Below are positions 1 to 40,515 of a stretch of 40,515 nt of DNA, one piece after another; the stretch's first letter is position 1, and each line of letters opens with the position of its first letter. Location: positions 1-40,515 of the forward strand of contig JASGUU010000090.1 in assembly GCA_030057555.1 (NCBI GenBank), in the 5' to 3' direction. The notes under the pieces were generated by a model. The model did not search any database. It saw only the letters and a program-made list of their open reading frames with translations, and had not been told where the DNA came from. Both the position numbers and the translations under genes were made by a program. The stretch is from Bacillota bacterium (lineage in GTDB: Bacteria > Bacillota > Clostridia > Saccharofermentanales > Fastidiosipilaceae).

Positions 1-13
1 GGAGATCTAAGAA

Positions 14-57
14 CCGGTGCTGACACGTTTGGACAGGAAACCAGGTGTCAGCACCGG
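14..57. repeat. Perfect 13-bp inverted repeat (hairpin)
   Basis: CCGGTGCTGACAC at 14-26 is the exact reverse complement of GTGTCAGCACCGG at 45-57. Within the loop, GTTT (27-30) can also pair with AAAC (38-41), leaving a small bulge, so a long stable stem-loop is predicted in DNA or RNA. No U-tract follows on either strand, so it is not a classical terminator. It overlaps the 3' end of the decayed reading frame on the minus strand. Confidence 0.6.
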
Positions 58-419
58 ACAGCCGTTTCGGCAGTTTGCAGACAATGAAGATCGGCTATTG
101 AGTGACAACGAGGACTAGCAGGAACAGTTTGATGTAGATCAAATTGATTTGCGAGCTGAACAAACATTAGTGCAGGAGAGACGATGTGACGACCATCGCG
201 AAGCGATATTCCATGTGCTGCCAGCTTTGGCGGGCAAAGGTGCGGATAAAGGCCATCTTTCTTTCGCCGGTCCTCAGGTGAAAAGACCGTTGACTGCCTC
301 CCGCCTGCCTGTGAGATCTCAGTGCCAAAGTAGTTCTGCGCAAGCGGGAAGTTCCATATGGCCAGAGCACTGAGATGGGATAGATAGGTTTTCATCCTTT
401 GTAGTTTAGGTGGTATCAA
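48..419 (-). pseudogene. Decayed remnant of an unidentified ORF
   Basis: A 123-codon minus-strand frame reads like the front of a real protein. It contains MKTYLSHLSALAIWNF about eight residues in, and later SPALMFVQLANQFDL. The pairing of an N-terminal YLSHLSAL-type motif with a later SPALxFxQLA-type motif resembles, from memory, a family of uncharacterised proteins in high-GC Gram-positive bacteria and clostridia with AbiEi-like N-termini. After about residue 90 the sequence loses protein character (PASPRCHSIADLHC), which suggests a frameshift or truncation, and the frame ends in the 14-57 hairpin. The upstream sequence has no clear ribosome binding site. Family assignment is tentative. Confidence 0.3.
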
Positions 420-524
420 ATTATGTCTGTAAGCAACATTCTGACGTGAATTGCTGTTTTCTGCCGAGATCTGGCAAACAATGAAGGATCAGGTTTTATT
501 GAGTACGGTTTCCTGGAGTATGTC

Positions 525-735
525 GTAGACAAATAATCCACTGGTGCCCGCGTTTCAGGGCAGGAACGGAAAATTTGTCCGGGGGTGGACAAAAAATCCG
601 CTGGTGCCCGCGTTTCGGGGCAGGAGCGGAAAATTTGTCCGTGGATGGACAAAAAAGCCGCTGGTGCCCGTGTTTCGGGGCAGGAGCGGAAAAATTGTCC
701 AGGCGTGGACAAAAAAGCCGCTGGTGCCCACGCAT
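525..735. repeat. 60-bp tandem repeat array with internal palindromes
   Basis: Three full 60-bp units lie at 541-600, 601-660 and 661-720. A partial unit precedes them (GTAGACAAATAATCC from 525) and a truncated one follows (CTGGTGCCCACGC from 721). Each unit begins CTGGTGCCCG and holds two short inverted repeats: TGCCC...GGGCA and TTGTCC-N6-GGACAA. The stems are kept in all three copies, while the six-base spacer of the second palindrome differs each time (GGGGGT, GTGGAT, AGGCGT). Because 60 is a multiple of three, several frames stay open and give 20-residue peptide repeats. These are probably artefacts, since no convincing gene start or domain accompanies them. Confidence 0.85.
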
Positions 736-975
736 CAAAGCTCCAACACGAATAAATACCATAAAGCCAACACGCTGCTCAGATAGATTGAACTAATCCG
801 GGCGATGTGGAGATTGTGATATTCCATAGCGTCAACGCCGGCTTGTCTTTGTGTTCAGCAGGTCACGGAGCTTGCGGACAATCTTGGCTCGGCGGTTACA
901 ATCCGGATCTGTGCCATAGCATGTGTTGTCGTTCCGGTACATATTAACCGGGCTTCATGGTGAGGAAGGGCACCG
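736..975. other. Intergenic, no gene recognised
   Basis: No convincing reading frame or site was found. On the minus strand at about 838-943 a short frame contains MYRNDNTCYGTDPDC followed by basic residues. It looks mildly protein-like, but it is short and I could not tie it to a family, so it could be the tail of a lost gene. Confidence 0.3.
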
Positions 976-1110
976 ATGAAAGACATAAACTCGTACAGGA
1001 AAAAAGACAGCCAAGTTTACAGCCCTCATTCCAATCATGGTGCGTCACCTTATCCATATGATGTGAACGATATGCCGTGTTTTGGTGTGGACCGGTCCCT
1101 TACCATGTGA
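976..1110 (+). CDS. Possible 44-residue small protein
   Basis: ATG at 976 is preceded by a strong ribosome binding site (GAGGAAGGG, 962-970), and the frame runs to TGA at 1108-1110, encoding 44 residues beginning MKDINSYRKKDSQVY. The product is hydrophilic, with no membrane segment, signal peptide or motif I recognise. It lies 36 bp upstream of a GNAT gene on the same strand and could be a leader or small co-transcribed protein. It could equally be a chance frame in the eroded stretch. The good Shine-Dalgarno is the only positive evidence. Confidence 0.3.
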   Translation: MKDINSYRKKDSQVYSPHSNHGASPYPYDVNDMPCFGVDRSLTM

Positions 1111-1146
1111 CGAGATGCAGGGAAATATGAAACAGGGGAATATGAA

Positions 1147-1674
1147 ATGAGAGAAATCAGAACCAGGCGTTTGATTTTACGGCCGTTCAGGGAAGCCGAT
1201 TACGACGATCTGTATGAATTTCTGGCGCAGCTAGAAGATGACGAATTCGAGGGCTACCCGGGAATAAGCTATGAAAACGGCAGGGAACATCTGAAGTACC
1301 GCGTTGGTTCAGAAGAGTTTTTCGCGATTGAGCTGAGGGAATCAGGGAAGGTGATCGGAAATATCTACTGCGGAAAGAGACGTTTTGAGGCGAGGGAAGT
1401 CGGCTACATCGTCAACCGGAACTATCAGAGAAAAGGCTACGCATACGAAGCGCTTTGTGCGGTTATTGAGAATGCCTTTGCCACAGGCGTTCATCGGGTG
1501 TTTGCGGAGTGCGACCCCGCGAATGTCGGTTCGTGGAAGCTTCTGGAAAAAGCCGGGCTGAAGCGCGAGGCACACTTCAAGCAGAATGTCTCTTTTCGGA
1601 AGGATGAAAACGGCGATCCAATATGGAAAGACACATTCGTGTATGCGCTTTTAGAGCGTGATTATTACGCCTGA
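1147..1674 (+). CDS. GNAT family N-acetyltransferase (RimJ/RimL-like)
   Basis: This 175-residue protein starts with the RimJ/RimL-type TRRLILRPFREADYDDLYEF. The acetyl-CoA-binding motif A region is EVGYIVNRNYQRKGYAYEA (QRKGYA fits Q/R-x-x-G-x-A), followed by the typical CDPANVGSWKLLEKAGL segment. Such enzymes move an acetyl group from acetyl-CoA to an amine, often a protein N-terminus or a small metabolite; the substrate cannot be read from sequence. The ATG at 1147 follows AGGGGAA with a good gap, and an ATG five bases earlier opens onto an immediate stop. It is convergent with araB and appears monocistronic. Confidence 0.9.
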   Translation: MREIRTRRLILRPFREADYDDLYEFLAQLEDDEFEGYPGISYENGREHLKYRVGSEEFFAIELRESGKVIGNIYCGKRRFEAREVGYIVNRNYQRKGYAYEALCAVIENAFATGVHRVFAECDPANVGSWKLLEKAGLKREAHFKQNVSFRKDENGDPIWKDTFVYALLERDYYA

Positions 1675-1802
1675 TCTTCCAGTTCTGCAGGCATCGCCGG
1701 CAGCAACCGCACCGACGGCAGTGCCAGCGGATCGGGCTCCGCCGCCCCGCCGCATCGCCACGCCGCCACCCGGCTGTCCGGGCCCGGCTGCCAACCCGGA
1801 GC

Positions 1803-3503
1803 TCAGCCGTGCCCGCCCGCCTCGAGCTTCAGCGCCTTGAGCCGCTTCATCACATCGTTCCCGCCGCGCCCGAAGTAGTCGTGCAGCACCCGGTACTCCG
1901 CGAACAGGCGGTCGTAGACTGCCGAATGCTCGGGGATCGGTACATAGGCCTTGTCGCGCAGCTTCGGCATCACACGAATCGCGTCATAAATCGAATCATA
2001 GCCGCCCCGCTCCGCCCCCGCCGCCACGGCACCGAACATCGCCGAGCCAAAGGCCACCGTCTGCTCGATCGCCGATATCCGGATCGGGCGCCGCGTCACA
2101 TCGGCGTAGATCTGCATCATCATGGGATCCTTGAACGCGATGCCGCCCGTCGCCAGCAGCTCATCCACCGGCACCCCACTCGCCTCAAATGTCTCGATGA
2201 TCTCGCGCGCCCCATAGGCCGTCGCCTCGATCAGGGCCCGATAGATCTCCTCGGGCCGCGTCAGCAGCGTCTGCCCAAGCAACAGACCCGTCAGATCCGC
2301 ATCCACCAGCACCGAGCGGTTCCCGTTCCACCAGTCGAGCGCCAGCAGCCCCGACTCGCCCGGCTTCTGCCCCTCGACCTTCTCACGCAAAAGCTGATGG
2401 ATCCCGATCCCCCGCTCCCGCGCCTCAGCCCGGTACGACTCCGGCACGCAGGTACGCACGAACCAGTCGAAATGATCGCCCACACAGGACTGCCCCGCCT
2501 CATAGCCCGGGAAGCCCGGCAGCACACCATCCTCGACAACCCCGCACATCCCCGGCACGTTGATCACCTCGGCACCGCCCGCCGCACCCAGCATGATGTC
2601 GCAGGTCGACGTCCCGATGATCATCAGCATGCGGTTGCTCTCGGCCACGCCCACGGCCGGCAGCGCCACGTGCGCGTCCACGTTCCCGACCGCCACCGGC
2701 GTCCCCGCCACCAGCCCCGTGACCTCCGCCATCGCCGCCGTCAGCACCCCGGCCCTGGCCCCGATCGGCAGGATCTCGTCCGCCCGCGGCAGCTTCGTCC
2801 CGATCACATCCGCGAGCTTCGGATGCAAAGCCGCGAAGAACTCCGGCGACGGGAAACCCTCGCGCTTCGACCAGATCGCCTTGTACCCGGCGGTACAGGC
2901 ATTTCGCGTCTCCACCCCGGTCAGCTGCATCACGATCCAGTCAGTCGCCTCGATGAAGCGGTCCATCGCGTCATAGACCTCCGGCGCCTCCTCGACAATC
3001 TGCAAAAGCTTCGGAAACAGCCACTCGGAGCTGATCTTGCCGCCATAGCGCGCCAGAAAACTCTCACCCCGTTCCCGCGCCAGCTGATTCAGCCGGTTCG
3101 CCTGATCCTGCGCCGCATGGTGCTTCCACTTCTTCACATAGGCATGCTTCTCGCCCCGCCACTCGGGCAGAAAACAAAGCGGCGTCCCATCCGCCAGCAT
3201 CGGCAGCACGGTACAGGCCGTGAAGTCCACCCCGATCCCGATCACCTGCTCCGGCCGCACCCCGGTCTCCCGCAGCAGCTGCGGCACCGCATTTGCCAGC
3301 ACATCGAGATAGTCCTGCGGATCCTGCAGTGTCCAGTCCGGCGGCAGCTTCTCGCCCGTCGCCGGCAGCCGGTCCTCGATGAAACCATGCGGATAATCGT
3401 AGACGGCCGAACCCGCCTCCTCGCCGTTCGCTACATCGACCAGCAGCGCCCGTCCCGACAGCGAACCGAAATCAATCCCCAGCGCATACCGCTTCTCAGC
3501 CAT
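1803..3503 (-). CDS. araB: L-ribulokinase AraB
   Basis: This FGGY-family sugar kinase of 566 residues is the usual length for AraB. It phosphorylates L-ribulose to L-ribulose 5-phosphate with ATP in the cytoplasm. Visible marks are the N-terminal phosphate-binding [15 protein letters not shown] (about 9-23), [14 protein letters not shown], the sugar-binding and catalytic segment GNVDAH with Asp276, and the C-terminal ATP-site [20 protein letters not shown]. The FGSLSGR loop and VDFTACT segment are characteristic of ribulokinases rather than xylulo- or glycerol kinases. The start follows GAGGGAGGG. It lies 15 bp downstream of araA on the same strand, so the order is araA-araB in one transcript. 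Nearly every third codon base is C or G, like its neighbours. Confidence 0.96.
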
Positions 3504-3518
3504 CTCTCAGACCCTCCC

Positions 3519-4997
3519 TCAGCGCAGCTTCCAGACCAGATCCGCCAGCAGCAGCTCCTGCTTCAGCCTCTCCGGACAGCTCTCCCGCGAAATCTTCACG
3601 AACTCAATGCCCATAATCTCTGCAAAGTCCTCAAGCTCCCGCCCGCTCACCTGCGTCGTCAGCACACTGTGATGCGCCCCGCCGGCCAGAATCCAGCACT
3701 CCGTCCCGGTGTAGAGGTCCGGCTCCGGCCGCCACATCACCCTGGCCACCGGCAGATTCGGCATCGAGAGCGGCGGCCGCACCAGCTCAATCTCATGCAC
3801 GATCATGCGGAAGCGCCCGCCCATGTCGATCACCGAGCACAGCAGCGCCGGTCCCGCCGGCCCTTCGAAGACCAGCCGCGCCGGATCCTCGCGTCCCCCG
3901 ATCCCGAGCGGATGCACCTCGATGCGCGGCCGCCCGGCTGCGAGCGTCGGACAGACCTCGAGCATGTGCGCCCCCAGCGAGAGCTCCCGCCCCGGCGTCA
4001 GATCGTAGGTGTAATCCTCCATGAAGGCCGTCCCGCCCGGCCGCCCCTCGCCCATGCGCTTGATGATGTGCGTCATCGCCGCGACTTTCCAGTCGCCCTC
4101 GCCGCCGTAGCCGTAGCCCTGCCGCATCAGATTCTGCGAGGCCAGCCCCGGCAGCTGCCGCAGCCCGTAGAGATCCTCGAAGGTGTTGGTATAGGCACTG
4201 ATGCCCTCGCGCTCGAAGATCCGCCGCATCGCCACCTCCAGCAGCGCCTGATAGCGGACGGCCTCGAGATTATCTGTGGCAAAGTCATAGAGGCTCCGAT
4301 ACTCCGCGAGGCAGGCTTCGATCTCCGCCTCCCCGACGGCCTCCATTTCGTCCACCAGCGCGCCCACCGGCGTCGTGTTGACCTGCCAGCCGAACTGGAT
4401 CTGCGCCTCGACCTTGTCGCCCTCGGTCACCGCCACTTCCCGCATGTTGTCGCCAAAGCGCATGACCTTCAGCTGCCGCGAGACGGCCGCGCCGAAGGCA
4501 CTGCGCATCCAGCCGCCGAGCTTTGCCTGCACCGGCTCATCCTCCCAGAAACCGACGATAACTCGACGCGGCAGGCGCATCCGGGCCGCGATGAAGCCGT
4601 GCTCCCGGTCCGCATGCGCCGCCTGATTGAGATTCATATAGTCCATGTCGATCTCTTCGTTCGGGATCGTGCGGTTGAACTGCGTATGCAGGTGGCAGTA
4701 AGGCTTCGTCAGTGCCGCGAAACCGTTGATCCACATCTTCGACGGTGAGAAGGTATGGCACCAGACCACGATGCCCGCACAGGCCGGATCGGCATTCGCC
4801 TCGCGCACCAGACCCGTAAACTCCGCATTTGTACGCACCAGCCCGCGCATCTCGAGCGTCGCCGGCAGACGGCCGCCGGCGTTCAGGCCGTCGACCATGG
4901 TCCGGGCATGTGCCTCGACCTGCCGCAGTGTCTCCTCACCATAGAGAAACTGCGTACCGGTGATGAACCAGAAACGCTGATCCTGCCATCCAAGCAT
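3519..4997 (-). CDS. araA: L-arabinose isomerase AraA
   Basis: This 492-residue protein is full length for the family (about 470-500). It interconverts L-arabinose and L-ribulose using Mn2+. The four metal ligands are recognisable: Glu300 in GEGDWK, Glu327 in AFMEDYTY, His344 in GAHMLEVCP and His443 in GGAHHSV. The 27- and 17-residue spacings between the first three match E. coli Glu306, Glu333 and His350. The N-terminal domain has the expected VVWCHTFSPSKMWI and THTQFN-like region. ATG 4997 follows GGGGAGG. It is the first gene of an araA-araB pair reading away from a divergent rhamnosidase operon. An L-ribulose-5-phosphate 4-epimerase (AraD) is not encoded nearby. Confidence 0.97.
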   Translation of the reverse strand: MLGWQDQRFWFITGTQFLYGEETLRQVEAHARTMVDGLNAGGRLPATLEMRGLVRTNAEFTGLVREANADPACAGIVVWCHTFSPSKMWINGFAALTKPYCHLHTQFNRTIPNEEIDMDYMNLNQAAHADREHGFIAARMRLPRRVIVGFWEDEPVQAKLGGWMRSAFGAAVSRQLKVMRFGDNMREVAVTEGDKVEAQIQFGWQVNTTPVGALVDEMEAVGEAEIEACLAEYRSLYDFATDNLEAVRYQALLEVAMRRIFEREGISAYTNTFEDLYGLRQLPGLASQNLMRQGYGYGGEGDWKVAAMTHIIKRMGEGRPGGTAFMEDYTYDLTPGRELSLGAHMLEVCPTLAAGRPRIEVHPLGIGGREDPARLVFEGPAGPALLCSVIDMGGRFRMIVHEIELVRPPLSMPNLPVARVMWRPEPDLYTGTECWILAGGAHHSVLTTQVSGRELEDFAEIMGIEFVKISRESCPERLKQELLLADLVWKLR

Positions 4998-5061
4998 CTT
5001 TTCTGCCTCCCCTTCGCCTGCCGCCCGCTCGAGGGGCTGCCGCCGTTTGTAATTTGTGTTT

Positions 5062-5070
5062 AATATAGCA
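5062..5070 (-). promoter_or_regulatory. Candidate extended -10 promoter for araA
   Basis: Read on the minus strand this is TGCTATATT, an extended -10 (TGn plus TATATT) about 65 bp before the araA start. It lies in the only AT-rich patch (about 5048-5070) of the GC-rich divergent region. No good -35 hexamer is visible. The adjacent GTTTGTAATTTGTG contains two TTTGT half-sites that could be an operator, but I cannot assign a regulator. Confidence 0.4.
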
Positions 5071-5094
5071 CGGCCACAGCAGCCTGACCTCCCT

Positions 5095-5100
5095 TATACT
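5095..5100 (+). promoter_or_regulatory. Candidate -10 (TATACT) for the GH78/RpiB operon
   Basis: TATACT lies 28 bp upstream of the ATG at 5129 and is followed by GGTG. The same TATACTGGTG string precedes the HAD gene (11328), and TATACT occurs before the GH51 gene (12392). No clear -35 hexamer is present at 16-18 bp, so an activator may be needed. Confidence 0.4.
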
Positions 5101-5128
5101 GGTGCCCATAGACAGGAGGGCCAGACCC

Positions 5129-7354
5129 ATGCAGGATCAAAGAGCGTCCGTCTTCGCAGGCATTGGCTTCGTCAAGCCCGATGTTCCCTTCCACGCCGCC
5201 TATGCCGATCACGACCACGCGCCGCAGTTCCGCGCCGCCTTCGAGGTCCCCGCCGCCGTTCCCACTGCCATTCTTTCCCTCTGCACCCTCGGCTTCGGCT
5301 ACGCCTGGATCAACGGCCGGCCCGTCTCGGACCACCTCCACGACATGCCGCCCGGCGACTACACCCGCACCCTCTGGTACCGCGACTTCGATGTCACCCG
5401 CCTCCTCAGGCCCGGCCGCAACGTCATGGCCGTCTGGTGCGGCAACGGCTACTACAACGAATCCCTCAAAACACCCTGGGACTTCGACAGCGCCCCCTGG
5501 CGCGATCTGCCCAAGTTCATCTGCCGCCTGCGCCCCGCAGACCCCGCCTCCGGCCGCGATCTCCTGAGTACCGCCGACCCCTGGCGCTGCCGCCCGGACA
5601 GCGCCGTCACCTTCAACCAGCTGCGCTCCGGCGAGCATTTCGACGCCCGCCTCCACGACCCCGACTGGACCTCACCCGACTACGACGACTCCGCCTGGCC
5701 CCCGGCCCTCGCCGATCCCACGCCGCCCACCGGCCGCTTCCGCCTCGCGACCTCGCCCGCCATCCGCGTCCATGCCGCCTGTCCCGCCCGCAGTGCCACC
5801 CGCACCGGCCCCAGCCGCTGGCTCTTCGACTGCGGCCAGAACCTCTCGGGCTTCATCCGCCTCCATGTCCATGAGCCCGCCGGCACCCGCCTAGTGATCC
5901 GCTACGCCGAAGAGATCAACCCCGACAACAGCCTCAGGCTCAACGGCATGCCGGACTTCTATCCCGGCTCGGACTTCCAGACCGACCGCTACACGGCCGA
6001 CGGCCAGGAAAGTTACTGGTCCCCGCGCTTCACCTACCATGGCTTCCGCTATGTCGAAATCAGCGGCTTCACCGGTCGACCCCTGCCCGACGCCGTCACC
6101 GCCCTCTTCACCCACGCCGACACCCCGCCGCGCACGGACTTCAGCTCCTCGGACGAGACCCTCAACCAGCTCTTCCACATGGCCCGGATGGCCACCCTCT
6201 CGAACTTCTGGCACATGCCCACGGACTGCCCCACCCGCGAGAAGCTCGGCTGGATCAACGACGCCCAGACCTCTACGGAAGCCTTTCTCCTCCACTACGA
6301 TTGCGACGCCCTGCTGCGCCGCTGGATGGTCGACATCGCCGATGCCCAGCGCCCGGCAGGCGACCTCCCCGGCATCGTGCCCACGGGCGGCTGGGGCTAC
6401 GGCTGGGGCACGGGTCCCGTTTCCGAGGGCGTCCTCTTCGAAATCCCCTGGCAGTTCTGGCTGCAGCACGGCGACGACAGTCTCCTGATCGAATACCTGC
6501 CCCGCTTCGAGCGCTATCTCGCCTATCTTGAATCACGCAAAGCCCCCACCGGCCTCCCCGCCCCTCCCACCCCCGACAACTGGCTGCCGGACTGGGCGGC
6601 CCCTGCAGACGACCGCTCGACGCCGCCCGAGCTCCTCCACGGCGTCCTCTGGCTGCGCTTCCTCGAGATCACGGCCTTCGCCCACCGGCGCGCCGGCTCC
6701 GACGGCAGCCGCCACACGGCCGCGGCCGCAGCCCTCCGTCGCCTGCTCGGCGGGCGCTACCTCGGCCCGGACGGCCGCTCCCTGATCGACAACCAGGCCG
6801 TACCCGCCCTCTTCCTGACCCACGGCATCGGCGCCGACCCCGCCCCCCTCCGCGCCCAGCTCGTTGCGAATCTCGAGGCCGCGGGCTGTCACTCCTGGTG
6901 CGGCATGGCTACGATCCGCTATCTCTTCGACGCCCTCCACGAGGCCGGCCGCGACGACCTTATCTACCGCATTCTGACCGTCCGCGGCTTCCCCTCCTAT
7001 CACGACTGGATCGAACGCGGCGCCACCACCCTGCACGAGCTCTGGCCCGACGCCGGCTCGAAGAACCACCACATGTACTCCTGCTTTACCGCCTGGTACC
7101 TGCGCGGCCTCCTCGGCATCCAGTACGACCGCGGGGGGAGGGGCTGGCGGCGGGTAACGATCGCACCCGCCTGTGTCGACGCACTGACCCATGTCAAAGG
7201 CCATGTCGACACCGCCGGCGGCCGCATCTCGGTTCACTGGCAGCGCCTGGCAGACGGCCACATCACGCTCGACATCAGCGCCCCCGAAAGCATCGAACTC
7301 ATCCTGCCCGACCGCGACCGCGAAGACATCACCATCCACCTCACCCGTACCTGA
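5129..7354 (+). CDS. GH78-like alpha-L-rhamnosidase (cytoplasmic)
   Basis: This 741-residue protein has the (alpha/alpha)6-barrel signatures of GH78. Carboxylates fall at Asp366 and Glu371 (in DCPTRE) and Asp378 (in NDAQ). The 5- and 7-residue spacings equal those of Asp567, Glu572 and Asp579 of Bacillus RhaB, and the second catalytic Glu is Glu637 in GATTLHELW. An N-terminal beta-sandwich (GYAWINGRPVSDH...YYNES) and a C-terminal beta domain (about 665-741) are present. At 741 residues it is shorter than many GH78 enzymes. No signal peptide is present, so it probably acts on imported oligosaccharides. The start at 5129 was chosen for GACAGGAGGG, eight bases upstream. It is followed after 16 bp by the isomerase gene. 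The exact substrate (rhamnoside or another glycoside) is uncertain. Confidence 0.88.
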   Translation: MQDQRASVFAGIGFVKPDVPFHAAYADHDHAPQFRAAFEVPAAVPTAILSLCTLGFGYAWINGRPVSDHLHDMPPGDYTRTLWYRDFDVTRLLRPGRNVMAVWCGNGYYNESLKTPWDFDSAPWRDLPKFICRLRPADPASGRDLLSTADPWRCRPDSAVTFNQLRSGEHFDARLHDPDWTSPDYDDSAWPPALADPTPPTGRFRLATSPAIRVHAACPARSATRTGPSRWLFDCGQNLSGFIRLHVHEPAGTRLVIRYAEEINPDNSLRLNGMPDFYPGSDFQTDRYTADGQESYWSPRFTYHGFRYVEISGFTGRPLPDAVTALFTHADTPPRTDFSSSDETLNQLFHMARMATLSNFWHMPTDCPTREKLGWINDAQTSTEAFLLHYDCDALLRRWMVDIADAQRPAGDLPGIVPTGGWGYGWGTGPVSEGVLFEIPWQFWLQHGDDSLLIEYLPRFERYLAYLESRKAPTGLPAPPTPDNWLPDWAAPADDRSTPPELLHGVLWLRFLEITAFAHRRAGSDGSRHTAAAAALRRLLGGRYLGPDGRSLIDNQAVPALFLTHGIGADPAPLRAQLVANLEAAGCHSWCGMATIRYLFDALHEAGRDDLIYRILTVRGFPSYHDWIERGATTLHELWPDAGSKNHHMYSCFTAWYLRGLLGIQYDRGGRGWRRVTIAPACVDALTHVKGHVDTAGGRISVHWQRLADGHITLDISAPESIELILPDRDREDITIHLTRT

Positions 7355-7370
7355 AGGAGGAAGCAGAACC

Positions 7371-7940
7371 ATGAAACTCGTACGAGACAGGCAGATAGCC
7401 GTCGGCGCCGACTTTGCCGGCTTCCCGCTGAAGGAGGTCGTCGTCCGCCACCTCGAATCCCGCGGCTGGACGGTGACCGATGTCGGCGTCCGCCATCCGG
7501 ATGACAGCGGCCGCGACCTCATGTTCCACCGTGTCGGCCTGCGCCTCGGCTCCCTCATCTCGGAGGGCGAGTTTGAGCGCGCCCTCGCCTTCTGCGGCTC
7601 CGGCATGGGCATCCACATCGCCGCGAGCAAGTGCCCCGGCGTCCACGCCGGCGTCGTCGAATCCGTCCCCGCCGCCCTCCGCGCCGCCACCGCCAATGGC
7701 GTCAACGTCCTCGCCATGGGCGCCTTCTATGTCGCACCGCAGATGGGCATCGAAATCGCCGAGGCCTGGCTCGGCGCCGAACTGGGCAGCGGCTACGAGT
7801 GGTGGCACAACTTCTATGAGTTCCACAAGCTCGCCATCGACGAGCTGAATGCCTTCGACTACGAGCGCTACCGTCAGAATGGCTTCCATGTCGACTATCT
7901 CGGCGACTATCCGCTCAAGCTGGAGACCAGGCCGGACTGA
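7371..7940 (+). CDS. RpiB/LacA/LacB family sugar-phosphate isomerase
   Basis: This 189-residue protein has the family core: GADFAG at 12-17, a central VGVRHPDDSGRD, and CGSGMGIHIAASK with Cys75 as the catalytic base in RpiB. Family members interconvert aldose and ketose phosphates such as ribose 5-phosphate/ribulose 5-phosphate or galactose 6-phosphate/tagatose 6-phosphate. Two points differ from plain RpiB. The GSDHAG motif has Phe15 where a His usually sits, and a roughly 40-residue C-terminal extension rich in aromatic residues (GYEWWHNFYEF...) makes it longer than the usual 140-150. It sits 16 bp after the GH78-like gene with its own AAGGAGGAAG ribosome binding site, so the two are probably one operon. 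The substrate may be a pentose or deoxyhexose phosphate; unproven. Confidence 0.85.
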   Translation: MKLVRDRQIAVGADFAGFPLKEVVVRHLESRGWTVTDVGVRHPDDSGRDLMFHRVGLRLGSLISEGEFERALAFCGSGMGIHIAASKCPGVHAGVVESVPAALRAATANGVNVLAMGAFYVAPQMGIEIAEAWLGAELGSGYEWWHNFYEFHKLAIDELNAFDYERYRQNGFHVDYLGDYPLKLETRPD

Positions 7941-8417
7941 CGAGGGTCATTCATGCTGCAGACAACGCTTGAAAATGCTGTCCGGTGCGAAAGCAGACCG
8001 CGTTTTCCCAAGCTTCTGCCGGTGCGCTGACCAGGATCGGAAACAGCTGGACGGCGGCGAGAGACGTGTACGCACGGAAATGCCGCGGGGATTCCCGGTC
8101 GGCGACAACCCGGACGATATATGGAAGCTGCTGCGCCGCCCGGCCGTACATCGTCATGGCCGGGGGCGAGCGGGGAAGAAGAACCCTCTCCTGGAGTACT
8201 TCTCCAGGAGAGACTCGCCCGGCAGACGCTCCAACTCAAGCAGTTTATCCTTTATGCCTTCCTGAAAGCAGTTTTGCTGTGATTTCAGCACTTCTTTTAT
8301 CAGGGCGTTCTTTTCCGCGCCGTAGATCTCCTGGATTTTCGTTCGCGTATTTCTCAGGTGAAGTGGCATTTGCCTCGAGCCTGAGATAAAGCGCTGTCTC
8401 CACATCCCTGTTGCTGT
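7941..8417. other. Intergenic stretch with frame-broken coding debris
   Basis: No intact gene was found. On the minus strand at 8154-8405 a frame encodes a charged, helical-looking peptide (KIQEIYGAEKNALIKEVL, then DKLLELERLPGESLLEKYSR). A neighbouring minus frame just upstream also looks protein-like (YLRLEANATSPEKYANENP). The two read like one protein split by a frameshift, so this may be a dead gene fragment between the RpiB operon and the aminotransferase. I could not assign a family. Confidence 0.35.
8186..8212. repeat. Perfect 11-bp hairpin
   Basis: CTCTCCTGGAG (8186-8196) and CTCCAGGAGAG (8202-8212) are exact inverted repeats around the 5-base loop TACTT. An outer GGGCGAG/CTCGCCC pair (8164-8170 and 8214-8220) could extend the structure. 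It could mark the 3' end of the GH78/isomerase transcript, although no T-run follows. Confidence 0.55.
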
Positions 8418-9623
8418 TTACCGGTTCTCCTCCTGCACACGATCAGCCGCGGCCAGCTTCTCGAGCTGCCCCCGTTTCGCTGCTATGGCGGCGATTACCT
8501 GGTCCAGCTCCACAGGATCCGTGCGCAGGGCGAAGCGGACATAACCCTCACCACGCGCACCGAAGGCCGAACCCGGCGTCACGATGACCCCCGTCTCCTC
8601 CATCAGATCGAGCGTGAAGCGAAGCGAATCCCGGTAGCCGTACGGCAGCCCGGACCAGAGAAACATCGTGCCCTCGCTGGTTCGGACCGGCCAGCCGCAG
8701 GCGGCGAGTCCGGTGGCCAGCTGCTCCGCCATCTCCTGATAGGCCCGGCATCTGGCCCTGACGCCGGACTGGTCACCCGTCAGAGCAGCCACCGCCGCCT
8801 TCTGAATCGGCAGGAAAATGCCGTAATCGATCTGCGAACGGATGGTCGCGAGGGCCTGGACGATGCGCTCGTTGCCGAGCAGAAAGGCCAGCCGCGCGCC
8901 CGTGAAGTTGTAGGTCTTGGACAGCGAATAGAACTCCACACCGACATCCCTGGCACCCGGGAAGCTGAGGAAGGAGGGATACGGCTCATCACCGAAGGCG
9001 ATATCGGCATAGGCCGCGTCGTGGATGACGGTGATCTGGTATTTCTCTGCAAAAACGATCAATTCCCGGTAGAAGGCGGCGTCGGCCCGGGCACAGACGG
9101 GGTTGAGCGGGTAGGAGACCACGATGACCTTCGCGCGCCGGCAGAGCTCCGGTGAGAGATCGGCGAAGTCGAGGACATAGCCCTTCTCCTCGAACAGCGG
9201 GTAGCTGACGACCTCGGCGCCGCAGAGCCGCGGGCCGTCCGTGAAGATCGGATAGCCCGGATCCGGGACCAGCACCACATCCCCCGGATCGCAGATGGCC
9301 CAGCAGATGTGGGCCATCCCCTCCTGCGTGCCGTGGATCGCCGTGACTTCGCTGTCGCTCAGGCCTACGCCGAACCGGTCGGCATAGTAGCCGCGGATCG
9401 CGGCCTTCAGCTCCGGCAGCTCCGACATGGCATAGCCGTATTCGCGGGGATCGGCCGCCGCCCCGCTGAGCGCGCTGACGATATGCGGATCCGGCAGGAA
9501 GGCCGGCGTCCCGACGGAGAGATCATGAATCGTCCGGCCCCGGGCCAGCAGCCGTGTCCGGCGCTCGAACAAGGCATGAAAGACACCCGGTTTCAGTTCA
9601 TCCAGACGGCTCGACAATTGCAT
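8418..9623 (-). CDS. PLP-dependent class I/II aminotransferase
   Basis: This 401-residue fold-type I aminotransferase is related to LL-diaminopimelate and aspartate aminotransferases. Features in order are SVGTPAFLPDPHIV near 36-49, the substrate loop EYGYAMSELPELKAAI, PDPGYPIF (120-127), YPLNPVCA (171-178) where most relatives have NNPTGA, HDAAYADI with Asp202 to bind the pyridine nitrogen and Tyr205, and the PLP lysine Lys236 in SLSKTYNFTGAR. The enzyme transfers amino groups between an amino acid and a 2-oxo acid; the substrate is not determined. ATG 9623 follows AAAGGAGC. It is transcribed alone or with the upstream glycosylase pair, separated by 196 bp. The LNPVC variant of the usual NNPTG motif is mildly unusual. 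Confidence 0.9.
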   Translation of the reverse strand: MQLSSRLDELKPGVFHALFERRTRLLARGRTIHDLSVGTPAFLPDPHIVSALSGAAADPREYGYAMSELPELKAAIRGYYADRFGVGLSDSEVTAIHGTQEGMAHICWAICDPGDVVLVPDPGYPIFTDGPRLCGAEVVSYPLFEEKGYVLDFADLSPELCRRAKVIVVSYPLNPVCARADAAFYRELIVFAEKYQITVIHDAAYADIAFGDEPYPSFLSFPGARDVGVEFYSLSKTYNFTGARLAFLLGNERIVQALATIRSQIDYGIFLPIQKAAVAALTGDQSGVRARCRAYQEMAEQLATGLAACGWPVRTSEGTMFLWSGLPYGYRDSLRFTLDLMEETGVIVTPGSAFGARGEGYVRFALRTDPVELDQVIAAIAAKRGQLEKLAAADRVQEENR

Positions 9624-9819
9624 GGCAGGCGCTCCTTTCTGGCTGGTGGACCCAGATCCAAAAGCGAAATCATCCGAAACGCGCTTTTCCAGCCGCTTCG
9701 TATGAAGAGAATCGTATCGTAGAACTTTAAACCAGCTGCAGGGCGCAGTTCAAGCCGCGTGCACCTGCTGCTTGTGGGGGCGCGGGCTTGTGCCGGACAG
9801 GAGCTGGGTGCGCCTTCCG

Positions 9820-10314
9820 CTAGTCCAGGAAGTCCAGGATCACCCGCCAGGCCTCGACCAGCGCCTCGAACGACCAGCGCGCGTTGGCCGGCGACGTGCT
9901 CGGCAGCTGCCGCGCCGCGATCTGATGGCCGCCGGCACGGAAATAACGCCAGGCCGTGGCGCCGTTGCAGAAGACCTGCCGGATTCGCGTTTGGGCAAAG
10001 ATCGGCCCCAGCTCCGTCGGCACGACCGCGCGGATGGAACTGTCACTCGAGCCGCTGATCTCGCAGGAGGCGATGCTGTCCCAGAGCGCGATGCCGCGCG
10101 CGAGCAGAATCCCGCGCGCCCGCTCCGGCTCGGCCGCCCGCAGCGGCGGCGTGACCTCGAGCAGCCGCGACATGAGCGGCCAGAAGCGGTTCTGCGGATG
10201 CCCGTAGAAGAAGCCCGCTTCCCGGGTCTTCACCGACGGGAAACTGCCAAGGATCAGGATGCGGCTCGAAGCGTCAAAGAGCGGCGGCAGCGGGTGTTCG
10301 ATGCGCCCCGTCAT
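9820..10314 (-). CDS. DNA-deoxyinosine (hypoxanthine-DNA) glycosylase, UDG superfamily
   Basis: This 164-residue protein is typical of UDG family 6 hypoxanthine-DNA glycosylases. Hallmarks are ILGSFPSVKTREAGFFYGHP (21-40) with QNRFWPL next, CEISGSSDSSI in the middle, VFCNGATAWRYF, and LPSTSPANARW near the C-terminus. The enzyme removes deaminated adenine (hypoxanthine) from DNA as the first step of base excision repair. Its start codon overlaps the stop of the upstream ketopantoate-reductase-like gene by four bases (ATGA), a sign of translational coupling. There is no obvious functional link with the sugar genes. Confidence 0.9.
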   Translation of the reverse strand: MTGRIEHPLPPLFDASSRILILGSFPSVKTREAGFFYGHPQNRFWPLMSRLLEVTPPLRAAEPERARGILLARGIALWDSIASCEISGSSDSSIRAVVPTELGPIFAQTRIRQVFCNGATAWRYFRAGGHQIAARQLPSTSPANARWSFEALVEAWRVILDFLD

Positions 10315-11249
10315 GCCCCGCCTCCATCCAGCCGATCCGCGATGCGCCGGTTTACCGGCACATCGATGCCGTGCCGGGCCGCCAGCTCCAGCACCGTTCC
10401 CGCAAAGAGCTCGAGCTCCAGCGGCCGCCCCGCCACGAGATCCTGGCGCATCGACGGACTGCCTGCCGGATCCAGCGTGTCGATCAGCGCGATCCAGCGA
10501 TCGATGTCCTCACCGCCCAGAGTCACGCCCTCGGCATTCGCCACGGCGCAGGCCTCCTCCATCGCCGCCCGCATGAGCCTGCGGGCCGGCCCGGGCACCT
10601 GCACGCAGCCATAGGGGCCGTTGTAATAGGCACAGGCCTGATTGACTCCGCAGTTGAGCATGAACTTGCCCCAGTACTGCCGCTCCATGTCCGCGAGCAT
10701 CGCGCCCGGTGTTTCCGTCTCCCGGAACCAGTCGGCAAACCTGGCCAGCGCCGCCTGCTGCTGCGCATCCTCCAGCTCCCGGCGGCGCAGCCCGTAGGTG
10801 ATGGTGCCGAGATGGCTGTAGCTCAGACGTGAGCCCTCGCGCGTGGCATCCATGCCCTGCGCCGTCGCCGTGAGGACATGCGCTTCCGGGAAGGCCAGGC
10901 GCAGATGATCTTCGCTCGAAACCCCGTTCAGCAGGGAAAGCAGGATGGTGCCGGGGGCAACGGCGCCGCGGGCATCACGGATGGCTTCGGCGAGCGCGCC
11001 GGCTTTGACCGCGAAGATGACGAGATCGGCGGGCCGGGCCTCCTCAGGGGTGACGAAAGCAAAATCCACCGCCTTCCCGTTGATCGCGGGACCGCCGGCC
11101 AGAAAACACAGCTGCCGCTCCGTTGTGGCCAGAAAGGCAAAGGACGCAGCCCCGCCTGCAGCCCGCTGTCGTTTGGCGGCGGCCTGCCAGATCTGGCCGA
11201 ACAGCATTCCCAGAGCACCGTGGCCAACACAGATGACGGACTCGATCAT
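10311..11249 (-). CDS. Ketopantoate reductase (ApbA/PanE) family protein
   Basis: This 312-residue NAD(P)-dependent reductase matches the family length of about 300. The N-terminal Rossmann motif is VGHGALGML (G9-x-G11-x2-G14). Later come the core VIFAVKAGALAEAI, LLSLLNGVSSE, the catalytic-Lys helix YWGKFMLNCGVNQ, and the C-terminal SMRQDLVAGRPLELE. In PanE this reaction reduces 2-dehydropantoate to pantoate for coenzyme A synthesis, but many paralogues act on other 2-oxo acids, so I do not name it panE. The frame opens further upstream, but ATG 11249 with AAAGGGAG is the clear start. It overlaps the glycosylase gene by four bases and is divergent from the HAD gene. Confidence 0.87.
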   Translation of the reverse strand: MIESVICVGHGALGMLFGQIWQAAAKRQRAAGGAASFAFLATTERQLCFLAGGPAINGKAVDFAFVTPEEARPADLVIFAVKAGALAEAIRDARGAVAPGTILLSLLNGVSSEDHLRLAFPEAHVLTATAQGMDATREGSRLSYSHLGTITYGLRRRELEDAQQQAALARFADWFRETETPGAMLADMERQYWGKFMLNCGVNQACAYYNGPYGCVQVPGPARRLMRAAMEEACAVANAEGVTLGGEDIDRWIALIDTLDPAGSPSMRQDLVAGRPLELELFAGTVLELAARHGIDVPVNRRIADRLDGGGA

Positions 11250-11327
11250 GTGGACATCTCCCTTTTTATCTGCCAGTGTAGCGCATGCGGGCGATCCACC
11301 CGCGCCGGCAGAGAACCATTCCTGGCC

Positions 11328-11333
11328 TATACT
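11328..11333 (+). promoter_or_regulatory. Candidate -10 (TATACT) for the HAD phosphatase gene
   Basis: TATACT, again followed by GGTG, lies 51 bp before the start at 11385 in the 135-bp divergent region shared with the ketopantoate-reductase-like gene. As at 5095, no convincing -35 is visible. Confidence 0.35.
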
Positions 11334-11384
11334 GGTGATAACGCTTTGCAACCCCGATCCCAACCGGCCAACAGGAGGCGAGAC

Positions 11385-12158
11385 ATGATGAAACTGCTCC
11401 TCTTTGATCTGGACGAAACGCTGCTGACCAGCGCAAAGACCATTTCGCCGCGCACGCTGGCCGCCCTCGACGCCTGCCGCGCCCGGGGTCTCCTGCTCGG
11501 GGTGTCAACTTCGCGAGGGGAGCATAATGTCCGCCTCTGCATGGGTGACTTCCACCCCGACATTCTGGTCGCGAGCGGCGGCGCCGTGGTGATCATGGGC
11601 GATGAGCGAATCCATGAGGCCGCGATCCCGGTTGTCGAGACGCGCTTTGTCATCGATGCCGCCCGGCGGATCTGCGGAGACGACTGCGGCTTCAGCGTCG
11701 ACACGGCGGATGCCCACTACGGCAACTTCGAGGTCGACCCCCGCTATGTCTACATGAACTGGGGCGAGAGCATCTACTCGGATTTCCGCGACTTCACGCT
11801 GCCCGCTCTGAAGATCAGCGTGGAGATACCGGATCCGGAGAAGGCCGCTGCGCTCAGAAGCCTGCTGCCCCATCTCGACTTCGAGCACTTTTCGGGTGGC
11901 TGCTGGTACAAGTTCACGCGGCAGGGAGCGACAAAGGAACACTCCATCGAAGTGGTCTGTGCCGCGCTCGACATCTCGCCCGGGGAGATCGTGGCTTTCG
12001 GCGACGACAATTCCGACATCGGCATGCTGCGCAGCTGCGGCATCGGCGTCGCGATGGGCAACGCCATCGAGGCGGTCAAGGCAGCCGCGGACATCGTCAT
12101 CGGCGGCAACGACGAAGATGGCATCGCCGCATACCTCGAGAACTGTATCCTGCGTTGA
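11385..12158 (+). CDS. HAD superfamily phosphatase (Cof/YbiV-type)
   Basis: This 257-residue member of the Cof-type (class IIB cap) HAD hydrolases starts with motif I LLLFDLDETLL, where Asp8 is the nucleophile and Asp10 the acid/base. Motif II is VSTSRG, the lysine motif lies in YKFTRQGATKEHSIE, and motif IV is GDDNSDIGML, followed by GVAMGNAIEAVKAAAD as in the Cof family. These enzymes hydrolyse sugar phosphates or other small phosphoesters; the substrate is open, but the setting suggests clearing of a sugar phosphate. Two adjacent ATG codons follow ACAGGAGGCG; I take the first. It is divergent from the panE-like gene and 310 bp ahead of GH51. Confidence 0.92.
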   Translation: MMKLLLFDLDETLLTSAKTISPRTLAALDACRARGLLLGVSTSRGEHNVRLCMGDFHPDILVASGGAVVIMGDERIHEAAIPVVETRFVIDAARRICGDDCGFSVDTADAHYGNFEVDPRYVYMNWGESIYSDFRDFTLPALKISVEIPDPEKAAALRSLLPHLDFEHFSGGCWYKFTRQGATKEHSIEVVCAALDISPGEIVAFGDDNSDIGMLRSCGIGVAMGNAIEAVKAAADIVIGGNDEDGIAAYLENCILR

Positions 12159-14066
<1,908 letters not shown>

Positions 14067-15626
14067 ATGCAGATCTTCTTCGGGGATGTCCACAATCACT
14101 GCGCGATCAGCTATGGCTTCGGCAGTCTCGACCAGGCGCTCGAGATTGCCCGGAGCCACCTCGACTTTGTCGCCGTAACAGGCCACGCCCTGTGGCCGGA
14201 CATGTACGAGTCCAATCCCGACACGGCCTTCATCGTGGGCTTTCACCGCGAAGGCTTCCGGAAGCTGCGCGAACACTGGCCGGAGATCAATGCAAAGATC
14301 GAGGCCGCCAATCGCGGCTCCCTGGTCACGCTGTTCAGCTATGAGATGCACTCGCGCGCCTTTGGCGACTACCATTTCCTCAGCCCGGATCCTGCCATGC
14401 CGCTGCTGGAGGGTGAGTCGCCGGGCGTCATCGTCGCCGCCCTGGCAGCCGCCGGCGTCGAGGCCATCGCGATCCCCCACCACATCGGCTATGTCAGCGA
14501 CTACCGCGGCATCAACTGGTCGCAGTTCGACCCGAAGCTGTCGCCCTTCGTCGAGGTCTACTCGAAGCACGGTTGCTCCATGCGCGAGACCAGCCCCTGG
14601 CCCTATTACCACGATATGGGTCCGCGCGTGAGCGGAAACCTCGTCGAGGCGGGGCTCGCCGCCGGCCATCGTTTCAGCTTCGCCGCCTCCACCGACCACC
14701 ACGCCGGCTATCCCGGTTCCTACGGCGACGGCCTGCTCGCGCTCTACGCCGAAGAACTGTCACGCCCGGCCATCTGGCAGGCGCTGCGCCGGGGGCACGG
14801 CTACGCCCTGACGGGCGACCGCATCGAGGCCCGCTTCACCGTCTCGCAGACGGCCGAAGCGCCGCCTGCAACGGCCGGCTTTGACGGTTCGATCCTGCCC
14901 GGATCCGTGCTGCGGCCGAACGGCGCCCCGCTGCAGCTTCGCTATGCGGTCGAGGGCCTCTATCCGCTGGACCGGGTTCTCCTCTACCGCAACGGCCGTG
15001 TGCTCCACAGCTACGATGCCTGCGCAGCGACAGCGCCAGCGGGGCCGGAGGAAACCTGCCTGCTGCGCCTCGAGCTGGGTTGGGGGGATGACCGCCGCCG
15101 GCTGTATCGCTGGGAGGGTGAGCTCATGGTCGACCGGGCGAGGATCGACAGGGTGACACCCTGCTTCCGCGGCCTCAGCGTCGTGAGCCCGACTTCGGTG
15201 CCCGAGGGCATGGACAGTGACACCGCGAACGCGATTGTCAACCGCATCGAGGAGTTGCGGGAGGACCGGGTGCGCTTCACCTGTGAAACGGTGGCCAACA
15301 ATTCGACTTTGCATCCGCAGACGGTGGCACTGGTACTGCGTATGACCGGCGACCCCGGGCGGGCGGGGCTCAGACTGCGGCTCAACGGGAGGGAGGAGAG
15401 CTTTGCGTTATCTGAACTCCTCCGGGGCTCTGTGGCCGGCCATGTCAGGCCCTGGCATTCGCAGGCCTGGCGACTGCATCAGGCCTTCCCGCTGTCGCTC
15501 TGTTCCGCGGCCGGGACCGTCACGGTCCCAGGGGGAGCCGAGCCCGGCGACTACTACCACCTCGAGGTCAGTCAGAAAAACGGACAGATGGCCTTCGTGT
15601 CGCCGATCTGCTTCACGGCGGATTGA
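14067..15626 (+). CDS. PHP-domain metal-dependent hydrolase-like protein
   Basis: This 519-residue protein opens directly into a PHP (polymerase and histidinol phosphatase) domain. Metal-binding motifs include FGDVHNHC (His9, His11), VTGHALW (His40), IAIPHHIGY, VYSKHGCS and AASTDHHAGYPGSY. The barrel spans roughly residues 1-265. A second part of about 250 residues follows with beta-rich character (LRYAVEGLYPLDRVLLYRNG and similar), like the accessory region of DUF3604-type proteins. Members hydrolyse phosphoesters or other bonds; the substrate is unknown. The frame opens at GTG 14034 inside the repeats, but ATG 14067 begins directly at the domain and is preferred. It is downstream of GH51 and probably co-transcribed, so a role in processing released or modified sugars is possible. 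Confidence 0.8.
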   Translation: MQIFFGDVHNHCAISYGFGSLDQALEIARSHLDFVAVTGHALWPDMYESNPDTAFIVGFHREGFRKLREHWPEINAKIEAANRGSLVTLFSYEMHSRAFGDYHFLSPDPAMPLLEGESPGVIVAALAAAGVEAIAIPHHIGYVSDYRGINWSQFDPKLSPFVEVYSKHGCSMRETSPWPYYHDMGPRVSGNLVEAGLAAGHRFSFAASTDHHAGYPGSYGDGLLALYAEELSRPAIWQALRRGHGYALTGDRIEARFTVSQTAEAPPATAGFDGSILPGSVLRPNGAPLQLRYAVEGLYPLDRVLLYRNGRVLHSYDACAATAPAGPEETCLLRLELGWGDDRRRLYRWEGELMVDRARIDRVTPCFRGLSVVSPTSVPEGMDSDTANAIVNRIEELREDRVRFTCETVANNSTLHPQTVALVLRMTGDPGRAGLRLRLNGREESFALSELLRGSVAGHVRPWHSQAWRLHQAFPLSLCSAAGTVTVPGGAEPGDYYHLEVSQKNGQMAFVSPICFTAD

Positions 15627-15650
15627 GCGGGGCGGAACGGGAATTTTGCC

Positions 15651-16145
15651 ATGAATATCAGAAGGCTTGAAGAGAAGGACGCAGAGGAAGTCTCGGCATT
15701 GATTGCCGAAACGCTGCGGACATCAAACATCCGGGACTATTCGGTGGAGTATATTGAGCGGGATATTCAGGCCCTGCAGCCGGCTGATATTCGCCAGCGG
15801 GCGCTATGGACACATTTTTACGTCGCCTGCGCCGGTGAAAAAATCGTCGGCTGTGGAGCCATTGGTCCGTACTGGGGCAGGATGGATGAAAGCAGTCTGT
15901 TTACGATCTTTGTGCTGCCGGAATATCAGGGGCGGGGCATTGGGAGAATGATTGTTGAAACACTGGAGGAGGATGAGTACTTTCTGCGGGCCGGGAGAAT
16001 TGAGATACCTGCCTCCATTACGGCGACAGACTTCTACAGGAAGATGGGCTACGACTACAAGCATGGCTTGAGCGAACCGGACGCGGAAGGGCTCGTGCGC
16101 CTGGAGAAGTTTCGCCGGCCTGACTGCGACGACCAGGCCGACTGA
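15651..16145 (+). CDS. GNAT family N-acetyltransferase
   Basis: This 164-residue GNAT starts with MNIRRLEEKDAEEVSALI. Motif A is LFTIFVLPEYQGRGIGRMIVETLE (QGRGIG), and ITATDFYRKMGYDY is the motif B segment. It transfers an acetyl group from acetyl-CoA to an unidentified amine. The start has only a modest ribosome binding site (CGGGAA). It lies 24 bp after the PHP gene and heads a run of three small genes with a second GNAT and an ArsC-like protein. Confidence 0.9.
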   Translation: MNIRRLEEKDAEEVSALIAETLRTSNIRDYSVEYIERDIQALQPADIRQRALWTHFYVACAGEKIVGCGAIGPYWGRMDESSLFTIFVLPEYQGRGIGRMIVETLEEDEYFLRAGRIEIPASITATDFYRKMGYDYKHGLSEPDAEGLVRLEKFRRPDCDDQAD

Positions 16146-16213
16146 TCCGATCGGATGACTGCCGTGTTGACGGTGTGCGGGCTGCTGCGGCAGATGGAAG
16201 TGTAGGAAGCCTG

Positions 16214-16711
16214 TTGACTGCAGAACATGTACGGATCCGGGCAGCTTGGGAGCACGAATATCCGCTCCTCGAGCGCTTCCTGTATGAGGCGATCTTCGTG
16301 CCGGAGGGTGCACCGCCGCCGGAGCCGGATATCGTCAGGCATCCCGAGCTGCGGATTTACGTTGAGAACTTCGGCTCACAGGTGGATGACCACTGCCTGG
16401 CTGCGGTCTGCGGGGAGGAGGTCGTCGGCATGGTCTGGGTCAGGATCATGGAGGACTATGGGCATGTGGATGCCGCGACGCCATCGCTGTCCATTGCCGT
16501 GCTGCCCGGGTATCGCGGCCGCGGGATTGGCACCCGGCTGCTGCTGGCCATGCACGAGCATCTGCGTGACTCTGGTTATCGACGGATATCGCTGTCGGTA
16601 CAGAAACTGAATCCGGCTCTGCGCCTCTACCGCCGTCTGGGCTACGATGTAGTGCAGGAGAACGAAACGGACCTCGTCATGGTGCGACAGCTGCGGACGG
16701 AGGAGGAGTGA
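16214..16711 (+). CDS. GNAT family N-acetyltransferase
   Basis: This GNAT of about 165 residues has its conserved start at VRIRAAWEHEYPLLERFLYEAIFVPEG. Motif A is LSIAVLPGYRGRGIGTRLL, and LNPALRLYRRLGY follows. No ATG lies near the domain start. TTG 16214 follows AGGAAG (16204-16209) and gives a normal family N-terminus; GTG 16175 in the same frame would add 13 residues but lacks a ribosome binding site. The product is unrelated in detail to the preceding GNAT, so this is not a simple duplication. The substrate is unknown. The gene ends two bases before the ATG of the ArsC-like gene. Confidence 0.85.
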   Translation: MTAEHVRIRAAWEHEYPLLERFLYEAIFVPEGAPPPEPDIVRHPELRIYVENFGSQVDDHCLAAVCGEEVVGMVWVRIMEDYGHVDAATPSLSIAVLPGYRGRGIGTRLLLAMHEHLRDSGYRRISLSVQKLNPALRLYRRLGYDVVQENETDLVMVRQLRTEEE

Positions 16712-16713
16712 CA

Positions 16714-17055
16714 ATGAATATCCAGATCTTTGGCACGGGAAAGTGCTTCGATACGAAGAAGGCGATCCGCTACTTTAAGGAGCGCCGCATTCCCTATCAG
16801 CTGATCGACCTGCGTCAGAAGGGGCTCAGCAAAGGCGAATTCAACAGCGTCAGGCAGGCCGTTGGTGGACTCGATAAACTGATCGATCCGGACTGCAGAG
16901 ATCAGGATGCCCTCGCGCTGATCCAGTACTGCTCTCCCGGACAGCGCGACGAGAAGGTGTTTGAGAATCAGCAGGTACTCAGGACGCCCATCGTGCGCAA
17001 TGGACGTCGGGCGACCGTGGGCTATGAGCCCGATGTCTGGAGTACGTGGGACTGA
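16714..17055 (+). CDS. ArsC/Spx/YffB-like thioredoxin-fold protein
   Basis: This 113-residue protein of the arsenate reductase (ArsC, glutaredoxin-type) superfamily has one N-terminal cysteine in GTGKCFDTKKAIRYF, the C-x3-K-K-A pattern of YffB rather than the CxxC of redox Spx. Later QVLRTPIVRNGRRATVGY matches the conserved R-T/P-I-V segment near the C-terminus. It may be a thiol-dependent reductase or a transcription-associated adaptor; an arsenate role is not implied. ATG 16714 follows a strong GGAGGAGG that lies inside the end of the GNAT gene, and its upstream neighbour's stop is two bases away, so the two are co-translated. Confidence 0.85.
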   Translation: MNIQIFGTGKCFDTKKAIRYFKERRIPYQLIDLRQKGLSKGEFNSVRQAVGGLDKLIDPDCRDQDALALIQYCSPGQRDEKVFENQQVLRTPIVRNGRRATVGYEPDVWSTWD

Positions 17056-17131
17056 GGCTGATCGCGGGCAGACAGGCTGTGCGGGTACTTCTGATAAATA
17101 GCAATGCATGATGCGGCATTCTAGTGTTCGA

Positions 17132-17153
17132 TTCTTATGAGTTGTTATAAGAA
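17132..17153 (+). terminator. Weak hairpin after the GNAT/ArsC-like run
   Basis: TTCTTAT (17132-17138) pairs with ATAAGAA (17147-17153) around an 8-base loop, 77 bp after the ArsC-like stop. It is AT-rich and not followed by a T-run, so termination activity is uncertain. Confidence 0.25.
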
Positions 17154-17185
17154 CTGCCAAATACGCTCAGGGTTTCTTGTACATA

Positions 17186-17214
17186 TTGACAATTCTCTCA
17201 AACAAGTCCATAGT
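17186..17214 (+). promoter_or_regulatory. Promoter of importer 1
   Basis: A perfect -35 TTGACA (17186-17191) is followed after exactly 17 bp by CATAGT (17209-17214, four of six matches to TATAAT). It sits about 108 bp before the first permease start, leaving a long AT-rich leader (about 17215-17321) that could hold regulator sites. This is the best sigma-70 type promoter in the window. Confidence 0.6.
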
Positions 17215-17321
17215 TAACTAGATTAATAAATATCATTGCAAATATGCCCTGGCTTGTGGATTAATACACTTTGTTTGTGTTTGAACGATCTTCAGGACAT
17301 GTTGTTTTGCCAATGATCTAG

Positions 17322-18266
17322 ATGTGGAGATTCGGCAGGAAGATGTCTAACTTTGATTATCTCAGGTCAAAACGGTTTCAGCACCGGGCATACCTTTTTC
17401 TTCTGGCGCTGCCTTTTTTGGCTATAGTTGTAGTTTTCTCTTATGTGCCTTTATTTGGCTGGGCATATGCCTTTTTTGATTTTGTGCCGGGTGTGCCGTT
17501 GTCGGAAAGTACTTTTGCCGGTCTCAAGTATTTCAAGCGTGTCTTTTCCAGAGCAAGTGATTTCTGGGCCGTGATGAGAAATACGCTTGGTATTTCTTCA
17601 CTTAATATCTTTTTCTCGTTTGTTCCGGTTCTGTTTGCAATAATGGTTTCACAGCTTCACTTCAGGAAACTATCTCGACCAATTCAAACACTTGCCTCCA
17701 TACCTAATTTCATCTCCTGGGTTCTTGTCTATTCCATCATCTTTATGCTGGTAGCATCAAACGATAGTGCCCTGAACATAGTCATGACAAAAATAGGGGT
17801 GTTTGATGAACCTTATAACGTGTTGATGGACGTAGAGAAAGCATGGCTGGTTCAGGTCTTCATAGGGATTTGGAAGAATACTGGTTTTAACGCGATTATT
17901 TATCTCGCGGCGATTGTCGGAATTGACCAGGAGCTTTACCAGGCTGCCGAAGTTGATGGTGCAGGCACGATGCGCAAGATATGGCACGTGACCCTTCCAG
18001 GCGTTGTGCCAACATATTTCGTTCTTCTTTTGCTTTCGATCTCCAACATGCTGTCCAACGGATTTGAGCAGTTCTGGCTCTTTGGCAATGGCATGACCTG
18101 GGATCGACTGGAGGTCTTTGATACCTATGTGTACCGTCTGGGCATACAGAACATGGAATATTCATTCTCAACGGCTCTCGGTATCTTTAAAAGCGTCGTT
18201 AGCATAATCCTGTTAACTGTTGCAAATAGTAGCTCAAAGAGAATACGTGGAACGTCTATATTCTGA
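17322..18266 (+). CDS. Carbohydrate ABC transporter permease (LplB/YteP type), importer 1
   Basis: This 314-residue membrane protein has six predicted segments, starting with AYLFLLALPFLAIVVVFSYVP. The conserved cytoplasmic EAA loop reads AAEVDGAGTMRKIWHVTLPG and contacts an ATPase. It belongs to the LplB/YteP group of CUT1 permeases for oligosaccharides. It is the first gene of a permease-permease-lipoprotein set. ATG 17322 has no clear ribosome binding site; ATG 17343 (MSNFDYLRS) lies right after AGGAAG and is an alternative. Base composition is clearly richer in A and T than the preceding genes. Confidence 0.93.
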   Translation: MWRFGRKMSNFDYLRSKRFQHRAYLFLLALPFLAIVVVFSYVPLFGWAYAFFDFVPGVPLSESTFAGLKYFKRVFSRASDFWAVMRNTLGISSLNIFFSFVPVLFAIMVSQLHFRKLSRPIQTLASIPNFISWVLVYSIIFMLVASNDSALNIVMTKIGVFDEPYNVLMDVEKAWLVQVFIGIWKNTGFNAIIYLAAIVGIDQELYQAAEVDGAGTMRKIWHVTLPGVVPTYFVLLLLSISNMLSNGFEQFWLFGNGMTWDRLEVFDTYVYRLGIQNMEYSFSTALGIFKSVVSIILLTVANSSSKRIRGTSIF

Positions 18267-18274
18267 GGTGTGTG

Positions 18275-19168
18275 ATGAAATCATCGAAAAAGGAACGGAT
18301 AACGATTCTAGGTTTGCTGAATACAGTTCTGTTGTTGCTGTTTGTTTTCCTGTGTGTCTATCCTCTTTACTACATCTTCATCAATTCGATCTCGACTGCT
18401 ACCGAAGTTCAAAGAGGTGTGTTTTTGTTTCCGCGCAAGGTAACACTAATGTCCTATACAAATATCAAAAATATACAAGGGATATATTCCAGTATTTTCG
18501 TGTCAGTTGCACGAACTGTTATCGGATCACTGATAACATGTTTATTTACGAGCATACTGGCCTACCTGCTTACACAGCGTGAAATGCCGGCACGGAAAGC
18601 TCTATATAGATTTGTTATCGTGACAATGTATATTAATGCGGGATTCATTCCCTATTATTTGCTAATCAGCAATCTGGGGCTGAAGAACTCCTTTCTTGTA
18701 TACATTCTTCCCGGCTCAGTCTCTGCGTACTATCTGGTTTTGATAAAGACCTATATTGAGTCCATGCCTTTGGAATTGATGGAGTCAGCCGATATTGACG
18801 GAGCTGGTCCCATAAGAAAGTTTGTCTCGCTCGTTATTCCGTTAGGCAAGCCGATACTGGCATGCATTATAACTTTTGCTGCTGTCTGGCAATGGAACAG
18901 CTGGTCGGACAATCTGTTCTTTATTCAGGGGAGTAAGGGCAGGAATCTACATACGCTTCAGTTTCTGTTGTATCAAAACCTGCAATCAAACATGTCTGCT
19001 GCCATAAGGGGGACAGATTCAGCAGCTGCTGCGGCAGCGATCAAGATTACGCCGACCACATTGAGAATGGCGATGACATTTATCACCGTGCTGCCAATAC
19101 TGTGTGTCTATCCATTTATGCAGCGGTATTTCACATCGGGAATCATGCTTGGTGCTGTAAAAGGCTAA
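18275..19168 (+). CDS. Carbohydrate ABC transporter permease (LplC/YtcP type), importer 1
   Basis: This 297-residue second permease has six membrane spans, beginning LLNTVLLLLFVFLCVYPLYYIFINSIS. The EAA loop is MESADIDGAGPIRKFVSLVIPLGKPIL and the C-terminal end is YPFMQRYFTSGIMLGAVKG, typical of YtcP/LplC. It pairs with the upstream permease to form the channel of an oligosaccharide importer. The frame opens at GTG 18272, but ATG 18275 follows TGAGGTG. It lies eight bases after the first permease gene, so translation is probably coupled. Confidence 0.93.
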   Translation: MKSSKKERITILGLLNTVLLLLFVFLCVYPLYYIFINSISTATEVQRGVFLFPRKVTLMSYTNIKNIQGIYSSIFVSVARTVIGSLITCLFTSILAYLLTQREMPARKALYRFVIVTMYINAGFIPYYLLISNLGLKNSFLVYILPGSVSAYYLVLIKTYIESMPLELMESADIDGAGPIRKFVSLVIPLGKPILACIITFAAVWQWNSWSDNLFFIQGSKGRNLHTLQFLLYQNLQSNMSAAIRGTDSAAAAAAIKITPTTLRMAMTFITVLPILCVYPFMQRYFTSGIMLGAVKG

Positions 19169-19202
19169 GCGTGTTCACGAATAAAAGAATGGAGGAAGAA
19201 GC

Positions 19203-21056
19203 ATGAAGCGATTAAAAGGATTAGCCCTTCTTCTTGCCGTTACAATCCTGGTTGTTGCGGCTGGATGTGGAAAGGGCAGCACAGGAACGTCAGGAGCTGA
19301 GACTGCTGCGCCGGAGACAGAAGCTGCTGCAAAGACGACAGAGCCTGCTTCCACCGAAAAGGAGGATGTTGGCACAACCGAACAAGATGAAAGCGAGGCT
19401 TCCGAAGCTGCGCCAGCAGTCGAATTTGAAGAAAACGTTCCACTTTACGTTACCGCCTTTGTTGGCAGGAATGAACCTGATGGAATCCGCACGGATCCAG
19501 TATCAAAGTACATCGAAGAAGCCCTGAACATCCAGTTGGAGCTGACTGGCGTTATCGAGTCTGATTACCCAACTCAGTTGTCTGGCATGATCGCGTCCGA
19601 CGAGTTGCCCGATGTATTCCTGTTTTCCGATGTGGTGAAGCAGTTCCCCATGCTCATGGCATCGAATCGACTTCTGGCTCTGGACGATTATCTGGAGCCA
19701 TATGCTCAGGAGACTCTGGATGATCCCAAAGGCGCTTTGATGATAGAAGCCTATCGTTCTCCTGCGACAAGCCCTGATGGCAGACTCTACCTCTGGGGCT
19801 TGTGCAAAGGGTCATGGGATGATGGTACATTGCCGACCTGTGGACACTACATTCGTTGGGATCTCTATAAGGAAGCCGGCTATCCGAAGCTGGAAACCTA
19901 TGATGAAGATTTGCTGGATGTCATTGAGGCCATGGTCGAAAAGGAGCCGGAGACGGAAGACGGTCAGAAAGTCTATGGTGTCGGTGCCTGGTTCGGCAAT
20001 GGTCAGGATTGGGGAGAGTGGGTATTCACCTACGGGCTGGCTCCTCAGCAGGGCGTGAATCTGGTCAATTCTGCAGCCAGAACGGTTGCTGTCTCAACCA
20101 AGGATTCGACACCTCTCGAGAGTAACCAGCTGAAAGATCCCGAAGGGTATTTCTGGCGGGCAGTACGCTTCTACAATCGGGCCAACCAGCGTGGCCTGCT
20201 CGATCCCGACTCGTTTACGCAGGCATCCGATGTGTATGAGGCTCGACTTTACGCAGGGCGATATGTGTTTAATGTTCCGGGCTGGATGGCATCGGGAGCA
20301 AACAACGAATATAACAAGACCGATGGCAATACAAAGGCTTTTGTTTCACTGCCTGCGATTGGCTCTGATGCGGAAGATCGATTTGGCAACATGTATAAAG
20401 GCGAACGGGCATATGGTGTAAACGCCTCAACAGAGTATCCTGAACGCTGTGTCGCCCTGCTGAATTTTGTGTCGTCCTATGAATTTTCCAGAATCGCCTG
20501 GAATGGCCCCGAAGGCATCAACTGGGACATGGTAGATGGTGTACCGGTTCCGAGGGATGAGTTCCTGACCGCTGAGCGCGATGACGAGTTCACGACACGT
20601 ACAGGGGCCAGTGTTTACCATCATTTCATGGGCTACGGAAATGGGACTGTCGATCCTGTGACCGGTGTCCCTGTAGACCTGTTCCAGTTCTCAGCAAAAG
20701 CACTGGAGCGCCGCATGAACGATACAATCCGCGACTTCATCAACCATTATGGGCAGGAGACACTGGTCGATGTCTATAAGGCTGAAACTGAAACAACTAC
20801 AGCAATGAACTTTCTGCAGTTCGGTGAAGCGCCTGCAGATATTCAGACGAACATTAACAATCTAAACGCCTTCATGGGTAAGAACATCTTCAAAGTTGTT
20901 GCGGCTGAAGATGATGAAGAATTCATCGCCTTGCGTGATGACATGATTCAGCAGATGGCAGAGTTTGATGTTGATGGCATATTTGATCACTTCTATACCG
21001 AGGCTCTTGAGCAGACGGCTGAAGTTGAGAAGCTTGCAGCTCTGGCTGGTCAATAA
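19203..21056 (+). CDS. Extracellular solute-binding lipoprotein, importer 1
   Basis: This 617-residue protein has a lipoprotein signal peptide (MKRLKGLALLLAVTILVVAAGC) with Cys22 as the lipidated residue. A Thr/Glu/Ala-rich linker of about 55 residues tethers it to the membrane. The rest is a type-1 solute-binding domain of the LplA/YtcQ kind, with features such as SKYIEEALNIQLEL, SGMIASDELPDVFL and YLWGLCKGSWD. At over 600 residues it is larger than classical MalE-type proteins, which suggests an oligosaccharide ligand. The start has AATGGAGGAAG. It is the last importer gene and is followed by a perfect 14-bp hairpin that could keep its transcript abundant relative to downstream genes. Confidence 0.93.
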   Translation: MKRLKGLALLLAVTILVVAAGCGKGSTGTSGAETAAPETEAAAKTTEPASTEKEDVGTTEQDESEASEAAPAVEFEENVPLYVTAFVGRNEPDGIRTDPVSKYIEEALNIQLELTGVIESDYPTQLSGMIASDELPDVFLFSDVVKQFPMLMASNRLLALDDYLEPYAQETLDDPKGALMIEAYRSPATSPDGRLYLWGLCKGSWDDGTLPTCGHYIRWDLYKEAGYPKLETYDEDLLDVIEAMVEKEPETEDGQKVYGVGAWFGNGQDWGEWVFTYGLAPQQGVNLVNSAARTVAVSTKDSTPLESNQLKDPEGYFWRAVRFYNRANQRGLLDPDSFTQASDVYEARLYAGRYVFNVPGWMASGANNEYNKTDGNTKAFVSLPAIGSDAEDRFGNMYKGERAYGVNASTEYPERCVALLNFVSSYEFSRIAWNGPEGINWDMVDGVPVPRDEFLTAERDDEFTTRTGASVYHHFMGYGNGTVDPVTGVPVDLFQFSAKALERRMNDTIRDFINHYGQETLVDVYKAETETTTAMNFLQFGEAPADIQTNINNLNAFMGKNIFKVVAAEDDEEFIALRDDMIQQMAEFDVDGIFDHFYTEALEQTAEVEKLAALAGQ

Positions 21057-21088
21057 TCCCCTACACTGACCTCTTAGCCGCTTATCAG

Positions 21089-21120
21089 GTGGACAGCTGA
21101 TCGTTCGATCAGCTGTCCAC
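21089..21120 (+). repeat. Perfect 14-bp stem-loop between binding protein and GH43
   Basis: GTGGACAGCTGATC (21089-21102) and GATCAGCTGTCCAC (21107-21120) are exact inverted repeats with the 4-base loop GTTC. It lies 32 bp after the binding-protein stop and 20 bp before the GH43 start. No T-run follows, so it may act as an mRNA-stabilising or attenuating structure rather than a full terminator. Confidence 0.75.
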
Positions 21121-21140
21121 GGCTTGTTCAGGAGGAGCAG

Positions 21141-22181
21141 GTGAAATTGATGTTTCCATTACATGTTCGCGATCTGCGCATAAGTGATCCCTACATACTT
21201 GCCGATCATGAAAGTGGTTATTACTACACATACGCACGAACGATTAATCCGCATATGTTTCCTGGCCAAAAAATGGATGAGGGTTGCTTCCACGCAATAA
21301 AAAGTCAGGATCTCATTAATTGGAGCGAACCGTTCCTCGTTTTTCAACAGGGCTCTTTTTGGGCTGATCTTGACTACTGGGCTCCCGAATGTCACCAGTG
21401 GAGAGGGAAATACTACCTTATATCCTCTTTCCGCAGGAAAGGGAGTTACCGCCGCTGCCAGTGTCTGGTTGCTGACAGCCCGGAAGGACCGTTCCGCCCG
21501 GTTGAAGAGGAACCGGTTACTCCAAACGGATGGCACTGTCTGGACGGGACCCTGTACGAAGATCTGAACGGGCGGCCGTGGATGGTCTTCTGCCATGAGT
21601 GGCTGCAGGTGTTTGATGGGCAGATGGCAGCGATCCCGCTGTCGGAGGATCTAGGTTCTTCGGTCGGTGAGCCACATATTTTGTTTTACGCATCAGAAGC
21701 ACCCTGGGGGAATGCACTTGTGGGTACACAGGGAGGCGGAGGCTTCGTTACTGACGGTCCATTTCTGTATCGTATGAAGACGGGAACGCTGGTGATGCTT
21801 TGGTCGAATTTTACAAAGTATGGCTATGCTACCGGATATGCGAGAAGTCTAAGCGGAGACATTCTAGGACCATGGATTCAGGAGCCGGAGCCGCTTTATG
21901 CCCATGATGGTGCTCACTCCATGTTGTTTCGTCATTTTGGTGGCGACCTTATGATGTCACTTCATTGTCCCAACATTCATCCTGAGAAACGCATGCTGCT
22001 GTTTGAAATGGATGAAGATGGGGATCACCTTAGAATCAGAAATGAGGTAACGGGAAACTGGTACACGACCATAAGGGGAACAGCTCAAGACTATCGATAT
22101 AGGGATGAGTGCATCGAAGCGCCATGCTTTCGGGTCAGTCCGTGTCATTCTCGCTTTGTCCCCTCGGACGAAGCAGAGTAG
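21141..22181 (+). CDS. GH43-like glycosidase (arabinofuranosidase/xylosidase type)
   Basis: This 346-residue five-bladed beta-propeller enzyme has family features in order: Asp16 in RISDPYIL (general base), DYWAPECH at 78-85, LDGTLYED with Asp135 (pKa modulator), WMVFCHEWLQ, and Asp205 in FVTDGPFLYR where GH43 enzymes carry the general acid, which is usually Glu. DGP instead of EGP is common in one GH43 branch as I recall it. There is no signal peptide, so it is cytoplasmic. It probably removes arabinose or xylose from imported oligosaccharides. GTG 21141 is chosen because AGGAGG sits five bases before it; ATG 21150 would be 14 bases away. It is downstream of importer 1 and upstream of the GH-A-like gene. 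Confidence 0.88.
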   Translation: MKLMFPLHVRDLRISDPYILADHESGYYYTYARTINPHMFPGQKMDEGCFHAIKSQDLINWSEPFLVFQQGSFWADLDYWAPECHQWRGKYYLISSFRRKGSYRRCQCLVADSPEGPFRPVEEEPVTPNGWHCLDGTLYEDLNGRPWMVFCHEWLQVFDGQMAAIPLSEDLGSSVGEPHILFYASEAPWGNALVGTQGGGGFVTDGPFLYRMKTGTLVMLWSNFTKYGYATGYARSLSGDILGPWIQEPEPLYAHDGAHSMLFRHFGGDLMMSLHCPNIHPEKRMLLFEMDEDGDHLRIRNEVTGNWYTTIRGTAQDYRYRDECIEAPCFRVSPCHSRFVPSDEAE

Positions 22182-22202
22182 AGGGAGTTGGAAGGGATTA
22201 AA

Positions 22203-23234
22203 ATGAACAAAATCCATGGGATAGTATATGCGTACGATACGGAAGATGAATTCGAGCAGGTAAAGGATGCAGGGCTTTTCTGGATCCGGATTAACATCGG
22301 ATTTCCATGGAAAGACCGTATGCATGGCGAGTTGAGTGAAAAGTACCTGGACGGGCGCGAGCGGATTCGAGCTGCACACGCGGCCGGCATGAAAGTTATG
22401 CCGGCTACACCGCCTCTGGGTGGCTGGGTTTACGTACCCGAGAAAGGCGAAACTGCCTGGGTTGATGAATTTCCAGCCTTTGTCGGTGAGAAGGGTACCG
22501 AAGCATATTATGAAAATGTCCGTGAAGCCATGGAATTCGTGGCAAATGATCTGAAACCTTTCGCAGCAGATCTCTGGCAGTGCATGAACGAGATTGATAT
22601 TCCTACTTTTTCAAACGATTATCCTCTGGACGTGATATGTAATACAGCTCGAGCGAGCGCAGAAGGCATTTTGAGAGCCAGTCCCCAAGCCTTGTGCGGA
22701 ATTAATCTGTCCTCCTATCGTCCGGACGCTGTCGTATACGCAGATTTAGTGCACCGGAAGCCGTCACCCATGCGTTACATCGGTATTGATCAGTACTTTG
22801 GCTCCTGGCAGACGGGAGACATTCATTCATGGCCTCCGGTTATTGATGCGCTGTTTGAGCGGTATGAGGTTCCTGTTTTGATCAACGAATGGGGATATTC
22901 ATCATCTGGAAGAGTGATCACAGAAGAGGACAAAAAGCCAGAACACCTCAAGCCGGAAGGGTGGCCGGATGTCTGTCACAACCTGGCCTGGTTTCACGAA
23001 GTCGACGGGGGACACACGGAGGAGACACAGGCACAATATATACGGGATGGTCTTACGATCTTCATGCAGCATCCACATGTGCTTGGTCAGTTCATTTTCT
23101 GCTGGAAGGATGCCAAGCACTGCTATCACTGTGGGCAGGAGAAATGTCCAGCAGAATGTTTTTGGGGAATTACGCGAAATGATCGCTCTTTCAAGCCTGC
23201 ATATCATGTTGTGAAAGAGCTGCTAACCCAGTGA
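22203..23234 (+). CDS. Unclassified clan GH-A-like glycosidase with Cys cluster
   Basis: This 343-residue TIM-barrel-like protein has paired carboxylates placed as in clan GH-A: Glu130 in WQCMNEID (acid/base after Asn129) and Glu229 in VLINEWGYSS (nucleophile on strand 7). WRIN-like FWIRINIGFPW and GIDQYFGSWQ fit strands 1-2 and 6. It does not clearly match one GH family; GH5, GH39 and GH53 are the nearest types in my memory. A C-x2-C-x4-C-x3-C cluster (Cys307, 310, 315, 319) with His306 and His309 lies near the C-terminus and may bind a metal. There is no signal peptide. The frame extends to TTG 22188, but ATG 22203 follows GGAAGGG. It is co-oriented with GH43, 21 bp downstream. Confidence 0.75.
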   Translation: MNKIHGIVYAYDTEDEFEQVKDAGLFWIRINIGFPWKDRMHGELSEKYLDGRERIRAAHAAGMKVMPATPPLGGWVYVPEKGETAWVDEFPAFVGEKGTEAYYENVREAMEFVANDLKPFAADLWQCMNEIDIPTFSNDYPLDVICNTARASAEGILRASPQALCGINLSSYRPDAVVYADLVHRKPSPMRYIGIDQYFGSWQTGDIHSWPPVIDALFERYEVPVLINEWGYSSSGRVITEEDKKPEHLKPEGWPDVCHNLAWFHEVDGGHTEETQAQYIRDGLTIFMQHPHVLGQFIFCWKDAKHCYHCGQEKCPAECFWGITRNDRSFKPAYHVVKELLTQ

Positions 23235-23671
23235 ATGAATAAGGATTGTACCGTCTGCCTGGGGAAAGCAGAAATGGGGAAGCAGGTACTTTCTCGCAAC
23301 TGTCATCAAGTGGATCTATGTATCGATGCGCCGCTGCGTTCGATCAGACGAATGTCAGCTGCAATCGGCACCGATCTGTTCATCTACTTCTGCAGACTGT
23401 TCCACATCAACACCTTCGAATTCCCTGCATCTCTAATGTTCGAGGTCGAAATGCCAATGACTGGTTTGCCACTGGCGAACGCTGGTATCTGGCCTTGCGG
23501 TGCTTCGCTTATCGGAGGAAATGCAATACACATGTACGACAGTGAACGGTTGCTGCCGAATCCCTGTGGCAACTGTATCTGCTGCTGGTTGAGTCCGGCC
23601 GTGTCGTGTCATGACGGGCGTCGCCGGCGGACATACCAGTGGACATAGATATTGATAAGGAGAACACGACC
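23235..23671 (+). other. Unassigned stretch; possible Cys-rich ORF or decayed gene
   Basis: An ATG at 23235 touches the GH-A-like stop and opens a 137-residue frame to 23648. The product is cysteine-rich, resembles no family and lacks its own ribosome binding site. Overlapping frames look equally protein-like (for example GERWYLALRCFAYRRK in the +2 frame from 23246), which suggests a frameshifted relic. It sits exactly where base composition switches from AT-leaning to GC-rich before the cupin gene. No terminator or promoter is evident except the ribosome binding site of the cupin at the end. Confidence 0.3.
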
Positions 23672-24001
23672 ATGAATTATGTCTATCGCTTCCAGCCGGA
23701 ACAGGCTGCCCGGGCACACGAGGGTACGATTCTCGCGGCGCCGGTGATTGAGGGGGAGATGCGTGAGCCCTTCGACCATGCCTGGGGCTACCTCGCCGGA
23801 CCGGGCGAGATGGAGCGCCATGCCCACCCGACCTATGAGGTCTATCTCGTGGTGGCGGGCTCGGGTTTCGTCGAGGTGGATGGTGTGCGCCAGGCCGTCA
23901 CCGTCGGCGATGTGATCAACATCCCGCCGAATGCCCAGCATACGATGATCAACGAGCGGGACGAGCCCTTCCAGTGGGCGGCGTTCTGGTGGTCGGCCTG
24001 A
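23672..24001 (+). CDS. Cupin-domain protein
   Basis: This 109-residue single-domain cupin has motif 1 as MERHAHPTYEVYLVVAGSG, with two His and a Glu (HxH...E) that usually bind a metal. Motif 2 is GDVINIPPNAQHTMINE with the last His. Small cupins act as sugar-phosphate isomerases, sugar-binding regulators or enzymes; nothing here decides between them. ATG 23672 follows AAGGAGA; the frame opens further upstream but without a ribosome binding site. It has high GC at third codon positions, unlike the preceding importer genes. It ends before a bidirectional hairpin and is convergent with the alcohol dehydrogenase. Confidence 0.85.
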   Translation: MNYVYRFQPEQAARAHEGTILAAPVIEGEMREPFDHAWGYLAGPGEMERHAHPTYEVYLVVAGSGFVEVDGVRQAVTVGDVINIPPNAQHTMINERDEPFQWAAFWWSA

Positions 24002-24084
24002 GCTGTGCAATGGCTGCGGGTCTGTCCTGTTGATGTTGACCGACAGGAGAAAGCTGGCCCGTTGCAGCAAGAACGGATGGAGAA

Positions 24085-24110
24085 GAAGGGTGGCCGGCCG
24101 ACCACCCTTC
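24085..24110. terminator. Bidirectional terminator-like hairpin
   Basis: GAAGGGTGG (24085-24093) and CCACCCTTC (24102-24110) pair perfectly around an 8-base loop. It lies between the convergent cupin (ends 24001) and alcohol dehydrogenase (ends 24141). On the minus strand the stem is followed by TTCTCC, a weak U-tract. Confidence 0.6.
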
Positions 24111-24140
24111 CTCGCTGAAGAGACATACAGAATAAGAAAC

Positions 24141-25166
24141 CTACAGATCGATGACGACCTTTCCGGTTCTGCCGCTGTCGAACAGCCGCACCGCATCTAT
24201 GATCTGATCAAAGCCGAAGCGATGGGTAACCATGGCCTCAAGGTCAATATTCTGCTTGCGGATCAGGTCAATGATGTCGTAGTGATACTGCCTGGGCATG
24301 ATGGAAGAGCCCATCAGTGTCAGTTCCTTGCCAATCATGGTGTACAGGCTGGGAGCCTGATCCGTCTTCAGGGACATGGGGCCGTTGAAACCAACCATGC
24401 AGATTCTGCCGTGCACAGCAGCCGCTTCCAGTGCCTGTTTCTGGGCGACCATGGAGCCGGAAGATTCATAGATGCAATCGGGACCTGCACCGCCGGTCAG
24501 CTCTTTCAAGGCCTTTACCGTATTCGCTTCCCTGAAGTCGACCACTTCATCGCAGCCCATTTTGAGACCGAGGTCCAGACGTTCTGCGATGCCATCAATG
24601 CCAATCACACGGGCGCCGAAAGCTTTTGCAAAGGCGACGCCCGCCAGACCTACGGGGCCCAGACCGAACACTGCCACGACACTCTGCCCGTTGGGGTTGA
24701 GCTTGCGCATGGCGGAATAGGAGGTCCCGGCGAAGCAGCCGATAAAGGCGCCGACCGCATACGAAATATCATCGGGAAGAGGCAGACAGTTTGCCTCCCT
24801 GACCAGACATTTTTCGGCATCGGTGCCATGCTCGATGCCGGCCAGTGCACGACGATCTGTGGTACAGAACTGCACATAGCCGGACATGCAGTTCCTGCAT
24901 TTGCCGCAGCCGATGATGTGGTACAGGGCAACGCGGTCTCCGATCTTGACGGTGGTAATGCCGTCGCCAACGGCGGAAACAATGCCGGCACCCTCATGCC
25001 CCATGATCAGATCGCGGTTCAGATTGGGGTTGTGCAGGTTGTGCAGGTCGGAGCCGCAGAGGCTTGTACATTTGATGTCCACGACAACCTCGCCGGGTCC
25101 GGGCGTCGGATCGGGGAAATCGCGAATCTCCATTTCGCCAACGCCGGTGAATACCAGTCCTCTCAT
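24141..25166 (-). CDS. Zinc-dependent medium-chain alcohol/polyol dehydrogenase
   Basis: This 341-residue protein of the sorbitol/threonine dehydrogenase type has catalytic zinc residues Cys37 (LCGSDLH) and His57-Glu58 (GHEGAG), with Cys144 in FIGCFAGTSY further along. The structural zinc lobe has four cysteines (87, 90, 93 and 101; CGKCRNC...C). The NAD(P) Rossmann motif is FGLGPVGLAGVAFAKA (167-182). It oxidises or reduces a secondary alcohol of a sugar, polyol or sugar acid. It is the last gene of the minus-strand importer array, 61 bp after a binding-protein gene, which ties it to the imported compound. TTG 25181 is in frame, but ATG 25166 follows AAAGGA and is preferred. Confidence 0.9.
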   Translation of the reverse strand: MRGLVFTGVGEMEIRDFPDPTPGPGEVVVDIKCTSLCGSDLHNLHNPNLNRDLIMGHEGAGIVSAVGDGITTVKIGDRVALYHIIGCGKCRNCMSGYVQFCTTDRRALAGIEHGTDAEKCLVREANCLPLPDDISYAVGAFIGCFAGTSYSAMRKLNPNGQSVVAVFGLGPVGLAGVAFAKAFGARVIGIDGIAERLDLGLKMGCDEVVDFREANTVKALKELTGGAGPDCIYESSGSMVAQKQALEAAAVHGRICMVGFNGPMSLKTDQAPSLYTMIGKELTLMGSSIMPRQYHYDIIDLIRKQNIDLEAMVTHRFGFDQIIDAVRLFDSGRTGKVVIDL

Positions 25167-25227
25167 TTTGCATCCTTTCAATTTCAGCGATTCAGCGAGA
25201 TGCAGCTGAACGATAACTGGATAAACG

Positions 25228-26943
25228 TTAATCCTCGCCGCTCATGTGAGCGATAAGATCCTCATAGCTGGAAGGGATGAAGTCCAGATTGTTTAGATCA
25301 TCCAGAACCAGCTGGACTTTTGGCATCATGGATTCTGTCCATGCTTTCCAGTCAGCTTCGATAGAGTCCTGTGTAGAGTTGATGAGCAGCTCAATGGCTT
25401 TTGCCTTCACCTCAGAGACGAACATACCCAGGGTATCCTTGTTGGGTGTGCTGGCATACAGCATGTTGTAGTCGACTTTGCCGATGTGCGCGTTCTCCCA
25501 GTCCCAAACCCAGGACTTGTTGCCATCAATTCGATCAGCCTCGGGAATTGAGACATTCAACAAAGCGTATTCTGCGTCGTTCAGCACTGGTCTTCCATAA
25601 AAACCGCGAGCACCAGGATAGGGATCAATGTATACCCCATTGGCGTTCTTTTCCCAGAGCAATTCGACACTGCCATCGGCATTCAGGGTATAGTCAGTGC
25701 CCTCCAGTCCATACATGCGGAAACGCATACCCTCATCGGTTAGCAGCCAGTTCCACATATCAAGGATGCGTTCTCTCTGTGCGTCGCTTGTTTTGGCACT
25801 GATGGAGTTCGCACTCCAGTAGCAGGGCGACTGTTTCTGCCAGAAGAACTTGTCATCCAGAGGTGAAGAAACTTTTGCAATTTGATACATGTCCTCACGG
25901 TTGAGATCCGGGAAGCCTTCCGCCATCCTGTCGCGACCGCTTCTCAGATTGGCAATAGTCGCATGCTGGCACATGGCTGTCATCTGGCCGGCATAATAAA
26001 GATCCTGATACATGGTGGAGTTCGTGTCGACCACATTATCGGGCCAGATAATACCGTCGTCATAGAGCTGCTTTGCAATCTTAAGGCCGGTCATGTATTC
26101 GTCAGTAGTGGGATACCAGACATACTGACCATCAATAACAATAAAGAAGGGTTCTTCAAATCCCCATTCATACGTATTGGTCTGATAGATGCCCAGCATA
26201 TCGGGGAAATACCACTGGGGAGCAGAAATGCCGAATGTTTTGCCGGCCCCATTTTCTCCCGGATCCTGCTCTATACAGGCCTTGATCAGGTCCATGAATT
26301 CGTTCCACGTGTAGACATCATCCGGTTTCCGCATGCCCAGTTTTTCTGCCCAGTCAGCTCGATAGACTATGTTCATGCAGACAGTGAAGTCCTGAGATGA
26401 CATATCACGCATACATGCCAGTGCATAGCAGTCTCCGTTTCGGGTAAACAGCTCATCACCAATCATCGAATCGAACAGATTGGCTATTTCCGGCCACGCC
26501 TTCAGATCTGAAGGCACAGGTGCAAACAGGCCGCTGTCGACCCATCCACACCATTCGGAGAAGATGTTCTCATTGAGATCCATCCAAAGCAGATCTGGCA
26601 GATCACCTGATGAAGCCCAAATTCTGGCTTTCTCATGTCGTTCACCAAATTGCATGGGGATGTACTGCATTTCCACATTGAACTTCTCGGAGAAGTAGGT
26701 ATAGAGGGCGTTGTCGACCTGCTTCTCAGCATCGGTGATGTTATGCGAGATGGTTACCTTCTCCTCATAGGCTGCTTCAGCAGGAGCTGTTGCCTCGGTT
26801 GAGACTTTACTTTCCTGAGGAGGTGTTTCGGGTTGGCGGTCCGATGCTGAAGGCTCTGTTGCAGAGGTTGTACATCCAACAAGAACAAATACCGTGGCCA
26901 TAACAAGGATAAGTGTTCTCAAAACGATTTGTTTCTTTTTCAT
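25228..26943 (-). CDS. Extracellular solute-binding lipoprotein, importer 2
   Basis: This 571-residue lipoprotein has signal peptide MKKKQIVLRTLILVMATVFV followed by the lipobox LVGC (Cys24), then a Ser/Thr/Pro/Glu linker and a type-1 solute-binding domain (VDNALYTYFSEKFNVEMQYI, DLPDLLWMDLNENIF, WNEFMDLIKACIEQDPG). It should be membrane-anchored and deliver sugar to the two permeases encoded just upstream. The frame opens much earlier (27099), but AAAGAGGACTGCA places the ribosome binding site for ATG 26943. It differs from the other two binding proteins in sequence, so the ligands are probably different. It sits between the permease pair and the dehydrogenase. Confidence 0.92.
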   Translation of the reverse strand: MKKKQIVLRTLILVMATVFVLVGCTTSATEPSASDRQPETPPQESKVSTEATAPAEAAYEEKVTISHNITDAEKQVDNALYTYFSEKFNVEMQYIPMQFGERHEKARIWASSGDLPDLLWMDLNENIFSEWCGWVDSGLFAPVPSDLKAWPEIANLFDSMIGDELFTRNGDCYALACMRDMSSQDFTVCMNIVYRADWAEKLGMRKPDDVYTWNEFMDLIKACIEQDPGENGAGKTFGISAPQWYFPDMLGIYQTNTYEWGFEEPFFIVIDGQYVWYPTTDEYMTGLKIAKQLYDDGIIWPDNVVDTNSTMYQDLYYAGQMTAMCQHATIANLRSGRDRMAEGFPDLNREDMYQIAKVSSPLDDKFFWQKQSPCYWSANSISAKTSDAQRERILDMWNWLLTDEGMRFRMYGLEGTDYTLNADGSVELLWEKNANGVYIDPYPGARGFYGRPVLNDAEYALLNVSIPEADRIDGNKSWVWDWENAHIGKVDYNMLYASTPNKDTLGMFVSEVKAKAIELLINSTQDSIEADWKAWTESMMPKVQLVLDDLNNLDFIPSSYEDLIAHMSGED

Positions 26944-27032
26944 TGCAGTCCTCTTTCTCATAACTAATGTTGATTCATGTCTCGCTCTCCTACACCGAAT
27001 AGCAAACCTCCTTTCTTGAAGAATGAGTATTT

Positions 27033-27929
27033 CTACCCTTTTACACCGCCGATCGCCAAACCTTGAACGAAGTATTTCTGCATAAATGGGTACAGACACA
27101 TAACGGGAAACATGGTGATGACGATGCTTGCCATTTTTACACCATCAGTAAAAGGTACAATTCCGGCTTCCTGCAGATGAGATGACATAACTTGAGCGCC
27201 AGTGGACTGAATAATCCCCCTAAGCACCAATTGCAGCGGCTGCTTGTAGGCGGTTTTGATAAACAGCATTCCGTTCCACCATTCGTTCCAGCGCTCAATG
27301 CCATAGTAGAGAGTGAAAGTCACTACCATGGGCATCGAGAGGGGAAGTATGATTCTAAAAAGAATCACTAAATCTGAAGCGCCGTCGATTCTGGCGGATT
27401 CTTCGAGCTCAACCGGGAGAGAGGCAAAGTATTTCCGCATGACAGTCATATACATAATGGAGATACCAGTAGGAAGTACCATGGACATCAAGGTGTCCAT
27501 TAGACCCATATCTTTTATCAGCAGGTAATAGGGAATCAGGCCACCATTAAAATACATTGTAAAAATGACAGCATATAAAAAGAATTTCTTCCCGGGAAAT
27601 TCGTTATTGAAACAGTAAGCCATTAGAACTGTAAGGATCATGTTATAAACAACGCCAAACAATGTGATAATTATGGTAACTCCCAGTCCGGTAAATATGA
27701 CCTTTGATTCAAAAACAATCTGATAGGAGGTAAGAGTCAGATTCTTGGGAAACAGCATGAATGGTGTCTTTACGTAATCTGCCTGTGGCGTAAAGGAAAC
27801 AAGAATGGAATTATAAAATGGATAGAGAATGAGCAAAGCAAAAATTGACATGAAAAGGATGTTGATGATATCAAACCAATTATTACGAACTATCTGATTT
27901 CTCATGTTGCGTTTGGCTAGAGTTGTCAT
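27033..27929 (-). CDS. Carbohydrate ABC transporter permease (LplC/YtcP type), importer 2
   Basis: This 298-residue protein has six membrane segments, starting WFDIINILFMSIFALLILYPFYNSILVSF. The EAA loop is LEESARIDGASDLVILFRIILPLSMPM and the tail YPFMQKYFVQGLAIGGVKG, as in YtcP. ATG 27929 follows CAGGAGAG. It lies 15 bp after the partner permease and forms with it the channel of importer 2. The sequence is AT-leaning at third codon positions. Confidence 0.93.
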   Translation of the reverse strand: MTTLAKRNMRNQIVRNNWFDIINILFMSIFALLILYPFYNSILVSFTPQADYVKTPFMLFPKNLTLTSYQIVFESKVIFTGLGVTIIITLFGVVYNMILTVLMAYCFNNEFPGKKFFLYAVIFTMYFNGGLIPYYLLIKDMGLMDTLMSMVLPTGISIMYMTVMRKYFASLPVELEESARIDGASDLVILFRIILPLSMPMVVTFTLYYGIERWNEWWNGMLFIKTAYKQPLQLVLRGIIQSTGAQVMSSHLQEAGIVPFTDGVKMASIVITMFPVMCLYPFMQKYFVQGLAIGGVKG

Positions 27930-27944
27930 TGTCGTACTCTCCTG

Positions 27945-28898
27945 TCAAAGAATCCCGGTTCCGCTAAGGCGGACGCAAATCCAGTTGGTCGTAAGCAACA
28001 GGACACAGTTGGTTATTCCCTTGAATAACCCAACAGCAGCGCTTAAGCCGAAATTCGCAGGACGCTGGAATGTGATGCGAAATACATAAGTATCTATAAT
28101 GTCGGAGACTTCATATACTGCAGGGTTATAGATATTAATGATCTGCTCGAAACCTGCATCCATGATGCTTCCCATGCGCATGATCAGGGTAACTACAACA
28201 ATCATGGAAATACCCGGCCAGGTAATATATCGCATTCGATGCCAGCGATTCGCTCCATCTATGGTAGCAGCTTCATACAAAGTGGGGTCAATGGATGTAA
28301 TTGCTGCCAAATACATGATGCAATTCCAACCGGATTCCTTCCAGGCCTGCAGAAACACAAGTAGCCATCTGAATATTCTTTTATCCGTTAAAAACTGGAC
28401 ACGGTCAAAATTCAACACAGCAAGCAAATTGTTGATGGCGCCATTTGTGCTCAACATGTTGAGCACCATACCTGATACGATAACCCACGATAAAAAGTGA
28501 GGAAAAGTATAAATTGTTTGTACTGTGCGCTTGAATTTTCTCTGTCGAATCTCGTTCAACAAAACTGCCAATACTATTGGGATGGGAAAGCAGATCAGAA
28601 TCTGCATATAGGCAATGATCAGGGTGTTACGGACAGCAATCCAAAAGTCACCATCAATAAACAGGAGGTTAAAGTTGCTGAATCCGATCCATGGGCTACC
28701 AGTTATTCCAAGGTTCACAGCATACTTCTTGAAAGCGAGCTGCACACCATAGATCGGTATATACTTAAAAATCGCAAAATAGGCGAGACCAGGCAACAAA
28801 AGGAGATAGATATACCGTTTTCTCCAAATTGCAGCGAACAGAGTCTTTGATTGCCGTGAAGGCTTGACGGAATGAGTAGATAATTCTGATTTATTCAT
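27945..28898 (-). CDS. Carbohydrate ABC transporter permease (LplB/YteP type), importer 2
   Basis: This 317-residue integral membrane protein starts with a hydrophilic 25-residue tail, then YIYLLLLPGLAYFAIFKYIPIYGVQLAFK, the family signature. The EAA loop reads YEAATIDGANRWHRMRYITWPG. It pairs with the YtcP-like permease downstream. ATG 28898 follows AAAGGAGG. It is 55 bp downstream of the UxuA-like gene, so it is probably in the same transcript. Confidence 0.93.
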   Translation of the reverse strand: MNKSELSTHSVKPSRQSKTLFAAIWRKRYIYLLLLPGLAYFAIFKYIPIYGVQLAFKKYAVNLGITGSPWIGFSNFNLLFIDGDFWIAVRNTLIIAYMQILICFPIPIVLAVLLNEIRQRKFKRTVQTIYTFPHFLSWVIVSGMVLNMLSTNGAINNLLAVLNFDRVQFLTDKRIFRWLLVFLQAWKESGWNCIMYLAAITSIDPTLYEAATIDGANRWHRMRYITWPGISMIVVVTLIMRMGSIMDAGFEQIINIYNPAVYEVSDIIDTYVFRITFQRPANFGLSAAVGLFKGITNCVLLLTTNWICVRLSGTGIL

Positions 28899-28953
28899 CT
28901 GTTCGCCTCCTTTGCTTAATGTCGTATTTCAGAATGAACTTGCACAATCGCTT

Positions 28954-30021
28954 CTATGAGACTTGAACACCATCGACGAGACCTTTTAAATAAGCGGTAA
29001 AGTAAGCTTCACAGGCGTAGTGGCCACCAACCATATCGATCAGATGGTCATTCATTACGGCACCGTCATATCCACCGTCATGCAGGACCTTGACAATGTT
29101 TCCCAAGCTGGCGTATCCGCCATCAGGGAAAGTCTCAGAGAAACCACCGGGGGCACTAAGCGGATTGGTGACATTCCGAAGGTGCAGCTTGAATAACTTT
29201 CTCTCTCCCAAAAAGTATTCGATGAATTCTTCAGGTGTAGAACCGACGACATCAGCACCCTGCAACCAGCAGCCTACACACAGGCATGCTCCGATGTGGC
29301 TGGAGTTCGCCATGGATATTGCCTGTTTATAGCCATCGAACGTTCCGAAGATGGTACGTGGTACTCCCGCCATGCATACTCCCGGCGGATCATCCGGATG
29401 GATACCAATCCGGACATCTGCCGCCTCGGCAACCGGGACCACTCGTTTGATGAAGTATTCGTAGTTCTCCCAAAGCTCGTCTTCAGAATAAGTCCTGCCG
29501 TGGCTTAAAGGCCACTCATAAATATCGCCCATCCAGTGACCTCTATTGGGCTGTTCAAGGTCAAGGCCTCCAGCTGTTGCATGGCCTCGAACTGGTCGAC
29601 GCCGTGTGTCTCGCCATATTCCATTGCCCATATGCGCGTAGGTAGCATAACGAATGCCCGCCGCACCAAGATCACTAATGTACTGAAGGTAACGATCGAT
29701 CATTCTGTCCCGGCCTTCAAGTCCAAGTGTCACTTCGGGCATGTTGTGAAGCAGATCGCTGGCGAGACGATATACCTTAAGTCCATGTTCACCGAGAGCG
29801 TCAACAATTGCCTTGTAACATGAGGCGGAGTGTTCTGGTACTTGATGAGCTCCAATCATGACCCACTCAACACCCATTTGTTGGATGAAACGGACACCTT
29901 CTTGATCCAAATGAATACGACCGCGTTCGTCTCGAGTTATCGGTCCTTCCATTTTGGTTCCAACCTGGATACCTGGTCGGCTGCTTACATAACCTGGGAT
30001 GGTCTTCATTTCATATGACAT
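28954..30021 (-). CDS. Mannonate dehydratase (UxuA)-like enzyme
   Basis: This 355-residue TIM-barrel protein belongs to the UxuA family, which dehydrates D-mannonate to 2-keto-3-deoxy-D-gluconate in hexuronate breakdown. Matching elements are IGIHPDDPPG (His208), LCVGCW (Cys251), KLFKLHLRNV (His280) and VMNDHLID (Asp326), in the order of the Mn2+ ligands known in UxuA. The N-terminal segment is reorganised compared with classical UxuA, so another sugar acid may be the substrate. TTG 30033 is in frame, but ATG 30021 follows TTGGAG. It sits between two complete importers, 66 bp after the importer 3 binding protein with a strong hairpin in between. I do not name it uxuA because specificity is uncertain. 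Confidence 0.8.
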   Translation of the reverse strand: MSYEMKTIPGYVSSRPGIQVGTKMEGPITRDERGRIHLDQEGVRFIQQMGVEWVMIGAHQVPEHSASCYKAIVDALGEHGLKVYRLASDLLHNMPEVTLGLEGRDRMIDRYLQYISDLGAAGIRYATYAHMGNGIWRDTRRRPVRGHATAGGLDLEQPNRGHWMGDIYEWPLSHGRTYSEDELWENYEYFIKRVVPVAEAADVRIGIHPDDPPGVCMAGVPRTIFGTFDGYKQAISMANSSHIGACLCVGCWLQGADVVGSTPEEFIEYFLGERKLFKLHLRNVTNPLSAPGGFSETFPDGGYASLGNIVKVLHDGGYDGAVMNDHLIDMVGGHYACEAYFTAYLKGLVDGVQVS

Positions 30022-30041
30022 GGCAAACTCCAAAAAGGTGG

Positions 30042-30070
30042 ATCAGGGTAGTGCCATGCACTACCCTGAT
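30042..30070 (-). repeat. Perfect 12-bp stem-loop between binding protein and UxuA-like gene
   Basis: ATCAGGGTAGTG (30042-30053) and CACTACCCTGAT (30059-30070) are exact inverted repeats around a 5-base loop. The stem starts 17 bp past the stop of the importer 3 binding protein and ends about 20 bp before the next ATG on the minus strand. A short U-rich CACCTTTTT follows in the minus direction, so partial termination or mRNA protection is plausible. Confidence 0.75.
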
Positions 30071-30087
30071 GTCCTGGCAATTCTGTA

Positions 30088-31725
30088 CTAGCCTTTTCCG
30101 TGAGTCTCGATGAATTCGTCATACTGTGTCTGCACTTCATCGATGATCTTCTGCAGACCATTCGCATACATTTTTTCGTTCAATTCATCGAGTGTTGCCT
30201 GCACATCCTGTGCGGCTCCAGCTTTCAGGATCGGTGCATACTGTGTGCGAATAGCTTCCACTGCTGCATATTCCGTTGTGATGTTCTTCATATCTACGTA
30301 GAAGCCCATGATTTTGCTGCGGCGCGCATTCTGATTGTATTCACGCAGCTCAACATAACGGTCCTCAGGCTGGTTTTCCCAAAGGGTGTTGAGGAACATG
30401 TTCCCGAAAAATGTCTCGAAGCCATATGCATATCCGGTATCCGACTGTGATGTCATGCCTTCCGGCAACTCAAAGTGGCCTTTGGCGTTAACAATATAGT
30501 TTGTTCCCTCAATGCCCGAATTGAAGAGATCCACAATCTCCCTGTCTGTGTGGAACAGGTTGATGACCATCATCGAACGCTCAGCGTCTGCCGTGGTTCT
30601 GGTAATGCATGTTAGAGCCGTTGTGTTTTGATAGGTATTCGTTATTGGCTGCGTGGCTCTCCAGCGATAGAATTCCGTACCGAACAGGACTTCATATGTT
30701 GACAGAGTTGTTGGTGCGCCGCCTCCGCCAACCATCCAGCCTTTTCCGGCCCGGAACATGTCGCCACCACCTGTTGTCGTTGTAGCGGCATCGGGATTGA
30801 TGAGCCCTTCATCCTGCCAGCGCTTGAGTGTTGTATAGCGGTCCAGATCCCATTCTGTCTCATAGTGGTTCATAACCTTGTCTGTCTCGAGATCAACGAT
30901 GAGCAGGTTGACAGCACCATTTAGTTCTTCGTAACGGAAGGGATTGTCTTTAATCGCATCAGTTGTCCACTCCATGTGGACACCTGTACCAGCCGATACA
31001 TAGTACGGGACCATGTCCGGTTCATTATCCTTTATTGTGATAAGCAGTGGCTCGAGATCCTGCAACGTCACCAATTCGTCGATTTTGAACTCATACTTAT
31101 CGCAGATATCTTTGCGAAAGTACCATGCTTCACTTTGTGCGGTCTGTTTCTGACAGGGAATCCCGTATAACACGCCATCAACCTTTGGCGCATCAATAAG
31201 CCCAGGTGTATTTACATCCATCTCAGCCAGCATGTCAGTAGCGAATTCGGCCACAAGCGCATCCAGCGGCAGATACAGATTGTTTGAGACATTTGTATAA
31301 AAACCTGTGTTGGCCTGATCAAAAACGAGATCGACCTGTTCTCCAGACGATAGTGTGAGCGGCATCTTCTGTACCCATTCCTGTCCTGGAACAGGGTACA
31401 CGTGAACAGTGCAGTTGAGCTTGTCTCTGAAATATTCGTCCATTGCCTTTTGAACAGGTTCGGCATTGTCCTGTTCACTGGCCCTGATGTAATAATTCAG
31501 TTCGACAAATGCCAGGTCTTCCGTGAGAGGATTTGTTTCTGGCTTCTTCTCCGTTTCCACATCGGGAGCGGTCGAATCATCTGTGGCTGTCTGAATGTCA
31601 GCTTTCTGATCCGTTACCTCTGCTTGTGTAGTCTTGGTGGCTCCTGATGCACCACAAGAAGCAAGCAGAGAAAGCATAATCAGCGTAAGCATAAACATAC
31701 GGACGATCTTTACTCTGTGTTTCAT
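30088..31725 (-). CDS. Extracellular solute-binding lipoprotein, importer 3
   Basis: This 545-residue lipoprotein has signal peptide MKHRVKIVRMFMLTLIMLSLLASC with Cys24 lipidated, then a Thr/Asp/Glu-rich linker and a type-1 solute-binding fold (FVELNYYIRASEQDN, YFRDKLNCTVHVYPV, YGIPCQKQTAQSEAWYFRKD). It supplies importer 3. The frame extends to 31785, but GGGAGGAAGGG precedes ATG 31725. It is downstream of its two permeases, in the same order as the other two importers of the window, and is followed by a strong hairpin. Confidence 0.92.
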   Translation of the reverse strand: MKHRVKIVRMFMLTLIMLSLLASCGASGATKTTQAEVTDQKADIQTATDDSTAPDVETEKKPETNPLTEDLAFVELNYYIRASEQDNAEPVQKAMDEYFRDKLNCTVHVYPVPGQEWVQKMPLTLSSGEQVDLVFDQANTGFYTNVSNNLYLPLDALVAEFATDMLAEMDVNTPGLIDAPKVDGVLYGIPCQKQTAQSEAWYFRKDICDKYEFKIDELVTLQDLEPLLITIKDNEPDMVPYYVSAGTGVHMEWTTDAIKDNPFRYEELNGAVNLLIVDLETDKVMNHYETEWDLDRYTTLKRWQDEGLINPDAATTTTGGGDMFRAGKGWMVGGGGAPTTLSTYEVLFGTEFYRWRATQPITNTYQNTTALTCITRTTADAERSMMVINLFHTDREIVDLFNSGIEGTNYIVNAKGHFELPEGMTSQSDTGYAYGFETFFGNMFLNTLWENQPEDRYVELREYNQNARRSKIMGFYVDMKNITTEYAAVEAIRTQYAPILKAGAAQDVQATLDELNEKMYANGLQKIIDEVQTQYDEFIETHGKG

Positions 31726-31765
31726 TGTCCCTTCCTCCCTCACAATTAGATTGACACGCAGGCTT

Positions 31766-32707
31766 TCAGCCTTTGACTGCGCCAACGGTCAGGCCGCTGA
31801 TGAAATATTTCTGGAAAAACGGGTAGGCTATAACAATAGGCCCTATAGAGGTAACGGCCATGGCCATGCGTAGAGATTCAGAAGGCATCTTTGCCAGCTC
31901 AATCATTGCTTCTTCAGACGAAAGTGTAGAAATGTTCTGCTGTAAGTACTGAACATTCATGAGTGCACGATTCATAACAAACTGAAGAGGGTATAGTTTT
32001 TTATCTGTTAGGTAGAGAAGAGCTTGAAACCAATCGTTCCAGTACCGGAATACAATAAACAAGCCTATGGTCGCAAGCATGGGCAAGGACAGCGGCAACA
32101 CAATCTGAAACAGAATTCTGCCTTCGCTGGCACCGTCAATACGCGCTGATTCAAGTAACTCACCGGGTATCGTATTGCGAAAAAAAGTGCGGGCAATAAG
32201 GATATAAAATGCACTCCCTATCAGTGGCAGGACTAGAGCCCAGACGGTATTGCGCAAATGCAACAGCCGTACATTAACCAGATATGTAGCCGTCAAACCT
32301 CCGTTAAAGAGCATGGTAAGGACAATAAACATCGAAAAAAAGTTGCGGAAAGGGAAGTCCATTCTCGAAATGGGATATGCATACAGGATGGTGATGAACA
32401 ACGAAATGAATGTGCCAACTATCACAATGAAAAAGGTTACAGAGTATGCATTTATAACCAGATCAGGTTTAGAAAATAAAAACTCATAGGCGTTTAGGGT
32501 CAACTCTCGCGTGAAGAACGTGTAACCGTTCTGCAGAATCAGATTTTCCGGGGTTAGCGAAATGATGACCAGAAGTGCGAGAGGGGCCAGGCAGGCAAGT
32601 GAAAACAGAATAAAGACGATATGGATCGCCAGATTGGCATACCATGGCGACCGGTTTATATGCAAGCTCTTTGCACTAACAGCATTGCGTTTATCATGAT
32701 CTGACAT
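31766..32707 (-). CDS. Carbohydrate ABC transporter permease (LplC/YtcP type), importer 3
   Basis: This 313-residue protein has membrane segments beginning NLAIHIVFILFSLACLAPLALLVIISL. The EAA loop is LLESARIDGASEGRILFQIVLPLSLPM and the tail YPFFQKYFISGLTVGAVKG. The upstream frame extension (to 32806) is an artefact; ATG 32707 follows TAGGAGC. It lies 10 bp after the partner permease, so the two are translated together. Confidence 0.93.
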   Translation of the reverse strand: MSDHDKRNAVSAKSLHINRSPWYANLAIHIVFILFSLACLAPLALLVIISLTPENLILQNGYTFFTRELTLNAYEFLFSKPDLVINAYSVTFFIVIVGTFISLFITILYAYPISRMDFPFRNFFSMFIVLTMLFNGGLTATYLVNVRLLHLRNTVWALVLPLIGSAFYILIARTFFRNTIPGELLESARIDGASEGRILFQIVLPLSLPMLATIGLFIVFRYWNDWFQALLYLTDKKLYPLQFVMNRALMNVQYLQQNISTLSSEEAMIELAKMPSESLRMAMAVTSIGPIVIAYPFFQKYFISGLTVGAVKG

Positions 32708-32717
32708 TGCTTTGCTC

Positions 32718-33677
32718 CTAAAACAGTGCTTGAGAGCTGTCGATCCTGCGAACAACCAGATTGGCTGTGATAACAGTGATAGCGCCAACAAATGACTGGA
32801 ACACACTGGCTGCTGAGGACATGCCGATGTTGTTCATGCTTGTCAATGCACGATAAACATAGGTATCAATGACGTCAGTCACTTCATATAGCATGGTGCT
32901 GTTCATAGTCACTTGATAAAAGAGACCAAAATCAGCTCGGAAAATATTCCCGAGAGCAAGAAGGAACATGATGACCATCGTTGGAATCAGCAACGGAATT
33001 GTTATGTAGCGAATTTGTGCCCATTTGCCTGAGCCATCAATCACTGCTGCTTCGTACAGGTCTTGGTCGATACCTGCTATGGCCGCCAGATAAACCACGC
33101 TTTTGTAACCCAGCTGTTTCCACCAGTGGACCAAAGGTAAGATGACTGGCCAATACTTGGGTTCGGAGTACCAGTTAATCTCTTTTTGCCCGATACGCCT
33201 GAGTACCTGATTAAAAAATCCAAGCTGCGGATGTAAAAATCCGTAGACCAGATAAGCAACAACGACCATTGACAGGAAATAGGGCAGGATAATAATGGTC
33301 TGGTAGATTTTCGAGATTCTCGGTTGCCATAACTCACGCATGGCAACTGCAACAAAAACTGCAAAAAAGACATCGCATATGATGAAAACAGCGTTGTAAA
33401 GCAATGTGTTGCGAGTAATTCTGAAAGCATCTGTAGTGGCAAAGAGAAAGCGAAAATTCTCCAGACCAACAAATGGACTATGCAATATGCCAAGTGAATA
33501 GTCGATTTTTTTAAAGGCGATAACGATGCCAAACATCGGAAGATAATTGAACAAAATGAATACGATCACGCCTGGCAAAAGCATGAACAAAAGTGCCCGA
33601 TAGCGGACTATGCTTTTTCCGAATCTGCGTAGCCAAGCCTGTCGACCAGCGTATTCCCTGTTGTCAACTGAGTTCAT
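32718..33677 (-). CDS. Carbohydrate ABC transporter permease (LplB/YteP type), importer 3
   Basis: This 319-residue protein has the signature YRALLFMLLPGVIVFILFNYLPMFGIVIAFK at the first membrane span and the EAA loop YEAAVIDGSGKWAQIRYITIPLL. It is the promoter-proximal gene of the minus-strand array, which runs permease, permease, lipoprotein, UxuA-like, permease, permease, lipoprotein, dehydrogenase. GTG 33692 is in frame, but ATG 33677 follows GGAGGACAG. It is divergent from the sensor kinase gene, whose product is a good candidate to control it. Confidence 0.93.
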   Translation of the reverse strand: MNSVDNREYAGRQAWLRRFGKSIVRYRALLFMLLPGVIVFILFNYLPMFGIVIAFKKIDYSLGILHSPFVGLENFRFLFATTDAFRITRNTLLYNAVFIICDVFFAVFVAVAMRELWQPRISKIYQTIIILPYFLSMVVVAYLVYGFLHPQLGFFNQVLRRIGQKEINWYSEPKYWPVILPLVHWWKQLGYKSVVYLAAIAGIDQDLYEAAVIDGSGKWAQIRYITIPLLIPTMVIMFLLALGNIFRADFGLFYQVTMNSTMLYEVTDVIDTYVYRALTSMNNIGMSSAASVFQSFVGAITVITANLVVRRIDSSQALF

Positions 33678-33935
33678 GTGACTGTCCTCCACATCTCGAA
33701 GGAAGTGACACTTTCACCTGCTAAATCAAATCTCGCATCTTTCAAGTTTCAGATCAATGCCATAAGTGTTAGATAGATAGCACTAATGAAAGATGTTTCA
33801 CCGAAGAGAACTGTGCACATTGCTTTATGTTTAATTATGTTAAAATAATATCGTTGCTGCTCTTTTGCCCTAAAGCAATCTGCATACAATCCAAGAAATG
33901 AGCGATTGATTGTCTCTCTCAGGGTGAACAACGCC
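33678..33935. promoter_or_regulatory. Divergent control region of importer 3 array and YesM/YesN pair
   Basis: This AT-rich non-coding DNA separates the divergent transporter array and two-component genes. A candidate plus-strand -10, TACAAT, lies at 33885-33890, about 45 bp before the kinase start, with a poor -35. Around 33815-33880 there are repeated TTTA/TAAA tracts (GCTTTATGTTTAATTATG, TAAAATAATA). GCTTTA and TAAAGC (33822-33827 and 33871-33876) form a spaced inverted pair that could be bound by the AraC-type regulator. No minus-strand promoter could be fixed with confidence. Confidence 0.35.
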
Positions 33936-35699
33936 ATGTTTAAGTCTCTGGTATCGAAGATCACATTACTGTTTAGCTGTACGATGACCCTTCTTATTAT
34001 TGTTATCATTGTGGCTATTGGCTGGTCCATCAGGTCGACACGATCACAGGTCGTACAGACTCAGCAGGCATTGCTGGAGTACTATTGTGGTCAGTTCGAC
34101 AGTTCTCTAGACCAGCTTAGAATCCAAATGGCCCAATTCAGTACGCATGATCTGGCAGTTATCACATTGGGGATTTACGAACCATCAGGTGATGCCTATA
34201 TGCTTAATCTGCAGGACTGTTTGCAGTCTCTGCAAAAAACAGTCAATACCAATCCGCTGTTGGAGACATCCTTCCTGTACGCCCAAAAGACCAATGCCAC
34301 ACTAACCGCATCGCGATCGTATACGAGCTACCGAAACCTGTATATCACAAGAAACATTACTAGTTTGCAGAACTGCTGTAGTAGCGTTTCCTCTTCTTCC
34401 TGGGATCTAATACGAGCAGATGGCTATTTTGGTGATAAAAAAGACAATATCTGGACACTCATCAAAATAGTGAAAGCATCTGACGGGGTATGGCTGGGCT
34501 CTCTGGTATCTGCAGCGTCACTGTTGCCGCCACTGTCGTCCATTACAAATACAGAAGGAGCGATTTTTGTTATTGCTGATAAAGAAGGAAATGTTTTAGA
34601 GTCAACAGACGATCTGTCTCTATTTTCTTCGGAATCACTTTCAGAAGCATTTCAGCACAACCATGTAACCTGGATTCGAACCCGTTCGCCAGGTGATAAA
34701 TATGTAGCTGTCTCATTTGACAGCGAACGTGCGCCGATTCGGATTGTTTCCCTTCTACCCGAAAGCTCAGTTATTCGACCGCTGCAAAGTACTATGACTC
34801 TGGCAAAATATCTGCCTTTTGCTCTTATTCTGTTCATCATCGTTTTGTCAATAGCTACCTACCGCAGCCTGAATAAGCCGTTTCAGACATTGACTTCCGG
34901 GATGAGACTGGTATCTACAGGTGATCTATCATATCGTCTCCCCGATGCTTCAACCTCTGAGTTCCGTTATCTGCATCAACAGTTCAACCAGATGGTCGGC
35001 AAAATTGAGTCGTTGAATCGTGATGTGCTGCAGCAGACTGAAAAGACCTACAGGGCGGAAATACGGCATCTTCAGGCTCAGATAAACCCCCATTTTTTCC
35101 AAAATACCCTGAATATTATTTATAGCCTCGCTGCATTGGAACGAACTGAAATGATCCAGCAAATAACACTCTATTTAGCTGAATATTTCCGTTTTATCAT
35201 GAGATCGGGTGATACGCCCGTGACCCTGGCTGAGGAACTGAAGCACGTAAGCAATTACATGGAGATACAAAAGATGCGCTATGCCGGAAGCATTGATTAT
35301 TCGATAACTTGCCCGGATGAACTGACTCGCATACGCATACTGCCACTTACGGTTCAGCCGCTTGTTGAAAACAGTGTAGTACATGGTTTCACAGCTGTTC
35401 GCCCGTTTCGTGTAGCCGTTAATGTTTACCAGGTTGGCTCGCTGGTGTTGATTGATATTAGTGATAATGGAAATGGTATCGACGAAGCAATATTACGACG
35501 GCTAAACTCAGAGACGGAGAACGATACGTATGACAGACACGATCAAATTGGCATTTGGAATGTTGTCATGCGATTGCGTAGATATATTGGTGATCAGTCT
35601 CGAGTGGTCTTTTATAGCGTAGTTGATGAAGGCACTTTGGCGCGCATCGAAATACCGTTTACAGTAGACGAGGACGAAAATGAATCTCTTAATTCTTGA
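33936..35699 (+). CDS. YesM-like sensor histidine kinase
   Basis: This kinase of about 587 residues has an N-terminal transmembrane helix (9-29), an extracellular sensor region of about 260 residues, and a second membrane span near 290-310 (LPFALILFIIVLSIATY). A HAMP-like stretch (SLNKPFQTLTSGMRLVSTGDL) follows, then the His_kinase domain with His386 in AQINPHFFQNTL, and an ATP-binding domain with N-box LVENSVVHGF and glycine motifs SDNGNGI and IGIWNV. Such kinases sense sugars outside the cell and phosphorylate YesN-type regulators. TTG 33906 is in frame; ATG 33936 is preferred. Its end overlaps the regulator gene by 20 bp. Confidence 0.93.
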   Translation: MFKSLVSKITLLFSCTMTLLIIVIIVAIGWSIRSTRSQVVQTQQALLEYYCGQFDSSLDQLRIQMAQFSTHDLAVITLGIYEPSGDAYMLNLQDCLQSLQKTVNTNPLLETSFLYAQKTNATLTASRSYTSYRNLYITRNITSLQNCCSSVSSSSWDLIRADGYFGDKKDNIWTLIKIVKASDGVWLGSLVSAASLLPPLSSITNTEGAIFVIADKEGNVLESTDDLSLFSSESLSEAFQHNHVTWIRTRSPGDKYVAVSFDSERAPIRIVSLLPESSVIRPLQSTMTLAKYLPFALILFIIVLSIATYRSLNKPFQTLTSGMRLVSTGDLSYRLPDASTSEFRYLHQQFNQMVGKIESLNRDVLQQTEKTYRAEIRHLQAQINPHFFQNTLNIIYSLAALERTEMIQQITLYLAEYFRFIMRSGDTPVTLAEELKHVSNYMEIQKMRYAGSIDYSITCPDELTRIRILPLTVQPLVENSVVHGFTAVRPFRVAVNVYQVGSLVLIDISDNGNGIDEAILRRLNSETENDTYDRHDQIGIWNVVMRLRRYIGDQSRVVFYSVVDEGTLARIEIPFTVDEDENESLNS

Positions 35700-37185
35700 T
35701 GACGAGATTTATTTCCTTACTGCGCTTAAGGAGAAGGTCCCCTGGCACGAACACGGCATCAGCGAAGTATTGACGGCTGAGACAGCAGCCAAAGCCCGTC
35801 AGTTGCTTCTTGATACGACCGTTGATGTTGCCATCTGCGATATTGAGATGCCGGATGAGTCCGGTCTGGAGTTCGCTAAATGGTTGCTTCATAACGAGCC
35901 GACCACTCAGGTGATCTTTCTAACTGGACATGCTCGTTTTGAGTATGCTCAACAGGCAGTCAGGTTGGATGCGTTTGATTACATAGTAAAACCAGTTCCT
36001 TTTGCTCAGATTCTGGAGAGCGTTATTCGTGCCTGCGAGCAGGTAGAGGCAATACAACAGCAAAACAAGGATGCGCGAAGATGGGAAAGATACGAAACGG
36101 AACTACAGATACAAAGGCCAGAACAGATAAGACAATTCTGGCGTGATGTCATTGATAATCGTGTCAGCCGAAAGAGGATATGGTCGCAAATAGCTGGTTT
36201 CGATATTTCGCTGTCTGAAGACGAACAGATTCTCCCCATAGCAATTTGGATTCGTGATGATCAAAGATTCCAGCTGGCCGATCCAGAGGATCTTGCCGGC
36301 TTTGCCCTGCGAAAGCAGATTGATTCATTTCTTGGCACATCTGGCTTGTCGCTGGCATATGAGGGTATGGATGCACTTGTTCTGATCTACCAGTCAAATG
36401 TTTCTGCCGAGCTATTATGTCGGGAGCTAAAAAACATCGCGATACAGTTGGGCTGTATTGTCGAAAGCCGAGTCGGTGATTTGTCCAGTCCAGAAGAGTT
36501 GTGGTGGACAGTACAGGAATTGGTCAACCAGCTTGTAAGGCCATCAGCCAATATTCCGGCCCTTTCCCAAATACAATGGGAGCGAATGCTATACCACAGA
36601 GACGTAGATCTGCTGCACGAACAGGTAGCTGTTGTGCGTGAGCTCCTGGAGCGTGACGGCTGTACACCGGATCTGTTAATTGCCTATCACGAGTTAAGTG
36701 CTGCTGTGTGGTCGTTATCTGTTCAGAATCATCTGAGTGAACGTACAAGCAGTTTGCTGACAAGTTACAATGCTCAGCAAGATAATTGCGGCAGGCTGGT
36801 ACAATGGATGTACAGTTTGATAAATTCCTGTGTTGCTGACTTGGAAACAGGCTTTGGCAGCCAGTCGACAGCTGTCTACAACGCATGTCTCTTCATTGAC
36901 AAGAACTTAGGTAATGAATTGTCGAGGGAGATAGTGGCCCAGCAGATTCATATGCATCCTGTCTATTTTGCGCGACTGTTCAAAGACGAAATGGGCATGT
37001 CGATAGGTGACTATGTGGCACGGAAGCGGGTTGATCTATCCAGACAACTGCTTATGAATGATGGTCTGAAAATACAGGCGATTGCGAAACAATGCGGGTT
37101 CACGAATGTGTCTTACTTCAATCGTGTATTTCGAAAGCATACCGGAATGACTCCTATAGAATATCGAGAAAATGCGCTTGCCTGA
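35680..37185 (+). CDS. YesN-like AraC-family response regulator
   Basis: This 501-residue regulator has a receiver domain (1-120) with acidic residues Asp7-Asp8, phospho-acceptor Asp54 in AICDIEMPDESG and Lys104 in YIVKPVP. A variable middle of about 270 residues follows, then a C-terminal AraC/XylS DNA-binding domain (about 400-500) with two helix-turn-helix units (SREIVAQQIHMHPVYFARLF and KIQAIAKQCGFTNVSYFNRVF, then KHTGMTPIEYRE). It overlaps the kinase gene by 20 bp, showing translational coupling. It probably activates the divergent importer array when phosphorylated. The gene ends before an inverted repeat that could terminate it. Confidence 0.95.
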   Translation: MNLLILDDEIYFLTALKEKVPWHEHGISEVLTAETAAKARQLLLDTTVDVAICDIEMPDESGLEFAKWLLHNEPTTQVIFLTGHARFEYAQQAVRLDAFDYIVKPVPFAQILESVIRACEQVEAIQQQNKDARRWERYETELQIQRPEQIRQFWRDVIDNRVSRKRIWSQIAGFDISLSEDEQILPIAIWIRDDQRFQLADPEDLAGFALRKQIDSFLGTSGLSLAYEGMDALVLIYQSNVSAELLCRELKNIAIQLGCIVESRVGDLSSPEELWWTVQELVNQLVRPSANIPALSQIQWERMLYHRDVDLLHEQVAVVRELLERDGCTPDLLIAYHELSAAVWSLSVQNHLSERTSSLLTSYNAQQDNCGRLVQWMYSLINSCVADLETGFGSQSTAVYNACLFIDKNLGNELSREIVAQQIHMHPVYFARLFKDEMGMSIGDYVARKRVDLSRQLLMNDGLKIQAIAKQCGFTNVSYFNRVFRKHTGMTPIEYRENALA

Positions 37186-37348
37186 CATGTACTCTGATAT
37201 GGCTGATAGCCGTGCATGTTTGCAATAACCATGAACAAAGAATAAGGCATTCACTTTACTTGATATGCCTTGGGAATGCAGGCAGGCTCGACTTGCTCAA
37301 ATAACATGGAAAGCTGGGCTAGCGGGACTTTCCGAGTTATGGAAAGAG

Positions 37349-37389
37349 AAACGGCCGAAACGTGCCAGTATCAGGTGTTTCGGCCGTTT
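37349..37389. terminator. Convergent 13-bp inverted repeat, probable bidirectional terminator
   Basis: AAACGGCCGAAAC (37349-37361) pairs perfectly with GTTTCGGCCGTTT (37377-37389) around 15 bases. The stem lies between the convergent response regulator (ends 37185) and the isomerase-like gene (ends 37441). Each arm also holds the palindrome CGGCCG. The A- and T-rich stem ends would serve transcripts from both sides. Confidence 0.6.
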
Positions 37390-37440
37390 GTCGATGTAGT
37401 GACTAATGGAAGCGCAATATATCGGTCAGGTTTAGTGTTT

Positions 37441-38733
37441 TCAGCAAAGCTCGTTTCGCAGGCCGAGCAGGCGTCCGACGCTTTTCAGATGGGGAACATG
37501 TTTGCCGGGCAGAACGGTTATGTGGTGGGAGTAGACATGTTCCATGAACTCGTGGCCGTCGCGCAGGCGGATGATGCCGCCGCAGCGGCAGTCGGAGCCG
37601 GGATAGTGCGCATAGCCGGTGAGCTCCGCCGGGGAGAGCAGCCAGCGGTCGAAGCTGGAGTGCAACCTGACAAGTGAAATATCGCCTTTGGGGATCTGGG
37701 CATCGATCATCACGGCGTTCTCATCCAGCATGCCCAGGACCGCGGGCCTCAGCACCCAGGTGCTGGCGATGGATTCGGGGATCAGGCCGCAGTAGCCGCA
37801 GTGTACCAGCAGCGCGTGGTCTTCGGGATGTTCGACGCTCGGAAAGCCTGAAATCTTCTCATGCTTTACGGCGGCGGGGCCCATCAGAAAGGGATAGATG
37901 TTGGTGCTGAAACTACCCTTTCCGATGCTTTCCTCGACGATGTATTCGGTGAGCAGCGAGATGGTGTCGGCCTCGCAGACGACCTTTATATTGCGCTCGC
38001 GATGCAGCAGTGCCAGAGCCAGACAGGGGCTGGTGTCGGTGAAGCGCGATTCGTTCAGGCAGTTGCAGCCGATACCCGCGACATTGTCGAGCTGATCCAG
38101 CTGCGCCAGCATGGCCATATACAGCTTGATCGCTGAAAGCAGACGAATGCCGCGCACATCCTCCTTCAGGATGACCTTTTCTCTGGCAACGGCACGGGCG
38201 GCAGTGTCAGGAATGGCGCGTGCGGCTTCGCAGAGCCTGCTGTAGGGAAAGTACTGGATTTCAAGTCCAAAGCGCTCCCTGATGCGCCGGGTGCATTCGT
38301 CTTCGTACCAGTAGAAGCCCTGCTGGGCCTCGTCCTGCCAGATGACGAAGCGCACCGTTTGCAGGGCGCGCTTCAGCTTGAGCGCGCGTATCAGCACTCT
38401 GGCAAGCTCGATGTCATGGGGAGTGTAGAGTTCTACGCCTGCGGCCTTCAGATAGCTCGCCTGCTCCCAGTCCCACATGCTGCGCGCGCCGTAGGGGCTG
38501 GAAATGCCAAGGATTGGAAGCGGGATGGCCTTCAGTTCACCGGCCTTTCTGTAGACTTCCACGGAGAGAAAAGGCACGATGGCGGCATCGGCGGCGGGCA
38601 GCGGCTGCCCGGGTTCCACCGGCGCGAGGAACTCGGCTTCTTCCGCGAACAATTCCCGCAGAAGAGCCAGCCGCGCGTCAAAGCTCTCCTGACTTGTCTG
38701 TGCAAAATGGATCGGTACCAGGGCAGCCTTCAT
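37441..38733 (-). CDS. L-fucose/L-arabinose isomerase-like protein
   Basis: This 430-residue protein resembles the FucI/AraA superfamily in fold and C-terminal organisation but is shorter than FucI (about 590). Features are ILGISSPYGARSMWDWE, RFGLEIQYF, GCNCLNESRFTDTSPCLALAL, VVCEADT, LLVHCGYCGLIPE, HYPGSDCRCGG and VYSHHITVLPGKH. Glu228 or Glu254, Asp256 and His403/404 could form the metal site used by the isomerases, but I cannot confirm it. Many cysteines (CNC, CGYCG, CRC) are unusual for the family. It may isomerise or epimerise a ketose or aldose, or be a paralogue with another job. ATG 38733 follows GGGAGGA. It is divergent from a Gfo/Idh/MocA gene. Confidence 0.65.
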   Translation of the reverse strand: MKAALVPIHFAQTSQESFDARLALLRELFAEEAEFLAPVEPGQPLPAADAAIVPFLSVEVYRKAGELKAIPLPILGISSPYGARSMWDWEQASYLKAAGVELYTPHDIELARVLIRALKLKRALQTVRFVIWQDEAQQGFYWYEDECTRRIRERFGLEIQYFPYSRLCEAARAIPDTAARAVAREKVILKEDVRGIRLLSAIKLYMAMLAQLDQLDNVAGIGCNCLNESRFTDTSPCLALALLHRERNIKVVCEADTISLLTEYIVEESIGKGSFSTNIYPFLMGPAAVKHEKISGFPSVEHPEDHALLVHCGYCGLIPESIASTWVLRPAVLGMLDENAVMIDAQIPKGDISLVRLHSSFDRWLLSPAELTGYAHYPGSDCRCGGIIRLRDGHEFMEHVYSHHITVLPGKHVPHLKSVGRLLGLRNELC

Positions 38734-38832
38734 AAATCAGTCCTCCCTTTTCCTTTTGCATGCTGACGGACCACCCGACTGGGTGACCGGCAGTCACCTC
38801 TGTCTATCCCTCCTTTTTAAGCTCTCTTAATT

Positions 38833-38860
38833 ATTGTACTATCATTCTAGTCCATGTCAG
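38833..38860 (-). promoter_or_regulatory. Promoter of the isomerase-like gene
   Basis: On the minus strand, CTGACA (38855-38860) and TACAAT (38833-38838) form near-consensus -35 and -10 boxes with 16 bp between them, about 100 bp before the ATG at 38733. A short inverted repeat GGTGAC/GTCACC (38782-38787 and 38793-38798) in the leader could be an operator. Confidence 0.55.
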
Positions 38861-39025
38861 GCCGGTGCGATTGTGGCAGGTACCGGGAGTTCATGTTTAG
38901 AGGAAGTGCAATGCACGTAAAGCCTCCTGCAGATACGAGAACCCCTGTGTTCCCAATCGCAAACAGGCCAGGCCGCGATGCGCAGGCAATATGCACACTG
39001 GGGAGCTTTCAGAGGGGGCTTTTGC

Positions 39026-40045
39026 ATGTTCAAGGTGATTGTTGCCGGCTGTGGCAGCATCGCAAACAAATGGCTCGCCAATCTGACCGCACGGGATGAT
39101 GTGCAAATTGTGGCGCTGGTGGATCCTGTCAGGGAGAATGCTCTGGCTCATAAAGAGAGGCATGAGCTCCCATGCAGGGTATTTCCAGACCTGGCACAGG
39201 CGCTGGCTGAGACACAGGCCAGTCTGCTGATCGACACGACGCCGCCGGCCATGCATGAAGAGATTGTTGTGCGGGGGCTGGAAAGCGGACTCGATGTGTT
39301 CGGCGAGAAGCCCATGGCGGACAGCATGCAGGCCGCCCGGAACATCCTCGCTGCCGTCGATGCGTCCGGCAAACGCTACTTTGTCATGCAGAACCGCCGC
39401 TATCTGCATGGTATCCAGACCCTCAGGCAGACGATTGAAAGCGGCGTGGTGGGTGCTCCTTATCATGTGTTTGTGGATATGCGTTTGGGTGCGCATTTCA
39501 CCGGCTTCCGAAACGAGATGGAACATCCATTAATTATCGACATGGCCATCCACACCTTTGATGAGGCTCGCTACCTGCTCGGCGATGCCAGAGCCGTCAG
39601 TGCCTACTGTCAGGAATACAACCCGCCCCACTCGTGGTATCGGGGCGCCGCCGCCGCCGACTGCATATTCGAGATGAACAGCGGCTCGATATTTCTCGCA
39701 CGGCTGTCCTGGGTCAGCCGCAGTGAAAACACCTCATCTCACGGCAAATGGCATGTTTCCTGCACGGAGGGTGCCGCCCTCTGGGATGGCTATGGCCGTG
39801 TGTCGGTCAACGTCGCCCAAGCTCTGCCCGAAAACCGTTCATACTATGAAGAGGAAGGCATCCTGTCGGATGTCAGCCTCTGCACCGCCGGCCGTGAGGA
39901 GCATGACGGCTGTCTGGACGATATGTTCTCCGCTCTTCTTTCGGATCAAAGCATGCAGACCGACTGCCACAACAACATCCATTCACTGGCCATGGTGCAT
40001 GCCTGTCTTGAAAGCTCCAAAACCGGCAGAAAAGTCTATCTGTAA
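39026..40045 (+). CDS. Gfo/Idh/MocA family oxidoreductase
   Basis: This 339-residue NAD(P)-dependent oxidoreductase has the N-terminal Rossmann motif VAGCGSIANKW (G8-x-G10), Asp33 in ALVDP, and the family lysine in VFGEKPMA (Lys95), with Asp172 and His176 in IIDMAIHTFDE as the catalytic pair. These enzymes oxidise or reduce sugars, inositols or sugar acids. The frame runs back to 38978, but ATG 39026 follows AGAGGGGG and begins directly at the motif. It shares a divergent control region with the isomerase-like gene, so they may act on the same substrate. It is slightly less GC-rich than the arabinose block. Confidence 0.9.
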   Translation: MFKVIVAGCGSIANKWLANLTARDDVQIVALVDPVRENALAHKERHELPCRVFPDLAQALAETQASLLIDTTPPAMHEEIVVRGLESGLDVFGEKPMADSMQAARNILAAVDASGKRYFVMQNRRYLHGIQTLRQTIESGVVGAPYHVFVDMRLGAHFTGFRNEMEHPLIIDMAIHTFDEARYLLGDARAVSAYCQEYNPPHSWYRGAAAADCIFEMNSGSIFLARLSWVSRSENTSSHGKWHVSCTEGAALWDGYGRVSVNVAQALPENRSYYEEEGILSDVSLCTAGREEHDGCLDDMFSALLSDQSMQTDCHNNIHSLAMVHACLESSKTGRKVYL

Positions 40046-40515
40046 CCAGGCTGCTCTCTGCTGCTGCATCGCCTCCGCCTGCACAACTCAGTATGCGGTT
40101 TTGCTGGACGGGCGGTGCCCGGCCTGTCCGTTGATCATGAACCGTTTGTCCTGGATCAGGGATACAAATCCCGGGGCTTTGCTGCGGTGAGCTTCTACAG
40201 GGCGAAAAGATAAGCTGGCTGCCATCAACAGAACGGGTAAACCGGGCACAGACAGCCAGGCGTTCAAAATGGCTGTTCTGGCTGAGTGCTGGCCTGGTGC
40301 ATAGAAGGATCGTGAGCAGAAAGTGGACTTATACACGGGAGCTCGTGGATAAGTCGGATTTTTGAGTGGAAAACCACCACTCAGACCGAATTTTGCTTGT
40401 ATATTGCAGTCGGCCAAGGATACATGGCCTTGGTCAGGCTTTCCACAGATCCTATGAGCCACATAGGATAATGGAACCGTACAGTTGAGGGCGCCGTTTT
40501 TTTGCTTGGGATCTA
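40046..40515. other. Non-coding, hairpin-rich window end
   Basis: No gene was recognised. Four consecutive inverted repeats occur: 40326-40355 (12 pairs, one mismatch), 40363-40383 (TGAGTGG/CCACTCA), 40414-40433 (CCAAGG/CCTTGG) and 40449-40469 (ATCCTATG/CATAGGAT). A T7 run follows at 40497-40503. A 124-codon minus-strand frame (40088-40462) spans the region but crosses all the hairpins and has no family resemblance. Confidence 0.5.
40326..40355. repeat. Inverted repeat with opposed DnaA-box-like 9-mers
   Basis: GACTTATACACG (40326-40337) pairs with CGTGGATAAGTC (40344-40355) with one mismatch, around a 6-base loop. Each arm contains a sequence one base away from a DnaA box: TTATACACG on the plus strand (40329-40337) and TTATCCACG on the minus strand (40344-40352). 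It is immediately followed by GGATTTTT, which also makes it look like a terminator. Confidence 0.5.

Follow-up and report, generated by a model that had tools for sequence, protein, structure and literature searches.

The window analysed here is a stretch of 40,515 nucleotides from a Bacillota bacterium of the family Fastidiosipilaceae (assembly GCA_030057555.1, contig JASGUU010000090.1). We observed eight genes on its minus strand, and profile searches bore out the gene order, the coordinates and the divergent YesM/YesN pair that had been described from the sequence in an initial annotation (Table 1). A permease pair and a solute-binding protein with DUF3502 (SBP-A) are followed by an UxuA-like enzyme (UXU), then by two further permeases with a second solute-binding protein (SBP-B), and finally by a medium-chain dehydrogenase (MDR). 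The start codons of the eight genes were picked from their ribosome-site context, and the intergenic gaps are short. Both SBP N-termini are lipoprotein-like, as judged by eye. No ABC ATPase was found among the eight genes, so neither importer has its own ATP-binding subunit in the array. A uronate-specific enzyme and a polysaccharide lyase are likewise absent from it. The divergent pair has the expected make-up, a PF06580 kinase with a HAMP domain and a receiver protein with an AraC-type helix-turn-helix.

Table 1. Features of the array and its flanks, in window coordinates
Feature	Position	Strand	Evidence
YesN-type response regulator with AraC helix-turn-helix	35680..37185	+	PF00072 77.2 bits, PF12833 87.6 bits
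YesM-type sensor histidine kinase, divergent	33906..35699	+	PF06580 83.9 bits, HAMP 31.0 bits; PF02518 21.5 bits (below cut-off 26.4)
P1-A, importer A permease	32718..33677	-	PF00528 40.6 bits; ATG at 33677, GGAGG upstream
P2-A, importer A permease	31766..32707	-	PF00528 30.2 bits; start by ribosome-binding site
SBP-A, DUF3502 solute-binding protein	30088..31725	-	PF12010 70.2 bits; PF01547 24.7 bits (below cut-off 26)
Terminator/attenuator-like hairpin, then U-run, between SBP-A and UXU	30042..30070	-	13 pairs; z -4.07
UXU, UxuA-fold TIM-barrel enzyme, distinct clade	28954..30021	-	PF03786 110.3 bits, cut-off 23.7
P1-B, importer B permease	27945..28898	-	PF00528 50.2 bits
P2-B, importer B permease	27033..27929	-	PF00528 38.5 bits
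SBP-B, solute-binding protein	25228..26943	-	PF13416 26.6 bits, just below cut-off 27
MDR, zinc-dependent medium-chain dehydrogenase	24141..25166	-	PF00107 97 bits, PF08240 89.3 bits
Strong hairpin after last gene, probable terminator	24080..24140	-	z -3.70 (for 24080-24144)

A single transcript of all eight genes, as proposed initially, could not be established, since the strong hairpin between SBP-A and UXU splits the array. None of 200 shuffles was as stable as this hairpin. Stable stems were also seen 3' of the SBP gene in three related loci (L025, L033 and L123), by eye and without a shuffle control. Terminator-like sites overall were not above chance (11 found against 11.2 expected), and the promoter scan gave 11 sites, fewer than the 22.5 given by shuffles.

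Comparison with relatives indicates that two importer-enzyme cassettes lie in tandem in the array, namely cassette A (P1-P2-SBP-UXU) and cassette B (P1-P2-SBP-MDR). Cassette B was complete in L124, with identities of 72, 72, 55 and 65% for P1, P2, SBP and MDR. In L123, where the contig starts just before P2, the identities of P2, SBP and MDR were 73, 64 and 75%. In both loci the MDR has the same place, after SBP-B. Cassette A was observed in two more distant Clostridiales loci, L025 (P1, P2, SBP and UXU at 40, 41, 22 and 66%) and L033 (39, 38, 24 and 65%). As the permeases of these loci are only about 40% identical and the SBP 22-24%, and as their UXU falls in a different subclade of the tree from that of the window, the cassette A pairing may have arisen twice. 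The initial annotation suggested that the second importer may handle the same polymer at another size; that each importer keeps its own enzyme across loci speaks equally for two different substrates. The comparison does show which importer should be tested with which enzyme.

The two cassettes might also be unrelated in substrate, and have come together by chance or merely to share regulation. The two lie apart in genome G034, on different contigs (L138, identical to L025, and L123), cassette B has no UXU nearby in L123 or L124, the window has a terminator-like hairpin between its cassettes, and the separate subclade of the L025 and L033 enzymes points the same way. However, G034 does possess both cassettes, while no MDR orthologue and no main-clade UXU turned up in its sister G067 (only 73% complete), and in L124 a cassette-A-like importer (45/40/23%) and a Gfo/Idh dehydrogenase are divergent to cassette B. 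We found MDR orthologues of at least 65% identity in 3 of the 391 genomes of the class (the query's included) and UXU at E of 1e-90 or below in 4 of the 391, among them all three MDR genomes; this co-occurrence amounts to little more than one event, because G034 and G094 belong to one family. Taking both sides together, we regard unrelated cassettes as somewhat unlikely.

We further examined the UxuA-like enzyme. Its predicted fold is that of UxuA (AF2 model, pLDDT 96.4). The top PDB matches of the model were the mannonate dehydratases of S. suis, E. faecalis and E. coli (Z 34.3, 33.0 and 32.7), and the next match had a Z of 23.8, which puts these three ahead of every other one of the 50 matches listed by roughly 9 Z units or more. 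The lower-ranking matches were sugar epimerases and isomerases, including the 3-keto-glucoside 4-epimerase YcjR, and a 2-hydroxy-3-keto-glucal hydratase. UXU also matched AP_endonuc_2 (49 bits, cut-off 31.1). These matches, along with the same-strand SDR gene that adjoins UXU in 6 of 80 loci, would suit an isomerase or epimerase from the broader xylose-isomerase-like barrel group, whose keto-sugar substrate would come from the MDR or from neighbouring SDR or Gfo-type enzymes. We consider this unlikely, given the lead of the mannonate dehydratases in the fold search and the presence in UXU of the H/C/H/H set of UxuA. This set, which we take to be the metal and catalytic residues, corresponds to H208, C248, H280 and H326 (E. 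coli H233, C271, H298 and H352) and is kept in 76/76 clade members.

The relatives of UXU are widespread, being encoded in 364 of 433 matched stretches of the genome collection, of which the best 80 were fetched. We found 91 UXU-family ORFs; with nine of at least 420 aa left out, 82 rows remained, comprising 76 of the main clade (at least 38% identity to the window UXU) and 6 of an outgroup. The structure alignment covered the window UXU and 64 relatives (65 rows), and the tree had 50 rows. UXU forms a clade separate from UxuA, seen in Bacillota, Spirochaetota, Chloroflexota, Latescibacterota, Armatimonadota and other phyla. As can be seen from the alignment, all 76 members have a gap at the position of E. 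coli Y368, and none has an Arg at R373 or R349. In contrast, Y368 and R373 are both present in 6/6 canonical UxuA (five from the same family as the window) and in 6/6 outgroup sequences. The C-terminal Tyr of UxuA (GY....R) is reportedly catalytic, from work on S. suis. When the nine long rows were aligned later, eight proved to be of the main clade and 8/8 agreed at Y368, R373 and R349, although L013 and L016 among them are a single contig. The remaining row (L065, 28%) has the Tyr, with Lys replacing the Arg. Loss of the Tyr is not limited to the UXU clade, as it is also missing from three UxuA-like proteins of G094 that are more distantly related. The clade has residues of its own, with H130 and K278 in 76/76 members and Y303 in 75/76.

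The divergent N-terminus noticed earlier is real, and the C-terminus differs as well; the enzyme is indeed unusual in having the UxuA fold without residues conserved in all six canonical sequences examined. UXU is probably not a standard mannonate dehydratase. Its scores against the NCBIfam UxuA models were below the cut-offs (TIGR00695, 68.8 against 199.55; NF003027, 96.1 against 191), whereas PF03786 captures it well above its cut-off, so that annotation pipelines are likely to label it 'mannonate dehydratase'. As the clade lacks part of the conserved sequence of UxuA, this name, the one commonly given in databases, is probably incorrect or incomplete. Many reconstructions of uronate-use pathways would be wrong should the altered residues reflect another substrate or chemistry. 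We found no paper on uncharacterised UxuA subfamilies in the open-licence literature searched.

We also considered whether the window UXU was a recent import from another phylum, and rejected this. In the tree, which has long branches at the canonical UxuA rows, it stands beside the genus's own copies (100/99), which indicates duplication within the lineage. A second copy is common to both genus genomes examined (C87 and G009). It lies beside dgt/pepF-like genes (named by eye) and no importers, which suggests that UXU has a role without importers.

The initial annotation had pointed to the absence of UxuB, KdgK and KdgA. These are absent from the window, but we found candidates elsewhere in the same genome: a gene for a KDPG aldolase, KDG-kinase-like PfkB genes, and a fructuronate-reductase-like gene. 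Their absence from the window can thus no longer be taken as a sign of a new pathway. KdgK and KdgA elsewhere in the regulon, together with activity only on mannonate, had been named as marks of an ordinary hexuronate pathway; the kinase and aldolase candidates supply half of this, by genome location rather than by regulon membership. Such a pathway would have UXU as the lineage's mannonate dehydratase, with the other steps encoded elsewhere, and the genome also has a glucuronate isomerase (UxaC, 519 bits, cut-off 387). No canonical UxuA was found in this genome (96% complete), where a PF03786 search gave only the two UXU genes, and among 12 genomes of the family UXU occurred in 2 and canonical-type UxuA in 5, with no overlap. 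However, all 76 UXU sequences lack the Tyr and Arg invariant in canonical UxuA, and G034 has a canonical UxuA alongside UXU. Furthermore, beside the fructuronate-reductase-like gene lies one for a nickel-dependent hexonate epimerase (563 bits, cut-off 500) that could remove mannonate without UxuA; PMC7583248 describes related epimerase groups that convert D-mannonate to D-gluconate. We judge that the ordinary pathway is unlikely.

When we examined the neighbours of UXU relatives, sugar-acid genes were observed near some of them. In L015 these were a KDPG aldolase, an SDR and a galactonate-dehydratase-like gene, and in L029 an SDR and a NanA/DapA-type aldolase (below the cut-off for either). 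The L140 array encodes a 3-dehydro-L-gulonate 2-dehydrogenase (399 bits, cut-off 316), and L054 has a glucuronoyl-esterase-type gene from a cluster of 8, of which 7 immediately precede UXU. The neighbour clusters were mixed, and in the fetched flanks the commonest besides UXU occurred in 16 of the 83 sources clustered, window included. We scanned seven SDRs (five of the six adjoining UXU and two others), with 25 families shown for each. NF006132 appeared for one SDR only, non-adjacent to UXU and at 178.6 against a cut-off of 281, and classical D-mannonate oxidoreductase was rejected as their identity. Genes around the relatives were called with a purpose-written ORF caller rather than an established gene finder; start positions are therefore approximate, and some small genes may have escaped detection.

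The dehydrogenase of cassette B belongs to the zinc MDR superfamily, with ADH_N and ADH_zinc_N domains and, in the alignment, Cys/His and four-Cys motifs that are presumably the zinc ligands. It fell below the equivalog cut-offs of tdh (threonine 3-dehydrogenase, 182.3 against 458.35) and of NF007489 (PRK10083-type Zn oxidoreductase, 161.8 against 376). The nearest of nine E. coli paralogues compared was YphC (33%), for which we found no paper in the open-licence literature searched that was useful as a guide to function.

Together, these observations make the uptake and the oxidation or dehydration of a plant sugar acid or keto-sugar the best, and a plausible, reading. The sugar-acid role initially suggested for the module agrees with the genes near some relatives, although the array itself has no uronate-specific enzyme. 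Beside the YesM/YesN pair, which would control both, each cassette would combine an ABC importer (two permeases and an SBP) with one cytoplasmic enzyme. Cassette A would import an acidic or oxidised sugar from plants, either free or as part of a short oligosaccharide. UXU, presumably metal-dependent, would then dehydrate (or isomerise) an aldonate or keto-sugar without the canonical C-terminal Tyr, which near-invariant His130, Lys278 or Tyr303 may replace. Cassette B would import a related compound, and its zinc dehydrogenase would oxidise or reduce a secondary hydroxyl. The products may leave through the KDG kinase and KDPG aldolase encoded elsewhere. We give this combined scheme, from control by YesM/YesN to the exit through KDG, about an even chance. 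A bolder reading, put forward tentatively, is that UXU is the founding member of a widespread family that has the UxuA fold but a remodelled active site, and that catalyses something other than mannonate dehydration. In this reading, a genus duplicate would have been drafted into a two-importer module that uses an acidic or oxidised sugar of plants through a route not yet described.

Among known systems, UxuA/ManD (PF03786; PDB 3ban, 1tz9, 4eac) resembles UXU in predicted fold over nearly the whole chain, and the HPDDP, Cys, H-x-R and DH motifs are also present in UXU. UXU differs in lacking the N-terminal RWYG, TDL and LPG segments, the Arg before PDH and the C-terminal Tyr/Arg, and in having an invariant T-Y-A-H-M, a near-invariant N-G-I-W, K278 and Y303. 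The E. coli RspA/RspB and LgoD systems act on acid sugars with an MDR dehydrogenase. The adjacent rspA and rspB pair an acid-sugar lyase-type enzyme with an MDR, as the array does. However, RspA is of the enolase superfamily, for which no match was seen among 30 window proteins scanned, and the array MDR is nearer to YphC than to RspB (29%) or LgoD (28%). In Bacillus, importers of pectin and other plant glycans are controlled by YesM/YesN; for YesM/YesN with rhamnogalacturonan, no paper was found in the open-licence literature searched. As in the array, the Bacillus kinase/regulator pair is transcribed away from an importer whose SBP carries DUF3502, but the array has two importers, two catabolic enzymes and no lyase.

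We observed eight codirectional genes on the minus strand with a kinase/regulator pair divergent from them, as the initial annotation had correctly described. The genes form two cassettes, A and B, each with two permeases (P1, P2) and a solute-binding protein (SBP), followed in A by the UxuA-like gene (UXU) and in B by a zinc dehydrogenase gene (MDR). The permeases of importers A and B are paralogous and distant (33% identity). There is no glycosidase within the array. A third importer is followed directly by a GH43 gene, and an arabinofuranosidase-type gene, an L-arabinose isomerase and an FGGY kinase lie farther away in the window than GH43; we therefore regard the surroundings as a plant-glycan-use neighbourhood. 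Beside GH43 is a gene for a 348-aa protein with no Pfam match, whose homologue (44%) at locus L037 lies near a UXU, an SDR-cluster gene and a glycyl-radical enzyme.

Coordinates of the features in the window and at related loci
Feature	Sequence	Position	Strand or orientation	Remark
Eight codirectional genes	window	33677 down to 24141	minus	transcribed as P1-A, P2-A, SBP-A, UXU, P1-B, P2-B, SBP-B, MDR
Kinase/regulator pair	window	33906-37185	divergent from array
Third importer	window	17322-21056
348-aa protein	window	22188-23234
Homologue of 348-aa protein	L037	8820-9848
Second cassette-B importer	L124 (G094)	11971-15734
638-aa protein	L140 (G094)	11785-13701
Putative reductase-epimerase-kinase row	L136 (C34)	4844-8933
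Putative decarboxylase-aldolase row	L012 (C87)	13555-19031

Among the 391 genomes sampled from the class, 3 (the query genome being one of them) have MDR orthologues of at least 65% identity, and in a phylum-wide sample of 398 genomes only the query genome gave an MDR match at E<=1e-90. In genome G094 (L124), MDR follows orthologues of P1-B, P2-B and SBP-B (P1/P2/SBP/MDR identity 72, 72, 55 and 65%), while in G034 (L123) it comes after the P2-B and SBP-B orthologues (P2/SBP/MDR 73, 64 and 75%), P1-B being unseen because the contig begins just before P2-B. L124 also carries, divergent to cassette B, an importer resembling that of cassette A, together with a Gfo/Idh/MocA dehydrogenase. Downstream of its MDR, L124 has the cassette-B importer a second time (67/69/47%), this copy lacking an MDR of its own.

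Cassette A recurs as well, with UXU placed after P1, P2 and SBP genes akin to those of importer A at L025 (40/41/22% identity; UXU 66%) and L033 (39/38/24%; UXU 65%). The next gene at both is DUF362 (by Pfam at L025, by clustering at L033). DUF362 genes recur near cassettes A and B (L025, L033, L124), one of them with 4Fe-4S domains. UXU was detected at E<=1e-90 in 4 of the 391 class genomes, all three with MDR among them. Since L025 is the G034 contig bearing its UXU and L123 is also from G034, this genome has both cassettes, on separate contigs. As G034 and G094 belong to one family, the co-occurrence is close to one independent event; in their sister G067 (only 73% complete) no MDR orthologue and no main-clade UXU was found. 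That the two cassettes are unrelated appears rather unlikely to us.

The intergenic gaps are compatible with an operon, and the eight genes may form the single transcript proposed initially, but the SBP-A/UXU gap holds a hairpin of very high stability with a U-run behind it (z -4.07; as stable in 0 of 200 shuffles). A second hairpin lies 3' of MDR (z -3.70). Single folds judged by eye, without shuffle control, gave stems 3' of the SBP gene at L025, L033 and L123 also; no stem was apparent, likewise by eye, in the 46-base SBP-MDR gap of L124. At L025, a promoter-like TTGACC-17-TAAAAT could be seen by eye between hairpin and UXU. In the window, UXU starts only some 20 bases after the hairpin, and no promoter-like site turned up in this gap; the genes downstream of SBP-A therefore probably depend on read-through.

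The neighbours of UXU were surveyed at the best 80 loci of 364 relatives. A same-strand SDR directly adjoined UXU at six loci, and for the five of these SDRs that were scanned, the 25 families listed include no model of D-mannonate oxidoreductase. Downstream of the UXU of L015 (76% identity) were importer permeases, a KDPG aldolase, an SDR and a galactonate-dehydratase-like enzyme; L029 had a NanA/DapA-type aldolase and a xylose-isomerase-like barrel, and L140 an SDR, an aldo/keto reductase, importer genes and a 3-dehydro-L-gulonate 2-dehydrogenase above its cut-off. A glucuronoyl-esterase-type gene (a cluster of eight members, the L054 member scanned) directly preceded UXU at seven loci (L054-L058, L060, L064). 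These neighbours point to acidic or oxidised sugars but to no single one, and many loci have none of these genes. The UXU copy common to the genus's two genomes (own contig C87, and G009) lies beside dgt/pepF-like genes, named by eye. At L140, two genes upstream of UXU, lies the gene for a protein of 638 aa that matches no Pfam family. Three Chloroflexota loci (L067, L072, L092) share a row of two enolase-superfamily-type genes (only the L015 and L076 members of this cluster served to identify it) and two more gene clusters; at L067 and L072 this row adjoins an outgroup UxuA-like protein with C-terminal Tyr/Arg.

The sugar-acid direction suggested initially is plausible, and what is new is the UXU clade and the cassette logic rather than missing KdgK/KdgA, as the genome has KDPG aldolase and KDG-kinase-like genes elsewhere. 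KDPG aldolase occurs twice, one copy beside KDG-kinase-like and galactonate-dehydratase-like genes, and glucuronate isomerase is present. On contig C34, a gene resembling fructuronate reductase stands in a row with those for a putative nickel-dependent hexonate epimerase (NPN_18, 562.9 bits; cut-off 500) and another KDG-kinase-like protein; none of the KDG-kinase-like and fructuronate-reductase-like genes reaches an NCBIfam cut-off. According to PMC7583248, related LarA groups convert D-mannonate to D-gluconate, and a hexonate is the proposed substrate of group 18; PMC11770544 adds more D-gluconate/D-mannonate epimerases. Mannonate therefore need not depend on UxuA here, and the C34 row is a possible mannonate bypass. 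Another row, on C87, contains by eye from translations 2-oxo-acid decarboxylase/hydratase-like, acylating acetaldehyde dehydrogenase-like and 4-hydroxy-2-oxovalerate aldolase-like genes, a LarA-like protein and a peptidase-like protein.

A PF03786 search of the genome returned two UXU genes and nothing else. Among 12 family genomes, UXU was found in 2, canonical-type UxuA (ordinary mannonate dehydratase) in 5 and neither in 5. This lack of overlap favours replacement of UxuA by UXU, but G034 carries both, which speaks against it; that UXU is a plain mannonate dehydratase we consider quite unlikely.

Of 91 UXU-family proteins, we excluded 9 because of their length and aligned the other 82 with six canonical UxuA, namely that of E. 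coli and five of the window's own family. All 76 main-clade members keep E. coli H68, H233, D235, D236, R246, C271, H298, R300, E313, D351 and H352, have a gap at Y368, and lack Arg at R373 or R349; eight main-clade rows among those excluded for length agree at these three positions. All 76 share T127, A129, H130, N133, W184, W252, K278 and T297 (window numbering), and 75 of 76 have Y303. Y368 and R373 are kept in six outgroup proteins (26-31% identity to the window UXU). Six further UxuA-like proteins of G034/G094 included one canonical and two with the Tyr but without R373, while the other three, of G094 (L143, L144, L146; 27-34% identity), also lack the C-terminal Tyr. Tyr loss is therefore not exclusive to the main clade, and the superfamily seems to hold several branches without it. 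In a 50-sequence tree, which carries a long-branch warning at the canonical rows, support was 100/99 both for the main clade and for the window UXU as sister to the genus's second copy.

We put at about even the chance that the module handles a sugar acid or keto-sugar and that its UxuA-fold enzyme is non-standard. An isomerase or epimerase role for UXU is improbable. The four readings overlap, and the probabilities behind them need not sum to one; recounting the residues left them as they were. UXU scores above the Pfam UxuA cut-off and below the NCBIfam mannonate dehydratase cut-offs. For its AlphaFold2 model (65-row alignment, pLDDT 96.4), the closest solved structures were the mannonate dehydratases of S. 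suis, E. faecalis and E. coli (Z 34.3, 33.0 and 32.7; rmsd 2.6-2.9 over 309-319 residues; next entry Z 23.8), and in the S. suis enzyme a Tyr of the C-terminal region is reportedly catalytic.
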